DNA from: Flavobacteriaceae bacterium | GTDB lineage: Bacteria > Bacteroidota > Bacteroidia > Flavobacteriales > Flavobacteriaceae | Direction of reading: 5' to 3' | Length of the DNA stretch: 64,000 bases | NCBI GenBank assembly: GCA_016764435.1 | Contig: JAESRX010000012.1 | Location: 1-64,000, forward strand | Part shown: one piece after another, positions 1 through 64,000 of the stretch | How the letters are laid out: each line of letters starts with the position of its first letter | How positions within the stretch are numbered: the stretch's first letter is position 1 | The notes under the pieces: generated by a model | What the model was told of the DNA's origin: nothing | What the model saw: only the letters and a program-made list of their open reading frames with translations | Database searches by the model: none | Program-made: the position numbers and the translations under genes

Positions 1-96
1 AAAAAAACTGTAATTTTGTCAGTATCTCATTTTTAAGACCAAAATCTACAGAGGGGTCAACATCACCGGAATGAGGGGTCAACATCATCGGAATAT
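1..96. mobile_element. End of an IS element (probably IS21-like), cut by window edge
   Basis: Two head-to-tail 22-bp copies at 51-72 and 73-94 differ at one position; each starts GAGGGGTCAACATCA and ends CGGAAT. Short-spaced tandem repeats of about 22 bp are typical of IS21-family ends, from memory of that family. Just beyond the second copy, the flanking reading frame becomes recognisable desaturase sequence. No transposase is visible because the element continues left of the window. The family assignment is inference; the repeat and its position at the gene break are directly visible. Confidence 0.55.
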
Positions 97-795
97 CTAC
101 CAAACGTAAAAGATTATGATTCTGATTTGAAAATTACCAAACTAATTAGAATTATACCAAATAGTAAACATTTTTGGTTTCACAAGTATCAGTATATTTA
201 TGCCCCATTTGCTTACACAACATATTCATTATTTTGGATATTTATCAAAGACTTTGTGATTTTTTTCTCAAAAGACGAATACACCAAAAAGAAAGGCTTG
301 AAATATCATTTTTCATTTTGGACACAAAAAATATGCTATTTCACTTTTATACTTATATTGCCTTTATATTTCTGCAACCAAGTTTGGTCTATAGTTCTGA
401 CTGGTTTTATACTAATGCATTTGACACAGTCTTTATTTTTACTTTTCACTTTTTTTATGACACATCACGTTGAAGAAACAGAATATCCAACCACAGACGA
501 AAACGGTTATATAAAAACTTCTTGGTTAATGAATCAAGTAAAAAGTTCAAATGATATGCATCCATTTAGCGAAACAGCTAACTTCATATTTGGAGGATTT
601 AACAATCATATTGCTCATCATTTATTCCCGCATTTTCATCATATTCATTATCCAAAACTCAATAAAATTCTATACGAAACCTTACTTAGAAACGACATAA
701 AGCCAAACCAGACAACGTATTGGGGTGGCATTATCTCGCACTTAAAACTTCTAAAAAGAAGGAGCTATGACGACAATAAAAAAAACACACTATAA
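95..795 (+). pseudogene. Fatty-acid desaturase, 5'-truncated remnant
   Basis: The frame encodes the C-terminal part of a membrane fatty-acid desaturase: a conserved YDSD..K segment, a hydrophobic stretch around the YIYAPFAY region, the histidine box HHVEE and the final box HIAHHLFPHFHH. Acyl-lipid/acyl-CoA desaturases of this type are usually 320-370 residues and carry two earlier His boxes near the N-terminus, which are absent here. Sequence upstream of about position 95 is IS-end repeat, so the 5' half was probably removed by insertion. The apparent TTG start at 127 lies inside the domain and is not a true start. The remnant lacks iron ligands and should be inactive. Confidence 0.75.
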
Positions 796-948
796 TATGG
801 TATAAAAATAATAGCAGGTTTTGTGCTATAAAATGAAGTTCAATACATTTAATAAAAATTAGAGAATAGACGAAATTCAGTACTTTTTAATCGCTAGTAT
901 TCTTAGACCAATCGTTGGCGGTAATTTAGAATAATAAAACACCAACAT

Positions 949-1368
949 ATGATAAACACAGTCTGAACCAAAATAACTTTAATTGTTATTTTAGCCAATT
1001 TAATAATTGGGAATGGATTATTACTTACCAGCGGAAATAGTTCATTTACGGACGACGTAAATTATTTTTTAATGACCGGAATGTCAATCGCCTGTATCAC
1101 TTTTTATATCTTGTTTTTTAAATACTCTAATTTTGAAGTTTTCGGGAATTTTAAATTGATTCTAATTTCTGTTTTAAGCTGTATGATAATTCTTTTTTTA
1201 GGAAATGCGATTGCAATCCTTATTAAAAAACCAATGAATGAAGCCCTTTTGAATATACCAATAATAGTATTAATGGGGATTATCGGAAATTTCTTATTTT
1301 TTCCAATTCTATTGGGAATGGGATTATTAAATTTTGGTCTGATAACTTATCTGAAAACTAAAAAATGA
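949..1368 (+). pseudogene. Small membrane protein with an in-frame stop near its start
   Basis: The ATG at 949 opens MINTV, then TGA at 964-966, after which the frame runs without interruption to 1368. The downstream sequence is a continuous hydrophobic protein with about four membrane segments (ITLIVILANLIIG; MSIACITFYILFF; LILISVLSCMIILFLG; IPIIVLMGIIGNFLFF) ending in YLKTKK. TGA for TGG (Trp) is the simplest explanation, giving an ancestral protein of about 139 residues. An alternative is translation from the ATG at 1072, which would give 98 residues lacking the first membrane segment. I do not recognise the family. It sits in a decayed region between two element remnants. Confidence 0.55.
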
Positions 1369-1511
1369 AAGCAATAAAAAGAATATGAATACCCTTTATA
1401 ATTGTTGTGTTTGTTGCGACTCTAAAAACGGCGTAAGTTGTGGGTATTCAGAGGTGTAGTTGTGTTTGTTGTGGCGGTTTTATTAAGCCTATAAATTTAT
1501 ATATTTGAATT

Positions 1512-2727
1512 ATGGGAAGAAAGAAGCATGATACTGAGTTCAAGGTAATGATAGTAGAACTATTAAAGTCTGGAATGAAAGCAAAATAGATTAGTACAGA
1601 TTACGAGTTGGATGTAAGTATGATATCTCGATGGAAGCGAGAATACGAGATTAAATCAGGTGACTTTCCTAAAAGAAAAGAGTTGACTAAGGAGGAAATG
1701 GAACTAAAGGTCTTAAAAAAGGAGCTTCGCAACGTAACTATGGAGCGTGAACTATTAAAAAAGACGGTAAGCATCTTTTCCAAGAGCGACAGATAAGGTA
1801 TACATTCATTTTTAATAATGGAGTATCCTTCCCTGTTGAACAGATGTGTAAATGCATACGTGTAAGTAAAAACGCATTTTATCATTGGGAAAATAGTAAA
1901 GATTCGAGAGTACAGAATACTCTAAAGTAGTCTTGATGGATAGGATTAGCTATCATTTTATCGAAAGTAAAGAGATCTATGGGGTTCTAGAATTCAAAAA
2001 GAATTGGAGTGAGAAGGAGTGTGTTATTGCCGTTCCTACGTGGTCCTGTTAATGAAAGAAATGGGCTTACGAAGTGTTTTGAAGAAGAATTTTGTGGTAG
2101 CTACTGACTCTAAATACGATTGTCCTATTGTTGAAAATATATTAAACAGAGAGTTTGCCAGTTTGATAAAACTGGAGATAAATGGGTGTCAGATATTACC
2201 TATATACGTGTAAATGATGATTGGAATTACTTAACCACGATAATTGATTTAGCTGATAGAAAAGTGGTAGGTTGGTCATTAAGTAAAGACATGACCGCCA
2301 GAAATACCATTGTAAAAGCGTGGATTGCGGCTCGAAGAACAAGAGCTATTAATCCAGGGTTTATCTTTCATTCAGACAGAGGAGTGCAATATGCCTCTAA
2401 TAAAATGACTGCTATTTTAAATTTTAATAAGTAAATTACACAGCGTATGAGTAGAACTTCGGAGCACATCACGAATTCCTTAATTTGAAATAAAATCGTT
2501 GAGTAAAAGGTAATTGTTGGGATCATGCTGTTGCTGAGAGTTTTTTTAAATCCATAAAGTATGAGTGGCTCTATCGTTTCAAGTACATGTCATAGCTGCA
2601 ATTACACGAGTCGATAAATGAATATATCTCTTGGTACAATATCAAAAGATTACATTCAAGTTTAGGGTATTTATCACCGCTTGAAATGGAAATAAAACTA
2701 AAAAAGGAAATTAAGAAAGTGGCTTAG
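1512..2727 (+). mobile_element. Decayed IS3-family insertion sequence (orfA and orfB both broken)
   Basis: orfA starts at the ATG at 1512 and encodes a helix-turn-helix protein (ISRWKREYE) followed by a leucine-rich coiled coil, but carries TAG at 1587-1589 where CAG/Gln is expected. orfB follows in another frame from about 1796. It has stops near 1928, an rve/DDE core at 2186-2434 (first Asp in SDITYI, second in HSDRGVQY), and a frame change before the last segment around 2520-2727 (DHAVAESFF with the catalytic Glu, then YNIKRLHSSLGYLSP, typical of IS3 transposase ends). With several stops and at least one frameshift it cannot make transposase. Exact terminal inverted repeats were not identified. 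Confidence 0.85.
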
Positions 2728-2764
2728 TAAAATAGTCACCTATTTATTAGGAACTCCACTTTTA

Positions 2765-2835
2765 AAGTGGCACAAGTTGAACCATAAACACTGGCATAAC
2801 CGACCATAATCGGTGGCACTAACCGAACCGTGGTA
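2765..2835. repeat. Three TGGCA-type repeats, probable remnant of an IS end
   Basis: TGGCA recurs at 2768, 2792 and 2814, each followed by an AACCGA-like sequence (ACAAGTTGAAC, TAACCGACC, CTAACCGAACC), with 22-24 bp between copies. The spacing resembles the multiple terminal repeats of IS21-family elements, but the sequence differs from the repeats at 51-94, so it would belong to another element. No associated transposase frame is present on either side apart from the IS3 remnant, so it may instead be the damaged right end of that element. Confidence 0.35.
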
Positions 2836-3720
2836 GCCAAATGTATCACACGAGAGTGTACCTTATCGCTTGCAATCGATAAAATCACGGTCCTATGACT
2901 ATCACCTCCCTTCCACCCTTCTAATTAATTGATATAAACGCTAGCTTAGTGCTGCATTGCTAACCTCTATCCATAAAGGAATGAGAGGATACGGTTCTTA
3001 AAACCAACAAGAATTTAACGCATAGAAAAAACTGTAATACATGAAATATTCTCAACAACATTACTTTAAACTCCTTGTTTGATATAAAACATAAAACCAC
3101 CCATTTTCATAGGTGGCAATTAATTTATTTTAAGACCAATTAAAATAAAAAACGGATCATTTATTCAATAAACATCCATGTTTTGTTGTTATTTCACAGC
3201 TAAAATTTACGTAAAATACAGTAGGACAATGTCCACTATTTTAATAAAAATTTCCACAGGAATATATTTATTATTTTCTATAATCACTTTATCTGTAATG
3301 CTATTTAACCAGTGGTCTATCACTTGTTAAAACCATTGCTATTCCCTCCAGAATAAAAAAAATCAATTAAGATTGTTAGAAAAATCACCAAGGGGCTCTT
3401 CGTCTTAGTTTTCATAACAGAAAGAGTATTATCAAACTTAAAAAAATGACCTGCAGGTCGGAAAATTGGGAAATTTATCTTTTTAATATGTTTACTTTAC
3501 TTACAAGTCTACTGATCAGATGCTGCTTATAAGTATTACTGTTTTTTCTCTTTATGGAATATTAAACTAAATAGTTATTCCTTTTTACAGGACAAAACTA
3601 CAATGAAAAAATGATTAACACAAGTTAATTTGTCCATTTGAAAGATAAAACCATCCGTATGTTTGTGTTTTCGAGCACTATAAGGTTTGAGTAGCCTTTA
3701 TTTATTTTAAAATAAACACA
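2836..3720. other. Non-coding stretch, nothing recognised
   Basis: This AT-rich DNA between element remnants and the prfA terminator has no frame longer than a few dozen codons with plausible composition. A short complementary pair near 2968-2993 (CCTCTATCC and GAGAGGATAC-like) is too imperfect to call. No tRNA, riboswitch or promoter series was recognised. It is probably decayed mobile-element or gene debris. Confidence 0.4.
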
Positions 3721-3757
3721 AAAAAAAGTGTCTCATAATAACTATGAGACACTTTTT
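3721..3757. terminator. Bidirectional rho-independent terminator downstream of prfA
   Basis: A long perfect stem pairs AAAAAGTGTCTCATA with TATGAGACACTTTTT around a 5-nt loop, flanked by A and T runs on both sides, just downstream of the prfA stop codon on the minus strand. Confidence 0.9.
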
Positions 3758-3779
3758 TCTTTGTTTTTTGAAGATTCAA

Positions 3780-4856
3780 TTAAAATTCTTCTCCTAATTC
3801 TTTCAATTTAGTAGTGTTTTCTGCTAATTTTAATTCTTCCACTATTTTATGAATATCCCCATTAATGATATTTTGGAGGTCATACAATGTCAATCCAATT
3901 CTGTGTTCAGTAACACGTCCTTGAGGATAGTTATATGTTCTAATTTTTGCCGACCTATCACCACTAGAAACCAATGAATTTCTTTTTTCAGAATCCGCTG
4001 CTAATTTCTTCTCTAATTCTTGTTCATACAAACGAGAACGCAATACTTTCATTGCTTTGTCCTTGTTTTTATGCTGTGATTTTTGATCTTGACACTGTGC
4101 CACTAATCCGGTAGGAACGTGTGTTAAACGCACTGCAGAATAGGTCGTATTTACAGATTGCCCTCCAGGTCCTGAAGAACAAAAATAATCCACACGAATA
4201 TCACTTGTCTTTAATTCAATATCAAATTCCTCTGCTTCTGGCAAGACCATAACAGTCGCGGCTGAAGTATGTACTCTACCTTGAGTTTCCGTCTGAGGTA
4301 CACGTTGTACACGGTGTACACCTGATTCAAATTTTAAATCACCATAGACATCAGGTCCAGTAACACTGAAAATAATTTCTTTAAACCCTCCTGAAGTACC
4401 GTCACTTTGATCCTCTACTTCCACTTTCCATTTTCTATCAGAACAGTATTTGGTATACATACGGTATAAATCTCCTGCAAAAATACTTGCTTCGTCTCCT
4501 CCCGTACCTGCTCTAATTTCTATAATTACGTTTTTAGCGTCTTCTGGATCTTTAGGAATAAGCATAAACTTGATTTTATCCTCTAATTGAGGCAATCTCG
4601 TATTTCCTTCGTCCAATTCCATTTTTGCCATCTCTGTCATCTCTGCATCCGAATTGTCAGCAATAATTTCTTTGGCTTCTTTTATATTTAAAAGTACAGC
4701 TTTATACTCGTCAGCAATTTTCATTACTGCGTTTAAATCCTTGTACTCTTTATTTATTCTTATATATCGTTTTTGGTCCGTCATGATATCCGGTTGGATA
4801 ATCAAATCTGACACCTCGTCGAAACGTTGTTTTACTATTCTTAATTTATCTAACAT
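3780..4856 (-). CDS. prfA: Peptide chain release factor 1
   Basis: Class I release factor that reads UAA/UAG and triggers peptidyl-tRNA hydrolysis on the ribosome. The 358 residues match the usual RF1 length. An N-terminal helical domain is followed by the core with the GGQ catalytic loop ([12 protein letters not shown], about residues 230-240), a Lys/Arg-rich tail ([20 protein letters not shown]) and the [13 protein letters not shown] segment conserved in RF1. The start [12 protein letters not shown] is the normal N-terminus. It lies 50 bp downstream of purM on the same strand, so the two may be co-transcribed, and it is followed by a strong terminator at 3721-3757. Confidence 0.97.
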
Positions 4857-4906
4857 TTACTTTAATTTCTTAATTACAAAAATACATTAATTCCTTTAGA
4901 ATGGAG

Positions 4907-6085
4907 CTAATATTCAAATGTCCCAAATTCACTTTCAATAGTTAACTTTTTAGCATCGGCAGCCTCTACTCTACCTACAATCTGTGCATCCACATTAAAA
5001 CTTTTTGAAATCGCTATAATGTCTGCTGCAATTTCAGAAGGCACATATATTTCCATACGATGTCCCATATTAAATACTTGATACATTTCTTTCCAGTCAG
5101 TTTGAGACTGTTCTTGAATCAATTCAAATAAGGGTGGCACCGCAAACATGTTATTTTTAATGATGTGTAAATTCTCCACAAAATGCAAAATTTTCGTTTG
5201 AGCTCCTCCACTACAATGGACCATTCCATGAATGTCAGAAGGTGTATATTTTTCTAATATTTTCTTAATAATCGGTGCATACGTTCTCGTTGGTGACAAT
5301 ACCAAACGTCCCGCATCTATCGGTGAATTTTTAACGGGGTCTGTCAATTTCATTTTCCCTGAATACACCAAATCTTCTGGGACTGCAGCATCAAAACTCT
5401 CTGGAAATTTTGTCGCTAATTCTTTTGAAAACACATCATGTCTAGCAGATGTTAAGCCATTGCTCCCCATACCTCCATTGTAGGAATTTTCATAAGTCGC
5501 CTGTCCAAAAGACTCCAATCCAACAATAACATCACCTGAAACAATGTTTGCATTGTCAATCACTTTAGCACGTGGCATACGAGCCGTTACGGTAGAATCT
5601 ACAATAATAGTACGTACTAAATCACCCACATCAGCCGTTTCTCCTCCCGTGGAATGAATAACTACACCGTGTTTCTTCAAATCAACTAACAATTCTTCCG
5701 TCCCGTTAATAATAGCAGATAACACTTCTCCTGGAATTAAGTTTTTATTTCTACCGATCGTAGAAGATAACAGAATATTTTCTGTTGCTCCAACGCAAAT
5801 TAAATCATCGATATTCATAATTAATGCATCCTGAGCAATGCCTTTCCATACGGAAACATCCCCTGTTTCTTTCCAATACATATACGCCAAGGACGATTTT
5901 GTACCAGCACCATCGGCATGCATAATCACACAATAATCCTTATCTCCTGTTAAATAATCAGGAATTATCTTACAAAATGCCTGAGGGTACAAGCCTTTGT
6001 CTACATTTTTAATCGCGTTATGCACATCTTCTTTTGATGCTGAAACACCACGCTGACTGTATCTTTTACTTATTTCTGAACTCAT
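4907..6085 (-). CDS. purM: Phosphoribosylformylglycinamidine cyclo-ligase (AIR synthase)
   Basis: Catalyses the ATP-dependent ring closure of FGAM to AIR in purine synthesis. The PurM/AIRS fold is shown by YSQRGVSASKEDV at the N-terminus, HADGAGTKSSLAY, the nucleotide-binding MNIDDLICVGA, HSTGGETADVGD around residues 143-155 and HCSGGAQTKILHF in the C-terminal domain. At 392 residues it is longer than the enterobacterial enzyme (about 345) but in line with what I recall for Bacteroidota PurM. The start MSSEISKRY is preceded by intergenic DNA shared with the divergent membrane-protein gene at 6193. prfA follows 50 bp downstream. Confidence 0.93.
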   Translation of the reverse strand: MSSEISKRYSQRGVSASKEDVHNAIKNVDKGLYPQAFCKIIPDYLTGDKDYCVIMHADGAGTKSSLAYMYWKETGDVSVWKGIAQDALIMNIDDLICVGATENILLSSTIGRNKNLIPGEVLSAIINGTEELLVDLKKHGVVIHSTGGETADVGDLVRTIIVDSTVTARMPRAKVIDNANIVSGDVIVGLESFGQATYENSYNGGMGSNGLTSARHDVFSKELATKFPESFDAAVPEDLVYSGKMKLTDPVKNSPIDAGRLVLSPTRTYAPIIKKILEKYTPSDIHGMVHCSGGAQTKILHFVENLHIIKNNMFAVPPLFELIQEQSQTDWKEMYQVFNMGHRMEIYVPSEIAADIIAISKSFNVDAQIVGRVEAADAKKLTIESEFGTFEY

Positions 6086-6192
6086 CCTTTTGGTATACTA
6101 TTAAGTTTTGCAAAAGTAAGTATTTTTTAAAAGTATTAAATCAATATTTCAATAATTATACTATTTTTAAGGTAATTATAACTAACTATATT

Positions 6193-7059
6193 ATGAAAAC
6201 TAGTATTCTCAAGACTTCTGAGTCCATTTTCAAACGAATTAAGAATATCTGGGAAAATACGATGACTAATAAAATAGTCAGCATTGTCCTTGTAGTCACT
6301 TTTATTGCCTCTACCATTCTTAGTTATTTAGACCGCAGTAATTTAATATCGCTAGGCTCTTGGGATGAATATTTTTCAAATCCATTTTTCTCTATAGAAA
6401 TATCCTTCACTTTATTACTGATTTTGGAATTACTGAGTTTGATTTTCGTACTGCCTAAATCGGTGGCTAAATCCGTTGGAAAACAATTAGAACTACTCTC
6501 TTTAATTTTTATCAGGGCTACTTTTAAAGAATTCAGTCATATTACAGACTTTGACTGGAACCACATGACGACTCCTATTATAAATATGATCTGTTATTCT
6601 TTTGGCGCCTTACTCATATTTGCCATTTTAGGTTTAAACTATAAATTACAATTACACACACCGCTCACAAAGACAGAGGATGATGTAAAGGAGTTTGTAC
6701 AATCCAAGAAACTACTTGCCCTGTTCTTACTGATCGCATTTGTAGTCATCGGTCTTTTAGACCTCAAAACATTAGCCTTGACAGGTGTCTACCTCGGGTC
6801 CTTCCATTCATTTTATACCATTTTAATATTCAGTGACATTATAATTGTTCTAATAGCACTTAGATACACCTTAAATTACTATAAAATATTTAGATATTCC
6901 GCCTTTGTTGTAGCTACTATTTTTATACGAATCGCGCTCTCTATAAAACCTTATTACGATGTTCTAATGGGAATAACAGCCGCTATTTTTGTTTTACTTC
7001 TTACTATTTCTTATAATTATTTTTTAAAGGACATCCCTCAGAAAAAGTTAGATGATTAA
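6193..7059 (+). CDS. Multi-pass membrane protein, unknown function
   Basis: 288 residues from the ATG at 6193; the frame is open further upstream, but that part overlaps purM and its promoter region. A short cytoplasmic N-terminus (MKTSILKTSESIFKRIKN) precedes about six or seven predicted membrane segments, including IVSIVLVVTFIASTILSY, FFSIEISFTLLLILELLSLIF, MICYSFGALLIFAILGL, LLALFLLIAFVVIGLL, FYTILIFSDIIIVLIAL and AAIFVLLLTISYNYFL. No catalytic or transporter motif was recognised. It is divergent from purM and closed by the hairpin at 7085-7113. Confidence 0.75.
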   Translation: MKTSILKTSESIFKRIKNIWENTMTNKIVSIVLVVTFIASTILSYLDRSNLISLGSWDEYFSNPFFSIEISFTLLLILELLSLIFVLPKSVAKSVGKQLELLSLIFIRATFKEFSHITDFDWNHMTTPIINMICYSFGALLIFAILGLNYKLQLHTPLTKTEDDVKEFVQSKKLLALFLLIAFVVIGLLDLKTLALTGVYLGSFHSFYTILIFSDIIIVLIALRYTLNYYKIFRYSAFVVATIFIRIALSIKPYYDVLMGITAAIFVLLLTISYNYFLKDIPQKKLDD

Positions 7060-7084
7060 AAAAACTCAATAACTACTTTACAAC

Positions 7085-7113
7085 AAAAGAGCCTGCAAAT
7101 GCAGGCTCTTTTT
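7085..7113. terminator. Bidirectional terminator between the membrane protein and glnN
   Basis: A perfect stem AAAAGAGCCTGCA / TGCAGGCTCTTTT with a 2-nt loop lies between two convergent genes, with A and T runs on either side. Confidence 0.9.
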
Positions 7114-7133
7114 ATATTATTTTATTCAAATTA

Positions 7134-9320
7134 TTATCGTGTAAATAACAACTCTCTATACTTGGTTAATGGCCATAACTCATCGTCTACCATTATTTCT
7201 AGTTTATCACAGTGGTAACGAATATCATCAAAGAATGGCAATACTACATCACAATAGGCTCTTGCTTTTTCTTCAGAATCCGCTATAACATTAGCTACTT
7301 TACGAGCTCCTATCATTTCATCTACTTTAGAGTGTATCACCGCAATATGTTCTGATATTTTAACGATTAATTTAATTTGCTCTGCCGCATGTATTTCAAA
7401 ATCATCTCCAAAAATAGTTTTCAATCCTGCTACATTTTCGATAATTGTATTCTGATAACGAATCGCCGTTGGCACTACATGGTTCCCTGCAATATCACCT
7501 AAAACACGAGACTCTATTTGAATACGCGATGTATACTCTTCTACTTCTATTTCGTAACGAGCTTCTACTTCTCTTTTATTCATCACCCCCATTTCTTCAT
7601 ACAAAGCGATTGCTTTTTCAGAAATTTTCACTCTTAAAGCTTCTGGAGTTTTTTTATTGTTACTTAGACCTCTCTTTGCGGCTTCAATTTCCCATGCTTT
7701 ACCATAGCCATTTCCTTCAAATAATATATTTTTAGAAGACTTGATGTATTCTCTCAATACATTGAAAATCGCTTCGTCCTTTTTAAGGTCTTTGGTCGCA
7801 ATTAACCCATCCACTTCTTTTTTAAATTCTTTCAATTGTTTGGCAACAATGGTATTTAAAACAGTCATTGGATTGGCACAATTTGCAGTAGACCCTACAG
7901 CTCTAAACTCAAATTTATTCCCTGTAAAAGCAAAAGGAGAAGTACGGTTACGATCTGTGTTATCCAATAAAATATTTGGAATTTTCCCCACTACATTTAA
8001 CTTAAGGTCTGTTTTTTCTTCTGGCGATAATTTACCGTTTGTCACATTCTCAAGATCCTGTAATACTCTGGTCAATTGCTGTCCAATAAACACAGAAATA
8101 ATAGCTGGAGGCGCCTCATTAGCTCCTAAACGATGATCGTTACTTGCAGAAGCAATGGCTGCTCTCAATAATTCTTCATTATCGTGAACGGCTTTTATTG
8201 TATTGATAAAAAACGTTAAGAATTGTAAGTTACTCATTGGAGTTTTTCCTGGCGCTAATAAATTAACCCCCGTATTTGTAGACAATGACCAGTTATTATG
8301 TTTCCCTGATCCGTTAATACCCGCAAATGGTTTTTCGTGTAATAACACTTTAAAATTATGACGAGCTCCTACTTTCCCCATCACATCCATCAATAAAGAA
8401 TTGTGATCTACCGCTAAATTAGACTCTTCATAAATAGGTGCCAATTCAAACTGGTTTGGAGCCACCTCATTATGACGTGTCTTCACTGGAATTCCTAACA
8501 ACATACATTCGGTTTCCAAATCGCGCATATAATCCAACGCTCTTCCTGGAATAGACCCAAAATAATGATCGTCTAATTGTTGTCCTTTTGCAGGGCTATG
8601 CCCTAAAAGAGTTCTACCTGTCAAGGTAATATCTGGACGACTTGCTGCTAATGCTTTATCTATTAAAAAGTACTCTTGTTCCCATCCTAAAGATGCCGTT
8701 ACTTTTTTAGTGTTTTTATCAAAATATTTACAGACGTCTACAGAGGCTTTATCTACTGCTTGTAAAGCGCGTAATAATGGTGTTTTATAATCCAAGGCTT
8801 CCCCTGTATACGATACAAATACCGTAGGAATACACAATGTAGTTCCGTAAATAAACGCAGGAGATGTAGGATCCCAAGCAGTATACCCACGTGCTTCGAA
8901 TGTATTTCTAATTCCTCCATTTGGAAAACTAGAAGCATCTGGCTCTTGCTGTACCAATTCGTTACCTCCAAATTTTTCGATCGCCATTCCATTTCCTATG
9001 GTCTCAAAAAAGGCATCGTGTTTTTCTGCTGTCCCACCTGTTAAAGGCTGAAACCAGTGTGTGTAATGTGTCACTCCTTTTTGCAATGCCCACTCTTTCA
9101 TAGATGATGAAATTTGATCTGCAATTTTACGATCAATTTTTTTACCATTGTCTATCGCTCCCAACACACTATTTCTAGCATCTTTAGTTAAATATTGGCG
9201 CATGGTATTTTCATCAAATACATTCTCTCCAAATAGATCCGAACGCTTTCCTCGTTCGTCAACAAATATTGGTTTTCTGTTTAAGGCTTCATTTAAAGCT
9301 TGAAATCTAAGTTTTGACAT
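7134..9320 (-). CDS. glnN: Type III glutamine synthetase
   Basis: ATP-dependent amidation of glutamate to glutamine, the main ammonium assimilation step. At 728 residues it is of the GSIII (GlnN) size, far longer than GSI (about 470). Signature segments are VTHYTHWFQPLTGGTAEKHDAF near residues 80-102, SLGWEQEYFLID (metal-binding Glu region), TRHNEVAPNQFELAP, LLHEKPFAGINGSGKHNNWSL and NRTSPFAFTGNKFEFRAVGS. The start MSKLRFQALNEAL agrees with family members. It stands alone, with the bidirectional terminator downstream and 142 bp of intergenic DNA to the CaCA exchanger gene upstream. Confidence 0.96.
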   Translation of the reverse strand: MSKLRFQALNEALNRKPIFVDERGKRSDLFGENVFDENTMRQYLTKDARNSVLGAIDNGKKIDRKIADQISSSMKEWALQKGVTHYTHWFQPLTGGTAEKHDAFFETIGNGMAIEKFGGNELVQQEPDASSFPNGGIRNTFEARGYTAWDPTSPAFIYGTTLCIPTVFVSYTGEALDYKTPLLRALQAVDKASVDVCKYFDKNTKKVTASLGWEQEYFLIDKALAASRPDITLTGRTLLGHSPAKGQQLDDHYFGSIPGRALDYMRDLETECMLLGIPVKTRHNEVAPNQFELAPIYEESNLAVDHNSLLMDVMGKVGARHNFKVLLHEKPFAGINGSGKHNNWSLSTNTGVNLLAPGKTPMSNLQFLTFFINTIKAVHDNEELLRAAIASASNDHRLGANEAPPAIISVFIGQQLTRVLQDLENVTNGKLSPEEKTDLKLNVVGKIPNILLDNTDRNRTSPFAFTGNKFEFRAVGSTANCANPMTVLNTIVAKQLKEFKKEVDGLIATKDLKKDEAIFNVLREYIKSSKNILFEGNGYGKAWEIEAAKRGLSNNKKTPEALRVKISEKAIALYEEMGVMNKREVEARYEIEVEEYTSRIQIESRVLGDIAGNHVVPTAIRYQNTIIENVAGLKTIFGDDFEIHAAEQIKLIVKISEHIAVIHSKVDEMIGARKVANVIADSEEKARAYCDVVLPFFDDIRYHCDKLEIMVDDELWPLTKYRELLFTR

Positions 9321-9462
9321 TGTAAAGCTGTTTTATTTACACAATTAAGATGCAAATCTACACTTTTTACGCAGAAAACAAAACGAACCCCTATTTTTTA
9401 TAGGGCATGACCTTCTTTTTTATGTAATTACATAAAATCACCCCCGTCAATTTAACATAAGA

Positions 9463-10419
9463 CTATGAAAATTCTGTTATTTTAATGATATTGTAAATGA
9501 AAATTAAATACGTAGCTAATAAGAACACGCCCTCTCTCCAGCCTAATTTCATATATTTAGGCACAAAAGCCAAAGGAAGAATTACAATGGACACTCCTAA
9601 CATCCAAAAAATATCCATTTCTAACAATCGAGGATCCGACACTTTAATAGGAATAATCATAGAGGTAATTCCTAATACAGCCAAAATATTAAAAATATTA
9701 GAGCCTATTAGATTTCCTAATGATATTGCCTTTTCCTTTTTAATGATAGCAATAATAGACGCCGCTAATTCCGGAACACTTGTCCCGATAGAAACGATGG
9801 TAACCCCCACTACACTTTCACTAATTTGATAAAAAGCTGCCATATTTACAGCACCTCTAATTAGAAGTTCTGAACCTCCATACAAAGCTACACCTCCCAA
9901 AACCATATAAATAATATCCTTATATAAAGGAGTGGTAATTCCTTCTTCTGGAATCTCATCAGAGACTACATTCTTTTGAAATTTCAACAGATACACTAAA
10001 AACACAATCAACGCAACAAATAAGATTGCTCCTTCATAGCGCTGTAACTCTCCATCAAAAGCAATAAAAAGATACAATACCACAGAAGCTAACATCATGG
10101 CTGGCCAATCTGTCTTATAAAAACTTTTCTCTACACTTATAGTCGACAATAAAATAGTAATCCCTAAAACAAGTCCTAAATTTGCAACATTAGAACCAAT
10201 CACATTACTAAATGCCAAATCTGCACTTCCATTTAAGGCGGCATTCACACTCACTATTAATTCAGGCGCAGAGGTCGCAAATGACACCACGGTCATTCCT
10301 ATTACAATTTTAGGAATGTTCAATCGCAAAGAAAACCCAATGGCTGCTTTTAATAACCAATTTCCTCCAGCAATCAACACAATTAATCCTCCAATTATAA
10401 AAAGTAAATCCATACACAA
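9463..10419 (-). CDS. Calcium/sodium antiporter of the CaCA family (YrbG-like)
   Basis: Inner-membrane cation exchanger of about 318 residues with 10-11 membrane segments. Both inverted alpha repeats are visible: ATSAPELIVSVNAAL ... SNVIGSNVANLG in the N-terminal half and SIGTSVPELAASIIAI ... GNLIGSNIFNILAVLGI in the C-terminal half; the Glu in each PEL motif is the conserved cation ligand. The first codons read MCMDLL, so the start could also be the second Met, 6 bp downstream. The ion specificity (Ca2+/Na+ against Ca2+/H+ or K+) cannot be read from sequence. It is monocistronic in this view. Confidence 0.88.
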   Translation of the reverse strand: MCMDLLFIIGGLIVLIAGGNWLLKAAIGFSLRLNIPKIVIGMTVVSFATSAPELIVSVNAALNGSADLAFSNVIGSNVANLGLVLGITILLSTISVEKSFYKTDWPAMMLASVVLYLFIAFDGELQRYEGAILFVALIVFLVYLLKFQKNVVSDEIPEEGITTPLYKDIIYMVLGGVALYGGSELLIRGAVNMAAFYQISESVVGVTIVSIGTSVPELAASIIAIIKKEKAISLGNLIGSNIFNILAVLGITSMIIPIKVSDPRLLEMDIFWMLGVSIVILPLAFVPKYMKLGWREGVFLLATYLIFIYNIIKITEFS

Positions 10420-10429
10420 ATTTTAAGCG

Positions 10430-11271
10430 CAAATATATGTGTTTTCTCACTGTTAAAAATAATATTTTTTTAGTACAAACTAAAAACAAAAAGACCGTTA
10501 CTTCTTATTTCATCTAAAAACAGCACCATAGCGCCTTTGGTTTTCAAAAAGCATCTAGACAAGCGCTTTACGAAGTTACACATCAATACAATAACGAACC
10601 ATTATAGTTACAATCAATAAGAATAGTATAGCACATAACTTAAATCTACAAATCGATTCCCTCTATTTACTTCTTACATAACAATCACTTTTATTAATAG
10701 AGCCCTTTCTCTTTGGAAGCGTAGACTTAAAGCAATTACCTTCAATATACAAGAAATTAAAAAACAGAATTACCAACTTAAAACCACTAGAAAATGACAC
10801 TATTACTAATTATACTATCAATCATACAAGAGATCATTGAATATATAGTACGCCTACTCACATAAACACACGAGAACCTAAATTACAGGAAATTAACCGT
10901 TAATAACGGATGAATATTTCTAATCTTAAAATATTTTAAATGAGCCCAACTGAAACATACAGCCTAAATCAGCCTTAGCGACATAAGCCCACTCCCTCCG
11001 CACTACTTTTTAAATAACACATTCTTAAAAGTTGCTGTTCAAATTTTCACTCCCAAAAACAGCACTTTTAAAAGTAGTCAAAGATCTAGAAAAACAAAAA
11101 CAGTACCGTCAAACTTAATCTACAAGTACCCAAACCACCGGAACAGCTCTAAAAGAATTTAAAAATTCAATTATTTCATCTAACTCCATTTTATTTCGTA
11201 AAATTACAACTGAGACGTTCTTAAAACGGCATCGATTCTTATACAACACTATAAACGAAGGAAATAATACT
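10430..11271. other. Long intergenic region
   Basis: About 840 bp of AT-rich DNA with no gene-sized frame on either strand. The only item noted is a 24-codon frame at 10794-10865 (+), which encodes a hydrophobic 23-residue peptide (MTLLLIILSIIQEIIEYIVR...) and is discussed as a finding, not called as a gene. No RNA family, tRNA or terminator was recognised. Confidence 0.4.
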
Positions 11272-11279
11272 TATATTTG
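11272..11279 (+). promoter_or_regulatory. Bacteroidota -7 promoter element of the 49-codon gene
   Basis: TATATTTG matches the Bacteroidota -7 consensus TAnnTTTG and lies 48 bp before the ATG at 11328. No clear TTG -33 element was found. Confidence 0.55.
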
Positions 11280-11327
11280 CCTCTTAAACCAATCAATTAT
11301 CCATAATTCCTCCAATAAACAGTTGCC

Positions 11328-11477
11328 ATGAAAAAAATAATCTTCAAAAGTATCGCAAAAATAAATAAAATAATTTGCCCAAGTTTTACACGTAAACAAC
11401 TGGACATGAGCAAAGCAAAAAAGTGGCAATTAGCAATTATTGGATACCGTTATTTTATCACAAAAAACAGCTTGTAG
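11328..11477 (+). CDS. Small conserved-type basic protein, 49 residues
   Basis: The ATG at 11328 opens MKKIIFKSIAKINKIICPSF and the frame ends WQLAIIGYRYFITKNSL before the TAG at 11475-11477. The protein is strongly basic, with an amphipathic N-terminal helix and a more hydrophobic C-terminal segment. I recall near-identical layouts (K-rich start, PS-T-K..LD-SKA-K-QLA--G--YFVT) as short conserved proteins in many flavobacterial genomes, some labelled SsrA-binding protein without good reason. The function is unknown. It has its own TATATTTG promoter element 48 bp upstream, and the next gene, tRNA-Arg, starts 35 bp after it. Confidence 0.65.
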   Translation: MKKIIFKSIAKINKIICPSFTRKQLDMSKAKKWQLAIIGYRYFITKNSL

Positions 11478-11500
11478 ATTCAAAAAAAGGTATATCTTTG
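11472..11500 (+). promoter_or_regulatory. Promoter of the first tRNA-Arg
   Basis: TTG at 11472-11474, an 18-bp spacer and TATCTTTG at 11493-11500 fit the Bacteroidota -33/-7 pattern. The tRNA starts 13 nt after the -7 element. The -33 TTG coincides with the last sense codon of the preceding 49-codon gene. Confidence 0.65.
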
Positions 11501-11512
11501 CAACCGGAAATC

Positions 11513-11586
11513 GGCCTCGTGGCGCAACTGAATAGCGCACTTGATTACGGCTCAAGAGGTTACTGGTTTGAATCCAGTCGAGGTCA
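11513..11586 (+). tRNA. tRNA-Arg (anticodon ACG), copy 1
   Basis: The cloverleaf folds fully. Acceptor GGCCTCG pairs with CGAGGTC (one G-U), the D stem is GCGC/GCGC, the anticodon stem CTTGA/TCAAG encloses the loop TTACGGC with anticodon ACG, and the T stem ACTGG/CCAGT encloses TTTGAAT. The discriminator is A; CCA is not encoded. ACG would be deaminated to ICG to read CGU/CGC/CGA. The gene is 74 nt. Confidence 0.96.
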
Positions 11587-11592
11587 CGATTA

Positions 11593-11624
11593 AAAAGCAA
11601 GCTAAATTTTAGCTTGCTTTTTTT
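11593..11624 (+). terminator. Terminator after tRNA-Arg copy 1
   Basis: Stem AAAAGCAAGCTA / TAGCTTGCTTTT followed by a T run, starting 7 nt after the tRNA. Confidence 0.88.
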
Positions 11625-11705
11625 ATGCATTTAATTCAAGTTCAGCACTCTAAAAAATAACTTATTTTTTTTTGATTTTTACACTTTTAAAAGAATAAAA
11701 ACACT

Positions 11706-11713
11706 TATATTTG
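11706..11713 (+). promoter_or_regulatory. -7 element of the second tRNA-Arg
   Basis: TATATTTG ends 12 nt before the second tRNA, the same spacing as in copy 1. A TTG at a proper -33 distance was not found. Confidence 0.6.
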
Positions 11714-11725
11714 CAACCGCTTAAC

Positions 11726-11799
11726 GGCCTCGTGGCGCAACTGAATAGCGCACTTGATTACGGCTCAAGAGGTTACTGGTTTGAATCCAGTCGAGGTCA
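11726..11799 (+). tRNA. tRNA-Arg (anticodon ACG), copy 2
   Basis: The 74 nt are identical to copy 1, with the same fold and the ACG anticodon. It has its own -7 element and terminator, so the pair is a tandem duplication of complete transcription units, not a single operon. The flanks of the two copies differ. Confidence 0.96.
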
Positions 11800-11803
11800 C
11801 TAT

Positions 11804-11838
11804 AAAAAGCAAGTTATTTCTTATAACTTGCTTTTTTT
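11804..11838 (+). terminator. Terminator after tRNA-Arg copy 2
   Basis: Stem AAAAAGCAAGTTAT / ATAACTTGCTTTTT followed by T residues, 5 nt after the tRNA. Confidence 0.88.
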
Positions 11839-11839
11839 A

Positions 11840-12418
11840 TGCTTAAAAGCGAAGGATTCCCCTCACCAAACACAGGTATAAGTATTCTGAAACCTTTAAA
11901 ATCATATTTAATATTAGTTTCCATTTAAGAATTATTCAGGAAATCCTCCTTCCCTTTTCTAATACCCTTTTACTTGAAAAGTAAAAGCCCCCTCTAAAAA
12001 CTCTCCGATCAATACTAAAAAAGAATTCCCAATGCACTAATTATTATTTAAAATACAGTAGTAAAAATTCATTTTCAGCATATTCATACTCCGATTAACC
12101 AGCACAGGTAAATTCCCTTTATTTTCTCCTAATAAAATGGGCTACCAACTTGTTTCTGGACAGATTCCATATTGCTTCACTTCTCTTATCAGAAAGCATG
12201 TCTCAAATAGCAATAGTTCTTAGCCCTATTAAACCTAGTCACCTCACACAAGTTCTTCTCACATCGCATCGCCCTTAAAACACCTACCTAACGAAGCCTC
12301 CCTTCCTTATTTCTTAGCACAGTAAACAATTCTCTTATGACGAAAACACCTCTACAAGCAATTAGTTCTCCTTATTTTCCCGCAGCTATTAGCACCTAAA
12401 CTTTCGATAAACACCACA
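11840..12418. other. Intergenic region without a recognised gene
   Basis: About 580 bp between the tRNA pair and the PUL. It is AT-rich with many short stops in all frames, and no RNA family or promoter series was recognised. Confidence 0.4.
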
Positions 12419-12450
12419 AAAAAAAAGCCTCAATAAATGAGGCTTTTTTT
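12419..12450. terminator. Terminator downstream of the GH88-PL8 unit
   Basis: Stem AAAAAAGCCTCA / TGAGGCTTTTTT around a 4-nt loop, about 85 bp past the PL8 stop on the minus strand. A and T runs on both sides make it potentially bidirectional. Confidence 0.85.
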
Positions 12451-12534
12451 GACCTTTGATAACAGCGGTCTTTTCTTTAAAAACTAAAATCATAATCCCT
12501 AAAAACAAGGTTCTTAAGGAATTTTAACGGTACT

Positions 12535-15500
12535 TTATTTTTCTATCAACGAAAACCTATTGGACAGTCCATCCTTACATAGAATCGTCACAGTTGTTAT
12601 TTCTTCAGAATTTTCAATATGTTGCACTACTCCTTCCGTCATTACTTTCCAGTTTCCTTTTAAGGTCAAGGTAAGTAGTAAAGGTTCACTGCGCGTATCA
12701 TACTTCCAGTTTTTCTTGATTTCAAAATTCAAATCAGGCTGTACCGCATTAATCGTTATGGTGCTTGCATCATCTCTACGAATCATCACCAATGAAGGAA
12801 CAGAAACCTCTTTTAAAATTCCAAATTGCAACTCTCTATGCGCTTCAAACACGACATAACCAGTCGTAGCAGTAGTTTTATCAACTACAATATGTGCAAT
12901 ACTATCTGCTTTATGAATACTAAAGGAAGTATCTTTCTTTATTTTTTTATCAAAAGAGTCGATTCCTTTTTTACTTAAAAACGGATAAATCACATATTGA
13001 TAAGTCGCACTTTCCGGTGCATTGCCATGATCTAGCCAAGCGGTAGCGTAATTCCCTATAGTTTCTTTCGCTCCTTTCCCTCCAGGGTGCATCGCTCCGG
13101 TACGAATGGAGTATTTATTATGATAAGAATGCTGTTCTTCTTTCTTCAACATAACAGGGGTCTCCGATAAAATATGATAGCCATTACCATAAGGATCTAT
13201 TATCCATTTTCTAGATTTAGACGCTTGTAATTCCATCACATGCATCGGGAACTTTTTCAAGCTTCCTAAAGATGTATTTAACGCGTTATTTCTATTGGCT
13301 AAATGTGTTTGAAACAAATTAGTTTGCACAGGATTTTCTGTATCTATACTTGAAATATTAGTTCCAATACAAATCAGTTTATCGCCAAAAGAAAACACTG
13401 ATTTTCTTGCTTTTAGTTTTCCTGGAAACCCAATTGCTCCTACATAATCTCCATCCGCATTAGATCCTTTGTCTTCATTTAAAACCATCCCAAAAACACC
13501 ATTCCCATCTAATTCCACTGCACCGGCAAATGTTTCCTTTGAACGAAACATAAGTAAAGGTGTATCTGGTTCTAACTCCTCTAGAGGTAAATAAATAATG
13601 GTTCCTCCTGGATACCTGTTCCAATCCCATCCTTCCTGCTCGAATCCGCTTCCTTTTTCTCCTTTTTCATTGAGTAATTGAACCGTTCCATTAGCAGGGT
13701 ATCTTCCATACCTATTTGTAGAAGCATAGATTTCTGAGGCCCATACATATTTACTATAGCCTTTAATAATGGCTGCCCAATTATCCCTTCTGTGAATTGC
13801 TGTCGCCGCATAAGGCATTGTTTTGTATCCTGATAATAATTGCTTTTCTATTCCAGCATTGGCAAAAAGAGCACTATTTAGAATGTCTTTCTTTCCCCAA
13901 AGCCTTAAGTAAGTTGACGCCACCTCTTCGTCTATTTTTGAAGTGCCTGTTGGATTTCCTGCATACGCCATTAAAAGATATGGCTTCTTTAATGTTTTTA
14001 TATCCCCTTCTTCCAATGGATGTCTCCCTGCATTTCCAAAGCCAAAATCAAACATCTGACTGTACATACCTGTGGTTAAAAATGCATTTTTAAAATTAGC
14101 ATGCCCTTCCTTTCGAATACGAAATCTAGTCCCTGACAATGCTTTAATTACTTTTGGAACATTTCTAAAGGCTCCCATACCATAAGCTGGATAATGCCCA
14201 TTATGATGCCATGAAGTACCATCCACTTTAAAGCCTCTTTCTCCATCCTGCTGTGCTAAAATGATAGACATCATTTTAGAATAGGCCTTTAATAAAACGA
14301 CTTGTTTCTCTTTATTATCAGACAAGAAAATAAGCATCAAATGATAGTAGGATTGTGTATTCAGATAATCTATATTTACTAAGAAATTTTCCTCATCATC
14401 TAGCACAGAACCTAAATTATAAAGCCACTGTAAACTACCTCCTATCTCATTTAGCAAACCTGCTTTTTTTAAGGATGTTCTCATCACGTAAAAAGCTTCT
14501 GTAATTTCTCTTATACTATACCCTATATGATGTCTTGTTCCTCCAGAACTTCCAGCCTGCCATCCCTGATCTAAAAAATACCTTGATGCAGTTAAAAACA
14601 TCGTTTCGATTTCTTTCTTTTCCGAAGCAGTAGCTCTGTCGTATAATTTGGCAGATCTACTAACTACTTTTCCGAAATCTCGAATATCATTAAACTTTTT
14701 AGGGCCTTGTTGTTTTTTATTATAGTATTCTTGTTTTAAACTAAAAGTCAAGGGAGGTCCTGAGATTAGCCCATCCTTTTCTTTAATAGTTAACTTCTGA
14801 AAATCTGTTCTTAAAGCATTGATATACACTTTGTATTTTTTGGCTACAGAAAGCTCTTGATCAATCCCATTTTCAATTTTCAACAAATCTCTTCTAGCGG
14901 CCACTGAAATTGGTTTTACAGGCACCTCTTCAAGCCATTTCTGAAATTTAATTAAGGGCATCCATTGGTCTGAACCTGCCTTCTTATCAAAAGGAACTGT
15001 TAGGTCTGGATACGGATGTCTATCATCTTGATATTGGGAGAAAATAATATCGTCAAAGAACAATTTCCCGCGGGCAGCAGTTGTCGTAATTTTAAAATAG
15101 TCATAGTCTACAGGCGCTTCTTTCTTTGGAACATTTCCTTTCATTTTATAGAAAGGCACCCATATATGTCTCCATCCTTTAAAGGATAGTTTTATGTCAA
15201 ACCACACTTCTTGTTTCCCTTCTTTTTCAAAGGAGATGGTAATGTTCCCTTCTTGAGGATCTTCATTATAAAGAGACATGATAAGTGTCGGGCTTGAAGG
15301 AAAGAAATCACCGTATTCTAAAGGACTTTCTTTTCTACTCAACAGTCTAAAATTGGAAGTACCGAAAGAGCTTTCTCCTTCGGTCCATTCCCATTTTAAT
15401 GCTTTTTTACCAAATCTTTTATGTACTGTACTAAGTGACAACTCACTGCTCAATGCATGGTATGAAGTTAAAACAGCTTCCGATTCAAAAGACTCGACAG

Positions 15501-15579
15501 CAGGTTTTAAATTTTGAGCTTTTATAAAAAAACACATGCATAATAAAACAATCAGCGGTACTTTTTTAAAGATTTTCAT
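12535..15579 (-). CDS. Polysaccharide lyase family 8, chondroitin ABC lyase type
   Basis: Beta-eliminative lyase for uronate-containing glycosaminoglycans. Of 1014 residues, 1-22 form a signal peptide ending KAQ. An N-terminal beta-sandwich carbohydrate-binding-like domain (about 25-190) is followed by the alpha/alpha toroid (about 205-590) and the beta-sheet C-terminal part. Spacing against Proteus chondroitinase ABC I (His501, Tyr508, Arg560, Glu653) gives His459 and Tyr466 in HHNGHYPAY, Arg519 in GNAGRHP and Glu616 in WASEIYAS; WDWNRYPGG follows at about 651. There is no T9SS C-terminal domain or lipobox, so it is probably periplasmic. It lies 15 bp downstream of the GH88 gene in one operon. 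Whether it prefers chondroitin, dermatan or hyaluronan cannot be decided. Confidence 0.9.
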   Translation of the reverse strand: MKIFKKVPLIVLLCMCFFIKAQNLKPAVESFESEAVLTSYHALSSELSLSTVHKRFGKKALKWEWTEGESSFGTSNFRLLSRKESPLEYGDFFPSSPTLIMSLYNEDPQEGNITISFEKEGKQEVWFDIKLSFKGWRHIWVPFYKMKGNVPKKEAPVDYDYFKITTTAARGKLFFDDIIFSQYQDDRHPYPDLTVPFDKKAGSDQWMPLIKFQKWLEEVPVKPISVAARRDLLKIENGIDQELSVAKKYKVYINALRTDFQKLTIKEKDGLISGPPLTFSLKQEYYNKKQQGPKKFNDIRDFGKVVSRSAKLYDRATASEKKEIETMFLTASRYFLDQGWQAGSSGGTRHHIGYSIREITEAFYVMRTSLKKAGLLNEIGGSLQWLYNLGSVLDDEENFLVNIDYLNTQSYYHLMLIFLSDNKEKQVVLLKAYSKMMSIILAQQDGERGFKVDGTSWHHNGHYPAYGMGAFRNVPKVIKALSGTRFRIRKEGHANFKNAFLTTGMYSQMFDFGFGNAGRHPLEEGDIKTLKKPYLLMAYAGNPTGTSKIDEEVASTYLRLWGKKDILNSALFANAGIEKQLLSGYKTMPYAATAIHRRDNWAAIIKGYSKYVWASEIYASTNRYGRYPANGTVQLLNEKGEKGSGFEQEGWDWNRYPGGTIIYLPLEELEPDTPLLMFRSKETFAGAVELDGNGVFGMVLNEDKGSNADGDYVGAIGFPGKLKARKSVFSFGDKLICIGTNISSIDTENPVQTNLFQTHLANRNNALNTSLGSLKKFPMHVMELQASKSRKWIIDPYGNGYHILSETPVMLKKEEQHSYHNKYSIRTGAMHPGGKGAKETIGNYATAWLDHGNAPESATYQYVIYPFLSKKGIDSFDKKIKKDTSFSIHKADSIAHIVVDKTTATTGYVVFEAHRELQFGILKEVSVPSLVMIRRDDASTITINAVQPDLNFEIKKNWKYDTRSEPLLLTLTLKGNWKVMTEGVVQHIENSEEITTVTILCKDGLSNRFSLIEK

Positions 15580-15594
15580 ATGATTTTTTAAGCG

Positions 15595-16881
15595 TTAATT
15601 TGATGTTTTGTTAAGTTTTTTCAACCTAGAAAGTGCTTCAATATAATAATAGTCTGCATAAATCAAGGCTACATCTATTTCTGACCCTAGTGATTTAGCG
15701 CCTGTAGAATGAATTAAGAACGAAGCCGCTTTTCCCTTTCCTGAATACACATCAGAACTTAAAGAAGTTAACATTTTTATGGCGGCGTTGTAATATCTTT
15801 CTTGATCTTTTTTATCGGTCACAAACGTACTCATTTCCAAAAGAGCTGAGGCTACAACAGCTGCTGCAGAAGCATCACGTTCTTGAGTTTCTAAGTTCGG
15901 AGCATCAAAATCCCACTGAGGAATCATATCCTCTGGCAATAATTCCAAGTATCTATCTGCTAATTTTTGTGCGAAATCTAAGAATTTTTTATCTTTTGTT
16001 TCTCTGTACATCAAACTATAACCATAAACTCCCCAAGCTTGACCTCTAGACCATCTACTATCATCACTATACCCCTGCTTCGTATGTCTATTTAATACTT
16101 CACCAGTAGTCTCATCGTATTCTAATACGTGCCAAGATGTATAATCATCTCTAAAATGATTTTTCATCGTCGTTTCTGCATGTTTGACTGCGATGTCATA
16201 GTATGTAGAGTCTCCACCATTTTTAGCTGCCCAGAATAACAATTCAAGATTCAACATATTATCTATAATAGTAATGTGTTCTGACCAACGAGGATGCATT
16301 ATATTTGACCATGATTTTAAGGTCCCAACATTTGGATTAAAGCGTGTTGCTAAAGAGGCTGCTGAAGTCAACAGAATGTCTTTATACTCTTGTTTGTCTC
16401 CAAAAAGGACACCGTTACCATAGGCAGGAAACATCATAAAACCAATATCGTGGTGTTCTGTAATGTTTTTAAAGTCTTCAAAAACCTCCGTTCTTTTGAT
16501 CGCTTCATCTTTCCATTTTTGTACGCCTGTAAGTTCGTACATATACCAAAGTATTCCAGGATAGAATCCAGAAGTCCAAATTAATTTATCATTGGGAACT
16601 TCTACCCATTCTGTTTCATTTGTTTCTATCAATCGAGGGTGTTTTGTTAAATCAGTTAATTTTAACACTGCCTTGTCTAATTGCGCTTCACAAAAATTAA
16701 TTTCATTTTCTAAATCAAATGACTGCTCCATAGCGCTTGGCGCTTGTTGCTCTTTGGTTTTTGTTGTCGGTTCACAACTTATAATAAAAGGAATAAGGAA
16801 GACTAAAATCATTCTTGCCATTGTGCTCCTGCTATTCTTTTTTGAAAAATTCTTAAAACTTTTTAAATTGATAGTTTTCAT
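15595..16881 (-). CDS. GH88 unsaturated glucuronyl hydrolase, lipoprotein
   Basis: Removes the 4,5-unsaturated uronic acid from the non-reducing end of lyase products. The catalytic pair of the family (Asp88 and Asp149 in the Bacillus GL1 enzyme) corresponds to Asp145 in HHDIGFM and Asp207 in IIDNMLNLELLFWA. Further family marks are WTSGFYPGILWYMYE and DDSRWSRGQAWG. The N-terminus has a lipobox (FIISC, Cys36), so it is membrane-anchored. An internal ATG at residue 21 (MARMILVFL) would give a more typical 16-residue lipoprotein signal and may be the true start. It is the first gene of an operon with the PL8 lyase, preceded by the direct repeat at 16963-16999. Confidence 0.9.
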   Translation of the reverse strand: MKTINLKSFKNFSKKNSRSTMARMILVFLIPFIISCEPTTKTKEQQAPSAMEQSFDLENEINFCEAQLDKAVLKLTDLTKHPRLIETNETEWVEVPNDKLIWTSGFYPGILWYMYELTGVQKWKDEAIKRTEVFEDFKNITEHHDIGFMMFPAYGNGVLFGDKQEYKDILLTSAASLATRFNPNVGTLKSWSNIMHPRWSEHITIIDNMLNLELLFWAAKNGGDSTYYDIAVKHAETTMKNHFRDDYTSWHVLEYDETTGEVLNRHTKQGYSDDSRWSRGQAWGVYGYSLMYRETKDKKFLDFAQKLADRYLELLPEDMIPQWDFDAPNLETQERDASAAAVVASALLEMSTFVTDKKDQERYYNAAIKMLTSLSSDVYSGKGKAASFLIHSTGAKSLGSEIDVALIYADYYYIEALSRLKKLNKTSN

Positions 16882-16962
16882 TTCGTTATTTAATTTTACT
16901 TGCTATTATACCTAATTCGGCTATTTTCTATTCCGTAAAAATAATTAAAGCACTAGAGAGTT

Positions 16963-16999
16963 AAGAGGGGTAAAAGTCCAAAACAAGAGGGTGAAATTA
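16963..16999 (-). promoter_or_regulatory. Candidate HTCS operator upstream of GH88-PL8
   Basis: In the gene direction this reads ATTTCACCCTCTT and then TTTTACCCCTCTT, with 21 bp between equivalent positions; the proximal copy ends 82 bp before the GH88 start. The same repeat precedes susC and the divergent PL8 gene. Two copies about two helical turns apart fit binding by an AraC-type regulator. Assignment to the HTCS at 27126 is inference. Confidence 0.6.
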
Positions 17000-17310
17000 G
17001 TACACGTACATAAAACATTTTCCACCCTTTTTAAAAAAGATAAAAAAAACAACTAAACCAATTCAAACCGACTGTATTTAAGGTGATTAAAAAAAATAAC
17101 AGCGTACTAAGACATTCTCTTTCTACAAAAAAAGGACCACAGATAGCGTTTATCCCTCCGTTATAAAACACTCTTTTTGGAGCTCTTAAAAACTATTCGC
17201 ATAAGATTTCTCCCTTGGTTTATCCTCCCATTTCTATCACGAACTTATGTGTGCTTCACAAAGAAAAAAAAAAAAAACAACTTGAATAAAGAAGGTTCCT
17301 AACAAAAAAA
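17000..17310. other. Non-coding part of the GH88/DUF5017 intergenic region
   Basis: About 310 bp upstream of the candidate operator, AT-rich, with a poly-A tract near 17265-17278. No gene or RNA was recognised. With the flanking operator and hairpins it makes up the 635-bp gap between the two PUL operons. Confidence 0.4.
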
Positions 17311-17336
17311 TCCAAGTAATTTATAAATTACTTGGA
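17311..17336 (-). terminator. Perfect palindrome with T run, possible second terminator
   Basis: TCCAAGTAATTT is followed directly by AAATTACTTGGA with TA at the centre. On the minus strand the arm is followed by seven T residues. It lies about 180 bp past the DUF5017 stop, behind the stronger terminator at 17447-17501. Confidence 0.55.
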
Positions 17337-17446
17337 TTAAAAATGAATTTTGAAACAAAAAAACAGCGACTCTAGAGAAGACATCATGTATTGAATCCTC
17401 ATCTAAGCGCACTGATTTCACATTCTAAGAAGTATCATTCCAAAAG

Positions 17447-17501
17447 AAAAAAAACCCCCAGTATACGCACACCATACTTTCAGTGTACGCATATTGGGGG
17501 A
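17447..17501 (-). terminator. Strong terminator of the susC-susD-DUF5017 operon
   Basis: On the minus strand an 18-bp stem (CCCCCAATATGCGTACAC against GTGTGCGTATACTGGGGG, with G-U pairs and one mismatch) is followed by at least eight T residues. It begins about 16 bp after the DUF5017 stop codon. Confidence 0.9.
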
Positions 17502-17516
17502 ACATTTTATTCTTTA

Positions 17517-18446
17517 CTATTCTGTTACTTCAATAATATATTCTTCAATTTTCTCTTCAGAACCATCGATGGTGGTATTATTACCAATTACGGTAATCGT
17601 ATAAACACCTGGTTGTGTATATGTATGAGAAAAAGAACTAAGAGACTCTGAATACGTTTTTAACGCAACTCCTTTATCTGGTGCCACTTTAGTCAAGTTA
17701 ATTGACTTGGTCAATAACCAGTCTTCATTCGCATAGTCAGAAGGACTCCCTCTAAATCTCCAGTAATTACTAAAAACATACCATTTACCCACATTATACG
17801 TATCAACAACCCCTAGTACATCTACGGTATCCCATCCTGGAGTACTCATAGTTGCAACCGTTAAAGGAGCAGGAGCTCCAGTAGCTTCCATTTCAACTTT
17901 GAATCCATCCAAACGCCATTCCGGCTGTCTGTGGCCAGTTCCGCTATGATCTTCCGCGTAAAATTTAAAGGCGAAATAAATAGGATCTCCAGTAGCAAGG
18001 TCTGTAATATCTGCAATTCCAGCATCCGTCCAATCGAACGAGTATGCTGTCGCAATATCAAACCTATCAGAGACATCTACCCAAGTAGATTGTTCTAGAG
18101 CTTGAGGTGTTCCTAAACCATCATAATCCGTAGAAGCCCATACAGTAAGCGTTCCTGCTTTATTATTATTCGTACCCCATTTCTGTGCACTTTTAAACGT
18201 CATCGTTACTTTTCCTTCCGCATTGGTTCTATCTTTATATTGGTATTCATGCCCAAAATCACCAGAATAAAGATACAAGAAATTAGGAGCATTTTCTACT
18301 GAAAACTCAACGATATCTCCAACCTTTACCACTTGGTTATACGTGATTGTAAAACCCGGTTCTTTCACTTCTTCTAAATCTTCACAGCTCTGAAAAAAGA
18401 CTGCTAAGAGGAGTAACCCTGGTACTATAAATTTTATATTTTTCAT
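17517..18446 (-). CDS. DUF5017-type surface lipoprotein, SusE/F position
   Basis: 309 residues with a lipoprotein signal (MKNIKFIVPGLLLLAVFFQSC, Cys21). The rest is beta-rich: a domain with FSVENAPNFLYLYSGDFGHEYQYKDR, a middle portion with AFKFYAEDHSG and WRLDGFKVEME, and a C-terminal PKD-like strand (FSHTYTQPGVYTITVIGNN). I place it in the DUF5017 family, found after susD in PULs, where such proteins act as outer-membrane glycan-binding lipoproteins. It is the last gene of the susC-susD operon, 48 bp after susD. The binding ligand is inferred from the neighbouring lyases. Confidence 0.75.
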   Translation of the reverse strand: MKNIKFIVPGLLLLAVFFQSCEDLEEVKEPGFTITYNQVVKVGDIVEFSVENAPNFLYLYSGDFGHEYQYKDRTNAEGKVTMTFKSAQKWGTNNNKAGTLTVWASTDYDGLGTPQALEQSTWVDVSDRFDIATAYSFDWTDAGIADITDLATGDPIYFAFKFYAEDHSGTGHRQPEWRLDGFKVEMEATGAPAPLTVATMSTPGWDTVDVLGVVDTYNVGKWYVFSNYWRFRGSPSDYANEDWLLTKSINLTKVAPDKGVALKTYSESLSSFSHTYTQPGVYTITVIGNNTTIDGSEEKIEEYIIEVTE

Positions 18447-18494
18447 TTTTTAAATGTTTTAATTTTTAACAATTGGTAGGTTATTAAACATTAA

Positions 18495-20129
18495 TTACCA
18501 ACCTGCACTTTGCTTTAAGTTACTATTTACTCCTATTTCTTGTTCAGGAATTGGCAACCATTTATGTTTACTAGAATCGTAATCATTATACCCATCATAG
18601 TAATTAAAAGAACCATGAAGATTATTAGTTCTAATATTTAAATCTGTAGGTTCGTCACCACTTTGAGGAACTCCATCAGGACCTAAATTAGGTTCTCCGT
18701 AGATAGTCCAGTCTTCATTAGTAAAATTAGCATTTCCTGCATAGAATTCCATCACACTTTTTGTTTCAGCAACTCTACTGGTCAATAGCCCCCATCTAAT
18801 AAGGTCATATTTTCGTTGACCTTCAAAACATAATTCCAACATACGTTCCTCTTGAATCACTTCATCAGTAATCACAGTAACTGGAGTTGCTTTTGCTCTG
18901 TTTCTCACAGTATTTAATGCATCCAATGCTTGTTGAGATCCTGGAGCTAATTTATTTTCTGCTTCTGCAAACATCAATAAAACATCTGAATATCTTAACA
19001 CTGGCCAGTGATGCGATCCAAAACTGGTATTTGAATAATTAGCTTCTAAGTTTCTACGGTATTTAGATGCAGCGTACGTAAATTGATTGTTAATTGTTTT
19101 ATAGTTACAATCGTTATTACGCGGTATATAATAAGGAGAAGCATTCCATAACCCTCTTTCATCAGAAGGATCCGATCTGTATTTTAATACAAGTGATATG
19201 GTCGCATAAGTAACTGAATACCCTTTCCCACAAGCTTCGTCATGAACTAACTGTCCAAAAACAGAACCTAATTTTGAAGATTGGTTAGAGTCTAAGGTTG
19301 CAAAAGAATAGCCAATTTGAAATAATACCTCTTTTTTATCATAGTTCTCCATGGCTAATTGATCAAAAACATCTTGATAACTAGGGTTTAATTCATGGTA
19401 TTGATCGTCCATCACTTTTTTACTCCACGCTCTTGATTTCTCATAAGATCCAGGCTCGTTGAATGGTTCACCAGCAATGTATAAATATACTTTTGCTAAC
19501 AATCCTCTCGCAACTCCTTTACCAGCTCTTCCTGGAGTAGTCTCTGCATCCGAAGGTAAAAATTCTTCAGCAAATTCTAAATCAGAAATAATTTGCTTGT
19601 ATACCTCAAGTCCAGGAGTTCTAGGAAGTAATTGTTTTGCTGTATCCTCTAAAGGCATTGGAATTCCTTCCAATCCACCAAAGGCTTTTTGCAAATCAAA
19701 ATACACAAAAGCTCTTAAAAAGTGAACCTCTGCTAAAAACTCTTTCTTATCACTTTCTTCTAAACTTGCATTTTTAAGATTTGTAAGATACGCATTGGTT
19801 CCGCTAATAGCTTCATAGTACAGTGCCCAAACTTTCGTTAACTGTGGATCTGAAGGCGTAAAATTATTTTTAAGAAAACTAGACGTTCCTTTTCTGTTAT
19901 AATGCCCTTCATCTGTAGAATTTGTAGGATACTGTCCGTTTATTGCAGCAGATTTATATACCTGTCCAATTCTACTATAAATACCGGCTAAGCCTGCTAA
20001 AGCACCTGAGCTCGTATTGTATAAATTTTCCGAAGTGATATTGTCATTTTGAGCAATTTCTAAATCATCATCACACCCTTGAAACATAAAGGTAGAGACT
20101 AGTAATGCTAATATTAATTTAATTTTCAT
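18495..20129 (-). CDS. SusD/RagB-family glycan-binding lipoprotein
   Basis: Outer-membrane lipoprotein that forms the lid of the SusC importer. Of 544 residues, the lipobox MFQGC (Cys19) is followed by the SusD fold: TPR-like helices (EFLAEVHFLRAFVYFDLQKAFGG near residue 130; ARGLLAKVYLYIAG near 207) and the C-terminal RagB/SusD signature (RYSDVLLMFAEAENKL, ALDALNTVRNRA, EERMLELCFEGQRKYDLIRWG). It starts 10 bp downstream of the SusC gene, as usual for the pair. Confidence 0.95.
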   Translation of the reverse strand: MKIKLILALLVSTFMFQGCDDDLEIAQNDNITSENLYNTSSGALAGLAGIYSRIGQVYKSAAINGQYPTNSTDEGHYNRKGTSSFLKNNFTPSDPQLTKVWALYYEAISGTNAYLTNLKNASLEESDKKEFLAEVHFLRAFVYFDLQKAFGGLEGIPMPLEDTAKQLLPRTPGLEVYKQIISDLEFAEEFLPSDAETTPGRAGKGVARGLLAKVYLYIAGEPFNEPGSYEKSRAWSKKVMDDQYHELNPSYQDVFDQLAMENYDKKEVLFQIGYSFATLDSNQSSKLGSVFGQLVHDEACGKGYSVTYATISLVLKYRSDPSDERGLWNASPYYIPRNNDCNYKTINNQFTYAASKYRRNLEANYSNTSFGSHHWPVLRYSDVLLMFAEAENKLAPGSQQALDALNTVRNRAKATPVTVITDEVIQEERMLELCFEGQRKYDLIRWGLLTSRVAETKSVMEFYAGNANFTNEDWTIYGEPNLGPDGVPQSGDEPTDLNIRTNNLHGSFNYYDGYNDYDSSKHKWLPIPEQEIGVNSNLKQSAGW

Positions 20130-20139
20130 GATTTTATTT

Positions 20140-23100
20140 TTAAAATGAAAGATTTAAACCTAAACTTATTGTTTTATGTTTTGGGTACGCTGAGTAATCA
20201 ATTCCAGGAGTGATTAGAGAATTTCTAACTGACACATCTGGATCAAAACCACTATAGTTAGTCCAAGTAATTAGGTTCTGAGCTGAAAGGTACATTTTCA
20301 AGCTACTTAAGTTTACTTTTTCTAAGATTTCCTTAGAGAAGTTATAAGAAAAATTAACAGTTTTTAAACGGATATAAGAACCGTCTTCGATAACTCTAGA
20401 AGAAACATCTTCAAAACCTTGACCACCAGCTCTATTCAATATGGTGTTTTGATTTTCATGTGTCCATCTATTTTTTACTGTTGCTAATTGATTCTGACCA
20501 GCACTGTTTTCAAAAATTAGTCTATTCGCATTTAAAATATCGCTTCCGTAAGACCATTGGAAAAATGCACTTAACTCAAAGTTTTTATAACTAAATGTAT
20601 TTCCTAAACCTCCAAAATGCTTTGGTAATCCATTTCCAATAATTGTTTTATCAGCTCCGGTAATTTTACCATCTCCATTTAAATCTTTGTATTTTTCATC
20701 TCCAGGTTGGTGACTTTTATAACTAGGCTGTCCTGCAATCAATGTATGTGTAGTTGCGGTACGGTCATAATTTTCAAAATCCTTGATTTGATAAACTCCA
20801 TCAGAAATATATCCAAACATATTTCCTAAAGATTTTCCTTCTTCTACGATGAACTGATTGGTACTGTATCTCCAGTAATAATTAGGTTTTCCAAAAATCG
20901 GTTTCCCATCAGGTAAAGAGACAATACTGTTTTGGTTAAACGAGATATTAAAATCAGTTGTCCATTTAAAGTTTTTAGTCGCTATATTGGTCGTGTTTAC
21001 AGAAATCTCTAATCCTCTATTTCTAACATGTCCAGAGTTTGTCCAAATAGACGAATATCCTTGAGACAAGGCCGCATCCGCATTGATAAGCAAATCTTTG
21101 GTGTCTTTTTGGTAAGCTTCTACGATAAATGATATTCTATCATTAAAAAACCCAAAGTCTACCCCTGCATTGTATTGTTCAGTAGTTTCCCAATATAGAT
21201 TTGGATTTGCACCAAAACTTGTTGGACGTTGTCCAGAAACTGTTTTACCATCGAAGTAATACGAAGCATTCACATCTGTTAAAAATTCAAACCTTGCTGA
21301 ACCTGGTATTCTATCATTTCCTGTTTTACCATATCCAACTTTAAACTTTAGTTGTGAAAATATATTCAAGTCCTTAATAAAGTCTTCTTTATCTGCTTTC
21401 CATGAGAATGCATAAGAAGGGAAATATCCGATTCTATTCGCTTTCGGGAAATTAGACGATCCATCTCTTCTGATAGAAGCCGTAAATAAATACTTATTTT
21501 TAAATGAGTAATTAAACCTTCCTAGTAAAGAGTATATTCTTGATTCACTACTACCATGTAAATCATTCGCACTATTTAAAGTTCCTCCATCCAAAGAATT
21601 GATTCCTAAATCTTCTAAATATTGAGGAATATCAATAGATCTAAAACGAGTCCTTGTATATTTTCTAATGTTTACTGTGGCTCCTACAAGTGCATTTACA
21701 GAATGATCTCCAAATTTCTTTTTATAGTTTAAGGTATTTACATTTGAAAATATTTTCCAACGTTGCGTATCCAAGCTTCCATAGATACCATCTATTTTAC
21801 TTACTAATCTTCCGTATACAGTTTTACTATTATTAAAAACCTCTGTCGTTCTAAATTGAGTATTGTAACTTCCTTTTGTTTCAAAAGTTAAATCTGGAGT
21901 TACTTTATATTTTAAAGAAAGATTTGCAATAAATTGATCGTTTTCTCTTTTTCTGTACTCATTTTTCAAAGAAACAATCGGATGCCAAACTACAATGTTT
22001 GTCAAATCATATTCATCATTGATATCATTCAATGGATTGAAATCACCATAGTCAACAAATTTATTTACAACAGGAGCATAACTAATTAAGTTTCTCATAA
22101 ACGAATAAGAAGATGTTCCTTTCGTATCCAATCCTTTTTGTACATAATTCGTATAAACTACGTTTGTATAAAGATTTAATTTATCATTTACTTTATGATT
22201 TAAACTCAACCTTCCGTTTATTCTATTGTATTCAGAGTTTAATAATGACCCTTGATCTTCAATCGCATTTAGGGAAGCATTAAATCTTGTTTTATCCGTT
22301 CCGTTAGAAATCTTAAGTTTGTGTGTTTTTGAATACGCTGTTCTAAAAGCATCGTCTTGCCAGTTTCTAGAAGGCGAATCAATATAGTCTTCAAGACCTC
22401 CAACAACTACACGTTGATCTGTCGCTTCATCATACACTGCAAAATAACGTAAACTAGTACTTGCTTCATTCAGCTCTAGTCCTAATTTAATATATTCATA
22501 AGCACTCAATACCTCTAATTTTTTAGAGACTTGTTTTACATCTAACCTTGATTCATAAGAAATTTTTGTCTTTCCTAAAGTCGCTTTCTTTCCTGTAATA
22601 ATAATAACACCATTTGCTCCACGAACACCGTAGATAGCAGTTGCAGATGCATCCTTTAATACACTGATAGACTCAATATCCGAAGGATCTATTAATCCTG
22701 GGTTAAAATTGTCAATAATAAATCCATCCACAACATATAAAGGTGAATTATCTCCGTTTACCGTATTCCCCCCTCTAATTATAATAGAAAGAGCACCTCC
22801 TGGCTCACCACTTCCTGAACTTACCTGAACTCCTGTAACTCTACCTGCTAAAGCCTGGTCAAAGTTAGAAACCGGAGCTTCTGTTAACTTGTCCATCTTT
22901 ACCGTGGCTACAGAACCTGTAAGATCTTTTTTACGTACAGAGCCATATCCAATAACAACTACTTCTTCTAAATTACTCACATCTGGAAACAACTTCACAT
23001 TCACTTCCGTTTGATCAGTGATCAGTACATCTTTAGGTTTGTAACCAATATAACTGATCGTTAAAGAAGCCCCTTTATATACTTGAATGGTATAATTCCC

Positions 23101-23310
23101 ATCAAAATCTGTGGTCGTTCCATTTTTGGTTCCTTTCTCAAAAACATTTGCTCCAGGAAGCGGATCTCCTATTTCGTCCGTGACCAAACCTTTTATTGTT
23201 TTAATTTGTGAGTAACCAGTGTTACTACACAAACCAATAAATAGTAACGCCATAATAAGGAGGCTACCATTTTTTAATTTTGTTAAAAATACTTCAAATT
23301 GATTCTTCAT
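20140..23310 (-). CDS. SusC/RagA-family TonB-dependent transporter
   Basis: Outer-membrane importer of oligosaccharides. The 1056 residues comprise a signal peptide (about 1-35), a carboxypeptidase-D regulatory-like domain (IKGLVTDEIGDPLPGANVFE to about residue 105), the TonB box/plug with the EVVVIGYG motif and VTGVQVSSGSGEPGG, DIESISVLKDASATAIYG and GANGVIIITGKK, and then a long beta-barrel ending FSF-like (HKTISLGLNLSF). It is the first gene of the operon with susD and the DUF5017 gene. The candidate operator at 23377-23414 lies 67 bp before its start codon. Confidence 0.96.
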   Translation of the reverse strand: MKNQFEVFLTKLKNGSLLIMALLFIGLCSNTGYSQIKTIKGLVTDEIGDPLPGANVFEKGTKNGTTTDFDGNYTIQVYKGASLTISYIGYKPKDVLITDQTEVNVKLFPDVSNLEEVVVIGYGSVRKKDLTGSVATVKMDKLTEAPVSNFDQALAGRVTGVQVSSGSGEPGGALSIIIRGGNTVNGDNSPLYVVDGFIIDNFNPGLIDPSDIESISVLKDASATAIYGVRGANGVIIITGKKATLGKTKISYESRLDVKQVSKKLEVLSAYEYIKLGLELNEASTSLRYFAVYDEATDQRVVVGGLEDYIDSPSRNWQDDAFRTAYSKTHKLKISNGTDKTRFNASLNAIEDQGSLLNSEYNRINGRLSLNHKVNDKLNLYTNVVYTNYVQKGLDTKGTSSYSFMRNLISYAPVVNKFVDYGDFNPLNDINDEYDLTNIVVWHPIVSLKNEYRKRENDQFIANLSLKYKVTPDLTFETKGSYNTQFRTTEVFNNSKTVYGRLVSKIDGIYGSLDTQRWKIFSNVNTLNYKKKFGDHSVNALVGATVNIRKYTRTRFRSIDIPQYLEDLGINSLDGGTLNSANDLHGSSESRIYSLLGRFNYSFKNKYLFTASIRRDGSSNFPKANRIGYFPSYAFSWKADKEDFIKDLNIFSQLKFKVGYGKTGNDRIPGSARFEFLTDVNASYYFDGKTVSGQRPTSFGANPNLYWETTEQYNAGVDFGFFNDRISFIVEAYQKDTKDLLINADAALSQGYSSIWTNSGHVRNRGLEISVNTTNIATKNFKWTTDFNISFNQNSIVSLPDGKPIFGKPNYYWRYSTNQFIVEEGKSLGNMFGYISDGVYQIKDFENYDRTATTHTLIAGQPSYKSHQPGDEKYKDLNGDGKITGADKTIIGNGLPKHFGGLGNTFSYKNFELSAFFQWSYGSDILNANRLIFENSAGQNQLATVKNRWTHENQNTILNRAGGQGFEDVSSRVIEDGSYIRLKTVNFSYNFSKEILEKVNLSSLKMYLSAQNLITWTNYSGFDPDVSVRNSLITPGIDYSAYPKHKTISLGLNLSF

Positions 23311-23376
23311 CTGTATTTGATTTAATTATACTTAATTATTGATTATTGATGCTGTAAATTTAACAGTATTTAAGAA

Positions 23377-23414
23377 AACAAGAGGGGGTGAAATGTACAT
23401 TAACGAAGGGTGTA
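23377..23414 (-). promoter_or_regulatory. Candidate HTCS operator upstream of susC
   Basis: In the gene direction this reads AATACACCCTTCG and then ATTTCACCCCCTCTT, 22 bp apart. The proximal copy ends 67 bp before the susC start. It matches the repeats before GH88 and the divergent PL8 gene. Confidence 0.6.
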
Positions 23415-23592
23415 TTGGTTCTTTTAAACGTACTAAATACGCGTAATAACTAAGTCCTTCTAAAAGTGATTCTTACATGACTTTAAAATATACACTTTCA
23501 TATAAGCACCTTTAACAAATAGGTGACAGCAGCGATTCAAAAACAAACCCCGCAATAAAAACGACGCACATTCTGGTCTAAATAAAGGCTTA

Positions 23593-23626
23593 TTTACCCC
23601 CTATATTTACCTTTGACCCCCCTTTT
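23593..23626 (+). promoter_or_regulatory. Candidate HTCS operator upstream of the T9SS PL8 lyase
   Basis: ATTTACCCCCTAT and TTTGACCCCCCTTTT lie 20-21 bp apart; the proximal copy ends about 78 bp before the ATG at 23705. A 7-bp inverted repeat CCTTTTT/AAAAAGG overlaps the downstream edge (23621-23639). Together with the susC copy it occupies the 394-bp divergent intergenic region, which holds no gene. Confidence 0.6.
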
Positions 23627-23704
23627 TAATATAAAAAGGAAAGCTAACTTGCTACAACGCATTTTTCAATTCTCACAATCAATATTGAATAAATTAAAAC
23701 GATA

Positions 23705-26700
23705 ATGAAAACACTTTTTAAACTGCTTTTTTTGAGTATTCTTCCATTAATAGGTCACACTCAAAACAACATAAATTCCCCTATCGGGTCTTCAATCCCT
23801 CTTACAAACACATCATTTACAGCGAACAATAGCATACCTACAGATGGTATTACCAGCCTTCCCCTGTTTACAAATAAACAATCATTTACAAAATCTCTTT
23901 TAGCCAACAGGTCAGAATTAAGTGAAGTTTTAAAGGAAAGCACTCCCCTACACTCTCCAAATAACACACAACTAACTCTTGAAAACGCTCCTTTAGAATC
24001 CCCTTATAAAAACGGTACTTTAAAACAAAAACAAGGAGATTTCAACGCTAAAAGCCCATTATTAACGAACACTTCAGAATCCTTTAGTGTGGCGTCAAAC
24101 TGTTCTTTTAATTTAAGCCCCGATTTAAATTTAATCGCCTCTAACAGCAGTATAGAAAATGAAATAAACACTGCAGTCAATAAGTTTTCCCAATCCTATT
24201 TAGGAAATACCCCTCCCACCTCACAAAAATTATCATCGGCAATAGCCGCGTATAACGCTTTAAATATAAATGTGGTCAACGGAACTATTTCAGGAAACTC
24301 AACAAGTTCCTTTGTCCAAACTACTTTCTTGAAAATTTTCGCACAGCATTTAGTTTTTAATCCAAACGACGCAGCCATTCAAGAGAAGGCAAATAACGCT
24401 GTCTGGTGGATCTCTAAACAATTCTGTGCAGGCACGATGAAAAGAGATGTCACCATGTACAGCTATCAGAAATTTGCGCGCCCCGTGTCTTTACTAAACA
24501 AACATCTAAAACCTGAAGTCAAAAAACTATTTGCATATACACTTTATATACACACCCGAGGGTTTAAGCATTTCTGGAGCCCTAACTACGATACGAATTA
24601 CCAACTTAAAAATCAAACCATTAATACCGATGTGATTTTCAACCTTTCTGACGCCTTATTAGCCTATAGTTTATGGCATGACACCGACGCGGAACGCTAT
24701 CGATATATGAGAGCGTATAAACGCTATATGAATCGCTTTTTTTCGTATGCTGTAGGAACAAATGACGGTCTTAAAAAGGATGGTTCCGGATTTCATCACT
24801 GGGTGGCTTATAATAATTACATGTATGCTTTTAATACTGCTGCAAGTGTAATATCATACCTAAAAGAAACTTCATTTGAAATAGACCCTAGCAATTATAA
24901 AATATTTAGAGACGCTGTCTACTTTCAATATATACAATCGAATGACATGGGGATTCAAGCGTTGTCTACTTCTGGTAGAAATCCACATAACAGACGAAAC
25001 CCAATAAATCAAAAGGCACTAAAAAACATAGCGATTACTGGAGGTGACATTTTAGGTCTTTCTACAGCAGACCCTCTGTTAGCCGGACTCTATAATCGTA
25101 TTTATGGAATTGACCCTGCTTTTAATTACACGGGGATTACAAGCCTAAAAACCCAAGAAGGAGCCTTTCAAAACAACCATAGTTTAAGCAGTGTTTTCAG
25201 AAAATCAAATTGGATCGCCGTTAATAAAGGTTTTAGTAACAATATGTGGGGTGCAGAAATTTATGATTCTAAAAACAGGTACGGTCGCTACCAAAGTTAT
25301 GGAGCCTTAGAAATTATTTATGAAGGAACCATGGAATATGGTAACGGCTACGATGTGAATACCTGGAATTGGAATTTTAATCCCGGAACTACGACCATTG
25401 CACTTCCTTGGTATAAACTACATGCAGAATATGGGAGAATCGATGAATTACAACGGAATCGTTTTGTAGGAGCACTGTCCTTTAAAAACAAGAACAGTAA
25501 TTTACTAAAGGCTACACATGGTACTTGGGGTGTTTTTGCGATGGACTTTCAGGAAATAGAAGGACAAGGTTGGGGAAACTCTTATGGAGGAAACAATCAC
25601 AATGCAACCTTTGCTTTTAAGAAATCTACGTTCACTTTTGATGACCTAATTATATGTTTGGGCTCTGGCATCAAAAATAACAACGCTACAAACAACACAA
25701 TCACCACATTATACCAACGGAAAAATAATAATTCCAATGATATCATCGTAAATGGAAGCATCCAAAATGGGGCCTCTAAATATTCTATTTCGAATGACAA
25801 CTGGCTGATTAGTAATTACAATACAGGATTTTACATTGTCTCTGAAGAAGGAAACCTGAATGTATGGACTGGAAACCAACAGGTTCCCTTAGCGTATCAA
25901 ACCAATCAAAATATCTCTAACAATCCATCCGCTCGCTACTCTATCGCATACATTAACCACGGTAAAGCTCCTAAAAATGCAGGGTACGAATATGTAGTGC
26001 TTCCTGACACAAATACAGGTACTATGCTAGCGTTAAGCAGCGCTTTTTTATCAGGAAATAAACCATACACCGTACATCAAAAAAATGCGAGCGCCCATAT
26101 TATTGAACATCTCGCTAAACACACTTGGGGATATGCTATATTCAGTGACAATACTAACATAATGAACCCTGGACTCCTTACTGATGTAGACAAAACGTCT
26201 TTAATAATGTATGAAATTAATAGTGCAAAAGATGTAATTACCTTATCGGTCTCTAATCCAGACATTGGTTATAACTCTAGACAGTATACCCCTTCAAAAG
26301 AAAAAAAGATACGAATTACCATAAAAGGAGGTTGGGAACTTCAAAATTCAAGTGCCAATATCCAAATTATTGGACGTTCAGCAACACGAACTATTATAGA
26401 ATACACGACCGTAGATGGTCTTCCTATTGAAGGTCTATTTCAGAAAAACGATACAGAAAGTAATCAGAGTGAAGACGCTACCATTGATCTAAATTTACTA
26501 AACACGATTGACGAAAATAAACTAGTCATCTACCCAAACCCCGTCAGAGGAAATTCCATTTATGTAAAACACCCAGAATCCGCTGGTAATGTTTCCTGTA
26601 CCATTATAAACATTTTAGGCCAAGTAATCCATCGTGAAATTATTAAAAATCATACGGTGAACATCAGTAATTTACCCTCTGGAACCTATACCGCCTCTTT

Positions 26701-26746
26701 TACAATTAACAACGAGAGAATCACACGAAGATTCATTAAAAAATAA
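23705..26746 (+). CDS. PL8 lyase with T9SS C-terminal sorting domain
   Basis: A second PL8-family lyase (chondroitin/hyaluronan type), 1013 residues. A signal peptide (1-19, ends GHTQ) is followed by a Ser/Thr/Asn-rich stretch (about 20-150) with no recognisable domain, then the toroid (about 155-470) and beta domains. Catalytic positions by spacing: His365 and Tyr372 in HHWVAYNNY, Arg425 in STSGRNPHN, Glu518 in MWGAEIYDSKNRYGRY; WNWNFNPGTTT follows. Residues about 935-1013 form a T9SS type A sorting domain (VIYPNPVRGN ... LPSGTYTASF ... RFIKK), so the enzyme is exported through the type IX system and exposed or released. It is divergent from susC. It is clearly a different branch from the PL8 at 12535, with little identity outside the motifs. 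Confidence 0.9.
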   Translation: MKTLFKLLFLSILPLIGHTQNNINSPIGSSIPLTNTSFTANNSIPTDGITSLPLFTNKQSFTKSLLANRSELSEVLKESTPLHSPNNTQLTLENAPLESPYKNGTLKQKQGDFNAKSPLLTNTSESFSVASNCSFNLSPDLNLIASNSSIENEINTAVNKFSQSYLGNTPPTSQKLSSAIAAYNALNINVVNGTISGNSTSSFVQTTFLKIFAQHLVFNPNDAAIQEKANNAVWWISKQFCAGTMKRDVTMYSYQKFARPVSLLNKHLKPEVKKLFAYTLYIHTRGFKHFWSPNYDTNYQLKNQTINTDVIFNLSDALLAYSLWHDTDAERYRYMRAYKRYMNRFFSYAVGTNDGLKKDGSGFHHWVAYNNYMYAFNTAASVISYLKETSFEIDPSNYKIFRDAVYFQYIQSNDMGIQALSTSGRNPHNRRNPINQKALKNIAITGGDILGLSTADPLLAGLYNRIYGIDPAFNYTGITSLKTQEGAFQNNHSLSSVFRKSNWIAVNKGFSNNMWGAEIYDSKNRYGRYQSYGALEIIYEGTMEYGNGYDVNTWNWNFNPGTTTIALPWYKLHAEYGRIDELQRNRFVGALSFKNKNSNLLKATHGTWGVFAMDFQEIEGQGWGNSYGGNNHNATFAFKKSTFTFDDLIICLGSGIKNNNATNNTITTLYQRKNNNSNDIIVNGSIQNGASKYSISNDNWLISNYNTGFYIVSEEGNLNVWTGNQQVPLAYQTNQNISNNPSARYSIAYINHGKAPKNAGYEYVVLPDTNTGTMLALSSAFLSGNKPYTVHQKNASAHIIEHLAKHTWGYAIFSDNTNIMNPGLLTDVDKTSLIMYEINSAKDVITLSVSNPDIGYNSRQYTPSKEKKIRITIKGGWELQNSSANIQIIGRSATRTIIEYTTVDGLPIEGLFQKNDTESNQSEDATIDLNLLNTIDENKLVIYPNPVRGNSIYVKHPESAGNVSCTIINILGQVIHREIIKNHTVNISNLPSGTYTASFTINNERITRRFIKK

Positions 26747-27097
26747 GCTACAAAAAAAAGCTTACAAAGTGATTTTTACCCTCTATAATTTCAGCAATAA
26801 ATCACACATAAAAAACAGAGAAACACATTAGAACATGAAACGATTCAGCCCAAACTTACCCGAATCGTTTCCCTGTTCCTTTTGGCAGCATAATTAAACA
26901 TGGAGTTGCTATTACAAACCAATTATCAACAGTTACCATGTCACACTACAGCCTTTAAACAAGGGGGTTTCTGATGAGTTCCAAAGGAGTTGCTAGGATT
27001 CTTCGGCTAGACAACTCTCTCGAATACTAAAGAAACTTTTAGATCCATAATTTCGTAAAAAAGAAACTAAAATCACAGATACCCATTCAGAATATGT
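26747..27097. other. Intergenic region between PL8 and HTCS genes
   Basis: About 350 bp. It contains one good hairpin (26837-26871) and no gene. No copy of the PUL direct repeat was seen here, so the regulator is probably not under its own operator. Confidence 0.45.
26837..26871 (+). terminator. Hairpin downstream of the T9SS PL8 gene, possible terminator
   Basis: A perfect 10-bp stem GAAACGATTC / GAATCGTTTC with a 15-nt loop, followed by the mixed pyrimidine tract CCTGTTCCTTTT and not a clean T run. It is about 90 bp past the stop codon. Confidence 0.5.
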
Positions 27098-27105
27098 TAT
27101 TTTTG
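27098..27105 (+). promoter_or_regulatory. -7 element upstream of HTCS
   Basis: TATTTTTG fits TAnnTTTG and lies 20 bp before the ATG at 27126. No -33 TTG was identified. Confidence 0.45.
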
Positions 27106-27125
27106 AAGACTGATACTCCCCTTCT

Positions 27126-30100
27126 ATGAAATTCAATCGTTTTAACTTCTTATTATTTCTTGTTTTTTATTGCTCATTAACCATCGTTAACGGTCAAAGT
27201 AATAAAGCGATAAATGATTTAAAATTTAGACATTATTCATCAAAGGCGGGATTGTCACAGAGTACTGTCATTTGTATTTTACAAGACAGTAAAGGTTTTT
27301 TATGGTTCGGAACAAGGGATGGCTTAAACAGGTACGATGGCAGTAAATTTGAAATTTACAGACATGATTCTCAAGATACAAAAAGTCTAAATCACAGCTT
27401 TATTAAATGCCTTTTCGAAGACAAAAGAGGAAATCTATGGATAGGAACATCTAATGGACTCAATCTATATGACCCTATCAATAATAATTTTGAAAGGTTT
27501 CAACATAGTACAAATAAAGAAAGTATTGTTAACAATGAAATTTGGAGCATCAATTCTCACGATGAAAATAATTTATGGTTGGGCACAAATTCAGGCTTAG
27601 ACAAATTTAATATCAATAGTAAAAAAGCAACGCATTTCCTCAACAATAAAGAAAACAACAATGGGTTCTCTAGCCCTAAAATACGCACACTATTAAAAGC
27701 AAGTAATGGTGACCTCTGGATAGTTAGCACCAAAGAAATCGGAAAGTACAGTCCAAAAACCAACACCTTTAAACGCTATTTATACCCACAGAAAACAGCC
27801 ACAGATGTCAATATTAATAATGTCCCGTCTATTTATGAGGATCATCATAAAAACATCTGGTTTGGGTATGAAAAAGGACTCTATTTATTTAATAAAAAAA
27901 CAGAAAGCTTTGATTTTTTCCTTCCCAATAATGATGCAACAAAAGGAATAGATAAAGACGTTCGAACTATCTGTGAAGATTCCCTAGGAAACCTATGGAT
28001 AGGAACCTATAATGGTCTCTACATCATTAGTAAAAATAAAAACGAAGTATCTCACTTTGTACACGATGAAAACAACCCCTACAGTTTGAGTCAAAATTCC
28101 ATTTGGAAAATTTTTGAAGATACGAAAGGAGATATGTGGATCGGAACCTATGCTGGAGGTATTAACTATTACGACAGAAATTATGACTTGTTTAAAAATT
28201 TTATAGCTGGAATTGATAATTCAAAACTCAACTATAAAGTTGTAAGCTCCATTCATGAAGATGCTGCCCACAATTTATGGATTGGCACCGAAGGTGGAGG
28301 GATAAATTTCTACCATAAAAAAACAAATTCATTTAAATACTACACCCACGATAGTAATGACCCAAATACGCTGAGTAATAATAATGTCAAAGCGATGATT
28401 ATAAGTAGGGATGGACATATTTGGATTGGGACTCATAAAGGAGGACTGAACGTTTTAAATCCAAAAAAAACACCTTATTCGTTTAAAAAATATAAAAACA
28501 TAGCAGGTAACACCAATAGCATTAGTGACGACAGGGTGATTTCCTTATTTGAAGATTATCAAGACAATATTTGGATTGGAACCTCAGGAGGCGGACTGAA
28601 TTGGTATAACAGAAAGGAAAACAAAATCACTCGAATAACAGATCCTCTACATAAAATAGGGGCTATTATTTACACTATAAAAACATCTTCCGATAAAAAA
28701 ACACTTTTAATAGGGAGTAACCAAGGCCTCAGTAAAATAAACATTCTAACAAAGGAAATAACCTCTGTTAATTTCACTAAAAATAAAAACGCAGAGAAAG
28801 TGACCGTTTTATGTGTTTTTTTGGATGAAAATGCGACTCTTTGGATAGGCACCGAAGGACAAGGAATCTACCAATACAATTCACACACCAAAGAAAGCAT
28901 CCAATATGGGATTACTCAAGGACTCCCCAACGAAGTGATTTACGCAATAATAGAGAGCAACAACGCGCTCTGGATTAGCACTAATTACGGATTAAGTCAA
29001 TTAAACTTAAAGACTAACACCTTCAAAAACTTTGATGAATTTGATGGACTACAAGGCAATGAATTCAATCATGGTGCCTACTTAAAACACAGCAATGGAG
29101 ATTTAATTTTTGGAGGTGTTAATGGTTGTACCATTTTTAACCCTATTAAAATTATTGACAATCCATTTATACCTCCAGTATCCATTACCAACTTAACCGT
29201 AAACAACAAACCGTATTTAAACATCACTGATGCAACACCAGAAGTACAACTTACACATAAACAGAATGTTTTTACCATTAAATTCTCTGCGTTAAGCTAC
29301 TCTCAACCAGAAAAAAACCAATACGCCTATACACTAGAAGGATTTGACACAGATTGGAATTTTGTAGGCAATAAAAAATCAGCGACCTATACCAACTTAA
29401 ATTCAGGTGATTTTTTATTTAAAGTTAAAGCCTCTAATAGTGACGGAGTCTGGAATGAAAAAGGAGCTGTAATTCACATCACAGTGCTACCTGCACCATG
29501 GAAAACGATGTGGGCATACACTTTCTATTTGTTAATATTCCTCCTACTAATTTACTTTTTTAGAAAATTTAGACTCTCCAGAATAAATGAAAAAAATGAA
29601 CTTAAACTTGAGAAACTTGAAAAAGAAAAAATCAAGGAAATCAGTAAATTAAAATTAAAATTATTTACTAATATTTCTCATGATTTCAGGACACCACTTA
29701 CTTTAATTACAGGTCCTGTAGAGCAAATGTTAAAAATAAAAAACAGCAACCCTCTAATAAAAAGAAACCTAGAAACCATCCAAAGAAACACCGATGTTCT
29801 CTTGCAGTTAATCAATGAATTATTAGATTTTAGAAAATTCGACTCTGGGAAATTAGAATTACAAGCAACAAAAAATGACATCATTTCCTTTACTGAAAAC
29901 ATTAAAAAAACCTTTGATCAATTAGCTGTTCAAAAAAGCATCACATTTACCTTTAATCATAAAGACACCCAACTAGACGTATGGTTTGACGTCCTGAAAT
30001 TAAAAAAAATATTATTTAACTTACTCTCTAACGCCTTCAAATTCACTTCTAATAACAGTAAGATTATCATCAACATCTCTGTAGAACCCTCTCGGAAAAA

Positions 30101-31280
30101 GCACCAATCATCAGAAGGAAAAGTTAAAATAGACATTATAAATTACGGAAAATTAATTCCCAAAAAGCACATTAAGGATATTTTTAAAAGGTTCTATCAA
30201 TTTCACAAGAATGAATTTCAAAGTGGTACTGGAATAGGCTTATCTTTAGCTCAAAACCTAATAGAACTACACAAAGGCTCTATCTCCGTAACGAGCTCTA
30301 TTACAGACGGTACTTATTTTTCAATTTTATTACCCTTAGGAAAAAAGCATCTTACAAAAAAGGAATGTATCTCAACAATAGAGCCTTCCGAAGATAATAA
30401 TAATAATTTCGAAAAGCCCTCTTATGTCTTACAAGAATTAAGGTCTCAAAAAATAGAAAAAGAACCTATTGAAGAAAATCATAACAAGACTTTAGATACA
30501 ATATTAGTAGTAGAAGATAATACTGAATTAAGGAATTTCATAAAAAACATATTCCTTTCAAAATACAACATATTAGAAGCTAAAAACGGAAAGGAAGGAT
30601 TTAAAATCGCAAAAGAAAACATCATTAACCTTATTATAAGTGACATTAAAATGCCAGAAATGGACGGATTCGAATTGTGTAATCACTTAAAAAAAGACAT
30701 CACAACCAGTCATATTCCAGTAATATTATTAACGGCAAAAACATCTCAATTTCACTATACAAAAGGCTATGAAATAGGCGCTGATGCATACATCACCAAA
30801 CCTTTTAATTCTCACCTTCTTGAAATAAGAGTCCATAATTTAATAAAATCAAGAAAAAACTTGATCAATAAATTCAAAAAAGACACCATCCTAAATCCGA
30901 AAGAATTAACAGCTACCTCTGCCGATGAAAATTTTTTAGAAAAGGCCATTCAAATAGTAGAAGTAAACATGTCAAATCCTGATTTTACAATCCATGAATT
31001 TACACGTGAAATGCACATGAGCAGGTCTGGTTTATACAAGAAATTAAAATCATTAACAGGACAATCTGTAAACGAATTTGTCCGTACTATTAAACTAAAA
31101 AGAGCGGGACAACTCATCTCAAACACTAAGATGAACATCTCAGAAATCGCCTACAACCTAGGATTTAGCGACTTAAAACACTTCAGGAAAACGTTTAAAA
31201 ATTTATTTAAAGAATTACCTTCTGAATATAGAATCAGTCAGCAAAATTCAAGTTCAGAAGATCCGTTATCGAAAAACTAA
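27126..31280 (+). CDS. Hybrid two-component system regulator (HTCS) of the PUL
   Basis: One-protein sensor and transcription factor spanning the inner membrane. Of 1384 residues, a signal peptide (1-23) is followed by a periplasmic double beta-propeller of Reg_prop repeats (many LWIGT-NGL copies, about 35-690), a Y_Y_Y domain (about 700-785), one membrane helix near 795-815, HisKA with His852 (ISHDFRTPLTLITGP), HATPase (GTGIGLSLAQNLIELH), a receiver with Asp1173 (ISDIKMPEMDG) and a C-terminal AraC-type HTH (about 1285-1375; AYNLGFSDLKHFRKTFKNLF). HTCS proteins of this build control glycosaminoglycan PULs in Bacteroides and bind oligosaccharide products in the periplasm. It is adjacent to the PUL and the likely reader of the three direct repeats. 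Confidence 0.95.
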   Translation: MKFNRFNFLLFLVFYCSLTIVNGQSNKAINDLKFRHYSSKAGLSQSTVICILQDSKGFLWFGTRDGLNRYDGSKFEIYRHDSQDTKSLNHSFIKCLFEDKRGNLWIGTSNGLNLYDPINNNFERFQHSTNKESIVNNEIWSINSHDENNLWLGTNSGLDKFNINSKKATHFLNNKENNNGFSSPKIRTLLKASNGDLWIVSTKEIGKYSPKTNTFKRYLYPQKTATDVNINNVPSIYEDHHKNIWFGYEKGLYLFNKKTESFDFFLPNNDATKGIDKDVRTICEDSLGNLWIGTYNGLYIISKNKNEVSHFVHDENNPYSLSQNSIWKIFEDTKGDMWIGTYAGGINYYDRNYDLFKNFIAGIDNSKLNYKVVSSIHEDAAHNLWIGTEGGGINFYHKKTNSFKYYTHDSNDPNTLSNNNVKAMIISRDGHIWIGTHKGGLNVLNPKKTPYSFKKYKNIAGNTNSISDDRVISLFEDYQDNIWIGTSGGGLNWYNRKENKITRITDPLHKIGAIIYTIKTSSDKKTLLIGSNQGLSKINILTKEITSVNFTKNKNAEKVTVLCVFLDENATLWIGTEGQGIYQYNSHTKESIQYGITQGLPNEVIYAIIESNNALWISTNYGLSQLNLKTNTFKNFDEFDGLQGNEFNHGAYLKHSNGDLIFGGVNGCTIFNPIKIIDNPFIPPVSITNLTVNNKPYLNITDATPEVQLTHKQNVFTIKFSALSYSQPEKNQYAYTLEGFDTDWNFVGNKKSATYTNLNSGDFLFKVKASNSDGVWNEKGAVIHITVLPAPWKTMWAYTFYLLIFLLLIYFFRKFRLSRINEKNELKLEKLEKEKIKEISKLKLKLFTNISHDFRTPLTLITGPVEQMLKIKNSNPLIKRNLETIQRNTDVLLQLINELLDFRKFDSGKLELQATKNDIISFTENIKKTFDQLAVQKSITFTFNHKDTQLDVWFDVLKLKKILFNLLSNAFKFTSNNSKIIINISVEPSRKKHQSSEGKVKIDIINYGKLIPKKHIKDIFKRFYQFHKNEFQSGTGIGLSLAQNLIELHKGSISVTSSITDGTYFSILLPLGKKHLTKKECISTIEPSEDNNNNFEKPSYVLQELRSQKIEKEPIEENHNKTLDTILVVEDNTELRNFIKNIFLSKYNILEAKNGKEGFKIAKENIINLIISDIKMPEMDGFELCNHLKKDITTSHIPVILLTAKTSQFHYTKGYEIGADAYITKPFNSHLLEIRVHNLIKSRKNLINKFKKDTILNPKELTATSADENFLEKAIQIVEVNMSNPDFTIHEFTREMHMSRSGLYKKLKSLTGQSVNEFVRTIKLKRAGQLISNTKMNISEIAYNLGFSDLKHFRKTFKNLFKELPSEYRISQQNSSSEDPLSKN

Positions 31281-31682
31281 TCTTCTTTCTAATATTCTAA
31301 ATAGCTACTAAAAACTATTTCAGAAGGTATTATCCAGCTATTATCAGCTTATAAAGTTACCGCATCAGGGCAAGTCTCATCTCTTAAAAAAGAACACTCG
31401 CTATGCTAAATCGTGAAATTAATTCAGCCCCCCAAGGAACAAAGCTTCCAAAATCAACTAAGGAACAAGTGTTTATATTTTCCAGTTGTTAACAATAAAG
31501 AACAGTACTCCCCATCATCCAAGTTCTAAATCACATCGCCCCTTTAAATATAGTTGTCAAATTTTAACTATCTTTGTAACACTAGGCATACTAACTAAAA
31601 TTAGTTCCTATTCTCCCCTAGTTACTTATTGCTGTAGCTACAAGAGACTAAAAACAATTGTGCCATAGAAACACCTATTCAA
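31281..31682. other. Intergenic region between HTCS and kinase genes
   Basis: About 400 bp. A TATCTTTG box at 31569-31576 could be the -7 element of the kinase operon, but it is more than 100 bp from the start at 31683 and the nearest TTG (31554) is too close to be a -33. A 60-codon frame at 31486-31668 has no convincing protein character. Confidence 0.35.
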
Positions 31683-32465
31683 ATGAAAGAAAAAGAAGCA
31701 TTGAATTCTGAATTAAGAAAAGAAATAATAGTACTTAAAGAACAGTTAAAAACTGCAACAGAAGAACTTGAACACAGGCAAACAAAACAAGCTTTTATTA
31801 TTGGAAAAACCATCCATAATTTAAAAAACCCTGTTGGTATTTCTTCTTCCTTTGCAGAAATGATGTTGGAAGATCTAGAATTTTACACCCCTGAAAAATT
31901 AAAAAAACACCTCACAGTGATAAAAAGCTCCTGTGATTTTTCCATTACATTATTAAATAATTTACAATACATTTCCAAATTAGAGAGCGGAAAATCACCA
32001 CTAAATCTAGTAGAAAAAAACTACTGTAAACTGGTAAAGAAAGCTGTAAAATCACAGCAATTATTAGCCAATAAAAAAAACATAACGCTAGAACTTGACG
32101 TAGACTGTGACTCCTGTAAAATACAGTTAGACCCTGTCGAAATAACACAAGTTCTACACAATATTATTCACAATGCTCATCGGTTTTCTCTTGAGAAAAG
32201 CACCATAAAAATTACAGTAACAGCCTCTGATCATTTTATAATAACTACTGTTACAGACCAAGGAATCGGAATTGCTCAAAAGGATTTAAAAGATATTTTT
32301 AATGAATTTAAAGTCATTGCTACTTTTTCCTCTGATGGAGAAAAATGCTTAGGTCTCGGGCTCAGCATCGCTAAAGAAATTATAGAACAACACCATGGGG
32401 AAATCACAGTTAGCAGTACGCTGAACCAAGGAAGTACTTTTACACTCAAATTACCAAGAAATTAA
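31683..32465 (+). CDS. Soluble histidine kinase without a sensor domain
   Basis: 260 residues with no membrane segment. An N-terminal coiled coil (about 1-35, KEKEALNSELRKEIIVLKEQL) is followed by a dimerisation/phosphoacceptor domain with His45 in KTIHNLKNPVG, and a HATPase domain with an N box (VLHNIIHNAH), G1 (DQGIGI) and G2 (GLGLSIAKEI). The H box lacks the usual HE-RTP, but HNLKNP is found in other kinases. It has no receiver. It is followed after 24 bp by the large hybrid kinase gene, so the two are probably co-transcribed and may share a signal. The input is unknown. Confidence 0.85.
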   Translation: MKEKEALNSELRKEIIVLKEQLKTATEELEHRQTKQAFIIGKTIHNLKNPVGISSSFAEMMLEDLEFYTPEKLKKHLTVIKSSCDFSITLLNNLQYISKLESGKSPLNLVEKNYCKLVKKAVKSQQLLANKKNITLELDVDCDSCKIQLDPVEITQVLHNIIHNAHRFSLEKSTIKITVTASDHFIITTVTDQGIGIAQKDLKDIFNEFKVIATFSSDGEKCLGLGLSIAKEIIEQHHGEITVSSTLNQGSTFTLKLPRN

Positions 32466-32489
32466 TTCCTCCGTAAACGAATAACAACT

Positions 32490-35400
32490 ATGAATAAAAT
32501 TATTTCCCCGAGTAATTATTCAACATTAAACCAGTTATCTAAACAGGAACTCATCGCCTTGTTATTAAATCAACAGGCTGTATCCCCTCTACAAGAGAGC
32601 ATTCCTACTACTTCTCTAACTCCGATTTTAAAAGACTCTCTAAAAAACATAAATGCAGGTTTTATGTTTGTAGATAACGAAGGGTTTCTATTGTGCTTAA
32701 ATAAGACTGCTGAAAAATTAATAGGAAAATCAAAAAAAAATTTAATTGGCAAAAATATATGGAAAGAATTTCCTGGGAAAAAAGGAGATTTATTTTTTGA
32801 CAACTTCCACGCCTCGATTGATAAAAATAGGAGTTTTAATTTTAGAAGCTATTTTAGACCTTGGAAAAAATGGTTTGAAAATATAATCATTCCTTCAAAA
32901 TACGGAGTTTCTGTTTTTTTTAATGACATTACTCAAGAAGTGGCCCTTGACAAAAATAAGACAGAGGCCTATATGTTTCTAAAACAAAGTAGTCATGTTT
33001 CTTTTATGTGGTTAAATAAGCCTGGTTGGCCTATAGAATATGTTTCAGACAATGTAGAGCAACTACTGGGTTACAGCCAAGAATATTTTATTACAAAAAA
33101 AATAAAATACCAAACAATCATTCACCCAAATGATCTTAAAAGGTTAAAAAAACAAGCGTCCATAAAATTAAATCAACAATCCTTAACCTCCGCTAATGAT
33201 ACCGTTTCCTACCCTCCATATCGCATCATTAAAAAAAACGGAGAAATTATATGGGTCTCAGAAACGAATGTATTTCAAACAAATGAAAACGGAGACATAG
33301 AATCCTATAGAGGAGTTATTAAAGATGTAACGGAGCAACAAAAAATAAAATACACACTAGATTTAATCACTAATTCTACTTCCCATATTGTAGGAAAAGA
33401 ATTTCTAGATACCATTTGCTTAGAAATAACTAAAAGTCTCCAATCTGATTTAACTTTTATTGGTTTTCTAAACAATACCGATCATATCATCGAAACTATT
33501 TCCGTATCTAATCGACAAGGAAACACAGAAAACTTTGAATACAACACGGACTACACGCCTTGTGAAATCACCCTTGCTCTTGACATCCAAAGTATCCCTA
33601 AAAATGTCACCAAATTATACCCAAAAGACTCCTTTTTAATTAACTCTAATTATGAAGGCTATGTCGGAGTCTCTCTTTTTGACAAGAATCAAAAGCCAAT
33701 AGGAATTATCGTTTCTCTTTTTAAAAAACCGATAGAAGACGAAGACTTTACAAAAACAATACTTCAGATTTTCTCTACACGCATAGCTGCAGAGATTCAA
33801 AGCATTAAGAACAAAGAAGAGGCAACAAAAAATCAACAAGAAGCTTGGGGCTTATTTGACGATGCCGCTTCCCCTATTTGGATTCAGGACTTATCTAAAG
33901 TAAAGTTATATTTTGATACATTAAAAGAAAATGGGGTTCTAAATTTCATGGACTATATTCATGACAATCCTCAAGATTTAAAACACATCAATTCCCTCAT
34001 TGTATTAAAAAAAGCCAATAAAAAAAGTTTGGAATTATTCAATATTTCAGATGTCAATTCCTTACCTAAAAACCTAAGTCAATTCCTAATTACGGAGTCG
34101 GTTCCAGCCCTACTTCAAGGCTTAAATAATGTTTTTAAAAACAAACGAAAATCTACGGAAGAATACCCAATGCTTATTAATGGTGTCCAAAAAACAATCA
34201 TTGTCGCTGCTATTATTCCAGATTTTTCTCAAAACACCTATGAGAAAATTCTATTTACGTTTAATGACATTACCGAACAACGAAAGACAGAAAAATTACT
34301 TCAAGAAAGCAGAAAAAGTCTACAAGATCAACTAGACAACACTCCCTTAGCCGCTATCACATGTGACCTGAATGGTACTATTACAAGTTGGAATCAGGCT
34401 GCAGAAACAATATTTGGATATCGTATGAAAGAAGCAATTGGGGAAAATTTTAAAAATATCGTTACTTTTAACAGTACTAAAAGAGAGGATCTTGTTTTTT
34501 TTAAAAAGCTTAAAGAATACAAAAACGTACAATACACCATACAAACAGTAACAAAACAAGGACTCGTCAGAACCACCAGATGGTATGTTATCCCTTTAAT
34601 GGATGCCAATAATAACATTATTGGCAATGGAGCACTCACCCAAGACATTACCGACGAAGTAGAGGCCAATAAAAAAATAGAGTTCTCTGAAAAAAGATAC
34701 AGAGATCTCTTTAAAAAATCCAATGACCCTGTGCTCATATTTGACAATGATCTGATTATAGATTATAACAAAGCGGCACTCAAGGTATTGCAAATTTCAG
34801 ACATAAAAGAGCTCTTACTCAAACCTGTAGCTTCTATATCTCCCAAATATCAACCCAGCGGAAAACGATCTAAAAAGTTAAGTGAAAATAATCATCAAAA
34901 AGCTAGAAAAAACGGCCAACACCAATTTGAGTGGGTATTACAGAGAAAAGATAATAGTACCTTCCCTGCAGAAGTATCTATCACTTCCATAGAGACAAAA
35001 AATAAAAAAACTATCTTACATGTTATATTCAGAGACATTACAGCACGTAAAAACTCGAAAAAAAACTTAGAAAACGCCTTAGAAAAAGCCAAACAATCCG
35101 ATAAACTAAAATCTGCATTTTTAGCAAATATGAGTCATGAAATTAGAACTCCTATGAATGGTATCATCGGTTTTTCTGAATTATTTCTAGAACCGGACCT
35201 CAGCAATGAAGATCGAAAATATTATGCAGACATTGTCATCAATAGCAGTAAGCAATTACTGCATATTGTCAACAACATTCTAGACATTTCACAAATAGAA
35301 GCTGGAATGGTTCATGTAAAAAAGGAAGCCGTAAATTTAAATATGGTCCTTTCAAATACAAAAGCATTCTTTCTAGGAAAAGCGAATAACAAACAGCTGA

Positions 35401-36218
35401 CATTTAAGATTAGTCCAGGCCTAACGGAACATTTTATCATAGAATCTGACCTTTCTAAAATTCAACAAATTTTAAACAACCTAGTTTCCAATGCCCTTAA
35501 ATTTACAGAAAACGGAACCATCGAAGTCGGCTACGAATTAGTATCAAACTATATTCAATTCTTTGTAAAAGATACAGGAATAGGGATAAAAAAGAATCAT
35601 AAAGAAAAAATATTTAATCGGTTTACCCAAGCAAATTTTGATATTTCCACTCATTTTGGAGGCAATGGATTAGGACTTTCTATTTCTCAAAAACTAGTCC
35701 TATTACTGAACGGAAAGATATGGGTAGAATCCGTTTATTCCAAGGGTTCCAACTTCTTTTTCACCATTCCATACAAGACAAAAAACACGATCCATACTCT
35801 AGAAAAGACCACAAAAAACACTTTGGAATCTCCCCTAGAAATCATAAAAAAAAGAACCATTTTAGTAGCAGATGACGAGGCATTTAACATCCTATTTATT
35901 AAAGAGGTGTTTTCTGGTGAGCACTATACTGTTTTAGAAGCTACGAATGGTAAAGAAGCCGTAGAAATGTGTCATAAACACGCCCCAGATATAGATCTTG
36001 TTTTAATGGACGTAAAAATGCCACTAATGAATGGACTCGAAGCTACAAAAATCATCAAAAAAAAGCACCCTCAAATCCCTATCGTAGCCTTATCTGCTTA
36101 CGCCATGGAATCTGATATGCATAAGGCTCTCAGTTATGGTTGTGACAAGGCCATTTCTAAACCCGTAAATAAAAAAACTTTATTAAATATATTAGATGCG
36201 TTTACGCTTAAAAACTAG
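32490..36218 (+). CDS. Multi-PAS/GAF hybrid histidine kinase with receiver
   Basis: 1242 residues, predicted cytoplasmic, with no membrane helix. Order: PAS (about 48-150), PAS/PAC (about 165-290), a GAF-like domain (about 295-440), a divergent PAS of the type beginning IWIQDLSKVK (about 450-595), PAS (about 607-720), PAS (about 730-860), HisKA with His883 (NMSHEIRTPMNGIIGF), HATPase (NGLGLSISQKLV) and a C-terminal receiver with Asp1174 (LMDVKMPLMNG). There is no DNA-binding output, so it should act through phosphotransfer or the receiver. It is co-directional with the kinase 24 bp upstream. Its stop overlaps the stop of the convergent gene. Confidence 0.9.
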   Translation: MNKIISPSNYSTLNQLSKQELIALLLNQQAVSPLQESIPTTSLTPILKDSLKNINAGFMFVDNEGFLLCLNKTAEKLIGKSKKNLIGKNIWKEFPGKKGDLFFDNFHASIDKNRSFNFRSYFRPWKKWFENIIIPSKYGVSVFFNDITQEVALDKNKTEAYMFLKQSSHVSFMWLNKPGWPIEYVSDNVEQLLGYSQEYFITKKIKYQTIIHPNDLKRLKKQASIKLNQQSLTSANDTVSYPPYRIIKKNGEIIWVSETNVFQTNENGDIESYRGVIKDVTEQQKIKYTLDLITNSTSHIVGKEFLDTICLEITKSLQSDLTFIGFLNNTDHIIETISVSNRQGNTENFEYNTDYTPCEITLALDIQSIPKNVTKLYPKDSFLINSNYEGYVGVSLFDKNQKPIGIIVSLFKKPIEDEDFTKTILQIFSTRIAAEIQSIKNKEEATKNQQEAWGLFDDAASPIWIQDLSKVKLYFDTLKENGVLNFMDYIHDNPQDLKHINSLIVLKKANKKSLELFNISDVNSLPKNLSQFLITESVPALLQGLNNVFKNKRKSTEEYPMLINGVQKTIIVAAIIPDFSQNTYEKILFTFNDITEQRKTEKLLQESRKSLQDQLDNTPLAAITCDLNGTITSWNQAAETIFGYRMKEAIGENFKNIVTFNSTKREDLVFFKKLKEYKNVQYTIQTVTKQGLVRTTRWYVIPLMDANNNIIGNGALTQDITDEVEANKKIEFSEKRYRDLFKKSNDPVLIFDNDLIIDYNKAALKVLQISDIKELLLKPVASISPKYQPSGKRSKKLSENNHQKARKNGQHQFEWVLQRKDNSTFPAEVSITSIETKNKKTILHVIFRDITARKNSKKNLENALEKAKQSDKLKSAFLANMSHEIRTPMNGIIGFSELFLEPDLSNEDRKYYADIVINSSKQLLHIVNNILDISQIEAGMVHVKKEAVNLNMVLSNTKAFFLGKANNKQLTFKISPGLTEHFIIESDLSKIQQILNNLVSNALKFTENGTIEVGYELVSNYIQFFVKDTGIGIKKNHKEKIFNRFTQANFDISTHFGGNGLGLSISQKLVLLLNGKIWVESVYSKGSNFFFTIPYKTKNTIHTLEKTTKNTLESPLEIIKKRTILVADDEAFNILFIKEVFSGEHYTVLEATNGKEAVEMCHKHAPDIDLVLMDVKMPLMNGLEATKIIKKKHPQIPIVALSAYAMESDMHKALSYGCDKAISKPVNKKTLLNILDAFTLKN

Positions 36219-37348
36219 CAAATCATAAAAAGGGGCAATTCCAAATAAAAAGTTGTCCCTAAACCTTCTACAGAGGTAAAGTAAACAGTTCCTTTCAAAT
36301 ATTTTTCGATGAATAATTTGGAGCTATAGGTACCGAGCCCCTTCCCTTCTCTAAATACTTGAGATTTGACATGATCCGGTATGATGGCTTGATTGTGTAC
36401 GGAAAAGACGAGGTTTTCTTTTAGTTTACTTAAACTAATTACAATCCCTTCTTTTTCTGTAGATGCCCGTAAAGCATTCTCAAGCAATGCAACCAACGCA
36501 TTGTACAATATACGACCATCAGAATAGAAGGTGAAATCGTCAAATTCCAACCCTTTTTCTAGACGTACTCCTTTTTTAGTGCATCTTTCTGAAAAATCTT
36601 TTACGAGCCGATCATAAAACACCACAGATTGCAATTTTTCATGCATTACCAAAAGCGTTTTATTTTTTGCTTCTGAAAAACATTGATGAAACGAGGTGCT
36701 TTCTTTTAATTGAATAATACCATCCGTTACTGAGGCATACAATTCTATTTCATTGTCAGAATCTTCTAAGGCCGTTTTATTAAGTACCTCAAATTGCTTT
36801 TGAAGCATCGAGATTTGACTCCCCATCCTTTCGAAGTACTCCTTATCCAACTGTTCTTTCAGTAACACAGAACTTACATCACTAATGGTCACTAATTGAT
36901 ACTTCTGATTTATTAATTCTAGCGTAACAGCAGACAATTCATATTTTTTTTCAAGGATGAAACCTTCCAATTCAGAAATAATAGTAACCGGAGTATTTTC
37001 TAGTGTCACAGCATCCTTCTTATTATTAAAAAGAATAAACACGCCACATGAGCCACATGCTTTTTCCCAATCACATTCCGTTCTAGGTTTATACTGAATA
37101 CATCCAAGTAGTGCTCCTATTTCACGTCCTATTATATCTTCAATCTGCTCAAATTGAAAATTTCTCAAAAACAAATCACTCGTAAAAACGAGTTCCTTCG
37201 CTTCATTAATAAGAATTACCATGGAATTTACTCCTTTTAAAACAGCCTGAGCCAACCTATTCTTTTTAAGCTTTTCAAATGCTTCGACTGCTTGTTCATT
37301 AGATTTCACAAATGGCAGTCTACTACTAGTCCTTGATTGATTTTTCAT
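36215..37348 (-). CDS. Kinase-type ATPase protein with PAS-like region and four-Cys motif
   Basis: 377 residues, soluble. The N-terminal part is PAS-like (VNSMVILINEAKELVFTSDLFLR, about 38-65) followed by Cys83, Cys92, Cys98 and Cys101 (C-x8-C-x5-C-x2-C), a possible metal or Fe-S site. The C-terminal part is a GHKL ATPase: N box VALLENALRAS, then GKGLGTYSSKLFIEKY as the G2 region. The G1 motif is degenerate (HNQAIIPDHV instead of DNGxGI), and no convincing phosphoacceptor His with an H box is visible before it. It may be a non-classical kinase or an ATP-binding signalling protein. It overlaps the upstream hybrid kinase by 4 bp, tail to tail. Confidence 0.75.
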   Translation of the reverse strand: MKNQSRTSSRLPFVKSNEQAVEAFEKLKKNRLAQAVLKGVNSMVILINEAKELVFTSDLFLRNFQFEQIEDIIGREIGALLGCIQYKPRTECDWEKACGSCGVFILFNNKKDAVTLENTPVTIISELEGFILEKKYELSAVTLELINQKYQLVTISDVSSVLLKEQLDKEYFERMGSQISMLQKQFEVLNKTALEDSDNEIELYASVTDGIIQLKESTSFHQCFSEAKNKTLLVMHEKLQSVVFYDRLVKDFSERCTKKGVRLEKGLEFDDFTFYSDGRILYNALVALLENALRASTEKEGIVISLSKLKENLVFSVHNQAIIPDHVKSQVFREGKGLGTYSSKLFIEKYLKGTVYFTSVEGLGTTFYLELPLFMIC

Positions 37349-37595
37349 TTGAGGAAATTAACATTAGAGCACTCTCCAAAGCGAAGATTCTCAATGCAAT
37401 ATACGCACAAAAAGGACTTGATTTCAAATAACCATTAGAAAATATTTAATAATAACACATTTTAATTATCAAATAACAAAAATAACCTCAAAATAAAACC
37501 ATATTATCACAATACTATTCTTTTGATTATTGTAATTTACCTGTCGAGTTTAACCAACTAAACTACAACCACTTACTTCTAAATCTCACCACTCC

Positions 37596-38081
37596 ATGAA
37601 AAAAGACTTTCACATTACTGTCAATGAGCAATTTGAGTTCGACTTTAACGAAGATGATTTAGGAGTCCTAGATATCCTACCATTAAAAAACAACCATCTC
37701 CATGTTTTACACCAAAACGTTTCGAAGGTATTTTCTATTGTAAAAAGTGATTTCCAATCTAAATATTACGAAATTAACATCGGTTCAGTTTATTATCACA
37801 TCACCCTAGAAGATACACTAGCTATCCATATTAAGAAATTAGGCTTCTCACTTAAAAAGGAAGTTTTTTCCAAAGAATTAAAAGCACCCATGCCCGGAAT
37901 TATTCTAGACATAACCGTAAAAGAAGGAACACTCATAAAAAAAGGTGACCCTATGGTGATACTAGAAGCTATGAAAATGGAAAATACACTGAACGCTCCT
38001 GCAGACGGAATCATTAAATCTATCTATTTTTCCAAAGGAGAAAGTGTTGAAAAAGGAACTATTTTAATTGACATGGAATAA
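37596..38081 (+). CDS. Biotin carboxyl carrier subunit of acyl-CoA carboxylase
   Basis: 161 residues. An N-terminal domain of about 90 residues has no recognised fold; the C-terminal biotinyl domain begins at APMPGIILDI and carries the biotinylation motif EAMKMEN with Lys127. It is the first of three co-directional genes (carrier, biotin carboxylase, carboxyltransferase) and so carries biotin between the two active sites of the complex. The gap to the next gene is 77 bp. Confidence 0.92.
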   Translation: MKKDFHITVNEQFEFDFNEDDLGVLDILPLKNNHLHVLHQNVSKVFSIVKSDFQSKYYEINIGSVYYHITLEDTLAIHIKKLGFSLKKEVFSKELKAPMPGIILDITVKEGTLIKKGDPMVILEAMKMENTLNAPADGIIKSIYFSKGESVEKGTILIDME

Positions 38082-38158
38082 GTAATAATTAGAAGCCTTC
38101 AACTATTTAAAAAATGAGCACACCATCCATATATTCAGACACCTAAAACATAGCTTAT

Positions 38159-39607
38159 ATGAAAAAAATATTAATTGCAAACCGTGGTGAAATCGCCATT
38201 AGAGTTATGAAAACAGCTCACAGAATGGGAATAAAAACAGTGGCCATTTACTCAGAAATAGACAGGAAATCTCCTCATGTACGCTACGCAAATGAAGCGG
38301 TATACATCGGAGAATCTCCTTCTAATAAATCCTATTTATTAGGTGATAAAATAATTGAAATAGCCTTAGAGATGGGAGTAGATGCCATACATCCAGGCTA
38401 TGGATTCCTCAGTGAAAACGCATCCTTTTCAGAAAAAGTCACAAAAAACGGGCTCCTATTTATTGGTCCAAACGCACATGCTATTCGGATAATGGGAAGT
38501 AAACTTGCTGCTAAGGAAGCCTTAAAAACTTACGACATCCCCATGGTTCCGGGAATAGACAAAGCCGTAAGCGATATAAAGGAAGCAACTGTAATAGCCC
38601 TTAAAATGGGCTTCCCTATCTTAATAAAAGCTGCGGCTGGTGGTGGTGGAAAAGGAATGCGAGTGGTAGAAAAAAAAGAAGATATAGGCCAACAAATGCA
38701 ACGTGCCATTAGTGAAGCTACATCCTCCTTTGGAGATGGATCCGTATTTATAGAAAAGTACATTTCCTCTCCAAGACATATAGAAATTCAAATTATGGCG
38801 GACACACATGGAAACGTAATCCACTTGTTTGAACGAGAATGTAGTATTCAAAGACGCCATCAAAAATTAATAGAAGAAGCACCTTCTGTCGTTTTAACTC
38901 CTGAGTTGAGAAAAGAAATGGGAGCTGTGGCCGTTTTAGTCGCAAAATCTTGTGACTATGTAGGCGCAGGAACCGTAGAGTTTTTATTAGACAGTCGTCA
39001 TAATTTTTACTTTTTAGAAATGAACACTCGCCTACAGGTAGAACACCCTGTCACTGAATTTATCACTAATTTAGACTTGGTAGAACTTCAAATAAGAGTG
39101 GCTAGAGGAGAAAAATTAAACCTAAAACAAGAAGACGTAAAAATCAAAGGACATGCCATAGAATTACGTGTATATGCAGAAGACCCTCTGAATAATTTTT
39201 TACCCAGTGTGGGGTCATTAGAGATTTACAAGCCACCTACAGGAACAGGAATTAGAGTAGACGATGGTTTTGAAGAAGGCATGGATATCCCTATTTATTA
39301 CGACCCTATGATTTCGAAACTTATTACCTACGGAGCGAACAGAACGGAAGCCATCCAGCGGATGATTTATGCAATAAATAACTACCCTATAAAAGGGGTG
39401 AAAACGACACTTCCATTCGGGAAATTTGTCTGTGAACATCCCGCATTTATTCGTGGTGACTTTGACACTCATTTTGTCCAAAATTATTATTCGTCAGAAT
39501 TATTAAAAAAGGAATTGACGGAGGATGCTACCCTTGCGGCCCTGATAGCGTTAAAATTATACACCCAAGAAAAAGCACTACTTAGAATCCCAAAAACTTC
39601 ATCTTAA
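38159..39607 (+). CDS. Biotin carboxylase subunit of acyl-CoA (propionyl-CoA) carboxylase
   Basis: ATP- and bicarbonate-dependent carboxylation of biotin. 482 residues: N-terminal MKKILIANRGEIAIRVMKTA, HPGYGFLSENA, the ATP-grasp glycine loop AAAGGGGKGMRVV (about 158-170), ERECSIQRRHQKLIEEAPS and MNTRLQVEHPVTE (about 293-305), then the C-terminal biotin carboxylase domain. It has no biotinyl domain of its own; that is supplied by the gene just upstream. It starts 77 bp after the carrier gene and is followed after 9 bp by the carboxyltransferase gene. Confidence 0.95.
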   Translation: MKKILIANRGEIAIRVMKTAHRMGIKTVAIYSEIDRKSPHVRYANEAVYIGESPSNKSYLLGDKIIEIALEMGVDAIHPGYGFLSENASFSEKVTKNGLLFIGPNAHAIRIMGSKLAAKEALKTYDIPMVPGIDKAVSDIKEATVIALKMGFPILIKAAAGGGGKGMRVVEKKEDIGQQMQRAISEATSSFGDGSVFIEKYISSPRHIEIQIMADTHGNVIHLFERECSIQRRHQKLIEEAPSVVLTPELRKEMGAVAVLVAKSCDYVGAGTVEFLLDSRHNFYFLEMNTRLQVEHPVTEFITNLDLVELQIRVARGEKLNLKQEDVKIKGHAIELRVYAEDPLNNFLPSVGSLEIYKPPTGTGIRVDDGFEEGMDIPIYYDPMISKLITYGANRTEAIQRMIYAINNYPIKGVKTTLPFGKFVCEHPAFIRGDFDTHFVQNYYSSELLKKELTEDATLAALIALKLYTQEKALLRIPKTSS

Positions 39608-39616
39608 GCAACGAAT

Positions 39617-41158
39617 ATGAATTCAAAATCAGAAAACTTAGCAGCTAAAATTAAACGCGCTCTTTTAGGAGGAGGACAACAAAGAATAGAGACACAGCAT
39701 CATAAAAAAAAGCTGACTGCAAGAGAACGTTTGGAATACCTGTTAGACGAAGGCTCATTTGAAGAGATGGGCATGTTGGTAACCCACAGAAATACAGATT
39801 TTGGCACAGAAAAAGAACTGTATTATGGAGATGGTGTTATCACTGGATATGGGACTATATGCAACAGACTGGTATATGTATACGCACAAGACTTCACTGT
39901 TTTTGGAGGTTCCTTATCAGAAACTCATGCAGAAAAAATATGCAAAGTAATGGACCATGCTTTAAAAGTAGGAGCTCCTATTATTGGACTCAATGATTCT
40001 GGAGGTGCACGGATTCAGGAAGGCGTAAAATCCTTGGGAGGCTATGCAGATATTTTTTATAGAAACGTACAAGCTTCTGGTGTGATTCCTCAATTATCTG
40101 CCATTATGGGCCCCTGTGCAGGAGGAGCCGTCTACTCCCCTGCCATGACAGATTTCACCTTGATGGTTCAAAACAGTAGCTATATGTTTGTAACTGGACC
40201 TAGCGTTGTTAAGACAGTTACCAATGAAGAAGTAAGCGCTGAAGAATTAGGGGGAGCACACACACATGCCACAAAATCTGGAGTGACTCATATCACCGCA
40301 GCCAACGACATCGCTTGCTTGGAAGATTTAAAAACAATCCTCAGTTACATCCCACAAAACAATGAGGAAAAAACGGCTTCACTTCCCTTTGTTTTAAAAG
40401 ATGAAATGAGAGAGGAGTTGGAAAACATACTTCCTGAAAACCGCAATAAACCTTATGATATGCACAAAGTGATCACAGGGATTATAGATTCTAATTCATT
40501 TTTTGAAATCCATAAAGAATACGCCCCTAATATCCTTGTTGGATTTGCCCGATTGGCAGGAAAAAGTATCGGAATTATAGCCAATCAACCAAAATATTTA
40601 GCTGGTTGCTTAGACGTAGACAGTTCCAAAAAAGCCGCGAGATTTACGCGTTTTTGCGATAGTTTTAACATCCCCTTACTAGTCCTTGTAGATGTCCCAG
40701 GGTTCTTACCCGGAACAGATCAGGAATGGAATGGCATAATTACAAACGGCGCCAAATTATTATACGCCCTGAGCGAGGCAACAGTACCAAGAATAACCGT
40801 TATCACAAGAAAGGCTTATGGAGGTGCCTATGACGTAATGAATTCAAAACACATCGGTGCGGATTTAAACTTAGCTTGGCCAACTGCAGAAATTGCAGTA
40901 ATGGGAGCCAAAGGTGCAAGCGAAATAATATTTAAAAAAGAAATTGCAGCATCCAAAGACCCCGCTCTTACACTCTCCGAAAAAGAAGCCACCTATGCGG
41001 CTAAATTCGCTAACCCTTACACGGCTGCTCAAAGAGGTTTTATAGATGAAGTAATCCTTCCAAAAACTACCCGTCGTAAATTAATAAAAGCATATGCCAT
41101 GCTCTCCGGAAAACGTGTACAAGTACCCAAAAGAAAACACGGAAACATCCCGTTATAA
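39617..41158 (+). CDS. Acyl-CoA carboxylase carboxyltransferase subunit, propionyl-CoA type
   Basis: Transfers CO2 from biotin to acyl-CoA. 513 residues with the two crotonase-like halves of the PCC-beta family: [41 protein letters not shown], then [32 protein letters not shown] and [13 protein letters not shown]. The Asp in GGAYDVM is at the position that favours propionyl-CoA over acetyl-CoA in actinomycete PccB (Asp422 there). With the two preceding genes it forms a complete carboxylase, giving (S)-methylmalonyl-CoA from propionyl-CoA. Substrate choice is inference from this residue and the family. Confidence 0.9.
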
Positions 41159-41253
41159 CGGACCTCAACATCGTAATAAACTCCCGCAGAAGGCACCACT
41201 GATTATTTTTAAAGTTTTAGTTGAAAAAATTCTAAATTCCAAAACACAAGACC

Positions 41254-41261
41254 TATTTTTG
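41254..41261 (+). promoter_or_regulatory. -7 element of the HAD phosphatase gene
   Basis: TATTTTTG (TAnnTTTG) lies 16 bp before the ATG at 41278. It indicates a separate promoter after the carboxylase operon. Confidence 0.5.
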
Positions 41262-41277
41262 CGTTTAAATATTTTAT

Positions 41278-42093
41278 ATGCTGGATTTATCTAAAGTGAA
41301 AATGGTAGTTACCGATATGGACGGAACCTTATTAAATGACTGGGGAGAAGTAAGCCCTGAGTTTTTCCGTTTGTTTGCCAAATTTAAACAACACAACATA
41401 CATTTTGTTGCGGCCAGCGGGCGTCAGTATTTTAGCATGTTAGAAAAATTGAACGCCATAAAAGACGACATCACAATTGTTGCAGAAAATGGAGGAATGA
41501 CGAATCATAATGGAAAACTAATTTCCACCAGTACAATCTCCAATGTACAAATCAATCGAATTATTGATACCTTAAGAAAAACTCCGGAAGTCTATGTCGT
41601 TTTATGTGGAAAGAAAAATGCCTATATAGAAACAACTGATAAAAAATTCATTAAAATATTTAAGGAGTATTACACGAGATTCGAACAAGTAAAAGATTTA
41701 AAAAGCATCAAAGATGATGAGATTTTCAAAGTAGCTACCTTTCATTTTGAAAGTTCTTTAACGCATATTTATCCACATGTTCATCATTTAGAAGGAGCCA
41801 ATTTAGTAAAAATATCTGGGGAGAACTGGTTGGATATTTCGTCCCCAACAACTAATAAAGGAGAAGCTATAAAACACCTCCAAAAATTACTAAACATTCG
41901 CAAGGAAGAAACCATGGCTTTTGGTGATTACAATAATGATATAGAAATGCTGGAACAAGCCAGTTTTAGTTATGCCATGGAAAACGCATGTGAAGAGGTA
42001 AAAAAAGTAGCCCACTTTAAGACCAAAAGCAATAATGATAATGGTGTTGAATTTATTTTAGATAAGTTAATAAAAGCAAAAGAACTCCATTAA
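41278..42093 (+). CDS. HAD-superfamily Cof-type phosphatase
   Basis: 271 residues. Motif I is DMDGTLLND (residues 13-21), motif II is the Ser in VAASGRQY, motif III is a Lys in NKGEAIKHL and motif IV is FGDYNNDIEML, with a C2 cap between motifs II and III. Cof-type enzymes hydrolyse sugar phosphates, pyridoxal phosphate or flavin precursors; the substrate is not predictable. The start MLDLSKVKM matches the promoter at 41254. It is convergent with clpS across a bidirectional terminator. Confidence 0.9.
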   Translation: MLDLSKVKMVVTDMDGTLLNDWGEVSPEFFRLFAKFKQHNIHFVAASGRQYFSMLEKLNAIKDDITIVAENGGMTNHNGKLISTSTISNVQINRIIDTLRKTPEVYVVLCGKKNAYIETTDKKFIKIFKEYYTRFEQVKDLKSIKDDEIFKVATFHFESSLTHIYPHVHHLEGANLVKISGENWLDISSPTTNKGEAIKHLQKLLNIRKEETMAFGDYNNDIEMLEQASFSYAMENACEEVKKVAHFKTKSNNDNGVEFILDKLIKAKELH

Positions 42094-42114
42094 ACCTCTT
42101 TCTTCTATAAAAAC

Positions 42115-42152
42115 AAAAAAAGCTAGTAAACGAATCGTTTACTAGCTTTTTT
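42115..42152. terminator. Bidirectional terminator between HAD phosphatase and clpS
   Basis: A long near-perfect stem AAAAAAGCTAGTAAACGA / TCGTTTACTAGCTTTTTT with almost no loop, between convergent genes. Confidence 0.92.
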
Positions 42153-42168
42153 ATATTTTAATAATCCC

Positions 42169-42444
42169 TTAAACAATCTCTGCTGATAAGCCTAAGCTTA
42201 GCAGTTTAGAACACTGTGATTTTAAACGATCATACTCCCCTGTTTTAACGGTGCATTTACCTTTATAATGCACTAACATGGTACATTGTTCCGCTTGTTC
42301 CAAGGTATGATCACATACATCTATTAAACTATCAATCACAAAATCAAATGTATTTACATCATCATCAAACAACACTATTTCGTGGTTTCGCAATTCCTGC
42401 TCTAACACGTCTATCTCTTCTAGAATTTCTGTTTGTGTACTCAT
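42169..42444 (-). CDS. clpS: ATP-dependent Clp protease adaptor ClpS
   Basis: 91 residues. The ClpS core is visible: VLFDDDVNTFDFVIDSL (the DDDVNTF/NDD-type element that binds N-end-rule residues) and the helix EQAEQCTMLVHYKGKCTVKTG, then a C-terminal helix. It directs N-degron substrates to ClpA/ClpC-ClpP. It lies 11 bp downstream of prmA in the same orientation, a pairing I recall as usual in flavobacteria. Confidence 0.93.
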   Translation of the reverse strand: MSTQTEILEEIDVLEQELRNHEIVLFDDDVNTFDFVIDSLIDVCDHTLEQAEQCTMLVHYKGKCTVKTGEYDRLKSQCSKLLSLGLSAEIV

Positions 42445-42455
42445 AGTTCCTATTA

Positions 42456-43292
42456 TTATGCTTTTTTATATTTTACTGCAACCCAATTATTACGCTCTTT
42501 AACGGCTATTTGGGTCATTGGAAATTTTGTTACAGCAGCGTCTATCACCGGAATATCTTCCTTATAAAACCCACTTAATAACAAGGTTCCTCCATCATTT
42601 ATACAGTCAATATACACTTTCATATCATTCAACAATATATTTCTGTTGATATTTGCAATAATCAAGTCGTATTTTTTTCCTGCTAACAAAGAAGCTTCTC
42701 CTGCAAAAACGGAAATGTGCGTACATTTATTGCGTTCCACATTTTCTATAGAGTTTTCGTAACACCACTGATCAATGTCTATTGCATCAATAGGGCTTGC
42801 TCCTCTCATTTCAGCAAAAATGGCTAATATACCCGTTCCACAGCCCATATCTAACACCTTCTTACCTGCCATATCAATGTCCAACAAATGTTGAATCATC
42901 AAATGAGTCGTTTCGTGATGTCCGGTACCAAAACTCATTTTGGGTTCAATGACTATATCGTATTTCAAATTTGGATTGTCGTGAAAAGGAGCACGAATAC
43001 TTACGATTCCATCTACTTCAATTTGATTAAAGTTCTTTTCCCACTCAATATTCCAATTCGTTTGTTCTATTTCTTCCTTCTCAAAACTGATGGTAAATTC
43101 CTCTGATGACAAAATATGAATACCGTCTAATATTCCGGCATTCCATTCGTTCTTTTGAATGTAGGCAATCACGCCATTTTCATTTTCTACAAAGCTTTCA
43201 AAACCCGCAAATCCAAGTTCTGCAATTAAAATTTCGGTTCCCGGTTGTAGCGGATGAACCTTAAAGGTATAACCTATATAAACTGTATCCAT
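42456..43292 (-). CDS. prmA: Ribosomal protein L11 methyltransferase
   Basis: SAM-dependent methylation of L11. 278 residues starting MDTVYIGY. An upstream ATG, seven codons earlier, would place the first codons inside the TATATTTG promoter element at 43300-43307, so the start at 43292 is preferred. Motifs: MSFGTGHHETTHLM, the SAM loop VLDMGCGTGILAIFAEMRGA (about 150-170) and LIIANINRNILL (the NPP-type catalytic motif, here NIN). It is first in an operon with clpS. Confidence 0.93.
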   Translation of the reverse strand: MDTVYIGYTFKVHPLQPGTEILIAELGFAGFESFVENENGVIAYIQKNEWNAGILDGIHILSSEEFTISFEKEEIEQTNWNIEWEKNFNQIEVDGIVSIRAPFHDNPNLKYDIVIEPKMSFGTGHHETTHLMIQHLLDIDMAGKKVLDMGCGTGILAIFAEMRGASPIDAIDIDQWCYENSIENVERNKCTHISVFAGEASLLAGKKYDLIIANINRNILLNDMKVYIDCINDGGTLLLSGFYKEDIPVIDAAVTKFPMTQIAVKERNNWVAVKYKKA

Positions 43293-43299
43293 AAGTGTG

Positions 43300-43307
43300 C
43301 AAATATA
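43300..43307 (-). promoter_or_regulatory. -7 element of prmA-clpS
   Basis: TATATTTG on the minus strand ends 7 bp before the ATG of prmA, so the transcript is nearly leaderless. Confidence 0.6.
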
Positions 43308-43315
43308 CAACAAAA

Positions 43316-43357
43316 GAGCTTATGAGTTTATGGATAAAATCCAATACTCATAAGCTC
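43316..43357 (-). terminator. Terminator of tpiA
   Basis: A long stem GAGCTTATGAGT / ACTCATAAGCTC with an inner TGG/CCA pairing, followed on the minus strand by TTTT. It lies between the tpiA stop and the prmA promoter. Confidence 0.8.
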
Positions 43358-43381
43358 TTATATAACCAAATTATTTTTTAT

Positions 43382-44143
43382 CTACAATGTAGCGTCAATG
43401 ATCGCAGAAAAATCGCTTGCATTTAATGCAGCTCCACCAATCAATCCTCCATCTACATCATTCTTAGAAAAGATTTCTTTTGCGTTTGCAGGTTTTACAC
43501 TACCTCCGTATAAAATAGAAACATTTTCAGCAACGTCATTTCCATACTGTTCTTTTACTAATCCACGGATAAACGCATGCATGTCTTGCGCTTGTTCAGG
43601 TGATGCAGTTTCTCCTGTTCCAATAGCCCAAACTGGCTCATAAGCCAATACGATATTAGACCATGCACTTGCATCTAAATGGAAAATTCCATTTTTTATT
43701 TGAGACGCAACCACTTTAAAGTGATTTTCTGATTTTCTGTCTTCTAATACTTCACCGAAACAGAAAATTACTTCTAAATTATTTGCTAAAGCAGTTGTTA
43801 CTTTTTCCGCCAATAAAGCATCTGTTTCTCCGAAATACTCACGTCTTTCTGAATGCCCTAAAATAACAGATTTCAAACCGATAGAAGTTAACATTTCTGC
43901 AGAAATCTCTCCTGTAAAAGCACCACTTTTTGCTTGGTGCATGTTTTGAGCTGCAACTTCAACAGCAGAATCTTTAGCCAATTCTTGAACGTTCACTAAG
44001 TTTACAAATGTTGGTGCAACCACCACTCTTGTATTGGTTAATGTTTTTGAATTAACAGCAGCTACTAGCTCATTTATTAAAGCTTTAGATTCGTTAATGT
44101 CATTGTTCATTTTCCAGTTACCTGCAACTATATATTTTCTCAT
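43382..44143 (-). CDS. tpiA: Triosephosphate isomerase
   Basis: Interconverts dihydroxyacetone phosphate and glyceraldehyde 3-phosphate in glycolysis. 253 residues. Active-site elements: AGNWKMN (Lys near residue 12), ILGHSERREYFGE with the catalytic His near residue 97, the AYEPVWAIGTG loop with the catalytic Glu near 169, and LYGGSVKPAN. The start MRKYIVAGNWKMN is standard. It has its own promoter element at 44189-44196. Confidence 0.97.
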   Translation of the reverse strand: MRKYIVAGNWKMNNDINESKALINELVAAVNSKTLTNTRVVVAPTFVNLVNVQELAKDSAVEVAAQNMHQAKSGAFTGEISAEMLTSIGLKSVILGHSERREYFGETDALLAEKVTTALANNLEVIFCFGEVLEDRKSENHFKVVASQIKNGIFHLDASAWSNIVLAYEPVWAIGTGETASPEQAQDMHAFIRGLVKEQYGNDVAENVSILYGGSVKPANAKEIFSKNDVDGGLIGGAALNASDFSAIIDATL

Positions 44144-44188
44144 TTTGGTCTATTTTTAGGGATCTTTCGTATCCTTCTATTAATTGCA

Positions 44189-44196
44189 CAAATATA
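44189..44196 (-). promoter_or_regulatory. -7 element of tpiA
   Basis: TATATTTG on the minus strand, 45 bp before the tpiA start; no -33 TTG at the expected distance. Confidence 0.55.
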
Positions 44197-44300
44197 CGTT
44201 AAAATTAGATTTTTTTTAATTCGATTTCAACAAAGTCACGAAAACGATTGATATTCAAATTAATGTTACTTTAATGGTTTTTACTTCCCCCTAAAAAGTC

Positions 44301-44308
44301 TATTTTTG
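44301..44308 (+). promoter_or_regulatory. -7 element of pyrF
   Basis: TATTTTTG, 17 bp before the ATG at 44326. Confidence 0.55.
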
Positions 44309-44325
44309 CAATCTAAAACTACCAT

Positions 44326-45144
44326 ATGACTACGCAAGAATTAATCGCTCAAATAAAAAAGAAACAATCATTTTTATGCATCGGATTGGATGTGGACATG
44401 ACTAAAATCCCCAAACATCTATTGTCTTGCGACGATCCTATTTTTGAATTTAACAAGCAAATTATTGACGCGACTCATCACCTTGCTGTCGCCTATAAAC
44501 CCAATACTGCTTTTTACGAAGCCTACGGCATTAAAGGATGGCAATCTTTAGAGAAAACCATCAATTACTTAAATGAAAAATATCCGGAAATTTTTACCAT
44601 TGCGGATGCTAAACGCGGAGATATTGGCAATACTTCTACCATGTACGCAAAAGCTTTTTTTGAAGATTTAAATTTTGATTCTGTAACCGTAGCACCGTAT
44701 ATGGGACAAGATTCAGTAGAACCTTTTTTAGCTTTTAAAGATAAAACCACCATTTTATTAGCCTTGACATCTAATAAAGGAGGCTTGGATTTTCAAGGTT
44801 TAAAAACCGAAAAACAAGAAGTATACAAACATGTTTTAGAAACGGCTATTACTTGGAAAAACTCAGAAAACTTAATGTTTGTAGTGGGAGCTACCAAAGC
44901 CGCCTATTTTGAAGATATCCGAAAAATAATCCCTACTCATTTTCTACTAGTTCCTGGTGTAGGAGCTCAGGGAGGAAATTTACAAGAAGTTTGTAAATAC
45001 GGAATTACGAAGGACTGTGGACTACTCATCAATTCTTCCCGTGGAATCATCTATGCAAGTAATGGGAAAGATTTCGCCGAAACAGCCGCATTAAAAGCAA
45101 CAGAATTACAATTAGAAATGGCCACCATTTTAGCCGCATTATAA
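44326..45144 (+). CDS. pyrF: Orotidine 5'-phosphate decarboxylase (type 2)
   Basis: Last step of UMP synthesis. 272 residues, the length of the type 2 (longer) PyrF group. Motifs: [10 protein letters not shown] near residue 17, [13 protein letters not shown], the catalytic [11 protein letters not shown] near residue 86, and [11 protein letters not shown] with [12 protein letters not shown] at the phosphate-binding end. It is followed after 3 bp by the BtuF-like gene, forming an operon that ends at the hairpin at 45933. Confidence 0.95.
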
Positions 45145-45147
45145 CGA

Positions 45148-45954
45148 ATGAATATATTTAAAGACCAATTAGGTCGTCGCTTAGAACTCTCCAAAAAACC
45201 TACACGTATAATCAGTGTTGTCCCTTCTATTACCGAATTATTATACGATTTAGGATTGGAAGAAAACATTGTCGGAATTACCAGTTATTGTGTGCATCCA
45301 TATCACTTTTTAAGTACAAAAAAGAGTATTGGAGGAACCAAAAAAGTAAACCTAACACGTGTTAAAGAATTGGCTCCAGACATTATTATCTGCAATAAAG
45401 AAGAAAATACTCCAGCCATGGTGGACGCACTCTCCGAAATAGCACCCGTATATGTTTCTGATGTAAATACAATTGCGGATTCTTTGGAATTAATACTCCA
45501 ATTAGGAACCCTTCTTTCTTGTAGAACAGAATCTCGAAATTTAATTTCCAAAATCAACTTTAAACTAGAGGATTTTAAATGTTATATGAAAGACATGCCG
45601 ACAAGGAAAGTTGCTTATTTTATATGGGCAACACCATGGATGGTCGCGGCAAACAACACCTTTATCAACGAGATATTAACACTGAATAAGTTTGAAAATA
45701 TTTATCAGAATTTAGAACGATACCCTACTATTCCATTAGAGAAAATTAGGTTTGATGGAGATCCGAGAATCGTATTACTCCCTTCCGAACCTTTTAAATT
45801 CACGGATGATCACGCCTTTGAGATCGCCAGTTATGCTAATAGGTCTATGACCGTTTTTGCAGATGGTCAATATTTTAGTTGGTATGGATCTCGTTTACTT
45901 AAAGCGTTTGACTACTTTAAACAATTACAAGAAAAAATAGACAGCAGTTTTTAA
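45148..45954 (+). CDS. BtuF-like cobalamin/metal-chelate binding protein, no signal peptide
   Basis: 268 residues of the helical-backbone metal receptor superfamily: RIISVVPSITELLYDLG, IVGITSYCVHP, VKELAPDIIICNKEEN and a C-terminal helix-rich half. BtuF proteins are periplasmic partners of the vitamin B12 ABC importer, but this protein starts directly with MNIFKDQLGRR and shows no signal peptide, so it may be cytoplasmic, or export may be unusual. No ABC transporter gene lies nearby. A link to the B12-dependent mutase at 48115 is possible but unproven. It is probably co-transcribed with pyrF. Confidence 0.75.
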   Translation: MNIFKDQLGRRLELSKKPTRIISVVPSITELLYDLGLEENIVGITSYCVHPYHFLSTKKSIGGTKKVNLTRVKELAPDIIICNKEENTPAMVDALSEIAPVYVSDVNTIADSLELILQLGTLLSCRTESRNLISKINFKLEDFKCYMKDMPTRKVAYFIWATPWMVAANNTFINEILTLNKFENIYQNLERYPTIPLEKIRFDGDPRIVLLPSEPFKFTDDHAFEIASYANRSMTVFADGQYFSWYGSRLLKAFDYFKQLQEKIDSSF

Positions 45955-45974
45955 AACTACTGTCTATTTTTTTA
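45933..45974 (+). terminator. Terminator of pyrF-btuF-like operon, overlapping the gene end
   Basis: Stem AATAGACAG.AGTTTT / AAAACT.CTGTCTATT followed by a T run. The 5' arm lies inside the last codons of the BtuF-like gene. Confidence 0.85.
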
Positions 45975-45995
45975 ATCTGTACTAATAGAGACTAA

Positions 45996-46718
45996 CTATC
46001 TTTTTAATTGGTCCTGTAAAGCAAAAACTTTTCGCAATAAGTCCGTATTTCTCGCACTTAACTTTGTTCTAATATTATTTTCTTCAACAGCCACCATTTT
46101 AAATACTCCGGACAATGCCTGTGTGGTTACATAATCCGTTAAATCTGGATTCACTTTCTTTACAAAAGGCACACTGTTATACTTGGTAATTAGATTTCCC
46201 CAAATTTTAGCGGCTCCCACTTTTTGAAATGAATTTTTAATAATAGGGTTGAATTTCTGATATAAAGAAGACGCTGTAGCACTTTTTAAATAATTAGTTG
46301 CCGCCATCTGATCTCCTAATAAAATCTGTTTAGCATCCCTAAAAGTCATTCCTTTTATCGCATTTACAAAAACAGGAATGGCTTCTGAAACCGCATCTTC
46401 CGCCGCTCTATTCAATACTTTTAAACCTTCGTCTGCTAGATGACTCAAGCCTATAGAACGCAATGTTTTATCTACTTTTTGAAGCTCGGCTGGCAGTAAA
46501 ATTTTTACCAAACTGTTTTTATTAAACCCATCCTTTAAGGCTAAAGTACTCACCTGTTTTGTAATTCCATTATCCAGTGCCTGCTTTAAACCTGCTCCTA
46601 TCTGTGCATTTCCTAATCCGGTACTTCCCTGTGTTGGAAGTTGATCTATTACTTGTTGTAATTCGGCACAAGCCGTAAACTGAAGTAATACTATTACCAT
46701 CGCAATTTTTCTTAACAT
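45996..46718 (-). CDS. DUF4197-family lipoprotein
   Basis: 240 residues with a lipoprotein signal (MLRKIAMVIVLLQFTAC, Cys17). The mature part is mostly helical, with GLKQALDNGITKQVSTLALKDGFNKN, AAEDAVSEAIPVFVNAIKGMTFRDAKQILLGD and an NLITKYNSVPFVKKVNPDLTDYVTTQALSGVF segment typical of DUF4197. The function is unknown; the protein should sit in the periplasm or outer membrane. It lies 10 bp downstream of the DUF5522 gene. Confidence 0.88.
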   Translation of the reverse strand: MLRKIAMVIVLLQFTACAELQQVIDQLPTQGSTGLGNAQIGAGLKQALDNGITKQVSTLALKDGFNKNSLVKILLPAELQKVDKTLRSIGLSHLADEGLKVLNRAAEDAVSEAIPVFVNAIKGMTFRDAKQILLGDQMAATNYLKSATASSLYQKFNPIIKNSFQKVGAAKIWGNLITKYNSVPFVKKVNPDLTDYVTTQALSGVFKMVAVEENNIRTKLSARNTDLLRKVFALQDQLKR

Positions 46719-46728
46719 ACGTTATTTA

Positions 46729-46896
46729 TTAATTAATTCTATCTGTTTTCTTATCGTAACCATAGGGACAATGTTTACAGCCGTTTTTACAACAATACCC
46801 TCTTTTTAAATGATACTGTTCGGTAAATACTCGAAACCCTTGATCATTTGTATAATAATCACCCTCTTCTAAAGGGATTAATTTTTTAAATTCCAT
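46729..46896 (-). CDS. DUF5522-family small Cys-rich protein
   Basis: 55 residues starting MEFKKLIPLEEGDYY. A longer frame upstream (to 46965) is poor sequence running into the terminator stem at 46918-46930, so the ATG at 46896 is preferred. The conserved core is YHLKRGYCCKNGCKHCPYGY, with four Cys and one His (CC-x3-C-x-H-C), which suggests a metal or Fe-S site. Proteins with this core are common in Bacteroidota. It is in an operon with the DUF4197 gene. Confidence 0.85.
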   Translation of the reverse strand: MEFKKLIPLEEGDYYTNDQGFRVFTEQYHLKRGYCCKNGCKHCPYGYDKKTDRIN

Positions 46897-46910
46897 AAAA
46901 TAAAAGTATA

Positions 46911-46990
46911 AAAAAAAGTCATAACAATAGACTGTTTTATCTAAACCCATCAAATAATTTAACACGATAAAACCAAGCTACTGTTATGAC
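46911..46990 (-). terminator. Terminator of the DUF4136 gene
   Basis: On the minus strand GTCATAACAGTAG pairs with CTATTGTTATGAC (one mismatch), with an inner GTTTTATC/GATAAAAC pair, then at least seven T residues. It is an unusually long-looped structure. Confidence 0.7.
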
Positions 46991-47009
46991 CCACTATAAA
47001 TTCACCAAC

Positions 47010-47537
47010 TTATTTTATTGGTGGGTAATTCTTCATTATTTCAAAAACAAACTCTTTAATTTTTGCTTCTTTTTTCACTACGTTTCCAGTACTCGCTAAT
47101 GCTCCTGAACCAATCCCTTGCCAGGTTAATTCTTTTTTATGTGCATCTATAATATCTATAAAAAGTGTCCCTTCCGTGTATTTTGAAATATGTGTCCTAA
47201 AATCAGGACCATAATACCAAGGCTGCCACCTATTATAAAATCCGTTTTGATGAATACTTATTTTCTGTTGTGCTTTTGTAAAAATATTAACGAGTACATC
47301 CGGAGTCTCAGATTTTGTATATCCTTTTGCAAATAACTCTTGCTCCACAGCGGCTAAAATACGCTTTTTATCTAAAGATGATATCTCCACCTTATCAATT
47401 CCTTTTTTATAAAAGGCAAAGGTTTTATACTGTGAAAAATCGGTTTTTGAATCATAATCTGAACTCACCTTAATACTTAGACAAGAAGTTAAGAAGAACG
47501 CAAATACGAACACTGAAAGTAATTTTAAAATCTTCAT
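47010..47537 (-). CDS. DUF4136-family lipoprotein
   Basis: 175 residues. Lipoprotein signal MKILKLLSVFVFAFFLTSC (Cys19). The DUF4136 pattern is visible in SDYDSKTDFSQYKTFAFYKKG, RILAAVEQELFAKGYTKSETPDVLVNIFTK and the C-terminal YTEGTLFIDIIDAHKKELTWQGIGSG. Such proteins are periplasmic or outer-membrane lipoproteins of unknown role. It is transcribed alone, with the terminator at 46911-46990. Confidence 0.88.
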   Translation of the reverse strand: MKILKLLSVFVFAFFLTSCLSIKVSSDYDSKTDFSQYKTFAFYKKGIDKVEISSLDKKRILAAVEQELFAKGYTKSETPDVLVNIFTKAQQKISIHQNGFYNRWQPWYYGPDFRTHISKYTEGTLFIDIIDAHKKELTWQGIGSGALASTGNVVKKEAKIKEFVFEIMKNYPPIK

Positions 47538-48114
47538 TATTTTATTTTTTAGGTGCTACAAAAATCCATCTATAAATGAACCTATTAGATTAACAATGTC
47601 CTCTTTACAAGCATTGAAACATCGCTAAAATATAACAACAATCATGCCGAAGCAAGAAAAATAAAATCGCCCAATCGTTATCCATTCCTCTTTAATTCCA
47701 TAGAGCCATACATCATCCTTAAAACAGTTTTCTAGACAAATAGAACCTTTACCACTTTTCGTTTTAACGGCGCTCCCATATATCGGAGATAAAAAATAAA
47801 GACATTCTAAAAAAACAGCTTACACAAAAAACACTTTATTAGAACTTATGAGACCTCATATCAATCCGTTTTATCCATCTAAACAGAACACGTAACCAAG
47901 TCCAAAAATAAGCCCAGATTCCTTTTATGAACAGAAGCCCTTTTACACTAAAAAATATACGCATCTAAAATCAGAGAATACCTCAACTCCATAGTCATAT
48001 TAAGCCCTGACAAAGAATCACACAACTAAATATTACTTTCTTTAGTTAATACGCAACACAAACACTTTTTTGATTCAAATAAATGACTAAATTGCAGTTC
48101 AACAACACTGACAA
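47538..48114. other. Intergenic region upstream of icmF
   Basis: About 577 bp, AT-rich, with no gene, tRNA or hairpin of note on either strand. No cobalamin riboswitch box was recognised before the B12-dependent mutase gene. Confidence 0.4.
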
Positions 48115-51100
48115 ATGACACAAGAAAAACCATACATCCCCCAAAATAAAATACGAATAGTTACGGCAGCTTCTCTTTTTGACGGACACGATGCTTCCAT
48201 TAATGTAATGCGCCGAATCATTCAAGCAACAGGTGTAGAAGTAATCCATCTAGGACACGACAGAAGCGTAGAAGAAGTGGTAAATACCGCCATCCAAGAA
48301 GATGCGAATGCAATAGCCATTACCTCCTATCAAGGGGGACATAATGAGTATTTTAAGTACATGCGGGATCTTCTTCTAGAAAAAGGAGCTGGAAACATAA
48401 AAATATTTGGTGGTGGAGGTGGTGTTATTTTACCTACAGAAATTACCGAGCTAATGGCCTATGGTATTACAAAAATATACACACCGGACGACGGGAGAAA
48501 AATGGGGCTTCAAGGAATGATTAATGACATGATTATTCAATGTGACTATCCCACAGGAGAAACCCTAGATGCTCGCGTAAACGATCTAAAGCTTCAAAAC
48601 ATAAAAACACTTGCGAATGCAATTTCTGCAGTGGAAAACTTCTCAGATAAACATCGTGACTTTATAAAATCCGTAAAAGAACAAGCCCTTACATCCAAGG
48701 TTCCAGTATTAGGAATAACAGGTACTGGAGGAGCTGGAAAATCTAGCTTAGTAGATGAATTGGTCCGACGATTTTTACAGGATTTTCCTCGAAAAAAACT
48801 GGCCATTGTTTCTGTAGACCCTTCCAAACGAAAAACAGGAGGCGCACTTTTAGGCGATAGAATTAGAATGAATGCCATTAAAACCGATCGTGTTTACATG
48901 CGTTCTTTAGCCACTAGACAATCTAACCTAGCACTCTCCAAACATGTAAGTGATGCTATTGACATTTTAAAGGTCGCTGATTTTGATTTGGTGATTCTAG
49001 AAACTTCCGGTATCGGTCAAAGTGACACCGAAATCCTAGACCATTCCGATGTCTCCTTATACGTGATGACACCAGAGTACGGTGCCGCCACTCAGTTGGA
49101 AAAAATAGACATGATAGATTTCGCAGATGTGATAGCACTCAATAAATTTGACAAAAGAGGCGCCTTAGACGCCTTAAGAGATGTTAGAAAACAATACCAA
49201 CGCACTCATAACCTATGGGAAGAAGCCATAGACAGCATGCCTGTTTATGGAACCATCGCTTCTCAATTTAATGATCCTGGAGCGAATAACTTATACCGTG
49301 TATTGATTAGTAAATTGAACGAAAAAACACCTGCAAATTTCGAAAGCACCTTTGAGATTACTAAATGCATGAGTGAGAAACAGTATATTATTCCTCCTAA
49401 CAGGACACGCTATTTATCAGAAATATCAGAAAACAATCGAAATTATAATCTGCAAAGTGCCACACAAAAAGAGGTTGCACAAAAACTTTTTGGAATTTTC
49501 AAAACCATTTGCTCTGTCGCTAATATCCATTCAAATCCTGGACAATTCTTATCCGAAAACGGACTCGAAGAAAGCGCCCTTCTTTTAAGTTTAGAAAATA
49601 AAGAGGACAGCCTATTCCTAGGCTTACTTTTTAAAGAATTTACACGTGTAAAAATGGATTTGAATCCTCATAACTGGGAAATAATAACAGGATGGGACAG
49701 TAAAAAGAAACGCTATAAAGACGAAGATTTCATCTTTAAAGTACGGGATAAAGAAATCCGTATAAAAACCCATAGTGAATCTTTATCTCACACTCTAATT
49801 CCTAAAATATGTATGCCTTCCTACGAGTCTTGGGGAGACATCCTTTTCTGGAGCTTACAAGAAAATGTCCCCGGAGAATTCCCTTTTGCCGCTGGAATCT
49901 ATCCTTTTAAAAGAACAGGAGAAGACCCCACCAGAATGTTTGCAGGAGAAGGAGGACCTGAACGTACGAACAGACGTTTCCATTATGTGAGTTTAGGAAT
50001 GCCGGCAAAAAGATTATCAACCGCTTTTGACAGCGTAACTCTTTACGGAAATGACCCCAATGAACGTCCTGACATCTATGGGAAAATAGGAAATGCAGGA
50101 GTTTCTATTTGCTGTTTAGATGATGCTAAAAAGTTATACTCTGGATTTGACTTGACAGACCCTATGACCTCCGTATCTATGACTATAAATGGACCTGCTC
50201 CAATGCTTTTAGGATTTTTTATGAATGCAGCCATTGATCAGGAATGTGAAAAATACATCAAAGACAATAAGCTAGAAAAAGAAACCCTCAAAAAAATAGC
50301 CCAAATATACCGCGCTAAAAAATCAGAACAACCTCAATATCAAGGAACACTTCCGGAAGGAAATAATGGATTAGGATTATTTTTATTAGGAGTTACTGGA
50401 GACCAGGTATTGCCACTAGATATTTACACTAAAATAAAATACGCTACGATATCCAAAGTAAGAGGAACAGTACAAGCAGACATTTTAAAAGAAGACCAAG
50501 CACAAAACACCTGTATTTTCTCTACCGAATTCGCCTTGCGATTAATGGGCGATGTACAAGAATATTTTATAAATAATAACATACGAAATTTCTACTCCGT
50601 TTCCATTTCCGGGTATCATATTGCTGAGGCTGGCGCCAATCCTATTTCACAGCTTGCATTTACCTTAGCCAATGGGTTTACCTATGTAGAATACTACCTA
50701 TCACGTGGAATGGACATTAATAAATTCGGTCCTAATTTATCCTTTTTCTTTTCTAACGGAGTCGACCCTGAATATGCAGTAATCGGTCGTGTTGCTCGTA
50801 GAATATGGTCGAAGGCTCTAAAACAAAAATACGGTGCCAATAGTCGTGCTCAAATGATGAAATACCACATTCAAACTTCTGGACGCTCACTCCACGCACA
50901 AGAAATTGACTTTAACGACATCCGAACTTCCTTGCAAGCGCTCTATGCTATTTACGATAATTGCAATAGCTTACACACTAACGCCTATGACGAAGCCATT
51001 ACTACGCCTACAGAAGAAAGTGTACGCAGAGCCATGGCTATTCAATTAATTATCAATAAAGAATTAGGACTTACTAAAAACGAAAACCCAATTCAGGGTG

Positions 51101-51561
51101 CGTTTATTATTGAAGAATTGACAGATTTATTTGAAGAGGCCGTCTACGCAGAGTTTGATAGGATAACAGAAAGAGGCGGTGTTTTAGGCGCCATGGAAAC
51201 CATGTACCAACGTAGTAAAATACAAGAAGAAAGCTTGTATTATGAAACCTTAAAACACACGGGGAAATTTCCAATTATAGGTGTAAATACCTTCCTAAGT
51301 AAAGACGGATCTCCCACAGTATTACCGGAAGAAGTGATTCGAGCCACCGAAACAGAAAAGCAACATCAAATTAAAACGGTGCACAACTTAAACACGAATC
51401 AAAAAGATAAAACAACACTACAATTAGAGCTCCTTAAAGAAAAATCCATGAATAACGAAAACATATTCGAACAATTAATGGAGGCTACAAAAGTATGCTC
51501 GCTTGGACAAATTACCGAAGCCTTATTTACCGTTGGTGGTCAATACCGCAGGAATATGTAA
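48115..51561 (+). CDS. icmF: Fused B12-dependent acyl-CoA mutase of the IcmF type
   Basis: Adenosylcobalamin-dependent carbon-skeleton isomerase carrying its own G-protein chaperone. 1148 residues: B12-binding domain (about 12-150, [16 protein letters not shown] with the base-off His, then GGGGGVILP), MeaB-like GTPase (about 195-430, P-loop [34 protein letters not shown]) and mutase domain (about 560-1100). In the substrate pocket Phe598 (YPFKR) and Gln797 (AQNTCIF) replace the Tyr and Arg of methylmalonyl-CoA mutase, the known IcmF signature for isobutyryl-/n-butyryl-CoA-type substrates. It therefore probably does not act on methylmalonyl-CoA despite the PCC operon nearby. Confidence 0.9.
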
Positions 51562-51585
51562 ATAAGTAAGCCACTATAAAACATT

Positions 51586-51618
51586 AAAAAGACCGCCATA
51601 TTGCGGTCTTTTTTTTTA
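51586..51618 (+). terminator. Terminator of icmF
   Basis: Stem AAAGACCGC / GCGGTCTTT with a 6-nt loop, followed by T residues, 25 bp past the stop. Confidence 0.9.
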
Positions 51619-51716
51619 GTGATTTTCAGTAAAAATAAGGAGAGACATCCTTTAAGTAATCTCCCTAATTTATCCCAAGCCAACTATTATTTGCCCCCCT
51701 TTAAAAGCTTATTTTT

Positions 51717-51808
51717 GGGCGTTACCCAAGGGTCGGGCTATACGCTCATACGCTTCACTTTTTTAGAAGAAAAAAAAGTTGCAGGGTAACCGCTCCTATC
51801 CCTAACGC
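51717..51808. repeat. Structured intergenic repeat with GGGCGTTA / TAACGC ends
   Basis: The element starts GGGCGTTACCCAAGGGTCGG and ends ATCCCTAACGC. The outer GCGTTA pairs with TAACGC, an ACCC-AA-GGGT hairpin lies at the left, and an AACTTTTTT/AAAAAAAGTT-type arm lies in the middle. I recall the same conserved ends with variable middles scattered between genes in many flavobacterial genomes. It is non-coding. This is the only copy I saw in the window. Nothing else was recognised in 51619-51921. Confidence 0.6.
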
Positions 51809-51921
51809 GAGCATTGTAGTCTCTCCAGAAATAAAAACTCTAAAGGAAAATGATACATAGTCTCCGAAAATGTGACTGATCTCTTCTCTATTTATTTACT
51901 CTTTTAAAAGCCATAGTTGCG

Positions 51922-52296
51922 CTATCTAAATTTCATAAATACGGTATCCTTTTCAATATGAATAGACATCCATTGATTCAAGGACCTTCCATTTGTATAA
52001 TAACCGCCCTTACTTTTAATAACTTCTCCATTTTTACGAGTGAATTCAACCCAATACGCACCATCCGTCTCATTTTTCTTCATAGACAAGAAACCTGTTT
52101 TCTTTTCAGTTGAAGGAATCTCAACAAATACGGTAAAGTCCAACTTCTCTGTAGTGTATATTTTAATGTTTTCTATAGGTTCACCACTCGTGTTAATAAC
52201 AGTAAACCCAATCCCACTTCTCATAAAATTACAAGAGGTAAAAACTAATAACAATAGACTTACACTAACTATTTTTACTTTTAAAAAATTCTTCAT
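51922..52296 (-). CDS. Small hypothetical lipoprotein
   Basis: 124 residues. Lipoprotein signal MKNFLKVKIVSVSLLLLVFTSC (Cys22). The mature part is predicted beta-rich (GFTVINTSGEPIENIKIYTTEK, VEFTRKNGEVIKSKGGYY) with no family recognised. It starts 21 bp downstream of recQ on the same strand, and recQ has no clear terminator, so it may be co-transcribed. Confidence 0.75.
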   Translation of the reverse strand: MKNFLKVKIVSVSLLLLVFTSCNFMRSGIGFTVINTSGEPIENIKIYTTEKLDFTVFVEIPSTEKKTGFLSMKKNETDGAYWVEFTRKNGEVIKSKGGYYTNGRSLNQWMSIHIEKDTVFMKFR

Positions 52297-52317
52297 AATA
52301 ATTTATTTAAACACCAT

Positions 52318-54414
52318 TTATTGTTTAGACAGAATCGCCAAGGCCATTCTAATAGTCGTATACCCTACCTTATCTTCGAAATATTCATAATAAGGTTTTA
52401 ACATCTCTGGACTTCCCAGTTTTTTCTTAGCTATTTTCACCTTCTCTACTTCCTCTTTCGTTACAAAGTCGTACAAATCTATCTCCTTACCATCTGCATA
52501 TAATTTAGCTATATGAGAAAAAACAGTCACAGGATTTAAACTACGTTCGCTTGCTATTTCCTCCACAGACATTCCTTTTGAATACAGTCTAAAGGTTTCA
52601 TCAAAGGTATTTTTCTTTTTCGGCTTCTCTCGTATAAATTTAGTGATTGCTGCCATAAATTCATCACCAAACACTTCTAATTTACGTTGCCCCACTCCAC
52701 TTATATCCAAGAAGTCAGTATCAGACATCGGTCGAGCTCTGTCCATTTCTTTTAAGGTGGCATCACTAAACACTAGATAAGCAGGAATCCCTTCTTCTGT
52801 AGCTATCTTAAAGCGTAATTTCTTCAACACATCAAATAAGGTAGATGTTTTAGTCGCTATTTTAGGTGCTTTCTGCACGGTTCTCTTCGCTATATTCTTT
52901 AGATCTATAGGTTTTGTCAAACTTACTTTTTGCCCATTGTAAAGCACTTTTTCAGCAAACGCCGTTAATTGTAACGCATTGTGTTTATGAAATGCTATTT
53001 CACATAAGCCCAGATTGGTCAATTGAATAAGATACTGTTGCCAATCCTTCCATGAAATATCATGTCCTATTCCATAGGATTTTAATTGATCGTAACCTTT
53101 ATCCAAAACCGTGGCATTTTTAGCCCCACGAAGCACGTCTACAATCGTTCCTACAGCTTCCTTTTCCTTGACTCTATAAATTACAGACAAGGCTTTTTGA
53201 GCGATGATGGTTCCATCAAATATTTGAGGTGGATTTTTACACACATCACAGTTGCCACAATTCTCAGAGAGCTCACCAAAATAACTTAATAATAAAATAC
53301 GTCGGCAGGTGGTGGCTTCAGAAAACTGTTTCATGCGTTCTAACTTCGCTATTTGAACAGACGCATTGGAAGCACCTTCCGTAAACTTTCGCAACTGAAT
53401 TACATCAGCATAGCTATGAAAAAGCAACGCATGTGATTTTAAACCATCTCTACCAGCCCTCCCTATTTCTTGATAATATCCTTCAATATTTTTAGGCATA
53501 TTATAATGTATCACCCATCGAACATTGGATTTATCTATCCCCATTCCAAAAGCCACCGTAGCACAAACAATTTGAATTTTATCAAAAATAAATTCTTCCT
53601 GTACATGGGTTCTATCCTCAAAAGACATCCCGGCATGATAGGCTGCTGCACTAATACCGCTCTTATCTAATTTTTTCGCTAATTGCTCCGTAGTTTTACG
53701 ACTCAGGCAATAAATAATTCCAGAATCTCCTGGTCTTTTATTTACAAAGCGTACTATTTGACCAATTCTATCATCTGCGGTTCTGACTTCAATTTCAATG
53801 TTTTTACGATCAAAAGAAGCAATAAATATCGGTGCGTTTGGAATGGAAAGTTGCGCTAAAATATCAGTTCGTGTCGCTTTATCTGCAGTAGCGGTCAATG
53901 CAATAATAGGCACATTAGGCATGGTGCGCTTAAAAAAGCCTAATTGCTGATAGGAAGGTCTAAAATCATGTCCCCAAGAAGAAATACAATGTGCTTCATC
54001 AATAGCGATGCAACTGATGTATTTTTCATTTAAAATATTTTGCAAGAGCGATAAACTCTCTGGTGCCACATATAAAAGCTTTAAATCATGCGATAAAACA
54101 CGCTCAAAAATATCAGACTGATCTTCGGTATCCTGGCTACTATTATAATAAGCTGCCGCAATACCGTTCGCATTTAAACCATCTACTTGATCTTTCATTA
54201 AGGCAATTAAAGGTGAAATCACCAAGGTGAGCCCTTCAAATAATAGGGCAGGTAACTGAAAACAAATAGATTTACCTCCACCTGTAGGCATAATTACCAA
54301 GCCATCCTTGCCTTTTAATACTTCCTCTACAATTTTTTTTTGTTGGCCACGAAACGTATCATACCCAAAATATTTTTTCAATGTTTTTTCTAAAACTCCC
54401 TCCGTGTACTGCAT
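52318..54414 (-). CDS. recQ: ATP-dependent DNA helicase RecQ
   Basis: 3'-5' helicase in recombination and fork repair. 698 residues from [18 protein letters not shown]. The longer frame (to 54429) is rejected because it runs through the -7 element at 54419-54426. Domains: DEAH helicase core ([40 protein letters not shown]), zinc-binding region ([11 protein letters not shown] ... CGNCDVC near 385-410), winged helix, HRDC (about 535-610) and a C-terminal helix-turn-helix stretch ([20 protein letters not shown]), an arrangement usual in Bacteroidota RecQ. Confidence 0.95.
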
Positions 54415-54418
54415 GGTC

Positions 54419-54426
54419 CAAAAATA
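54419..54426 (-). promoter_or_regulatory. -7 element of recQ, leaderless arrangement
   Basis: TATTTTTG on the minus strand ends 4 bp before the ATG, so transcription should begin at or next to the start codon. It lies beside the asnB terminator. Confidence 0.55.
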
Positions 54427-54430
54427 CACA

Positions 54431-54464
54431 AAAAAAAAGCCGTTCTACAGAATAGAGCGGCTTT
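54431..54464 (-). terminator. Terminator of asnB
   Basis: Stem AAAGCCGCTCTA / TAGAACGGCTTT on the minus strand with a 5-nt loop and a T run. It sits directly upstream of the recQ promoter. Confidence 0.88.
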
Positions 54465-54511
54465 AATTCTACCATGAGAACATTAAAAAACACGGTAGTA
54501 TTTGTTATTAA

Positions 54512-56176
54512 TTAATACGCATCGTCATGAACAGACGCAATAGCCCTTCCAGAAGGATCATTCATATTTTTAAAACTCTCGTCCCATTCTAAGGCTATTT
54601 TTGTACTACAAGCAACAGATGCTTCTTGTGGAACACTTTTAGCTGCGGTATCCGAAGGAAAATGCCCTGCAAAAATACTGCGATAATAATACTCCTCTTT
54701 TGACGTTGGAGGCTGTATTGGAAATTTATAATGTGCATTTTTCAATTGCTCATCCGTCACTTCTTTAGCGACTACTTCTTTTAAAGTATCAATCCAGTTA
54801 TAGCCCACACCATCAGAAAACTGTTCCTTTTGTCTCCAAGCAACACTTTCTGGCAAGTACTTTTCAAAAGCCTTACGAATCACCCATTTTTCCATGCGTT
54901 CCCCATTAATCATTTTATCTTGTGGGTTAATGCGCATGGCCACATCCATAAATTCTTTATCCAAAAACGGAACACGTCCTTCTATTCCCCATGCTGCAAG
55001 TGATTTATTAGCCCTTAAACAGTCATACATGTGTAATTTACTTAATTTACGCACTGTTTCCTCGTGAAACTCCATTGCATTTGGAGCTTTGTGAAAGTAT
55101 AAATACCCTCCAAACAACTCATCTGCACCTTCCCCTGATAACACCATCTTTACACCCATTGATTTGATGACACGTGCCAGTAAATACATTGGGGTCGAAG
55201 CTCTAATAGTCGTTACATCATAGGTTTCTATATTGTAAATAACATCCTTAATTGCGTCCAGGCCTTCTTGAATGGTGAATTTTATTTCGTGATGTACCGT
55301 TCCTATATGATCTGCCACCAACTGTGCAGCAGCAAGATCTGGAGAACCTTCCAGTCCCACTGAAAAAGAGTGTAATTGTGGCCACCATGCCTTGTCTGTA
55401 TCTCCAGACTCTATACGTTTTTCTGAATATTTTTTAGCAATTGCTGAAATCACAGAAGAATCTAAGCCTCCTGATAATAAAACACCATAAGGAACATCTG
55501 ACATTAACTGACGGTGTACAGCGGCTTCTAACGCATCGTGTAATTCATCTATACTTGTTTGGTTTTCCTTGACAGCATCATAGGCTACCCAATCACGTTT
55601 ATACCATTGTACTAACTTACCATCTTTACTTGATAAGTAATGCCCAGGAGGAAATAATTCTATTGTTGCACAGACACCTTCCAAGGCTTTTAACTCAGAC
55701 GCTACATAAAAAGTACCGTTCTGATCCCATCCTATATATAAAGGAATAATTCCCATATGATCTCTGGCTATAAAATACTCATCTTTCGCTACATCATATA
55801 AGGCAAAACCAAAGATACCATTCATCTCTTCTATAAAATCCACTCCTTTTTCTTGGTACAATGCTAAAATCACTTCACAATCAGAGGCTGTCTGAAAAGA
55901 ATATTTTCCTTCAAACTGTTTACGCAACTCTCTGTGGTTATATATTTCTCCGTTGGCCGCTAGCACCAAATTCTTATCTTCACTAAATAATGGTTGTTTC
56001 CCAGACGCTGGATCTACAATAGCCAAACGTTCATGAGTCATAATTGCTTTATCATTACTAAAAACACCACTCCAGTCCGGTCCACGATGACGCACTTTTT
56101 TTGACATTTCTAATAACTGAGGTCTTAACGCTTCCGCTTTTTCTTTTAAATCGAATGCACATACAATTCCACACAT
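54512..56176 (-). CDS. asnB: Asparagine synthetase B (glutamine-hydrolysing)
   Basis: Makes asparagine from aspartate, glutamine and ATP. 554 residues. Cys2 of MCGIVCAFD is the glutaminase nucleophile, with VRHRGPDWSG, ERLAIVDPASGKQPL and NGEIYNHREL in the N-terminal domain; the synthetase half has the PP-loop VLLSGGLDSSVI (about 231-242) and SGEGADELFGGY. Size and motifs fit the enterobacterial-type AsnB. It has a near-consensus -7 element at 56203-56210 (CATATTTG) and its own terminator. Confidence 0.96.
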   Translation of the reverse strand: MCGIVCAFDLKEKAEALRPQLLEMSKKVRHRGPDWSGVFSNDKAIMTHERLAIVDPASGKQPLFSEDKNLVLAANGEIYNHRELRKQFEGKYSFQTASDCEVILALYQEKGVDFIEEMNGIFGFALYDVAKDEYFIARDHMGIIPLYIGWDQNGTFYVASELKALEGVCATIELFPPGHYLSSKDGKLVQWYKRDWVAYDAVKENQTSIDELHDALEAAVHRQLMSDVPYGVLLSGGLDSSVISAIAKKYSEKRIESGDTDKAWWPQLHSFSVGLEGSPDLAAAQLVADHIGTVHHEIKFTIQEGLDAIKDVIYNIETYDVTTIRASTPMYLLARVIKSMGVKMVLSGEGADELFGGYLYFHKAPNAMEFHEETVRKLSKLHMYDCLRANKSLAAWGIEGRVPFLDKEFMDVAMRINPQDKMINGERMEKWVIRKAFEKYLPESVAWRQKEQFSDGVGYNWIDTLKEVVAKEVTDEQLKNAHYKFPIQPPTSKEEYYYRSIFAGHFPSDTAAKSVPQEASVACSTKIALEWDESFKNMNDPSGRAIASVHDDAY

Positions 56177-56490
56177 AATTCTACTTTTTTTTATTTAGAT
56201 GACAAATATGATTTATAATAAACTCAATTGAAACCATAGTTATCCTTTTAGTTATAGTTCACAACCAAAATTACATAATTAACAATAAAATGAAACACAT
56301 TATCCCGCAGAGTACCTTTACCATTTAACGTCATCAAACTACCGATTATTGCCTTTTTCATACTGTTCAACATACCATTCGTCGAAAAAATATACATTTA
56401 ACCTACATTAATTTCTTACAATCGACAAAAACGAGTAATTTAGATCCGTCAAAGCTATGATACTTTTAAAAAATTTAATTTGCTACTATT
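56177..56490. other. Intergenic region between asnB and the Crp-family gene
   Basis: About 314 bp between divergent genes. The asnB -7 element CATATTTG lies at 56203-56210 (minus strand). Nothing else was recognised. Confidence 0.4.
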
Positions 56491-57069
56491 ATGGAAAGAA
56501 TGCATCAAGTACTCAATAAGATAAATCCAAACTTTAATACTGAAGATTGGGACAATTTTTCATCAATTATTAAGAGATACACCTTTAAAAAAGGAGCGTT
56601 AATCTCAACACCTAAAACAGTTGTAGACGAACTCTATTTTATAAACCAAGGACTCTTAAAATATTACCATGTAAAGGACGGTAAGGAACTGGTTTTAGAT
56701 TTTGGAATAGAAAATGAATTCTCAACAGATTTCAATTCATTTTTCTTGCAAATTCCTTCAAAAATGTACATTACCTCATTAACTAAAGTCACCTTATTTG
56801 CCATTAAATATGACGACCTTCAAAAACTGTTTGACATCTCTACAAACACTAATACCGTCGGGAGAAAAATGGCAGAGAATAGACATATGAAAAAATCTCA
56901 GAGAGAATTTTCTTTACTAGCTTATAGCGCTACAGAACGCTATGAAAATTTAAAAGAACAACACAAGACCGTTCCTCACAGAATCCCTTTAAAAGACATT
57001 GCATCTTATCTAGGGATAGAACCTCAATCTTTAAGTAGAATCCGTAGAAACATGGAGATATCTGCCTAG
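56491..57069 (+). CDS. Crp/Fnr-family transcriptional regulator
   Basis: 192 residues. The N-terminal cyclic-nucleotide-binding-like beta roll (about 15-115: YTFKKGALISTPKTVVDELYFINQGLLKYY) lacks the PRAAT-type cAMP loop. The C-terminal helix-turn-helix (IPLKDIASYLGIEPQSLSRIRRNM, about 167-190) is of the short Bacteroidota Crp type. No N-terminal Cys cluster is seen, so it is not an Fe-S Fnr. The effector and targets are unknown; nearness to the nor cluster (about 2 kb) is suggestive only. Confidence 0.85.
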   Translation: MERMHQVLNKINPNFNTEDWDNFSSIIKRYTFKKGALISTPKTVVDELYFINQGLLKYYHVKDGKELVLDFGIENEFSTDFNSFFLQIPSKMYITSLTKVTLFAIKYDDLQKLFDISTNTNTVGRKMAENRHMKKSQREFSLLAYSATERYENLKEQHKTVPHRIPLKDIASYLGIEPQSLSRIRRNMEISA

Positions 57070-57152
57070 AATTGCCTTCTAAAAACAAAAAGAAGCTCCT
57101 GCGCATTTAATTAAATAGAATTACTATATTTACCTCACATTAACTTAACTAA

Positions 57153-59051
57153 ATGCGCAAATTCTTTTTATTCATTTACATTGTTCTATTTTTAAGCCCT
57201 GTCAGCTCTTTTTCTCAGATATCTAACTACTCGGATGCCAACTCTAAATTTGATAATTTGGCCTATATGGATGCTGTTAAAATTTTCGAAAATGTAGCTA
57301 GAAATGGATTTCATTCTGCCAATCTTTTTAAAAGAATTGGAGATGCGTATTATTTAAATGGAAAATACAAAACAGCTGTTATTTGGTACGATAAACTTTT
57401 TAAAAATTACCCATCACAAGATATTGAAGCTACCTATTTCTTTCGGTATTCTCATGGTCTTAAGGCCAGTAATGAAATAGAAAAAGGAGAACAATGGATG
57501 TTGAAATTCTATAAAAAACAAGGAATAAAACCACCTAAAAAAACAACTAGCTTCTTAGGATATAAAAAGGGGAATTTTAAAATAAGAAAGCTCTCTGTAA
57601 ACAGTCTTCATTCTGATTTCTCACCATTCATCTATAAATCAACCTTATACTTCACTTCTTCAAGAATAAAAGGCAACCATTCTCATAAAAATGATTCTTG
57701 GACAAACCTCCCCTTTTACGACATCTACAAATCCGCTATTGTAGATGGTAAATTTTCCCAAGCAGAAGCTCTTGGAGAAGAAATAAACTCTCAATTTAAC
57801 GAATCAAGTACCGTTATAAGCAAAGATGGTCAAATCATGTACTTTACGCGAAACGTTTCTAAACGACATGAAATACAAAAGTTTAAGCTCTTCAAATCCC
57901 ATAAAAAAGGAGAAACGTGGGAAAAAGCAGTACAATTACCCTTTACAATGGCCAACTATTTATTTGCACACCCTGCCTTAAGCCCTGAGGAAGACAAATT
58001 ATATTTTGCCTCTAACTTAGAAGATTCTAAGGGTGCCTCAGACCTGTATGTAGTAGATATTTTGGAAAACAACACTTATAGTGAGCCCGTTAATTTAGGG
58101 AGTAAAATAAACACTTTCGGGAGAGACACCTACCCTTTTATAGACAAAAAAGGCAACTTATACTATTCTACAGATGGAAAACCAGGAAAAGGAGGTCTCG
58201 ATATATTCAAAGCAACCTTCAGTAATACGGATACTATAGTCACTACAGTTAGTTATGGAATAAACAGCAACCAAGACGACTTCAGTTACACAGAAGCGCT
58301 CGAAACAGGGACTGTTTTCTTTGCCTCTAACCGGAATAGTAAATTTGATGTAGATAATATATACACCCTAGAAAAAAAGATAGCTCCGAAAAAAAAATGT
58401 ACGATCACCTTAAAAGGATTCATACATAGCACTGAAGGAGAACCTTTAGCAGATGCCACTGTAATGCTTCTTGATTTTGACCGCACTATTATTAGCGAAA
58501 AAATAAGCTCTAAAAAAGGAACCTACAATTTCAACTTAAAATCTTGTAATGAAAACTACATAATACGCACACATAAAGATGGTTTCTTAGCACAAGAAGA
58601 CCTCGTATATTTCACGAAAAAGAAAAACAAAAAAGTAGTAAACATTCAACTAGAACCTTATCTAATCGCCTTAAATAAAGGAAACGACTTAGGAAAAGCA
58701 TTAAAACTAGACCCTATCTATTTTGATTTAGATGATGCTACTATAAAAAAAGAAGCAAAAATTGAACTTGAAAAGATTGCCCAAGCCATGTTAATTGTAT
58801 ACCCTACTGTTAAGATAGAAATAGGAGCACATACAGACAGTAGAGCTTCCGATTATTATAACTTAAACCTATCCAAAAGAAGGGCGAAAGCAACGATGAA
58901 CTATTTAATCTCCCGTGGTGTTCCAGCCTCCCGTATCTCAGGAAAAGGGTATGGAGAAACACAACTATTAAACAAGTGTTCAAATGGGGTACGATGCTTA
59001 GAAAAAGAACATCAAAAAAACAGAAGAACTGAGTTTATAATTTTAGATTAA
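57153..59051 (+). CDS. PD40/OmpA-family outer-membrane protein (PorE-like layout)
   Basis: 632 residues: signal peptide (1-21, SSFSQ), TPR-like helices (about 25-120, AVKIFENVARNG, GKYKTAVIWYDKLFKNYP), PD40/WD40-like beta-propeller blades (about 150-400; YFTSSRIKG, MYFTRN, LYFASNLED, LYYSTDGKPGKGGLDIF), a carboxypeptidase-regulatory-like domain (about 425-505) and a C-terminal OmpA domain (about 520-632; IYFDLDDATIK, IGAHTDSRASDYYNLNLSKRRA). This layout is shared with the PorE family linked to T9SS and with other peptidoglycan-anchored outer-membrane proteins; the exact role is not assignable. Confidence 0.88.
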   Translation: MRKFFLFIYIVLFLSPVSSFSQISNYSDANSKFDNLAYMDAVKIFENVARNGFHSANLFKRIGDAYYLNGKYKTAVIWYDKLFKNYPSQDIEATYFFRYSHGLKASNEIEKGEQWMLKFYKKQGIKPPKKTTSFLGYKKGNFKIRKLSVNSLHSDFSPFIYKSTLYFTSSRIKGNHSHKNDSWTNLPFYDIYKSAIVDGKFSQAEALGEEINSQFNESSTVISKDGQIMYFTRNVSKRHEIQKFKLFKSHKKGETWEKAVQLPFTMANYLFAHPALSPEEDKLYFASNLEDSKGASDLYVVDILENNTYSEPVNLGSKINTFGRDTYPFIDKKGNLYYSTDGKPGKGGLDIFKATFSNTDTIVTTVSYGINSNQDDFSYTEALETGTVFFASNRNSKFDVDNIYTLEKKIAPKKKCTITLKGFIHSTEGEPLADATVMLLDFDRTIISEKISSKKGTYNFNLKSCNENYIIRTHKDGFLAQEDLVYFTKKKNKKVVNIQLEPYLIALNKGNDLGKALKLDPIYFDLDDATIKKEAKIELEKIAQAMLIVYPTVKIEIGAHTDSRASDYYNLNLSKRRAKATMNYLISRGVPASRISGKGYGETQLLNKCSNGVRCLEKEHQKNRRTEFIILD

Positions 59052-59052
59052 T

Positions 59053-59286
59053 TTACACTATAAAAAGTAGAAGGGCAGAAAATCCTCCTAAAAACCCAAG
59101 GATTAAATATTTCCAAAGTACATGTGCTTTTTTAAGTTCCATAAACTCAAAACTAACGAGTATAAATTTAAGTCCAGCAATGCCTATAATAAACAAAGTA
59201 GCATAATTTATATCTCTTCCTGATATAAATGCGGTCCCAAAGGTTAAGATCATTAACAGCAACCAAATAATGTTTAATTGTTTCAT
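59053..59286 (-). CDS. Cytochrome c oxidase subunit IV-like small membrane protein (NorF-like)
   Basis: 77 residues with three predicted membrane helices (IIWLLLMILTFGTAFISG; YATLFIIGIAGLKFILVSFEFMEL; WKYLILGFLGGFSALLLFIV). The KFILVSFEFMELKKAH segment is typical of prokaryotic COX subunit IV/CyoD-like and NorF proteins. It follows norE by 3 bp, which supports the NorE-NorF assignment. It is convergent with the OmpA gene, with a 1-bp gap. Confidence 0.8.
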   Translation of the reverse strand: MKQLNIIWLLLMILTFGTAFISGRDINYATLFIIGIAGLKFILVSFEFMELKKAHVLWKYLILGFLGGFSALLLFIV

Positions 59287-59289
59287 CGC

Positions 59290-59871
59290 TTAAAATATTA
59301 AATAGATTATAGGAAAAAGTAACAGCCATATTAAATCACACATATGCCAAAACGCAGCGCCCGCTTCCACATCAATTAATTCAACCCCCTCAGGGTTCTT
59401 TTTTAAATTATAGGTGGTTATCCCTAAAATAAAAAGTCCTACCAATACGTGTATTACATGAAAAAAAGTAAGGGCCCAATAAAAAGTGAAGAACAAATTG
59501 TAATTCATATCCAACCCTGCTTCCATTTTAAGAGAGTATTCTAGTCCCTTTAAAACTAAAAAGCAACAGCCTAAGAACATAGTAGCCCATAAATAACGTA
59601 TACTTTTTTCAATGTGATTTCGCTTTAACTCCATCACAGATTTCGCCATAAAAAAGCCACTTGTCAACAAAAATACGGTGTTCACTGCTCCATAAGATGC
59701 GTTTAATAGTAAACGAGATTCGTGGAATAATTCCCGTTCTAAACTTCCGTAATACACCATAGCCACAAGTGCCATTCCAAACGTAAAAAGTTCTAAAAAT
59801 ATAATGATCCACATTAAAATTCCTCCAGGAGGATAATACACATTTTTCGAATCGACTGGCACTGTTTCCAT
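59290..59871 (-). CDS. norE: NorE-like cytochrome c oxidase subunit III family protein
   Basis: 193 residues, five predicted membrane helices: ILMWIIIFLELFTFGMALVAMVYYG, VNTVFLLTSGFFMAKSVMEL, WATMFLGCCFLVLKGLEYS, FTFYWALTFFHVIHVLVGLFILGI and WHMCDLIWLLLFPIIYLIF. This is the COX3 fold of the short type (NorE), associated with NO reductase clusters, where it supports activity or assembly; no COX1 gene is adjacent. It lies 33 bp downstream of the HHE-PAS gene in the same operon. Confidence 0.82.
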   Translation of the reverse strand: METVPVDSKNVYYPPGGILMWIIIFLELFTFGMALVAMVYYGSLERELFHESRLLLNASYGAVNTVFLLTSGFFMAKSVMELKRNHIEKSIRYLWATMFLGCCFLVLKGLEYSLKMEAGLDMNYNLFFTFYWALTFFHVIHVLVGLFILGITTYNLKKNPEGVELIDVEAGAAFWHMCDLIWLLLFPIIYLIF

Positions 59872-59904
59872 GTTGCTTACTTGTAATTATAAACTATTAT
59901 TTAA

Positions 59905-60894
59905 TTAATCCCAGTCTAACAAACGCTGTTGACCTTCTAATTTTTGGATGTCTGTAATGTCCTGAGACATCTCTATCACACCTCTATACACATTGTCATT
60001 ATCACGAATAGCAAAATAACGAATATGTATCATCTGGCCTTTAAAATTAATCCAGAACTCAGCTGTATCCTTAGTTCCTGCTTTAAATTCGTCCACAATT
60101 CTCAATACCATATCCACACTTTTTGGAGGATGGCAAAAACGAATTTCTCTCCCTATAATTCCTTTTGATCTTGGAAAGACACGATCTTTACCTCTATTGT
60201 AAAAAATAACTTTATCATTTTCATCTACATAGGTAATATCTACTGGTAAAAAACGAAGTAATAAATTTACTTGTTCAGGCGTCATATGACCTTCGTCGTA
60301 ATGAAATGTGTTTTCTAAAGAGAAACTCAATTCACGCTTTTTAAAATCTTTACTAGGATGCACATACTCTTCCTCTTCTTCCTTTACTTCAATAGCTGGA
60401 TACGGAGCAGGCGTTTCTTTTAACATCCATCCTATTTCTTCGTCACCCACATAAAATTCCTTCCAATCATCTTCACTTAATAAATCCATCGCATTTGGGA
60501 ACAACCGCGTGTCTTCTATATTCATCAAGCGCTTAATACCCTCAATTAAATAAGGTAGATTTTCAATAATCTTAGCGGTGTTTTTTTCTTCATTATAGCC
60601 TTTTAATAATCGAACCTGATCACGTAAGGTATCATGAAAAGACCACATTCCCTGGCTGGGACCATTCCATCCATGCTTTTCTAAATAAGGAAACAATTGA
60701 TTCTCCTTACGTGCAAAACGCTTTTCAATGGTTGTTAAGTGATTGAATAGATTGAAATATTTTTGAAAATCCTCCACGGGATCCGCATCGTATAATTCCA
60801 ATAATAATTCTTGAATTAAGTCACCTTCTTGGTAATACACTTTTAAGGGATGTCCTTCTGCTAGTTTTTCTACTGTTGGTAAAAATGAGTTCAT
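59905..60894 (-). CDS. HHE-PAS protein (DUF438-like), probable haem/iron or redox sensor
   Basis: 329 residues, soluble. The N-terminal helical hemerythrin-like domain (about 1-160) holds His15, His52, Glu57, Glu64, His74 and His87 (NHLTTIEKRFARKENQLF; WSFHDTLRDQ). The C-terminal PAS domain (about 208-320) has LLRFLPVDITYVDENDKVIFYNRGKDRVFPRS, IIGREIRFCHPPKSV and IEMSQDITDIQKLEG, the typical DUF438/PAS end. Such proteins have no kinase and are thought to sense or bind ligands. It lies between the Ric-like gene (21 bp upstream) and norE, which ties it to nitric oxide. Confidence 0.82.
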   Translation of the reverse strand: MNSFLPTVEKLAEGHPLKVYYQEGDLIQELLLELYDADPVEDFQKYFNLFNHLTTIEKRFARKENQLFPYLEKHGWNGPSQGMWSFHDTLRDQVRLLKGYNEEKNTAKIIENLPYLIEGIKRLMNIEDTRLFPNAMDLLSEDDWKEFYVGDEEIGWMLKETPAPYPAIEVKEEEEEYVHPSKDFKKRELSFSLENTFHYDEGHMTPEQVNLLLRFLPVDITYVDENDKVIFYNRGKDRVFPRSKGIIGREIRFCHPPKSVDMVLRIVDEFKAGTKDTAEFWINFKGQMIHIRYFAIRDNDNVYRGVIEMSQDITDIQKLEGQQRLLDWD

Positions 60895-60915
60895 GCTGTC
60901 GTTTTTTTAGTGTAA

Positions 60916-61587
60916 TTATATTTTAGAAAACAATACATTCATCTGAAAATGCATGTAATTATGTAATTTTTGTTCTAAGTCGGCTAGTTTTACGTAAAGA
61001 GTTTGATAGGTATTACAAGCTCCGTCAGGCGCTGTAAATTTATCAGTAAGACCTGATAATTCTTTTAAAAAATCACCAATCGTCTTATAGTTCGAAGCCA
61101 AATTAATAGTAAGGGTGGAAATTTCGTCCGCTGTATTAGTAGTGTCTGAAAAAGTAGTCATTCGCGTGAATAACTGATCTTCCTCTACGGATAAACAAAC
61201 ACCTAACAAGGTCGATAACTGCATAAATACAACGTTTACCTCCACTACCTCATCGTGATCCTCCCCGTGTACTTCAGCAACTTTTGCCGCGTATTGTCCA
61301 ATAAGGGGTACGTTATCCTCAATATATTGATGAAAATTACTGCGTACATATTCAATACTATCCTCGATGTTAAAATCGTCATATTTCACATCCCTAGAAA
61401 TCGTGTTTTTAATAGCTTCTATCTCTTGCTTTAAAGTTTCAAAAGCAACGCCACTTTCTTTACACGCTTGCTCTAATGTCATTCCTCCACCACAACAAAA
61501 ATCTATATTGTATTTTCCAAAAACGTTATCTGCGCCAATATTTTGAGTCAATGTTGCTGCAACTGTATCTTGTATTTGTATCTCCAT
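60916..61587 (-). CDS. Ric/ScdA/YtfE-family protein with degenerate di-iron site
   Basis: Homologue of the iron-sulfur cluster repair protein. 223 residues from MEIQIQDTV; the longer GTG-start frame overlaps the promoter at 61614-61621 and is rejected. The N-terminal DUF542 with Cys31-Cys32 (NIDFCCGGG) is intact. Against E. coli YtfE ligands (H84, H129, E133, H160, H204, E208) I read His86, Cys131, Glu135, Tyr167, Tyr211 and Gln215, so four of six are replaced while the flanking sequence (VEEDQLF, APDGACNTY, MNVLF) aligns without gaps. It may repair clusters by another mechanism, or sense NO. It is first of four genes in an operon with the HHE-PAS gene, norE and the subunit IV-like gene. Confidence 0.85.
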   Translation of the reverse strand: MEIQIQDTVAATLTQNIGADNVFGKYNIDFCCGGGMTLEQACKESGVAFETLKQEIEAIKNTISRDVKYDDFNIEDSIEYVRSNFHQYIEDNVPLIGQYAAKVAEVHGEDHDEVVEVNVVFMQLSTLLGVCLSVEEDQLFTRMTTFSDTTNTADEISTLTINLASNYKTIGDFLKELSGLTDKFTAPDGACNTYQTLYVKLADLEQKLHNYMHFQMNVLFSKI

Positions 61588-61613
61588 CCCTTTGTTATTA
61601 ATTAACGAAAGCA

Positions 61614-61621
61614 CAAAGATA
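61614..61621 (-). promoter_or_regulatory. -7 element of the ric operon
   Basis: TATCTTTG on the minus strand, 26 bp before the ATG at 61587. Confidence 0.6.
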
Positions 61622-61623
61622 TA

Positions 61624-61649
61624 AATAAAAGACTATTTTATCTTTTATT
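61624..61649 (-). promoter_or_regulatory. Inverted repeat overlapping the ric core promoter
   Basis: AATAAAAGA and TCTTTTATT form a perfect 9-bp inverted repeat with an 8-nt spacer, directly upstream of the -7 element, where the -33 region would be. The position fits a repressor or NO-responsive regulator site. It matches no operator I know; in AT-rich DNA, chance is possible. Confidence 0.4.
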
Positions 61650-61689
61650 AAGGTAGTTATTTTTGTTAAAATTACTAAACACCTAAAAA

Positions 61690-63468
61690 CTAAGTAGATT
61701 GATGCTTGATTTTCTCATACAGCAGGACTAAAGACTGCAATAATTCCACTGGAGTGGTTAATATTTGATAGTGGTTCTGTCCAAACATTTGAGGCAAGTA
61801 ATATTTAGCCGATGCTTCTATCGCCAAAGCATAGGAATTTATATGGCGCTGATTTAATTCACGCAATGCTTGTTTTACATCATTTACTCCATATTTCCCT
61901 TCATAGCGATCATAATCGTTCGGCTTTCCGTCAGAAATTAAAATTACCCATTTATTTTTAGTCTCACGTAAATCCAATTCCGCACCAGCATGACGCAAGG
62001 CAGCACCGATCCTCGTATAACCATTTGGTTCTATCGCTCCTACTTTATGCTTCGCTTTATTCCAATCATCATCAAAACCTTTTAGGGTAACATAAGAAGA
62101 ATGATTTCTTGTTTTTGAATAAAAAGCATTGATCGCGAAATCAATATTAAACTCTTCTAAAATTTCACCAAATAGGATGGATACTTGTTTTTCTACATCA
62201 ATTACTCGATTACCTGCGGCATATCCATCACTAGACAAGCTCACATCTAGCAACAATAAAATAGACAAATCTTTTTCCTTTTTACGCTTAGAAAAATAAA
62301 TATTCTCAGAGGGTGTATGTCCTGACCTTACCTCTACAAATAAATCTGTCAAGGCATCCAGGTCAAATTCCTCCCCTTGAGTTTGACGTCTTACTTGTTG
62401 ATATTTATTATTGACAGAGGTCATCATTTTCCGAAGTCCCATTAAAGTACTTCTATTATCGGACAGCGTTTTTTGATAATACGAGGCGTCAGATTTCATT
62501 ATTTTTTTTGGATAGACTTTGCAAAAACCAGGTTTATAAGCCCGTTTTGAATAATCCCATTCGTCATAAGTAATATGATAACCTTTAGTGTCCGATTGAG
62601 CACTCTCAGACACAGTGGTGTTTTCCACAAATTCTGCTTGATAAACAGAATGCGCAGTATCGTCCACACGTACCGTATATTTCATATTTAAATCCTGCAA
62701 CGCTTCTTGGTGATCATCTAACTCATCATCTCCATCAAAATCTCTCCATCCTCCATTGTGTTCATCTACAGTTTCTACTTTTTCAAAACTGTGATTTACG
62801 GAAAAATCTTCTTGCTTTTTTGTATCCACTTGCACAGAAATAATTTCCTCTACAGCATTCGCCTTAAGCACCGTTTTCGGTGCATCTGGATTTGCAGTTT
62901 TTGTTTTATCATCAAAATTATGCAAGGTATCCTTACTTCCATCCACGTCACTACGCATCCATTTCCCATAGAGAATACTATAATCTGCCTCCTTATTTTT
63001 GGGTGTTTTCTCAATAATTAAGGCCTGAATAGCTGCATGTATTTGTTGACAAACAGGATATTGATCAAACAGTGTTTCTAATACGGCTGTTGCCCCTTCT
63101 AATGCTTTAAGTTGCGATTCTTCTGTAGCGTGTTCTACCTTTCCGTCTGTCCAATTTTGACCTAAGTTCTTTTGCTCCGCTAAGTACAATACTCGAAACA
63201 AATAGAACGCAATATTTTTATCATAATCAGTAAAACCATCAAAATAAAAAGGCAAAAAGAAATTAGAATTTCGGTAGCCTCCTTCTCTCTCAGCAGGATA
63301 AATCTCAATTGATTTTCCTGTAATCGCACAAGCTAATAAGGTCAATCTTGGTTTAATATCCGCTAAATTTACACGGTATTTTAGCCGTTCTGAAGCCGTT
63401 CTTTTACGACGGCTTAAAAACTTTACAATCTTGGTATATAAAAATTCATCTGGCTCAAACATGGTCAC
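61690..63468 (-). CDS. norD: NorD, von Willebrand A-domain NO-reductase accessory protein
   Basis: 592 residues. A variable N-terminal part of about 330 residues precedes the Lys/Arg-rich stretch (about 290-360) and the VWA domain (about 400-592) with a complete MIDAS: DVSLSS, the Thr in NGYTRIGAAL and ISDGKPND. NorD works with the AAA+ protein NorQ to mature NorB by metal insertion (known for Paracoccus and Thermus). It lies 19 bp downstream of norQ. The start MTMFEPDEF could also be the Met two codons on. Confidence 0.9.
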   Translation of the reverse strand: MTMFEPDEFLYTKIVKFLSRRKRTASERLKYRVNLADIKPRLTLLACAITGKSIEIYPAEREGGYRNSNFFLPFYFDGFTDYDKNIAFYLFRVLYLAEQKNLGQNWTDGKVEHATEESQLKALEGATAVLETLFDQYPVCQQIHAAIQALIIEKTPKNKEADYSILYGKWMRSDVDGSKDTLHNFDDKTKTANPDAPKTVLKANAVEEIISVQVDTKKQEDFSVNHSFEKVETVDEHNGGWRDFDGDDELDDHQEALQDLNMKYTVRVDDTAHSVYQAEFVENTTVSESAQSDTKGYHITYDEWDYSKRAYKPGFCKVYPKKIMKSDASYYQKTLSDNRSTLMGLRKMMTSVNNKYQQVRRQTQGEEFDLDALTDLFVEVRSGHTPSENIYFSKRKKEKDLSILLLLDVSLSSDGYAAGNRVIDVEKQVSILFGEILEEFNIDFAINAFYSKTRNHSSYVTLKGFDDDWNKAKHKVGAIEPNGYTRIGAALRHAGAELDLRETKNKWVILISDGKPNDYDRYEGKYGVNDVKQALRELNQRHINSYALAIEASAKYYLPQMFGQNHYQILTTPVELLQSLVLLYEKIKHQST

Positions 63469-63487
63469 TAATTTACAGGTTCTGAAA

Positions 63488-64000
63488 TTATATCATTAAA
63501 TTACAAAGGTCCTTTAAGGCTTCAATAGTTTCTAAATCATCTGTTAGCGGTTCTACTACAGCTACTTCTACAGACAATCTTTTTGGCAATCCTGTTTTTA
63601 TTAATTTGGCAGCATCTACTAATAATCGTGTAGAAACAGTCTCCGTTAATCCTAATTCTGTAAGATTACGCACCTTGACCGCAATGTTTACTAATTTCTT
63701 AGCAATTCCAGCGTCAATTCCTGTTTCATTGACTAATATTTCTGCTTCCGATGTTGCGTTAGGATAGCTAAAAGACATGGCGGTAAAACGCTGCCTTGTA
63801 GATGGTTTCAACTCTTTAAAACCACGTTGGTATCCCGGGTTAAAAGAGGCAACTAAAGTAAAATCTTCGTGTGCTTTTACGGTTTCTCCCGTTTTATCTA
63901 TAAACAATTCACGGCGGTGATCTGTTAATGAATGTACGGCAACAATTACGTCCGGTCTCGCTTCTGCTATCTCGTCTAAATAAATAATAGCCCCCTTTTT
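63488..64000 (-). CDS. norQ: NorQ/CbbQ-family AAA+ ATPase, N-terminus outside the window
   Basis: The last 170 codons of a MoxR/NorQ-type ATPase are visible, entering at the window edge with the Walker B motif IIYLDEIAEARPD, followed by sensor 1 (VASFNPGYQ) and the arginine-finger region (LKPSTRQRFTAMSFSYP). The apparent internal start at 63907 is not real because the frame is open to 64000 with conserved sequence. It partners with NorD in NO-reductase maturation. The Walker A half lies beyond position 64000. Confidence 0.9.
   Translation of the reverse strand, partial: KKGAIIYLDEIAEARPDVIVAVHSLTDHRRELFIDKTGETVKAHEDFTLVASFNPGYQRGFKELKPSTRQRFTAMSFSYPNATSEAEILVNETGIDAGIAKKLVNIAVKVRNLTELGLTETVSTRLLVDAAKLIKTGLPKRLSVEVAVVEPLTDDLETIEALKDLCNLMI

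Follow-up and report, generated by a model that had tools for sequence, protein, structure and literature searches.

Hybrid two-component regulators (HTCSs) control many polysaccharide loci of the Bacteroidota, but, Bacteroides predictions aside, only a few of their operators are known. The PUL found in the stretch of DNA analysed here (64,000 nucleotides of a Flavobacteriaceae genome, hereafter the window) comprises a susC-susD-DUF5017 operon, a GH88-PL8 operon, a divergent PL8 gene and a canonical HTCS. The genes are as follows.

12535 to 15579, minus strand: PL8 lyase, chondroitinase ABC-like (Pfam Lyase_8; 2q1f 'Chondroitinase', E-value: 7e-111)
15595 to 16881, minus strand: GH88-type unsaturated glucuronyl hydrolase (closest solved structures are GH88 unsaturated glucuronyl hydrolases; 3wiw, E-value: 8e-90)
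17517 to 18446, minus strand: DUF5017 lipoprotein-like gene, third in the susCD operon (Pfam PF16409)
18495 to 20129, minus strand: susD (Pfam SusD_RagB; 52-72% identity to orthologous loci)
20140 to 23310, minus strand: susC, SusC/RagA TonB-dependent transporter (Pfam and TIGR04056)
23705 to 26746, plus strand: divergent PL8-family lyase, secreted, with a type IX secretion sorting tail (Pfam Lyase_8 and Por_Secre_tail)
27126 to 31280, plus strand: HTCS, the proposed activator (nine Pfam families)

The HTCS combines in a single chain a periplasmic two-component propeller sensor and Y_Y_Y, HisKA, HATPase, receiver and AraC HTH domains (Pfam). Its sensor matches PDB 4a2l over residues 9-795 (E-value: 1e-125), which we take to be BT4663, the heparin HTCS of Bacteroides thetaiotaomicron. 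Unlike the BT4663 locus, the window PUL contains PL8 and GH88 genes. No sulfatase was found among the window genes examined, whereas sulfatases are present in related loci and in a second PL8 locus of the same genome (PUL2, discussed below); together with the gene families, this suggests that the substrate is probably hyaluronan or chondroitin. The PUL (12535-31280) was not found in the three genus-mates searched (62-82% complete) and so looks like an accessory locus of the genus. The position of the divergent PL8 gene between the HTCS and susC is unlike the gene order of all relatives: in three loci (L029, L035 and L036) its orthologs are on the susCD strand and follow DUF5017 downstream. This gene seems to have moved and now has its own operator-like promoter.

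The first-pass annotation had reported a C-rich direct repeat before the GH88-PL8 operon, susC and the divergent PL8 gene, with two copies 20-22 bp apart in the same orientation relative to the gene and the proximal copy ending 67-82 bp before the start codon. Direct reading confirmed all three paired sites. The sequences as read are TGTACTAATTTCACCCTCTTGTTTTGGACTTTTACCCCTCTT (minus strand, before GH88), AGAACCAATACACCCTTCGTTAATGTACATTTCACCCCCTCTT (minus strand, before susC) and AGGCTTATTTACCCCCTATATTTACCTTTGACCCCCCTTTTT (plus strand, before the divergent PL8 gene). ACCC-to-ACCC spacing is 21, 22 and 20 bp, respectively, and the proximal copy ends approximately 81, 67 and 82 bp before the ATG. 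The predicted operators, delimited using the conserved motif described below, are as follows.

16965 to 17004, minus strand: operator of the GH88-PL8 operon, TGTACTAATTTCACCC-tcttgttt-TGGACTTTTACCCCTC
23384 to 23422, minus strand: operator of susC, AGAACCAATACACCCT-tcgttaa-TGTACATTTCACCCCC (distal half-site 23422-23407, proximal half-site 23399-23384, period 23)
23586 to 23622, plus strand: operator of the divergent PL8 gene, AGGCTTATTTACCCCC-tatat-TTACCTTTGACCCCCC (period 20-21)

The word that the copies share is looser than the one originally given for the repeat, TTTnACCC(C)CTCTT. The distal susC copy is AATACACCC (TACACCC rather than TTTnACCC), CTCTT is absent from both PL8 copies, and the half-site that is conserved is GAAC-N6-CCCC. 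The further statement that the region upstream of the HTCS gene lacks the pair was borne out: its best score with the 50-site motif (see below) has p = 0.06, and it contains a single unpaired TTTTACCCTCT at 26774, approximately 350 bp before the HTCS ATG. There is likewise no operator in front of the DUF5017 gene within its operon (p = 0.5, same motif).

SusD searches identified eight orthologous loci in 399 genomes of the family and 19 in the species-genome collection, with six common to both. Among 395 genomes searched across the class, only weak SusD matches (31-35% identity) were found outside the family. The susC promoter is readable in 20 loci, 19 from Flavobacteriaceae and one from a Marinifilum MAG. 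A two-half-site element (tGAACAGnTAnCCCC...nACCCCC) is present upstream of susC in 20 of 20, which supplies the conservation before susC orthologs that the operator interpretation had called for. An unsupervised two-block fit from which the window was excluded recovered TGAACAgntAaCCcCt and AaA.C..tatcCCCCc, with a period of 22-24. The proximal end of the ortholog sites lies 54-79 bp upstream of the ATG, and 17 of them align without gaps across 45 columns. A retrained motif, a gapped two-block PWM, was built from 50 sites, all in other genomes. In this motif the half-site tGAACAGnTAnCCCC reads GAAC-N6-CCCC, with GAAC at positions 2-5 and CCCC at positions 12-15, and two copies form a direct repeat with a spacer of 4-8 nt. 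The period is 20-24 overall and 22-23 in 41 of the 50 sites. A GAAC box followed ten positions further by a CCCC box would suit an AraC domain with its two helix-turn-helix motifs. TTTnACCC covers just the C-rich portion of each half-site, in the drifted form of the window lineage: GTAC, GGAC, GGCT or TTAC replaces GAAC in five of the six window half-sites. Of the three sites, that of the divergent PL8 gene is weakest, and its GAAC boxes are degenerate.

The motif also marks other promoters of these loci. When the susC-trained version was applied to all of their intergenic upstream regions, GH88 and several other PUL operons stood out (scores from 30.7 to approximately 10) and flanking genes did not. 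GH88 promoters of orthologous loci far outscore the other genes of the same stretches (17 versus 140, Mann-Whitney p = 4.5e-8).

With the 50-site motif, the window promoters score 25.1 (susC), 18.3 (GH88) and 17.9 (divergent PL8); among 2642 control chunks of 250 bp, 0, 1 and 1, respectively, score as high, giving p <= 8e-4 for each promoter. Over both strands of the 64 kb window, the susC site is also the highest-scoring match to the ortholog-trained susC-only motif (21.5). GH88 ranks fifth and the divergent PL8 gene ninth with this motif, so the case for these two sites comes from the retrained motif and from their position. When the window promoters are compared with 157 upstream regions from their own genome, the susC-only motif gives p = 0.006 for susC and 0.013 for both GH88 and PL8. 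A local sequence profile built from 17 ortholog sites (R1) did not recover the three operators in the window and gave weak matches elsewhere; the gapped two-block PWM took its place, with control DNA as the reference. Allowing one mismatch, the single word TTTNACCCNCT shows no enrichment in the window (23 occurrences against an expected 19.5), which places the signal in pairing and position.

Four other matches were treated as chance. Two of them outscore GH88 with the susC-only PWM and are not at PUL promoters: one at 29740, within the HTCS coding sequence, and one at 31499, before a histidine kinase-like gene. A similar match at 47928 precedes a methylmalonyl-CoA mutase gene. The fourth (C54:25227; noncoding, score 19.4) lies approximately 470 bp upstream of an unrelated gene and has no -7 element.

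Numerous copies unrelated to PULs had been named as a finding that would speak against an operator. The exact paired pattern of the first-pass annotation occurs once in the 3.03 Mb assembly, at the GH88 site. ACCC-N16..19-ACCCC, a less strict core pattern that matches all three sites, is found 20 times, compared with 32 for its reversed control; three of the 20 are these promoters, and most of the others fall within reading frames. Genome-wide scoring with the PWM covered a control sample of approximately 320 kb and was complemented by pattern and profile searches. When a profile of the ortholog susC sites was run on 12 whole genomes, every match with E < 1e-3 lay inside this PUL, in eight relatives whose genomes are complete or nearly so; in three genus-mates that do not have the PUL nothing was found below E = 0.2. 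By computation, the paired motif is shown to be conserved, consistently placed and restricted to PUL promoters. As the window assembly is 81% complete, additional operator targets may be missed.

The susC and GH88 sites may be genuine and the divergent PL8 site a chance C-rich stretch, with this lyase regulated otherwise or expressed constitutively. Such a division of the three sites is rather unlikely, but it is the alternative with the most in its favour. The divergent PL8 site has the lowest score, a period of 20-21, no GAAC box and a degenerate -7 element, and the arrangement of the lyase genes in L029, L035 and L036 means that its promoter has no ortholog. Against this, no more than 1 of 2642 control chunks reaches its score, the -7 type element TAACTTGC is found at the expected +22, and a similar operator half, AGGCTAATTACCCCC, precedes the GH88 gene of L035, whose HTCS is the closest relative.

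The protein most likely to bind these sites is the HTCS. In 19 of the 20 orthologous loci its gene adjoins susC and points the same way, and the loci share no other regulator. The window genome, in which only three Y_Y_Y-type HTCS genes were found, offers a further comparison in PUL2, the second PL8 locus (contig C82; L086 and L087). PUL2 encodes a sister HTCS, a LacI gene product, a different SusCD pair, two sulfatases, a DUF4955 protein and likely unsaturated-uronate pathway enzymes, and it is present in genus-mates without the window locus. Its HTCS is 54% identical to the window HTCS over its length; SusC and SusD are only 40% and 31% identical. The GH88 promoter of PUL2 has the motif (score 24.0, equalled by 0 of 2642 control chunks). 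Its susCD promoter has a direct repeat, GAAC...TTCCC-N6-AGAACGATATATCCCT (second half GAAC...TCCCT), which is kept in four genus-mates but scores lower (10.3, p = 0.019). The motif thus follows the HTCS type rather than the SusCD type. One locus departs from the rule: in Gelidibacter salicanalis (L045, 3249-9988) a strong susC operator is found with an FG-GAP/ASPIC protein gene in the usual HTCS place, and no HTCS was found within the approximately 7 kb of upstream sequence examined. Conservation in 20 of 20 orthologs, the lack of scattered copies in the genome and the association with the HTCS all support the original interpretation of the repeat as an HTCS site. The element is thus very probably an operator bound by the HTCS of its own locus, a link that is strong although it is drawn from sequence.

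Another transcription factor of the uronate pathway might recognize the motif instead. LacI-family genes lie directly upstream of the HTCS gene in G210, G379, G270 and PUL2, and in G210 the motif also precedes a kdgK-like sugar kinase gene. However, no LacI gene was found among the ORFs examined around the window locus, and five loci with strong sites (G121, G163, G115, G134 and G094) have no gene of approximately 340 aa directly upstream of the HTCS gene. LacI operators are generally inverted repeats of approximately 20 bp, whereas the element described here is a direct repeat of approximately 38 bp. A LacI-family operator was rejected on these grounds, and a regulator of this kind is very unlikely to account for the sites.

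The motif is positioned precisely relative to the promoter. In 18 of 19 ortholog susC promoters, TAnnTTT[AG] begins 20-24 nt past the proximal C run, with a mode of 22; in a shuffle control the mean is 0.47 promoters and the maximum 4. The same placement is seen in 6 of 18 other PUL promoters. The corresponding elements in the window are as follows.

16936 to 16943, minus strand: -7 type element of the GH88-PL8 operon, TATTTTTA (starts 23 nt after the C run)
23355 to 23362, minus strand: -7 type element of susC, TAAATTTA (starts 21 nt after the C run)
23645 to 23652, plus strand: degenerate -7 type element of the divergent PL8 gene (starts 22 nt after the C run)

Because the proximal C run lies approximately 22 nt before the -7 element, a bound activator would take the position of the -33 box, which fits an activator that touches RNA polymerase. 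The same rigid distance, with a C run in the -33 box place, could indicate that the C-rich element is itself part of a promoter for an alternative sigma factor. This is slightly less probable even than a LacI-type regulator: conservation reaches approximately 38 bp upstream and includes two repeated half-sites, each with a GAAC box, which is longer than a sigma element, and the -7 element is of the primary-sigma type, TAnnTTTG being the -7 consensus of Bacteroidota promoters (PMC7366714). An origin of the repeats by chance, in DNA that is AT-rich and contains C runs, can be dismissed given the 20 of 20 orthologs, the outside-trained motif and the fixed promoter distance, although the loose core is no commoner in the genome than its reversed control.

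It is highly likely that the three paired sites are operators of the window's own HTCS (27126-31280) and act through the following mechanism. In the periplasm, the HTCS would detect a product released from a chondroitin/hyaluronan-type glycosaminoglycan by its degradation, and phosphotransfer within the protein would activate it. Two AraC-type DNA-binding domains of the HTCS would then bind the pair of directly repeated half-sites, which lie on the same face of the DNA at a distance of two helical turns. The GAAC box of each half-site would be read by one helix-turn-helix, and the CCCC box, a turn further along, by the other. Positioned in the place of the -33 box, the activator would recruit RNA polymerase jointly to the promoters of susCD, GH88-PL8 and the secreted PL8. 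Points against an HTCS operator are the drifted sites of the window, the L045 locus without a neighbouring HTCS, and the post hoc, single-lineage nature of the HTCS changes discussed below.

Sites of this type are known from predictions in Bacteroides. Direct-repeat operators averaging 21 bp apart were predicted for 16 Bacteroides HTCSs, and a regulon was reconstructed for HTCS_Hya (BT3334), the chondroitin/hyaluronan HTCS (Ravcheev et al. 2013, PMC3878776). On chondroitin sulfate, the BT3332 susC promoter depends on BT3334 for expression (PMC9845299), and HTCS response-regulator fragments bind predicted sites in susCD promoters in EMSA (PMC11253607). The predicted Bacteroides operators, especially that of HTCS_Hya, share with the present site two conserved sequences repeated directly at a distance of approximately 21 bp, upstream of susCD and enzyme operons. 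The element described here likewise has a non-conserved spacer, is conserved before orthologous targets together with an HTCS, and is present at further PUL operons. Both PULs have an adjacent HTCS and concern the same glycan class; the likeness to HTCS_Hya is one of layout and spacing. The present site differs in its occurrence in marine-type Flavobacteriaceae, its period of 22-23, and its resolution into GAAC and CCCC boxes at a fixed distance to the -7 element. The earlier statement that no operator had been published for this PUL type was consequently too strong, the HTCS_Hya regulon having been predicted. Of this particular site no description was found, and literature searches on HTCS operators of Flavobacteriia returned nothing specific.

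The site also resembles class II sites of the AraC/XylS family, such as the MarA and SoxS boxes, in having two boxes one helical turn apart per half-site close to the promoter. It overlaps or adjoins the predicted -35/-33 region, with a fixed distance to the predicted core promoter (18 of 19 ortholog susC promoters), and the HTH domains of the HTCS align with MarA. Unlike the MarA and SoxS boxes, it consists of two directly repeated half-sites, an arrangement known for full-length AraC-family dimers, and it is followed by the Bacteroidota -7 element rather than the -10/-35 elements found at MarA/SoxS class II sites. The result is a predicted operator at the level of sequence, whose half-site clearly consists of two boxes and whose distance to the promoter is fixed.

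The drift of the window operators may have a counterpart in the HTCS. Thirty columns of the DNA-binding domain are invariant in 23 other HTCSs, and the window protein alters only two of them (R1305K and N1348S).

31038 to 31040, plus strand: codon of HTCS residue 1305, K (R in 23 of 23 relatives); recognition helix of HTH1, aligned with MarA Arg46
31167 to 31169, plus strand: codon of HTCS residue 1348, S (N in 23 of 23 relatives); recognition helix of HTH2, aligned with MarA Glu89

Arg46 and Glu89 are DNA-contacting residues in the MarA-DNA structure. The chance that both changes fall on contact positions is approximately 0.014 when four of the 30 columns are counted as contacts, a post hoc figure from one lineage. 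A tree of 24 HTCSs places the window protein, on a long branch, with those of Lutibacter and PUL2. The two substitutions could match the drifted operator, again post hoc and in a single lineage. A tentative extension, improbable on balance, is that the HTCS and its operator changed together (R1305K and N1348S with loss of GAAC), so that the two glycosaminoglycan circuits would not cross-activate each other, while the sister HTCS would read the ancestral GAAC...CCCC operator of the sulfatase-bearing PL8 locus. The pair of sister HTCSs in one genome is a natural system in which to ask how specificity separates after duplication.

The operator motif allows regulon prediction for chondroitin/hyaluronan loci in approximately 20 species. 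Two observations concern its range. The Marinifilum MAG (L030; Bacteroidota, Marinifilaceae) has the same locus with a recognisable operator outside the Flavobacteriaceae, by either transfer or old ancestry. The G210 locus ends with the kdgK-like sugar kinase gene (L015, 34428-35474); the site before this gene is ATATCAATTTAACCCTCTAATTTGGGACATTTCACCCCT, which closely resembles the GH88 operator of the window.
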